Below, piece after piece: positions 1 through 16,061 of a DNA stretch of 16,061 bases. The DNA comes from Methylococcaceae bacterium (lineage in GTDB: Bacteria; Pseudomonadota; Gammaproteobacteria; Methylococcales; Methylomonadaceae). The notes beneath the pieces were generated by a model. That model was not told where the DNA came from and made no database searches. It saw only the letters and a program-made list of their open reading frames with translations. The stretch is from NCBI GenBank assembly GCA_013140465.1, contig JABFST010000167.1:1-16061 (forward strand), read 5' to 3'. The position numbers and the translations under genes were made by a program. Position 1 is the stretch's first letter; each line of letters opens with the position of its first letter.

Positions 1-35
1 GGGTTGGGGTGGGTTCTGAATAATTTCGTGATAAG

Positions 36-899
36 TTAATAGGCTTGTGCCAAATAGGCATCAATCATGGGCTTATAGCCATCCTTATAGCTAGGGTATA
101 TAAAAGGATAGCCCAAGGCTTTAAGCTGTTGGTTACGGCAACGTTTGTTCATTGTCACACCCTCTAAGTCCCTCATCGTTGGTGTAGGACAGTGCATTTG
201 TGCCGCTATCCATGCAATAACCTCCCATTGCGGGGCTGGGTCGTCATCGCTCGCCAGATAACACGGGGCCAAGCTGTCGCCAGCCAAGCCACGCGCCAAC
301 AAAAACGCCAACACGGCTACGCAGTCATCCTGATGGATGCGGTTGGTGTAATACGGGGGCGTATGCTGGATGGCTGGGGTGGTTTGTGCCAAGCGCAACA
401 AATATTCGCGCCCTGGCCCGTATATGCCCGAAAACCTGACGACAATATTGCCGGGATTTGCCGCCAACACTTGTTGTTCAGCTTGTTTTATCAGCTGGCT
501 GCTTGGCTCTGTAGGTTGGGTAGCCGATGCTTCATCCACCCATTCGCCTTGGGTTTGCCCATAAACGCTGGTAGATGACACAAATATCCAGCGCGGCGTG
601 GACGCGGCCTTGGCAAATAGCCCCAACAGCTGGGTCAGTCCTGTGCCGTATACGTCCTGATAGCTTTGTACGTTGCCGCGCCCATCGGGGGACACGATAA
701 AATACACCCAGTCAAAATCCGTGGGCAATCCCGCCAAGCTTTCGGGCTTCGCCAAATCGGCGCTGAGATAGCGCAGCTGGCGATCAGCCGCTTTGGGCGG
801 ATGGCGTTTAAGCCCTGTCACCTGATGGCCTTGTTCTGATAAGAGATGTGCGAGTGGCATGCCGAGTTGGCCGCAACCGACGATGAGTATTTTTGCCAT
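36..899 (-). CDS. YeeZ-like NAD(P)-binding SDR family protein
   Basis: This 287-aa protein is an extended short-chain dehydrogenase/epimerase-type enzyme of the YeeZ group, probably cytosolic. The N-terminus (residues 4-13) is a Rossmann beta strand followed by a GxxGxxG-type dinucleotide loop (GCGQLG). An SSTSVYG segment near residues 108-114 is the usual epimerase/dehydratase strand-loop. I see no clear YxxxK catalytic pair at the expected spacing, which also holds for several YeeZ-type proteins, so the substrate cannot be named. It starts 43 bases after the DUF523-DUF1722 gene on the same strand, so the two are probably co-transcribed. The ribosome-binding site is weak. Composition matches the core genes to its right. 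Family assignment is fairly sure; the reaction is unknown. Confidence 0.85.
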   Translation of the reverse strand: MAKILIVGCGQLGMPLAHLLSEQGHQVTGLKRHPPKAADRQLRYLSADLAKPESLAGLPTDFDWVYFIVSPDGRGNVQSYQDVYGTGLTQLLGLFAKAASTPRWIFVSSTSVYGQTQGEWVDEASATQPTEPSSQLIKQAEQQVLAANPGNIVVRFSGIYGPGREYLLRLAQTTPAIQHTPPYYTNRIHQDDCVAVLAFLLARGLAGDSLAPCYLASDDDPAPQWEVIAWIAAQMHCPTPTMRDLEGVTMNKRCRNQQLKALGYPFIYPSYKDGYKPMIDAYLAQAY

Positions 900-942
900 A
901 GCGTAGTTTCTTAGGGTTATGGAGTGATAGCCAGCAAGGCCC

Positions 943-1878
943 TTACAACTGGTTAATCAGTTGCAGTTCTTGCGGATAAGGTGACATATAGTAGGAGTCT
1001 TCTATATAAGGGTCGGGGCATTTGCGAAAATGGTGCTTAAACAAGGTTAAAGGCACGATCAACGGTATCTCGCCGTGCCGATAACGTTCTATCAATTCGC
1101 AAAGCTCGGCTTTTTCATCGGCACTCAGCTGTTTTTTTAGATAGCCTTGGATATGTTGCAAGACATTGACATGGTTGCTGCGTTTGACCACCACTTTAAG
1201 CGTTTGCATCAGCTGCAAAATATACTGCCCCGCCCGCTCTGCCAAGTTTTCTTTGGTTAGCCCCGCTAATAACTGGCCTAAGTCACGATAATCGGCATGG
1301 CTCATGATGATGAGTTTGTGGCGGGCATGAAAAGTCGTCAGGCTTTGCAAACTTAAGCCAGCTTGCAGCATGGTTTTCCAGCGATACAGCACATAAACGC
1401 GCTGGATAAAGTTTTCGCGCAAGCCCGGATCGCCCAAACGCCCTTCTTCCTCTACAGGCAACAGTGGATTGTTGCGCATCATTTCCTCGGCGAAAATGCC
1501 TACGCCCTGCCGGTGTGGCTGCCCGCCTTCATACACCTTCACCCGTTCCATGCCACAACTGGGCGAATCTTTTTTTAAGATATAGCCACAGACATCGGCG
1601 AGTGGCGCGGTTTGTTGCGCTGCCGCCGCGCGTAACGCATCGGTCACGTCTAGGCTAGGGTCTTTAACGCCTACGCAGCGGATGCCATCGCCCTTTTTAA
1701 GCAAATGTATGGTGGGTCGGGGTATGCCCAAGCCTATCGCCACTTCTGGGCAATACGGACGAAATTCAAAATAGTTGCCTAAAGTGCCAATAATATAAGC
1801 ATCACTTTTATGTCCGCCGTCATAGCGCACGCGTTCGCCTAACAAACAGCTGCTGATGCCTATAGGGATTTTTTTCAT
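943..1878 (-). CDS. DUF523 and DUF1722 domain-containing protein (YbgA-type)
   Basis: This 311-aa protein has two domains. The N-terminal DUF523 part (about residues 1-150) carries the family's cysteine pattern: SSCLLGERVRYDG near residue 9, PYCPEVAIGLGIPRP near 42 and DSPSCGM near 105. These cysteines could bind a metal or an Fe-S cluster. The C-terminal DUF1722/YbgA part (about 165-305) is helical, with HARHKLIIMSH and a YxSPYPxEL ending typical of that family. The fusion is common in proteobacteria, sometimes next to photolyase genes, but no photolyase is visible here. Its biochemical role is not established. It is the first gene of a likely leftward operon with the SDR gene. The gap in front of it holds a small mobile element. 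Confidence 0.9.
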   Translation of the reverse strand: MKKIPIGISSCLLGERVRYDGGHKSDAYIIGTLGNYFEFRPYCPEVAIGLGIPRPTIHLLKKGDGIRCVGVKDPSLDVTDALRAAAAQQTAPLADVCGYILKKDSPSCGMERVKVYEGGQPHRQGVGIFAEEMMRNNPLLPVEEEGRLGDPGLRENFIQRVYVLYRWKTMLQAGLSLQSLTTFHARHKLIIMSHADYRDLGQLLAGLTKENLAERAGQYILQLMQTLKVVVKRSNHVNVLQHIQGYLKKQLSADEKAELCELIERYRHGEIPLIVPLTLFKHHFRKCPDPYIEDSYYMSPYPQELQLINQL

Positions 1879-2211
1879 GGGGGACTCCGTGGGCGGCTTA
1901 TAAATATCATGCCGACCAAATTAGGGGTGGATAACAGATGATTAAATATATCGTGATATTTAAAGCTATCTAGGCGTTGATGGCGTTCGTTTAAGGTCTT
2001 AAGCTATTGAGACTGTGAAAGAATTAACGCAAGCTTGCTCATCGGAGTGAAAAACAAGTTTTTCACTAAAACAACTAATTAAAACAAAGCCTTACTAAAA
2101 TAAAAATACCATTTTGTGATTATTTGAAATACTTTCACAGTCTCTATTGCCACAACTACTTTTTTTGCCCTAAGCCACGCGTTAATATTGGGACATCAAA
2201 CTAACCACAAC
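1879..2211. other. Intergenic region with a small mobile element
   Basis: This 333-base gap lies between the start of the DUF523-DUF1722 gene and the end of the rbgA gene, both on the minus strand. The part next to the DUF523 start must hold that operon's promoter, but I cannot pick a convincing -35/-10 pair. The middle is occupied by the inverted-repeat element at 2010-2143. I find no credible small ORF. Confidence 0.5.
2010..2143. mobile_element. MITE-like element with 12-bp terminal inverted repeats
   Basis: The ends are perfect inverted repeats: AGACTGTGAAAG (2010-2021) and CTTTCACAGTCT (2132-2143). The hexamer CTATTG flanks the element directly on both sides (2004-2009 and 2144-2149), as expected for a target-site duplication. 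The same bases can be read as a 13-bp repeat with a 4-bp TATT duplication, so the exact length of each is ambiguous. The AT-rich, non-coding interior has a perfect 10-bp hairpin, AGTGAAAAAC/GTTTTTCACT, at 2046-2067. There is no transposase, so it would be moved in trans. A related pair of ends occurs at 12513-12600. I cannot assign the parent insertion sequence family. Confidence 0.65.
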
Positions 2212-3126
2212 TTAAGACTTATTTTTTTGCAGCCGTGCTTTTTTCTTAGCCGCTTTTTCTGCGCGTATCTGTGCCAATTCGACCAATTCTTGCTCCATCA
2301 TTGCGGGGGTTTCCAAGCTGATACGGCCTATCATGCCCGCCCTTAACTCAGCCAGTAAAATTTTGGCTACCCTATCCATATCAACGTTGCCACCCGCACG
2401 CAAACAGCCACGGCTTTTGGCGATAGCCTCTAACAATTGTTGTTCTGTGCCGGGCAATTCGGGTAGTTGGTAGCGGGTTTTCAGCAACTCGGGATAATGC
2501 TGCAATAAATACTCGGCGGCAAAAAATGCAATTTGCGCGTGGTCGATAGCCGTGTCCTTAATCGCACCCGTCGTAGCCAAACGGTAGCCTGTGTTTGGAT
2601 TTTCCAAGTTAGGCCAAAGCACACCTGGGGTGTCCAACAACACAATCCCGTTGCCTAAGGCGATGCGCTGCTGCATTTTGGTGATGGCAGGTTCATTGCC
2701 AGTCTTGGCTATCATCCGCCCTGCCAGCACATTAATCAGCGTCGATTTGCCCACATTCGGGATGCCGACAATTAAGGTGTTGATAAGTTTAACGCTGGCG
2801 GCCTTATCGGGCAGCATCTTATGGCACAAATCCGATAATTGGCGGATTTTTTCGGGTTGCGAGACTGTCACCGCCAGCGTTTTAACGCCTTGCTCCAACT
2901 CCAAATAGCTTTGCCATTCTTGGGTCATGACAGGATCAGCCAAGTCGGTTTTGCTGAGTATTTTGATGCACGGCTTATCGCCGCGTAAAGTTGCCAACAT
3001 CGGGTTTTGGCTGCTGAACGGAATTCTGGCATCCAAAACCTCAATGACCAAATCAACCTGGTGCAAGGTTGTTTTGATCTCTTTGCTGGCCTTGTGCATG
3101 TGACCGGGGTACCACTGAATGAGCAT
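2212..3126 (-). CDS. ylqF: Ribosome biogenesis GTPase YlqF/RbgA
   Basis: This 304-aa protein is a circularly permuted GTPase of the YlqF/RbgA family, which acts late in assembly of the large ribosomal subunit. The G motifs come in permuted order: DAR (G5-like, 32-34), KTDL (G4, 59-62, with Ser instead of Asn before the Lys), GIPNVGKST (G1/P-loop, 121-129) and DTPG (G3, 165-168). The start MLIQWYPGHMHKA is the hallmark N-terminus of the family. The C-terminal part is the helical RNA-contacting region and ends in a very basic Lys/Arg-rich tail. It is transcribed divergently from yfbR, sharing a 122-base promoter region. Identification is firm. Confidence 0.95.
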   Translation of the reverse strand: MLIQWYPGHMHKASKEIKTTLHQVDLVIEVLDARIPFSSQNPMLATLRGDKPCIKILSKTDLADPVMTQEWQSYLELEQGVKTLAVTVSQPEKIRQLSDLCHKMLPDKAASVKLINTLIVGIPNVGKSTLINVLAGRMIAKTGNEPAITKMQQRIALGNGIVLLDTPGVLWPNLENPNTGYRLATTGAIKDTAIDHAQIAFFAAEYLLQHYPELLKTRYQLPELPGTEQQLLEAIAKSRGCLRAGGNVDMDRVAKILLAELRAGMIGRISLETPAMMEQELVELAQIRAEKAAKKKARLQKNKS

Positions 3127-3177
3127 AATATTAAAGAGTGTGATGGCGATGGGGAGCGGGTAAAATGGCCTTAACGT

Positions 3178-3191
3178 GCCTAACGTTAGGC
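3178..3191. promoter_or_regulatory. 14-bp perfect palindrome in the ylqF-yfbR divergent promoter region
   Basis: GCCTAACGTTAGGC is a perfect palindrome about 60 bases upstream of the yfbR start and 50 bases upstream of ylqF. A partial extra copy of its half-site (GGCCTTAACG) lies directly to its left. Its position between two divergent genes suits an operator, but no regulator is known from this window and the match could be chance. Confidence 0.3.
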
Positions 3192-3248
3192 CGGACTAAC
3201 CGAACACGATACCAGATTGCAGCCTTAACCCGTAGGAAATTCAGTACC

Positions 3249-3854
3249 ATGAGCAATATATCCGTATCCAGCAGTTTTTACGCCTACCTGTCCCGATTAA
3301 GATGGATTAAGCGCTGGGGACTTAAGCGCAACGCCCACGACGAAAATGTGATGGAACACAGCTGGGAAGTCGCGGTGATTGCGCACACGCTCGCGCTGAT
3401 TAAAAACCGCTATTATGGCGGCACGGTGGATGCCAACGCGATTGCCACCGCCGCGTTGTACCATGACATCACCGAAGTGATTACCGGGGATTTACCCACC
3501 CCGATCAAATACCATTCCAAAGCCATTAACGCGGCTTATAAACAAATAGAACAGCAAGCGGAAAATGAGCTGCTAAGCTTATTGCCCGCCGAGCTGCGCA
3601 GCGATTTTGAAGGCTTAATCCAACACGAAAAAATGCCGCCAGAGCATGTCAGCATTATCAAAGCTGCCGACAAAATTTCCGCCTATTTGAAATGCCAAGC
3701 CGAACTTAAAGCGGGGAATAGTGAATTTGAACTTGCCGCCGAACAATTGGCGTTAGCCATTAAGGCATCTGAACAAGCGGAAGTGATCTTTTTTATGCAA
3801 GCTTTTGTGCCCAGTTGCGGGCTGACTTTAGATGGGCTGATGAAAACCAATTAA
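3249..3854 (+). CDS. yfbR: 5'-deoxynucleotidase YfbR (HD-domain)
   Basis: This 201-aa HD-superfamily phosphohydrolase dephosphorylates deoxyribonucleoside 5'-monophosphates in E. coli, where it takes part in dNTP balance and thymidylate salvage. I chose the ATG at 3249 because the product then matches the usual ~200-aa length and N-terminus (SSFYAYLSRLRWIKRW). An AGGAA-type ribosome-binding site lies about 10 bases upstream; a longer reading from 3165 would add 28 uncharacteristic residues. Metal-binding residues are visible as EHS (His37) and YHD (His72, Asp73), followed by TEVITGDLPTPIKY, with Asp in KAADKISAYLKC supplying the last ligand. Its 3' end faces the HAD gene across a small mobile element. 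Confidence 0.93.
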   Translation: MSNISVSSSFYAYLSRLRWIKRWGLKRNAHDENVMEHSWEVAVIAHTLALIKNRYYGGTVDANAIATAALYHDITEVITGDLPTPIKYHSKAINAAYKQIEQQAENELLSLLPAELRSDFEGLIQHEKMPPEHVSIIKAADKISAYLKCQAELKAGNSEFELAAEQLALAIKASEQAEVIFFMQAFVPSCGLTLDGLMKTN

Positions 3855-3884
3855 CCAAAAAACCCAAACTAAGCATTCAAAATG

Positions 3885-4008
3885 GTAACTATTCAGAGCG
3901 ACTTCTAATAAGTCAAATTTACCGTAGGCTGAGCGGAGTCGAAGCCGGTTTGTTCGCTTCGACTCCGCTCAGCGAACGGCTGTTGTGCCCCGGATGCTGA
4001 ATAGTTAC
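3885..4008. mobile_element. 124-bp MITE with IS66-like ends and 8-bp target duplication
   Basis: The ends are perfect 12-bp inverted repeats: GTAACTATTCAG (3885-3896) and CTGAATAGTTAC (3997-4008). TCAAAATG directly abuts both ends (3877-3884 and 4009-4016), a perfect 8-bp target-site duplication. Ends beginning GTAA together with 8-bp duplications are the known signature of IS66-family elements, so an IS66-type transposase may mobilise it; that link is inference. The interior carries a long REP-like hairpin (3928-3973) and no ORF. It sits between the convergent ends of yfbR and the HAD gene, where the hairpin could also act as a bidirectional transcription stop. Confidence 0.75.
3928..3973. 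repeat. REP-like palindrome with an 18-bp perfect stem
   Basis: GCTGAGCGGAGTCGAAGC (3928-3945) pairs perfectly with GCTTCGACTCCGCTCAGC (3956-3973) around a 10-base loop. CCGT (3922-3925) and ACGG (3976-3979) continue the stem after a 2-base internal mismatch. This GC-rich motif resembles the TTCGACTCCGCTCAGC-type repeats that are frequent in many bacterial genomes. It lies inside the 124-bp element. Confidence 0.75.
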
Positions 4009-4036
4009 TCAAAATGTAATAAAAACCCGCTTACCG

Positions 4037-4699
4037 TTATAGCTTTAATAACGCCAACACCTGCAGCAAATCGTCCGCAACCCCATCACACAAAGCCAAC
4101 GTCAGCGGATCGACACTCGCCGCTGACGGCACTAAAACCGACCGCGCCCCAGCCTGATGCGCCGCGACGATGCCCGTGTGCGAATCCTCCAACACCAAGC
4201 ACTGGGCCACAGGCACTTGCAAGCGTTCGGCGGCGTTTAAAAACAAATCGGGGCTGGGTTTAGGCAACAGCACATCATCGCGCGTCACCACTAGTGCAAA
4301 TGCCTCGCTAATACCCGCCAACCTCAGGCATTCATGGGCATTGGCGGCAGGGCTGTTGGTCGCCAAACCGTAAGGCAAACCCTGCTCCAGCAGATAATCC
4401 AACAATTCCAAAACACCGCGCCGTAAGGCTATGCCGTGTTCTTGCACATACTCACGCCAATAGCTGCCGCACAACTGGTTAAAGTGCGGCAAATCAAACC
4501 CCTCGCCTCCAGCCGCCGCCAATTTGAGCATAATGTCTTTGCCGCCTAGCCCCGACAAACTCTGCCAAAACGCCGCTGGCGGCGCAAACCCCATCGTCTC
4601 TGCCGCCTGTTGCCACGCAATAAGATAAGTGCGTTCGGTATCCAACACCAAGCCGTCCATATCAAAAATAACGGCGGAAATATCGCCCAGCTTAAGCAC
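4037..4699 (-). CDS. HAD-superfamily hydrolase (beta-phosphoglucomutase/phosphatase-like)
   Basis: This 220-aa HAD hydrolase has all four motifs: FDMDG with nucleophile Asp13 and Asp15, ATNS (113-116), KP with Lys147, and LEDSHTG with Glu171/Asp172. The helical cap inserted after motif I makes it a subclass-I HAD like the sugar-phosphate phosphatases and beta-phosphoglucomutases. The exact substrate cannot be read from the sequence. The start is a GTG. An AAGGTG ribosome-binding site lies about 5 bases upstream, and the start overlaps the end of the upstream nucleotidyltransferase gene by 8 bases, which implies translational coupling. Its 3' end lies 28 bases from the mobile element. Confidence 0.88.
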   Translation of the reverse strand: MLKLGDISAVIFDMDGLVLDTERTYLIAWQQAAETMGFAPPAAFWQSLSGLGGKDIMLKLAAAGGEGFDLPHFNQLCGSYWREYVQEHGIALRRGVLELLDYLLEQGLPYGLATNSPAANAHECLRLAGISEAFALVVTRDDVLLPKPSPDLFLNAAERLQVPVAQCLVLEDSHTGIVAAHQAGARSVLVPSAASVDPLTLALCDGVADDLLQVLALLKL

Positions 4700-5630
4700 G
4701 GATCACCTTAATATATTCACCCGTGGCTTCGCGGCTAGAGCCTACCAACAAGCGTTGCTGGCCTGAGGGGTCTTGCTCGACCTGCCCCGAAATTTCTACT
4801 GTTTCGCCAGTAACCGCTTGCCCCGCATAAGTCGCGGTAAAGCTGACCACCGTGGCATACTGCGCATGGTCTAACACCAACAGCGACGGGTAATCAAAGG
4901 CATAAGTGTCATCCAACACTTGGCATTGCACAGTGGCAAACCCGCATTTTTGATACTGTATTGGCGCAATCACCCGCGCATCCACCCAACTTAAATCAAA
5001 CTTGCGCCCCTGTACCAAGGCTTTATTGCCCTTACGCCGCTCATGCCAAACATAGTCCTCAAAACTCAGGGCGCAAGCGCGGCGTTGATAAGACTCATGC
5101 CAATCCTGCTCATGCAAATCCTGCAACAAGCCCGCCGCAAGCAAAGCGCGGATAGCGGCACGGCAGTGCTGGAACAGCCCGCGCTCATAACACAGTAAAT
5201 CAATATCCGAGCTGGTTTTTTGTACGCCGACCAAGATGGAACCTGTCACCCCCAACTGCGACACATCAATCCCCTGCCCTTGCAATAATTGGCACAACAC
5301 CGATAAATCCGCAGTCACCGTCTCTTCAGGGCGATCTTGCAACAACTGCCGTAAGCGTTGTTGCGCCGGATAATGGCGGACAATGCGGGCAAGCGCGACC
5401 GCATGTAACTGGGCATCCAACAGCGGCGAATAATGCAGATAATCGGGGTGATGGCGGGCTAAAAACGCATTCGCCTGTTCGGTGGCAAGTTTTTCCCAAC
5501 CTGTTGCGGTCTTGATATAACGCAAAAAACACAGCACTTTGCCTTGCTCGACACCCGACGCAACAACGGCAAATATCAGCCCTTCGGCAGTTTCAACAAA
5601 ATCTTTAGATAAAATGACACGCGCCCTCAT
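4692..5630 (-). CDS. Nucleotidyltransferase-fold (Pol beta superfamily) protein of unknown function
   Basis: This 312-aa protein has a central nucleotidyltransferase core. GS at residues 130-131 is followed by SSDIDLL, giving the metal-binding pair Asp142/Asp144, and a third acidic residue is plausible at Asp212 in KFDLSWV. The full GS-x10-DxD signature suggests it is active. The N-terminal ~100 residues (with VETAEGLIFAVV and VLCFLRYIKTATGW) and a beta-rich C-terminal tail of about 65 residues are not part of the catalytic core. From memory, the N-terminal block resembles hypothetical nucleotidyltransferases common in archaea; that should be verified. It is coupled to the HAD gene by an 8-base overlap, so the two products probably act in one pathway. 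The substrate is unknown. Confidence 0.75.
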   Translation of the reverse strand: MRARVILSKDFVETAEGLIFAVVASGVEQGKVLCFLRYIKTATGWEKLATEQANAFLARHHPDYLHYSPLLDAQLHAVALARIVRHYPAQQRLRQLLQDRPEETVTADLSVLCQLLQGQGIDVSQLGVTGSILVGVQKTSSDIDLLCYERGLFQHCRAAIRALLAAGLLQDLHEQDWHESYQRRACALSFEDYVWHERRKGNKALVQGRKFDLSWVDARVIAPIQYQKCGFATVQCQVLDDTYAFDYPSLLVLDHAQYATVVSFTATYAGQAVTGETVEISGQVEQDPSGQQRLLVGSSREATGEYIKVIRA

Positions 5631-5849
5631 TAGTTGGTTGGGCTTTTAGGATAGCACATCGTGTAGGGGGGAAGGCGAACGCGTTTATAGCAACCACGCT
5701 AAACGCCATTGCCCAAAGTTTAGAAAACAGAGCGGCAGTACAACGGGCTGTATCGGCAATAAAACCAAATGTACAAGAGTAATCCGCTTAACTGTGGGTA
5801 GTGGCGGAACGAGGGAGAGGGTATAAGAACTTTTGTGTCATCGATGATT

Positions 5850-6338
5850 TTATTCTTCTGCATCAGGTGCAAGTGCTTTTAAAGCATTATCTGTTGTCCA
5901 AATGTGAACTTTATAACCATGTTGTCTATATTTTTTAGACAATTTTTCTGCTTCTAATAAAACAGAGGTATCAGTTAAACCTAAGCCTTGAATTGAATAT
6001 TCATTTGAAAACTTTAATAATGTTTCTGTAAGTTGTTCAATAGCCGCTAACTCTTTACAAGGCGTAATAATCCAAGGCATCTTATCCTTTACACAACTTT
6101 CGACAGTCTTTGCTAATCTTTCAGCTAATTGTTTTCTACGATAACCATTATTAATATGTGCAATGTGGTTGGCTAACTCAAATAAAACTGAAACAGGGAC
6201 ATAAAATTGAAAACCTTGATGAGCTGCTTGTTTAAATTTCTCATCAATAGCCTGATGTGTACTATCGTTAGAGTGTCCATCAACTTTAAATAGCTCAAGT
6301 AAATAACCTGTATCAACAACATAATAACGCTTAGTCAT
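5850..6338 (-). CDS. PIN-domain nuclease, partner of an AAA ATPase
   Basis: This 162-aa PIN-domain protein has the four acidic catalytic positions in order: Asp9 (VVDTGYLLELF), Glu54 (VLFELANHI), Asp123 (GLTDTSVL) and Asp150 (WTTDNAL). PIN domains are metal-dependent RNases or DNases. It is somewhat longer than VapC-type toxins, and no VapB-like antitoxin gene is adjacent. Instead its start overlaps the end of an ABC/OLD-like ATPase gene by 8 bases. That suggests the ATPase senses or controls the nuclease, as in two-gene defence systems. It is AT-rich compared with the core genes at 1-5630, which fits horizontal acquisition. The fold is fairly sure; the defence role is inferred. Confidence 0.8.
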   Translation of the reverse strand: MTKRYYVVDTGYLLELFKVDGHSNDSTHQAIDEKFKQAAHQGFQFYVPVSVLFELANHIAHINNGYRRKQLAERLAKTVESCVKDKMPWIITPCKELAAIEQLTETLLKFSNEYSIQGLGLTDTSVLLEAEKLSKKYRQHGYKVHIWTTDNALKALAPDAEE

Positions 6339-7641
6339 TCAAAGACTCCAACCAAGCAAGTGTATTTTTGCGTTGCTGTTTTTCGTAATCAGGTATTAAA
6401 TGTTGCTCGATAATATTATGAGTCACTGCACTACCCAAACCTTCCATTTCTAGAAATGCGTCTGCCCTTGGTAACTCTAAAAGTGGCGTAAGTTTGGCAG
6501 ACTGGCTTTCTTTATCATAATGGCATACCACCACACATGCTAATTGCTCATCTTTTAAACTATCTAAAGTGGCAGGATTATGGGTCGTCATTAAAGTCTT
6601 TAAATGACGGCGATGACTGGCTTCCCAAATTGCCTCAATTAATATATTGACTCTTGACGCATGAACGCCGTTGTCGATTTCTTCAATAAGAATGCGCGAA
6701 CCCTCGGGAACAGTTTCTAAAGCAGTAAGAATAGCCAAAGCACGGAGAGTTCCATCAGATAATAATTTTGCGCTGATTTGTTCGCCATTCGGATACTTTA
6801 AGGCGAACAATACATCACTGTTATCAGATGTTGTTATAAACTCAAAACTTTCAAACTCTTCTTCGGGTAATTGTTTTATACGGTTCAATATTTTTTCTAG
6901 CGTGTCAGGCGCGTTATTTTTTAAATAAAAAAGTACAGAAGATAGCTTAGCACCATTTTTACTTAACTGGTTTTCACCTATCTGACTATATTCCCTCATT
7001 GCACGCGGATATATATCAAATACAAAGGTATCAGTATATTTTTTTAATAAAAGCTCAGGATCTAGCTGTTCTTTATAAGATTTAGTCTGATTTTTATTAA
7101 TTGCTGAAAAAGCCGTAAGCAGTAAAACCCCAATACCCAATTTACTAATATTTTTATTTTCTGAAGAAAATAATCCTAACCCCGCTATTAAGGCCATTAA
7201 AAGTAACGCATCATTGTCCGAATAATTATTTAACACAGGTATCTGGTCAAGTAGATTTTTACCATCTACCATAGCTTGTTTATTGACTTGTAGAGTGGGT
7301 TCTAAATTTACACTAACTTGATAATTAATGTTCTGTTCTTTTTGTTCAAAAAATACCGTGTCTTTAAAGCCAATTTCAAAACTAGAATAGCCTTGCCGAC
7401 TGCAACTATTCAAACCACCTCGAATCTCAAAATCCCCATCTCGCCCCACATCAAAAATTTCATGTAAGTCACGCCCTTTAAGTAATTCTGATAATAATTC
7501 AATACCTTCAATAATATTTGATTTACCTGAACCATTACGCCCAATGAGTATAGTCATAGGCTTAGATAAATCAATTTCTGCTTCAGCAAAATTTTTAAAA
7601 TTTTTAAAAGTGTGCATGCTTTTATGTCCATTATTAACCAC
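6331..7641 (-). CDS. ABC/OLD-like AAA ATPase, putative defence module with PIN nuclease
   Basis: This 436-aa single-chain ATPase is of the AAA_15/AAA_21 type (RecF/SMC/OLD-related). It has Walker A GRNGSGKS (34-41), an ABC-signature-like LLSDGTLR (293-300), Walker B ILIEEID (317-323) and H-loop THNP (353-356). There is no TOPRIM domain after the ATPase, so the effector is presumably the overlapping PIN protein. The start is uncertain: a GTG at 7641 or an ATG at 7617 (MHTFKNFKNF), both with weak ribosome-binding sites. The second looks more like the family's usual beginning. The insertion between Walker A and signature holds two hydrophobic stretches (about 144-159 and 168-181). A clear promoter lies upstream at 7677-7706. 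The gene is AT-rich and probably foreign. Confidence 0.85.
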   Translation of the reverse strand: MVNNGHKSMHTFKNFKNFAEAEIDLSKPMTILIGRNGSGKSNIIEGIELLSELLKGRDLHEIFDVGRDGDFEIRGGLNSCSRQGYSSFEIGFKDTVFFEQKEQNINYQVSVNLEPTLQVNKQAMVDGKNLLDQIPVLNNYSDNDALLLMALIAGLGLFSSENKNISKLGIGVLLLTAFSAINKNQTKSYKEQLDPELLLKKYTDTFVFDIYPRAMREYSQIGENQLSKNGAKLSSVLFYLKNNAPDTLEKILNRIKQLPEEEFESFEFITTSDNSDVLFALKYPNGEQISAKLLSDGTLRALAILTALETVPEGSRILIEEIDNGVHASRVNILIEAIWEASHRRHLKTLMTTHNPATLDSLKDEQLACVVVCHYDKESQSAKLTPLLELPRADAFLEMEGLGSAVTHNIIEQHLIPDYEKQQRKNTLAWLESLND

Positions 7642-8067
7642 TATATTTTATAGTAGCAAGTGCTTAGCAAAAAGCCATTATGTATACCATCTTATTTTGA
7701 TGTCAAATCTTCTGTAATTGGCAGAGAAAAATACATGCTATTTTTTTGCAACTCGCTTATAAGTTGGGCTGCCACTCTGTGACACCCCAAAATAATACGC
7801 AAATGAAGCGAATATTATTTCATCTTTTCGCGTTCAAACTCTTATTCTATCAGCTCCAGATTAAATCAGTCCGCAATAACAGTTATGGCTGCAAGCGCAC
7901 TCCAGTGGCGGTAAATTGTCGTTGCAGACGGCTAGGACAACTGGCGGTAAAACGAGTTCGCCCAAGGCTGTGACGGGGATGTCGGTTTTAAAGAAGGTAC
8001 AAAGTTCTAGATGGGCGTTGGTGTATAAATCAAACGCGTAACAAGGGTTTGTGTAGCTTCGTAGCTC
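7642..8067. other. Promoter region followed by unexplained sequence
   Basis: The first part, to about 7710, is the leader and promoter of the ATPase gene. From about 7860 composition returns to mid-GC. Short open frames exist on both strands, including a Cys-rich minus-strand frame that reads through to 8259. None has a start signal, a recognisable domain or a partner. I read it as gene debris next to the Ig-like fragment rather than a working gene. Confidence 0.4.
7677..7706 (-). promoter_or_regulatory. Sigma70-type promoter of the AAA ATPase-PIN operon
   Basis: Reading the minus strand, a perfect -35 TTGACA (7706-7701) is followed after 18 bases by CATAAT (7682-7677), five of six bases of the -10 consensus. 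Transcription would start near 7670, about 30 bases before the GTG and 50 before the ATG start of the ATPase gene. Confidence 0.55.
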
Positions 8068-8100
8068 GGGCGCGGCTTTTTCTCTCCCGACACCAATATC

Positions 8101-8331
8101 ATAATCTATGTCGTCGGCCCAAGGCCCACGGGTGCGTTGACTATCGACGCCAAAACTGGCTTGCTCACTTTCCCGACCAGCCCGTTCGGGACTCTCAACG
8201 GCACACGGGCTTTCCGTTTCACCGTTAAGGCCACCGACGGTCAGGGTACTGTGACCCAAACCACAGCGGGGGTGATTTGCAAGTCACCCAAGACGTGGAA
8301 CAATAACCAAGGAAAATGTGTAAGCCCTTAA
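8101..8331 (+). pseudogene. Orphan C-terminal fragment of an Ig-like repeat protein
   Basis: The plus-strand frame ending at the TAA of 8329-8331 encodes a typical bacterial Ig/cadherin-like module end. It has TIDAKTGLLTF, then RFTVKATDGQGTVTQ, and finishes with two cysteines (CKSPKTWNNNQGKC). No start codon with a ribosome-binding site is present. The frame is open only back to the TAG at 8062-8064, and the residues before about 8110 no longer look like an Ig module, so the front of the gene is missing. A terminator follows 60 bases later, which fits the true 3' end of a former, larger surface-protein gene. Family type is moderately sure; it is probably non-functional. Confidence 0.55.
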
Positions 8332-8392
8332 CGCTAACCCAGCCGCAAAAAAATCCTTTTAAACGGCTTTAACCGTTCAAAACGGGATCACT

Positions 8393-8418
8393 AGGGACGC
8401 TTCGGCATCCCTTTTTTT
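8393..8418 (+). terminator. Rho-independent terminator with a TTCG loop
   Basis: AGGGACGC and GCATCCCT form an 8-bp stem with one mismatch, closed by a TTCG tetraloop and followed by seven Ts. It faces rightward and would end transcription of the Ig-like gene fragment. Confidence 0.75.
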
Positions 8419-8471
8419 ACTGATGCAAATGAAAGGCGTTCAAAATACCCAGCCAAAACTAAACTGGCGGC

Positions 8472-8549
8472 CTAATCCGCCGTAGACATTTCCACTAACA
8501 AGCGTAGAAAATCCATAACCCTGCCGCCAAATACGTCGTTATGGTCGGC
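8472..8549 (-). pseudogene. Truncated second copy of the hydrolase lipoprotein gene's 3' end
   Basis: These 78 bases match 9338-9415, the 3' end of the alpha/beta-hydrolase lipoprotein gene, at 72 of 78 positions and end at the same TAG stop. All six differences are synonymous, so the encoded tail (VFGGRVMDFLRLLVEMSTAD) is identical. Similarity stops abruptly beyond 8549. The frame stays open to an ATG at 8604-8606, giving a 44-codon ORF whose first half is unrelated. It is most likely the leftover of a paralogue removed by deletion. Confidence 0.75.
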
Positions 8550-8653
8550 ACTCAGCAAGTAGCCCTTATGAAGCTTTCGTAATACGGGTAGTAGTCGCGC
8601 GAACATTCCATGTGTGCTTGGTTTACGTTACTGCGTTGAGGGAACTAGGTCAG

Positions 8654-8989
8654 TCATTTTTCACAACAATTTAAACCTAAACAGACTGTATGATGGATAC
8701 GTTTAAAAGCATCATCAGAAAGCTTGCCTATCCGTTGGACTATCAATGCGTTATTCATTGTCACAAGCTTGTCAACACGGACATAACTTTTTTGGGGTAG
8801 TAAACCAAGTACAAAGTCATCTTGATGCTACACAACAGCATTTTCGTAACCTGATTGGGACGTTATTTGCACCGCTAAAAAATCCCCCTGAACGTTGGCT
8901 GCCGTCAGTATAAGTACGGGGCGTTTTTTATTGGCCGAGAGGTCGCTAAATGGGAAGGGTAACAAAACAATCTCAGATGGCTGGTACAT
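8654..8989 (-). pseudogene. PemK/MazF-like toxin gene interrupted by an in-frame amber codon
   Basis: From the ATG at 8989 the frame encodes MYQPSEIVLLPFPFSDL, KKRPVLIL and GDFLAVQITSQ, the start of a type II PemK/MazF-family endoribonuclease. A TAG at 8828-8830 stops it after 53 residues. The same frame then continues without further stops through HQDDFVLG, PQKSYVRVDKLVT and QRIGKLSDDAFKRIH to a TGA at 8654-8656. That is the normal second half of this family, and the total of about 111 codons is the normal length. A single base change has therefore probably inactivated the toxin, unless the amber codon is read through. The gene overlaps the end of the antitoxin gene by 17 bases, a typical toxin-antitoxin arrangement. 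A GAGG ribosome-binding site precedes the ATG. Confidence 0.8.
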
Positions 8990-9173
8990 TATTCCATACC
9001 TCATCCTCAGTGTTGTCCCAATCTGACAATGAAACGGTTTGGGCATGCATCAAGTTTTGCCATTCAACGGCTGCTTCACGCTGGCGTAAAAACAACGCAA
9101 AATCCAAAATTTCTTGAACAATAGGATCGGGTAAAGGTTTAACGGCTTGATAGACTTGTTCGGCAAGATTCAT
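8973..9173 (-). CDS. Antitoxin (DUF2281-like) of a PemK/MazF-type toxin-antitoxin pair
   Basis: This 66-aa protein starts at the ATG of 9171-9173, preceded by a good AGGTG ribosome-binding site. It begins MNLAEQVYQAVKPLP and continues into EILDFALFLRQRE, a helical N-terminal pattern seen in DUF2281-type and similar small antitoxins. The tail is acidic (SLSDWDNTEDEVW), as expected for the toxin-binding part. The gene overlaps the toxin gene by 17 bases. The antitoxin appears intact while its toxin carries an amber stop, so it may now be a solitary antitoxin. Confidence 0.7.
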   Translation of the reverse strand: MNLAEQVYQAVKPLPDPIVQEILDFALFLRQREAAVEWQNLMHAQTVSLSDWDNTEDEVWNNVPAI

Positions 9174-9297
9174 AAAACACCTCAAATATTAAACATAGGT
9201 TTGATGAAGTGATGGTAAATCAGTGACCAGAGATGGGCAACGCAGTTATGTTTTTGAGCCTATGTACGCGTGCCTAGGTTCTGGAGACTGCATAGTT

Positions 9298-9326
9298 GTC
9301 GTGTTAGGCGATAGCCATAACACGAC
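9298..9326. repeat. Hairpin downstream of the hydrolase lipoprotein gene
   Basis: GTCGTGTTA (9298-9306) and TAACACGAC (9318-9326) are perfect 9-bp inverted repeats. An inner GGC/GCC pair extends the structure. It lies 12 bases past the stop codon of the leftward hydrolase gene. It lacks a T-run on either strand, so it is not a classical terminator but could protect the mRNA 3' end. Confidence 0.5.
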
Positions 9327-9337
9327 CAGCGCAACTT

Positions 9338-10618
9338 CTAATCCGCCGTAGACATTTCCACCAACAAACGCAAAAAATCCATAACTCTGCCGCCAAATAC
9401 ATCGTTATGGTCGGCGATGAGTTCTTTATCGACACGGACATTGAGATAGGGGTTGCGGGGGTTGGTTTTGTTGAGGTGGGTCAACACGGTGGTGCCAAAC
9501 TGGGTGGAACCGCCTGTGGTTTGCGCTGCCCAGATGTTTTTCATGTTGGTGTAATTGGCTATTGCCATGTGTGGGTCTTGCGGGTTGGTCGGCGTTAAGG
9601 TGTGGGAAATTAACGGTCCAAAATGTCCGACCGCACTCCGGTCGGCTGCGCCTTCGTCCAAGCTGAGCGGGAATTTGCAATCATTACGTTGGATCGTGCC
9701 GTGGGTTTCAAAAAATGTGGAAAAAAACTGTCCGGCGGGAAATGCGTATTTAGTTGCGTAATCGGCTTCTGAGGTTAATATCGCCAGTTTGGGGACTTGG
9801 TTATCAAAATAACTGCACTGGGCTTGCGCCAAGTCGTAAGCGGGCGCGTAGCGTAATGCTTCAAAAGCGGGGTTTAACAACACCACCAAATCGCCAAAGC
9901 CGTTGGCATCCCCCGCAGAGCTTTTGCCTACTTTGCTATTGACAAACCGATCTGCCAAAATTTGGGTGGTGGCACTGAACACGACCGCCCCGCCAAAGCT
10001 GTGGCCCATCACGACCAAGCGGCTTTTAATCGGCGGTGTAAGCGCATTTTTAACATTGGCGATTTCTTCCAATCTCACCAGCAATTCCGTCACCCCCAAA
10101 TGCCCGACTTCCTGCGCGGTGCTTTTGCGGTCCCAAAAGGTCAGGTAGTTTAAGCCGGGAACATCAATCGATTCGCCGCGCCAGCCCACATACACACCAA
10201 CCACTTTGCGGGTTGCGGTATGTTTGGTCAGGCTTAAGTCATGCTCAATTTTACTGAGCCTAGCCAACGCGCCTTTAAAGCTTTCGATATTAGGATCGCC
10301 GGGGCGGGCGTTGTGATGCCAGCCATGCACGAACACGTTGATGATGATGCTGTCATTGACCGCGAGCTGGTAGAGTTTATCCAGTAATGCTTGCATTTGC
10401 GCACGGTCACGCAATTGGCCTTGGTCGTCCACTTCAACAAACCCGAGCAAAAATTCATCAGCCGCCGCCGTGTTGTATTGTTGTAGGGAATGTGCCTGGC
10501 ATGGGTTGTCTGCCGTAGCAAGGCAAGGGCTATAGTCGGAGCGGTAGATACCATTGGCGGCGCACCCTGTGAGTAAAACCAAGGGCATAACTGCAAGTAA
10601 TTTTTTTAGCGTAAGCAT
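9338..10618 (-). CDS. Alpha/beta-hydrolase lipoprotein
   Basis: I place the start at the ATG of 10616-10618 because an AAGGGAA ribosome-binding site precedes it and the product then begins with a lipoprotein signal peptide. MLTLKKLLAV is followed by a hydrophobic run and the lipobox LLTGC, with Cys19 as lipidation site. The 426-aa protein would therefore be anchored to a membrane facing the periplasm or the outside. Serine-hydrolase features are the oxyanion strand FVHGW (96-100) and the nucleophile elbow GHSFGG with Ser207. The catalytic acid and His cannot be assigned safely. It could be a lipase or esterase. A truncated second copy of its 3' end lies at 8472-8549. A longer reading from 10729 would have no signal peptide at its N-terminus and is rejected. 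Confidence 0.82.
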   Translation of the reverse strand: MLTLKKLLAVMPLVLLTGCAANGIYRSDYSPCLATADNPCQAHSLQQYNTAAADEFLLGFVEVDDQGQLRDRAQMQALLDKLYQLAVNDSIIINVFVHGWHHNARPGDPNIESFKGALARLSKIEHDLSLTKHTATRKVVGVYVGWRGESIDVPGLNYLTFWDRKSTAQEVGHLGVTELLVRLEEIANVKNALTPPIKSRLVVMGHSFGGAVVFSATTQILADRFVNSKVGKSSAGDANGFGDLVVLLNPAFEALRYAPAYDLAQAQCSYFDNQVPKLAILTSEADYATKYAFPAGQFFSTFFETHGTIQRNDCKFPLSLDEGAADRSAVGHFGPLISHTLTPTNPQDPHMAIANYTNMKNIWAAQTTGGSTQFGTTVLTHLNKTNPRNPYLNVRVDKELIADHNDVFGGRVMDFLRLLVEMSTAD

Positions 10619-11159
10619 GGCGTTCCCTTTGTATCGAAATTTGTACTTATTCTGGCGTAAAACCACGGTGATGTATGGTTTCCCCATCAGGTGATTTTCA
10701 CCTTTGCTGGCGCAGTTTGCAATGTACAAACAGCTTTCAGTTGGGACGGCTTAAGGGTTTGGGTTATGTGCAGACTGATGGACATGCAACTGTTCGGTGC
10801 TTTTAATGCGCAAGGCGCATTCGCCGATGGGAACTGTGAGGGTATTTATCGGGAAAGGTTTTAGCTCCCACAAAACTTTAAAACCACAGAGATCGATACC
10901 ATCCTTAGGCTTAATCTCCCATCGTTAGACACAACTCTCCAGTAAAAAACAGCAATCGGGTTCCCCACTTTTCAAAAGGGGGAAGTCCATAGTTTGAACT
11001 TGTGTAACCGATGCGGGTTAATCCGGTTCATGCCCGCTTCATCTTAAAATGCTAGCCTAGGTGTCCTTTATGTCGGCGCATTAACAAGACCCGCCACTGA
11101 TTGCGTACAGCAAACAATAACGCTATATGCACGCCGAATCTATTATTCATGGACATTCT
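10619..11159. other. Divergent intergenic region with small hairpins
   Basis: This 541-base region separates the leftward hydrolase from the rightward porin-cytochrome gene and must hold both promoters. A perfect 7-bp hairpin, AATGCGC/GCGCATT with a 3-base loop, lies at 10805-10821. A weak promoter-like pair (TTGAAC, 17 bases, GTTAAT) lies near 10997-11025, facing the cytochrome gene. A 32-codon plus-strand ORF at 10766-10864 is open, but it has no ribosome-binding site or recognisable family. Confidence 0.4.
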
Positions 11160-12446
11160 ATGCCACTAAAATCAACCACTTATAACAGGCACGCAGTTCT
11201 GGCCTTATTGGCGATAGCCAGTTACTACTCTTCTTCTGCGTTCGCGTTGCCTAGCTTTGCCAGACAAACGGGGGAATCTTGTACGGCATGTCATGTACAA
11301 ACATGGGGTGCAGACCTGACCCCACGAGGCCGTGATTTTAAATTAAAAGCCTATACCGACGAAGGGGCAACAACACCTACCCGACAATTGCCCGCACTGA
11401 GCGTAACAGCAGTAGGCGGCGGTAATTTGGCTGATTATGAAAATGCCTCAGGCTATCGCAACAGCAATGACAACAGTTTTTTTAAAGGTTCGGTCTTTTA
11501 CGCGGGCAAAGTTTATGGCCAAATGGGCGCTTATGTGGAAGGTACTTATTTTAACGACTTCGACAACAACACTGATTATGGCCTGAACAAGGTGGACATA
11601 CGCATAGCCAAGCAAGCCGATTGGGCGGGGCATCATCTCGTTTATGGGGTATCTGCCAATAACGAACCTGGGGTACAAGACCTCTGGAACACCAACGCAA
11701 CTTGGCAGCCAACCTTAATCGGCAAACTTAATGGCAGTATTTTGGCTGATCATGGTCTTGCCGGACACACGGGTGGCGCGACGCTTTATGCCATGTTCGA
11801 TAATCTGTTATACGTTGAGGCGGGTGCTTATGCCTCCTTAGCGAATAATGTGCAAAACTGGATATCCCGACCCAGCACGCTAAAAATTGACGGGGCAGCC
11901 CCTTATTGGCGTATCGCCCTGCAACACGATTGGAACGGACATTATCTGGCACTGGGGCATTTTGGCTTGCGTGCCGATACAAAGGGTGACGGTTTTTACA
12001 ATCCGACCTCTGCTTCTTATTCTGACCTAGGGGTCGATGCCAGTTATCAGTATTTAGCCAACCCTAAGCATATTGTTGAGTTTAAAGGCCGCTACGCCCA
12101 AGAAAGCAGATCCCAACAATTCTATGATGTCTACCGCTCCGAAGCGACTATCGATACTTTCAACTTGACTGGCGCCTATACTTGGCAACAAACAGTTGGT
12201 TTATCAATGGGATATTTAATGACCCGCCTAGCTGAAAATGCGACTTATCGCGATTATTTAAAACAGGATTATGATTTTTTAAGTGTTGAACTCGCTTATA
12301 CCCCGTTTGGCAAACAAAGCTCACATGCCGCCCCTTGGTTAAACCTGCGCCTAAATTTAAGTTACACCACAGAATTGACGCATCTTAAAAACCCTTACCA
12401 AACCACGCTTGATTTGTTGCAGCTAAGCGGACAGTTAACGTTTTAA
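11160..12446 (+). CDS. Outer-membrane porin-cytochrome fusion (mono-haem, Cyc2-like architecture)
   Basis: From the ATG at 11160 this is a 428-aa exported protein. A signal peptide ends at SSSAFA (residue 29) and is followed by LPSFARQTGESCTACH, a single CxxCH haem-c site at residues 41-45, then LTPRGRDFKLKAYT. The remaining ~360 residues alternate Gly/aromatic-rich strands and end in a C-terminal Phe (LQLSGQLTF), as outer-membrane beta barrels do. A haem domain fused to a porin is the architecture of Cyc2-type iron oxidases and related extracellular electron-transfer proteins, but many homologues are uncharacterised. An alternative ATG lies at 11127; neither has a strong ribosome-binding site. 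No partner electron-transfer genes are adjacent. Barrel and haem site are convincing; the physiological role is not known. Confidence 0.82.
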   Translation: MPLKSTTYNRHAVLALLAIASYYSSSAFALPSFARQTGESCTACHVQTWGADLTPRGRDFKLKAYTDEGATTPTRQLPALSVTAVGGGNLADYENASGYRNSNDNSFFKGSVFYAGKVYGQMGAYVEGTYFNDFDNNTDYGLNKVDIRIAKQADWAGHHLVYGVSANNEPGVQDLWNTNATWQPTLIGKLNGSILADHGLAGHTGGATLYAMFDNLLYVEAGAYASLANNVQNWISRPSTLKIDGAAPYWRIALQHDWNGHYLALGHFGLRADTKGDGFYNPTSASYSDLGVDASYQYLANPKHIVEFKGRYAQESRSQQFYDVYRSEATIDTFNLTGAYTWQQTVGLSMGYLMTRLAENATYRDYLKQDYDFLSVELAYTPFGKQSSHAAPWLNLRLNLSYTTELTHLKNPYQTTLDLLQLSGQLTF

Positions 12447-12842
12447 AACCCAACAGCCTAGACATCTACCCAAGCCGTAAGGTGTTTCAATGTAAGTTGG
12501 ATTCGTGATGGGGAGACTGTAAAAGTATCCATCTGGGAGAGGCTTTAGCATCGACTACAAGGCTAAACTCTCTCACTCACATGAATACTTTCACAGTCAC
12601 GACAGCAATCCGCCAAAATAGAGCAACGGTGAGGAATTAGGCAAGGCGATTTGCTAGCGCGACCTGTTAGGGCAAGAAGTGAAATTGCCCTGCGGGTTCA
12701 TCATAAACCTTGGGCATTGAAACCCAGTAAGCAGAGCTTGGGCAGGAATAAGATCGCCCCAGCATAAGGCATCATTCGCAACTTATTGGGTGCGTTTACG
12801 ACACTGAGCCCGACCAATCCTACTTCGCTATCCAAAGCCCCA
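12447..12842. other. Convergent intergenic region with hairpin element
   Basis: This 396-base gap lies between the convergent porin-cytochrome and ParA/STAND genes. It contains the hairpin element at 12513-12600. A smaller AGGGCA/TGCCCT hairpin follows at 12669-12691. The frames after 12610 are broken by stops and show nothing I recognise. The shift from mid-GC to AT-rich sequence falls at about 12840, marking the edge of the right-hand accessory module. Confidence 0.5.
12513..12600. mobile_element. MITE-like hairpin element sharing ends with the element at 2010-2143
   Basis: GAGACTGTAAAAGTAT (12513-12528) and ATACTTTCACAGTCAC (12585-12600) are 16-base inverted ends with two mismatches. The right end is nearly identical to the right end of the element at 2010-2143 (ATACTTTCACAGTC shared). 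The interior also pairs: 11 of 13 bases around GAGAGGCTTTAGC, so almost the whole element folds into one hairpin. I see no clear target duplication, so it may be old or trimmed. It contains no ORF. Confidence 0.55.
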
Positions 12843-15455
12843 TTATTTTTTTTGCCGCATTGTGCTGATGTTAAATCCATCTATGTAAATATTAGCAATG
12901 GAATAATCGTATTTATGAGAATATTTTTTATCTTGCAGCACACCAATATCTTTTAAGCGTTTCAAAAAAGCATCAAAAGTATTAAATTGAGATTGCAATT
13001 GTGTTGATTTTTGCCAAAAATCTTTCATTTTTTCTTTGCTAAACAAAGACCCAAGCGTACCGATATTATTAAAGAATTCAGATAACTCGGGATATTCATT
13101 TTTAATGGCATCAAATCGTTCTACAGAAGCTGCTTCTAAACCTTTGGTAAGAGAATTCCAGCGTAATAAATGGTCAGTAGGAGCTGATTTTCCTTGAGGT
13201 TGTTGTAATTCAACTTCTTTAGCTTTATTCAATAAAATAATTAATGAATTGGGATAAATATTACCATTTAAATCTATTAAGTTTGAATAAAGCCAGTCTG
13301 CAATATAATTTTTTTTACCCTCTATGCGTAATCCCCAAAGTGGCGATAAAGCTTTTCGTAATATTTGTTCATTGCTTTCATCTAACTCATTATCAACTAA
13401 AGGAAAAATGCGATGAGAAAGCAGTTTGAATTCAGAAGATCCCGTTATAGTAAGACGATAAGCCAAGCCAAAAAAATCTTTTTTTCCCCATTGTAAAAGT
13501 ACAGTTTTAGCGTCACTAAAATAATTATTCTTGCTAAAAACTAATTTTTGCCAAGTTTCTTCGCGTAAAAATATTTTAAAACGAATATTACCAAAGTCTG
13601 GATGGTTTGCTAAACGCATTAATCCACCTAAAGTCTCTAATTGCCAAGTTTGACTTTCATTTATATCTTGGTCTAAATCATCATAAAGAACCCACAAACT
13701 TTTATCATCTTTTTCTCTAAGAGTAGAATCTAAAAGTATCATTGCGTGAAAACATAACTCATTTAAGTTTTTATCTATAACAAGTTCTAATAGTTTTTGT
13801 GTGTGGTATGATTCCCAAATAGTATATTTAGTTTTGTCAAAGGAATCATTAAGTTTAGATAACAAAGGTTTTGTATCCAAAAAATCTAATACGCGTTTTA
13901 AATAAGGATAATTACGATATATTTGCACAATTGCATAAGCACACCATAACGATAACCAATCATTTTCTATTTTTTTCAATTCTTGCTGGATAATAGAAAA
14001 ACTAGCAGATGTTAATTTAAATTCATTGCTGCCGCCATGTCCTGAAATAATATCAATATAATTTAAACGATTTCTTGAACGTTTTTCAGCGTTTTTTCTA
14101 TATTTAGTTAATAGCGTATATAAGATTGATTTTCCTGTTCCCTTATGCCCTCTAATTACCCAAGTTTGAGCATCTAAACAACGATTAAAATCAGTAGTTT
14201 TTTGAAAAATAGCATCAAACTCAGCATCTAAAATACTACTTATATCACGTTCAGGAAAACTTAAAGATTTAATTAGTTCTAAACGATTCAATTTTGCCAA
14301 TATCTCGGCTGTTTCTTCAATACCGCTGATTTCTAGTAATTGATTAGCCAATGGTGCGTAATAAGGTAAAGCAGGTTCTACAGGGAATTGATTACTGACT
14401 GCAATATTAAGATCGTAGTAGATTGAAATAGGCTCTTCATCCTCAATTAAATTTAAGAATGGTTTTATTTTTTTTACTAAGAAATCACCAGCTTCACCTA
14501 CAGGAATAGGCGATAAAACTAATTTAGCTTGAACCCCTGTTAATTCTTTTAATAAACTTCTAACAAAACAAATTCCTTCGGCATTTTGTTGACTGGGGTA
14601 TAAAACGACAAAGGCTTCTTCAGCAAGCTGTAATAAAGACAAACCGCCCCATTCATTTAAACCAGTACGCGCATCGATGAGCATAATATCAGGTTGATAT
14701 TGTTTCCAAAGTTCCTCTTCAAATTGATACCAAGGGTCAGATATTTCAGAAAATAAATGCGTAGTAGATAAAATAGATAAACGTTGAATATAACGTTGTC
14801 CTATTTTGCCTGCGGGGACAATAAATAGATCACGGCGTGATTGGTTATCTTTAACGCTATAAATAATATTGGTTAATTCAATTTGTGGCTGATGAGTCTC
14901 ATCAAAAAAACAGGTTTGGCGTTCCCATAAATAATCAATCAAACCTTCATCAACAGGTTTATCACTAGGAGGTAATAAAGATTGTAAACCTGGTGCTTCG
15001 ACATCCATATCTACCAAAACAACCCGTTTGCCTTGTCGTGCGAGTTGAAACGCAGTTTGAATTAATGCAGTTGTACGTCCAACGCCGCCTTTATAAGAAT
15101 AAAAAACAACCCGTTTAATGGGTGGATGTTTAATTTTTTTGGGTAATGAGGTTTTTCCTGATGACAGCATTGCAACAGCATCTTGCCATGATAATGGCAA
15201 TCGTTCTTCGTCTGAGCGAATTGTTACATTTTCATCAGCCGCTTCTTCTGGTGTATAAAGTTCCAAAATACCAGGAGTCAACCCAACTTTTGTAATTAAC
15301 GGCTCAACTGTTTCTAAACGTTCTTTGCGCGTTTTATTTTCAAATTGAGGAGAAATAATTGTTAATAAAACAAATCCCCTTTCTCCGATATTTAATTCAA
15401 ATTGCTTAGGAAAATTCTTATGTAAATCCTTTCTTAACTGTGTTGAAACACTCAT
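12843..15455 (-). CDS. KGGVGR-variant ParA/MinD ATPase fused to a STAND/KAP-like P-loop ATPase
   Basis: This 870-aa protein is a double ATPase. Residues 1-110 form an uncharacterised N-terminal region. Residues 115-380 are a SIMIBI-class ParA/MinD-type domain with a deviant Walker A, YKGGVGRTT (121-129), in which the usual P-loop Lys is replaced by Arg127, plus VDMDVEAPGL (148-157) and LIDARTG (259-265). This matches the group known as KGGVGR-motif variant ATPases. Residues from about 400 onward hold a second P-loop domain with GHKGTGKS (436-443) and Walker B WVLYDDLD (587-594), followed by a long helical C-terminus, as in STAND/KAP-type NTPases. It is coupled to the HEPN-like gene by an ATGA overlap. 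AT-rich composition suggests transfer. A sensor-switch role in antiphage defence is inferred. Confidence 0.85.
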   Translation of the reverse strand: MSVSTQLRKDLHKNFPKQFELNIGERGFVLLTIISPQFENKTRKERLETVEPLITKVGLTPGILELYTPEEAADENVTIRSDEERLPLSWQDAVAMLSSGKTSLPKKIKHPPIKRVVFYSYKGGVGRTTALIQTAFQLARQGKRVVLVDMDVEAPGLQSLLPPSDKPVDEGLIDYLWERQTCFFDETHQPQIELTNIIYSVKDNQSRRDLFIVPAGKIGQRYIQRLSILSTTHLFSEISDPWYQFEEELWKQYQPDIMLIDARTGLNEWGGLSLLQLAEEAFVVLYPSQQNAEGICFVRSLLKELTGVQAKLVLSPIPVGEAGDFLVKKIKPFLNLIEDEEPISIYYDLNIAVSNQFPVEPALPYYAPLANQLLEISGIEETAEILAKLNRLELIKSLSFPERDISSILDAEFDAIFQKTTDFNRCLDAQTWVIRGHKGTGKSILYTLLTKYRKNAEKRSRNRLNYIDIISGHGGSNEFKLTSASFSIIQQELKKIENDWLSLWCAYAIVQIYRNYPYLKRVLDFLDTKPLLSKLNDSFDKTKYTIWESYHTQKLLELVIDKNLNELCFHAMILLDSTLREKDDKSLWVLYDDLDQDINESQTWQLETLGGLMRLANHPDFGNIRFKIFLREETWQKLVFSKNNYFSDAKTVLLQWGKKDFFGLAYRLTITGSSEFKLLSHRIFPLVDNELDESNEQILRKALSPLWGLRIEGKKNYIADWLYSNLIDLNGNIYPNSLIILLNKAKEVELQQPQGKSAPTDHLLRWNSLTKGLEAASVERFDAIKNEYPELSEFFNNIGTLGSLFSKEKMKDFWQKSTQLQSQFNTFDAFLKRLKDIGVLQDKKYSHKYDYSIANIYIDGFNISTMRQKK

Positions 15456-15919
15456 AGAATTATCCTGTTATTTTGTTGCAACCATTGGTTAATATAATTA
15501 AAACTATCTTGCCAAGCAGATATAGCTTGTTGTGTATCTGGAATATAACGTAAATTGATATAGTCAGGGTTTGATAAACCAAGTGGGCGTCTAATATTTT
15601 CAAGATGCCCGAAAAAATAGCTATCTGACAGGGCCGCAGCATTTAAAACCGGCATATCCTCAATAGCTTTTAGTAAATTATGACCAGGATTAAGGATAGG
15701 GTTATCGTACATTGCATCCCCGATGCGTTTGCTTTTTTCAGAGTCTGATACCTTAAAACCAAGTTTTGTTATTCGATGATACTTAAGCAACATGGCTTTT
15801 AACCGACACTCTATCGCTATCCCACCTAAATGAAAAATAGCAACTGCATGATTTTGATTTCTAGGTAACGCAAATATATCATTTTTTCTTGCTAAATAAG
15901 CACCTGTGAAGTCTTCCAT
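15452..15919 (-). CDS. Small HEPN-like helical protein, partner of the ParA/STAND ATPase
   Basis: This 155-aa, mostly helical protein resembles HEPN-fold proteins. The helix AIFHLGGIAIECRLKAMLLKYH (28-48) has the AGYxxECxLKA-like pattern of that fold. NPGHNLLKAIE (77-87) and an LRY segment near 123 also fit. A canonical Rx4-6H RNase motif is not obvious; Arg20 and His24 are three residues apart and could be a variant, so catalytic activity is uncertain. The stop codon overlaps the ATG of the ParA/STAND gene (ATGA at 15452-15455), so the two are translated together. As the first gene of the pair, it could be the effector controlled by the large ATPase. The start lacks a clear ribosome-binding site. 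Confidence 0.6.
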   Translation of the reverse strand: MEDFTGAYLARKNDIFALPRNQNHAVAIFHLGGIAIECRLKAMLLKYHRITKLGFKVSDSEKSKRIGDAMYDNPILNPGHNLLKAIEDMPVLNAAALSDSYFFGHLENIRRPLGLSNPDYINLRYIPDTQQAISAWQDSFNYINQWLQQNNRIIL

Positions 15920-15926
15920 AAGTAAA

Positions 15927-16052
15927 ATGTGTATATTAAGTTATAAAAATCAATCAGAGTTATTATTAACTAATGGTGTTGATCGGCAAGCTTTGAAAGT
16001 GACCGAACAACACTTAAAAGATTTGCTGATGGCAGTTAAAAAAGCTCATTGA
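15927..16052 (+). CDS. Small 41-residue ORF divergent from the HEPN-like gene
   Basis: An ATG at 15927-15929 opens a 41-codon frame ending at TGA 16050-16052. The peptide begins MCILSYKNQSELLLTNGV and ends in an amphipathic, Lys-rich helix (TEQHLKDLLMAVKKAH), so its composition looks protein-like. It has no strong ribosome-binding site and starts only 7 bases from the HEPN-like start, on the other strand. It could be a small regulator, the remnant of a longer gene, or chance. I do not recognise it. Confidence 0.35.
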   Translation: MCILSYKNQSELLLTNGVDRQALKVTEQHLKDLLMAVKKAH

Positions 16053-16061
16053 GCCTTAGTT

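Follow-up and report, generated by a model that had tools for sequence, protein, structure and literature searches.

A two-gene, B-C-fused variant of the defence candidate PDC-M28, encoding a HEPN-fold protein and a double-ATPase protein, in a Methylococcaceae genome

Is the pair of overlapping genes found in a draft genome of a Methylococcaceae bacterium a self-contained conflict module, and does it belong to a system already catalogued? The window that we analysed (the whole stretch of DNA, one contig of 16,061 bases) is part of a 3.6-Mb draft genome in 507 contigs, and all positions given here refer to it. A previous sequence-only reading had singled out two genes joined by an ATGA overlap as a candidate defence system, and both open reading frames are present as described: gene A (15452..15919, minus strand) codes for a 155-amino-acid protein with a predicted HEPN fold that is PDC-M28A-like, and gene BC (12843..15455, minus strand) for an 870-amino-acid fused protein that combines a BolA-like domain, a KGGVGR ParA-like domain and an Sll1717-family ATPase. 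According to the ORF positions, the overlap lies at 15452..15455 (minus strand). We found at least 283 relatives of the large protein (E ≤ 0.001, its own sequence counted, 7987 candidates scored) and 43 of the small one (its own sequence included). Because of these numbers, and because the P-loop and Walker residues of the large protein are invariant in 40/40 rows of an alignment picked from 120 relatives among the matches listed, the gene pair is more than a product of chance.

With a GC content of 0.327, the two-gene module is indeed AT-rich next to mid-GC genes (0.504 for positions 1-5600 and 0.475 for 7700-12442), but the block at 5850-7641 is GC-poor too (0.342). The overlapping genes of this block (minus strand), for an AAA-type ATPase and a PIN-domain protein, form another candidate pair and match PDC-M07A (E = 4e-92) and PDC-M07B (E = 5e-54). 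At 8828-9185 (minus strand), a short fragment with a weak match to PemK-like toxins (E = 0.0039, below the Pfam cut-off) adjoins a DUF2281 antitoxin-like gene (E = 5.6e-6); it resembles a toxin-antitoxin remnant, so that the earlier mention of such remains nearby is weakly supported. Elsewhere, the host genome carries a second pair of HEPN and KGGVGR genes (L126:2068-5210), whose 904-amino-acid protein has a weakly Sll1717-like C-terminus (E = 2.3e-15).

No named system with this pair had been known to the sequence-only reading. This view was wrong, and we dropped it, as the PDC-M28A (weakly), PDC-M28B and PDC-M28C models of the candidate PDC-M28 in PADLOC-DB 2.0.0 match; the same matches support the status of the locus as a candidate defence system. 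PDC-M28B recognizes the 870-amino-acid protein (E = 1.8e-33) and PDC-M28C the same polypeptide (E = 4.1e-21), and PDC-M28A matches residues 2-63 only of the 155-amino-acid protein (E = 7.5e-4, 18 bits). Split loci, which also occur in the same bacterial order, have three separate genes in the order A-B-C, a layout that we took as the yardstick although PADLOC's own rule may differ; here, B and C are fused. PDC-M28 is thus already known as a catalogued defence candidate, and the fused form is a variant of it. We consider it probable, with considerable room for doubt, that this two-gene, B-C-fused PDC-M28-type form is a self-contained, horizontally moving conflict module that most likely serves anti-phage defence. 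Defence is the best reading because the PDC-M28 models match, because the spread is patchy, and because split modules are inserted at a site that is closed in many of the relatives' loci. What is new here, as read from the sequences, is a predicted alternative-histidine HEPN protein, a BolA-like domain and a P-loop with an arginine.

The small protein was proposed to be a HEPN-type RNase effector. Its predicted structure displays the four-helix HEPN fold, so that the fold assignment holds at the level of a model; by sequence, it matches no Pfam family at E ≤ 1, HEPN_AbiV included, and a search against the PDB gave no useful match. All 43 aligned relatives (its own sequence included) possess the Ex3[KR] motif in helix 2, here ExxxK from E37 to K41 (15797..15811, minus strand), and E37, K41, H80, R124 and Y125 are identical in 43/43. 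Placed against the predicted helices (DSSP of the predicted structure), R124-Y125 (15545..15550, minus strand) occupies the position of the HEPN motif arginine, and H80 (15680..15682, minus strand), a candidate alternative active-site histidine, belongs to the segment inserted after helix 2 and before helix 3. Rx4-6H, the canonical RNase motif, is missing at its place, since a histidine 4-6 residues past R124 is present in 0/43; an R...H string with this spacing occurs somewhere else in 23/43, never at the motif place. H80 and R124 reproduce the AbiV/AF0298-type layout, with the arginine kept and an alternative histidine between helices 2 and 3; in the available text of Anantharaman 2013 (PMC3710099), such an arrangement may form an alternative active site. 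The RNase claim now depends on E37, K41, H80 and R124 as a predicted alternative-histidine RNase site. Between fused and split HEPN proteins, the H80 column is poorly aligned (20/50 rows, with many gaps, and ten of the 50 rows are non-HEPN partners), and we judged the equivalence of H80 by eye.

The missing histidine would equally suit a nuclease-free regulatory or defence module, in which the HEPN protein is non-catalytic, binding nucleotides or serving as a scaffold, and the ATPases give the output. HEPN groups that lost the RNase motif and are likely inactive are described in the accessible part of PMC3710099, and the Pfam families matching the fused protein include no nuclease. Nevertheless, the invariance of E37, K41, H80 and R124 in just the layout of a possible alternative site argues against this idea, which we regard as quite improbable.

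The fused protein contains the two P-loops noted earlier, KGGVGRTT at residues 122-129 (15069..15092, minus strand) and GHKGTGKS at 436-443 (14127..14150, minus strand); the Walker B motif DDLD is present as well, at 592-595 (13671..13682, minus strand) rather than one residue upstream at 591-594. Residues 112-378 (14322..15122, minus strand) adopt a SIMIBI/MinD fold in the predicted structure, which bears out their ParA/MinD-like character as far as a model can. The P-loop motif of ParA/MinD proteins is KGGxGK. The KGGVGR domain retains the signature lysine (K122 in 40/40 rows), but the catalytic P-loop lysine is replaced by an arginine (R127, likewise in 40/40). A second, separate P-loop ATPase follows at residues 411-852 (12900..14225, minus strand), matching NF047389 (NCBIfam ATPase_Sll1717; E = 1.3e-31) and, as given above, PDC-M28C. 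It had been called a STAND NTPase; a P-loop ATPase it is, but the STAND label stays tentative, as the family matched is ATPase_Sll1717 and no Pfam STAND model matched this half of the protein. A sequence search of this half against the PDB found nothing convincing (best E = 0.13), and the list from the fold search of the large protein was filled by matches to the first domain.

The N-terminal domain (residues 1-110; 15126..15455, minus strand) is BolA-like by profile and sequence comparisons, with a fold that we take to be of the KH-II type. Its profile aligns with BolA over 46 columns with an hhalign probability of 92.2% and a score of 39.5; scores in 200 column shuffles did not exceed 19.4, and the reversed profile gave 0.6%. 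The two matches at E ≤ 10 in a PDB search with residues 1-110 are both BolA (E = 0.27 and 0.68), and BolA (PF01722) is the commonest Pfam match, found in 6/17 members (best E = 0.0021); the contig's own N-terminal domain taken alone does not match PF01722. BolA proteins have an iron-sulphur role. The histidines of the BolA RH and HA motifs, invariant in 19 BolA sequences aligned, have no invariant counterpart in the N-terminal domain, and an iron-sulphur role is therefore unlikely.

What might this domain do instead? The wider KGGVGR family offers a clue. Selection by the motif KGGxGR yielded 122 ORFs, 80 of them distinct, of which 74 were judged after six with short upstream sequence had been dropped. 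We called an N-terminus long when 110 or more residues precede the motif, and a HEPN gene upstream when it ends within 900 nt ahead of the motif. On this basis, a HEPN gene lies upstream of 56/57 long-N-terminus genes vs 1/17 short ones, as judged with a HEPN profile for which 34 of these partners had served as training set (Fisher p = 4e-14, which is descriptive only because related genes are not independent). The single short-N-terminus gene with a HEPN partner, L011, is frame-broken and its N-terminus sits in another frame; L102 is the single long one in which no HEPN gene was found. As the long N-terminus tracks the HEPN gene, we infer that the N-terminal domain docks the HEPN protein. The literature searched on BolA with HEPN, ParA and phage defence contained no paper on such a docking role. 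Just 1/89 HEPN ORFs stands without a KGGVGR gene (L105). The ATPase beside this HEPN gene (L105:427-2867) reads RGGVGRS; its signature lysine is lost too. At L011:2694-5912, an intact HEPN gene is followed by a large gene split over several frames, by either decay or sequencing errors.

The long forms are also tied to the second ATPase: 58/61 have an Sll1717-type ATPase, 30 in the same frame and 28 in the next gene, two of these matches being marginal (L100, E = 3e-4; L104, E = 1.3e-3). The three long forms lacking a match are cut (L028 is short; beyond the motif, L101 and L102 extend for over 650 residues and show no match). Among 19 short forms, none of the 11 that could be judged has an Sll1717 ATPase, six are cut, and the two matches come from L011, which is broken, and L012, which is truncated. 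This near-perfect link of long N-terminus, HEPN protein and Sll1717 ATPase is likewise new. The C part of the fused protein of L085 resembles split C genes (E = 4.6e-69); B-C fusion has therefore probably arisen more than once, and B and C probably touch and work in contact. With regard to the upstream partners, two PDC-M28A models match 27/49 and 22/49, HEPN_AbiV matches 10/49 at E ≤ 0.1, and a few match CARF-, TIR- or HTH-like families; that the latter belong to short forms is something we infer, because the match tables do not name the matching member. The C-terminal domains of short forms are of the NACHT, Mrr, metallophosphatase, TPR and FGE-sulfatase types. In L031, L107 and L120, the KGGVGR domain fronts long NACHT proteins; those of L031 and L120 also contain an FGE-sulfatase domain, that of L031 a metallophosphatase domain as well, and that of L107 an Mrr nuclease domain.

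Conservation of the pair across genomes had been posed as a decisive question, and the answer is positive. The profile of the large protein (E ≤ 1e-20) matches 23 out of 201 genomes belonging to the order, eight of them over its full length, and the small profile (E ≤ 1e-5) detects exactly these eight, with the genes adjacent; one further genome has a large-gene remnant without a detectable HEPN gene (L127, G121:C274). Across 21 loci, the distances of small and large proteins correlate with r = 0.945, a value reached in 0/2000 permutations (best 0.50). No fused-type HEPN gene without the large gene was detected in the 201 genomes at E ≤ 1e-5, which, together with the tight ATGA overlap, is what one would expect of a toxin-antitoxin-like pair with a HEPN toxin held by the ATPase; the available part of PMC3710099 proposes the same for the similar dyad of a HEPN protein (MAE_18760) and ParA/Soj. 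MAE_18760, however, keeps the Rx4-6H motif there, and the 155-amino-acid family does not. Moreover, the small gene of L011 is intact with its large gene in pieces, a situation in which a free toxin should not be tolerated, barring sequencing errors, and a second, active-looking ATPase exceeds the needs of an antitoxin. We therefore hold a toxin-antitoxin pair to be unlikely.

The preferred reading as a mobile conflict module draws on how the pair is distributed. GC content is lower in the module than in its flanks in 20/20 fused loci, and shared neighbours are scarce, with three two-member matches among 131 ORFs of 19 fused loci and ten genes of the contig. Methylococcales contribute 13/32 loci found and the closest named relatives, and cyanobacteria, Electrothrix and Paenibacillus are among the other carriers. 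Identity does not follow taxonomy, as the copies of Spirulina and Electrothrix reach about 56% and those of Thiodictyon and Nitrosospira 44-46%. Co-inheritance, few shared neighbours, low GC content and identity at odds with taxonomy together suggest that the fused pair is a two-gene unit that moves. Points against the preferred reading are that viral contigs and phages yielded no relative at the cut-offs used and plasmids one distant copy with 27% identity, that the PDC-M28A match is weak, and that the Rx4-6H motif is missing at its place.

The split modules point to a preferred site. Five of 11 (L111, L115, L116, L123, L124) lie between mnmA-like and purB-like genes (the names mnmA, purB, NUDIX and ClpA were read by eye from the sequence). 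In 14/30 relatives' loci, fetched by mnmA out of 38 matches, the site is closed, with an mnmA-purB gap of 28-337 bases; the other 16 lack purB in the available sequence, and of these, two are carriers and one has just 239 bases of room. The mnmA-purB site is likely an integration hotspot. Its recurrence might also be taken as a sign of a housekeeping role in the host without any conflict function, with which the lack of a clear defence enrichment near fused loci would agree. Against this stand the closed sites, the presence of the fused form in just 8/201 genomes, the breadth of its carriers and the scarcity of shared neighbours, so that a housekeeping role appears very improbable to us.

A location near known defence genes, also anticipated previously, is not apparent for the fused loci. 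Strong PADLOC matches (E ≤ 1e-25) beside 19 fused loci fall into 30 families, each in at most one of 131 ORFs and mainly represented by helicase models, for which a single protein might account, vs nine families, one of them in two ORFs, among 76 control ORFs from a small set of seven stretches of genomes carrying the fused form; ORFs above 1200 amino acids (fused, control) or 1300 (split) were left out, and since these tables count families and not proteins, no rate can be derived. Matches are more numerous beside split loci: among the 92 neighbour ORFs of the 11 split loci, mad3 is matched in three, and mad8, DrmD, a PLD helicase, a DUF1156 methyltransferase and a type II methyltransferase in two each; DolB and PDC-M37B match 5/92, which by count and site would be the ClpA-like gene beside mnmA. 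As the fused loci show no clear excess over the control, we rejected the neighbourhood as proof of defence.

Under the defence reading that we favour, the fused protein would be both sensor and switch. Its Sll1717-family ATPase, with Walker A and B intact, would sense an infection cue and change state; the KGGVGR domain, with its signature lysine kept and its catalytic lysine replaced by arginine, might relay this state as a nucleotide-gated dimer with little or no turnover; and the BolA/KH-like N-terminal domain would dock the HEPN protein and keep it inactive. Once released or rearranged, a HEPN dimer might cut RNA via the alternative Glu/Lys/His/Arg site, and growth would stop. More tentatively, and with doubts prevailing, KGGVGR could be a general plug-in immunity switch, a near-dead ParA-derived ATPase whose short form goes with other upstream genes and NACHT, Mrr or phosphatase domains, and whose long form has an N-terminal dock that nearly always brings in the alternative-histidine HEPN protein and the Sll1717 ATPase, the dock here being a recruited BolA/KH domain. 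The fused form would moreover show how a ParA-type ATPase without its catalytic lysine is reused as a switch. PDC-M28 has so far been a bare catalogue entry; the fused form provides a minimal two-gene version for cloning, a reason to think that B and C touch, a docking hypothesis for the N-terminal domain and the HEPN protein, and named catalytic candidates. This compact cassette hence offers testable ideas on how HEPN and ATPase parts cooperate.

How does the module compare with known systems? No paper naming PDC-M28, KGGVGR or Sll1717 was found in the literature library searched, nor one on a MinD-like ATPase with STAND. In the available text of PMC10855318 (2024), PDC entries are guilt-by-embedding candidates that are not validated, and that of PMC11514479 covers other PDC entries only. 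Kaur 2020 (PMC7159879) describes MinD/ParA-like domains that resemble the KGGVGR domain in being of the SIMIBI type, in belonging to conflict proteins and in being predicted as inactive; they differ in that they sit in vWA-MoxR and peptide-processing systems, with no HEPN pairing in the part of that source at hand. With regard to AbiV/AF0298-type HEPN-T proteins, the 155-amino-acid protein has no Pfam HEPN_AbiV match, unlike ten of the 49 KGGVGR partners. The MAE_18760 dyad likewise pairs a small HEPN gene with a neighbouring gene for a ParA/Soj-like ATPase, but no second ATPase is mentioned for it in the available part of PMC3710099, and we rejected an identity with MAE_18760 because the Rx4-6H motif is absent from the 155-amino-acid family. 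PDC-M28 itself is matched by its A (weakly), B and C models in the conserved order A-B-C; the fused form departs from it in joining B and C into one protein, in its weakly recognized A protein, and in its BolA-like N-terminal domain, as the corresponding domain of the split form, compared for six B proteins, shows no BolA match (0.3%).
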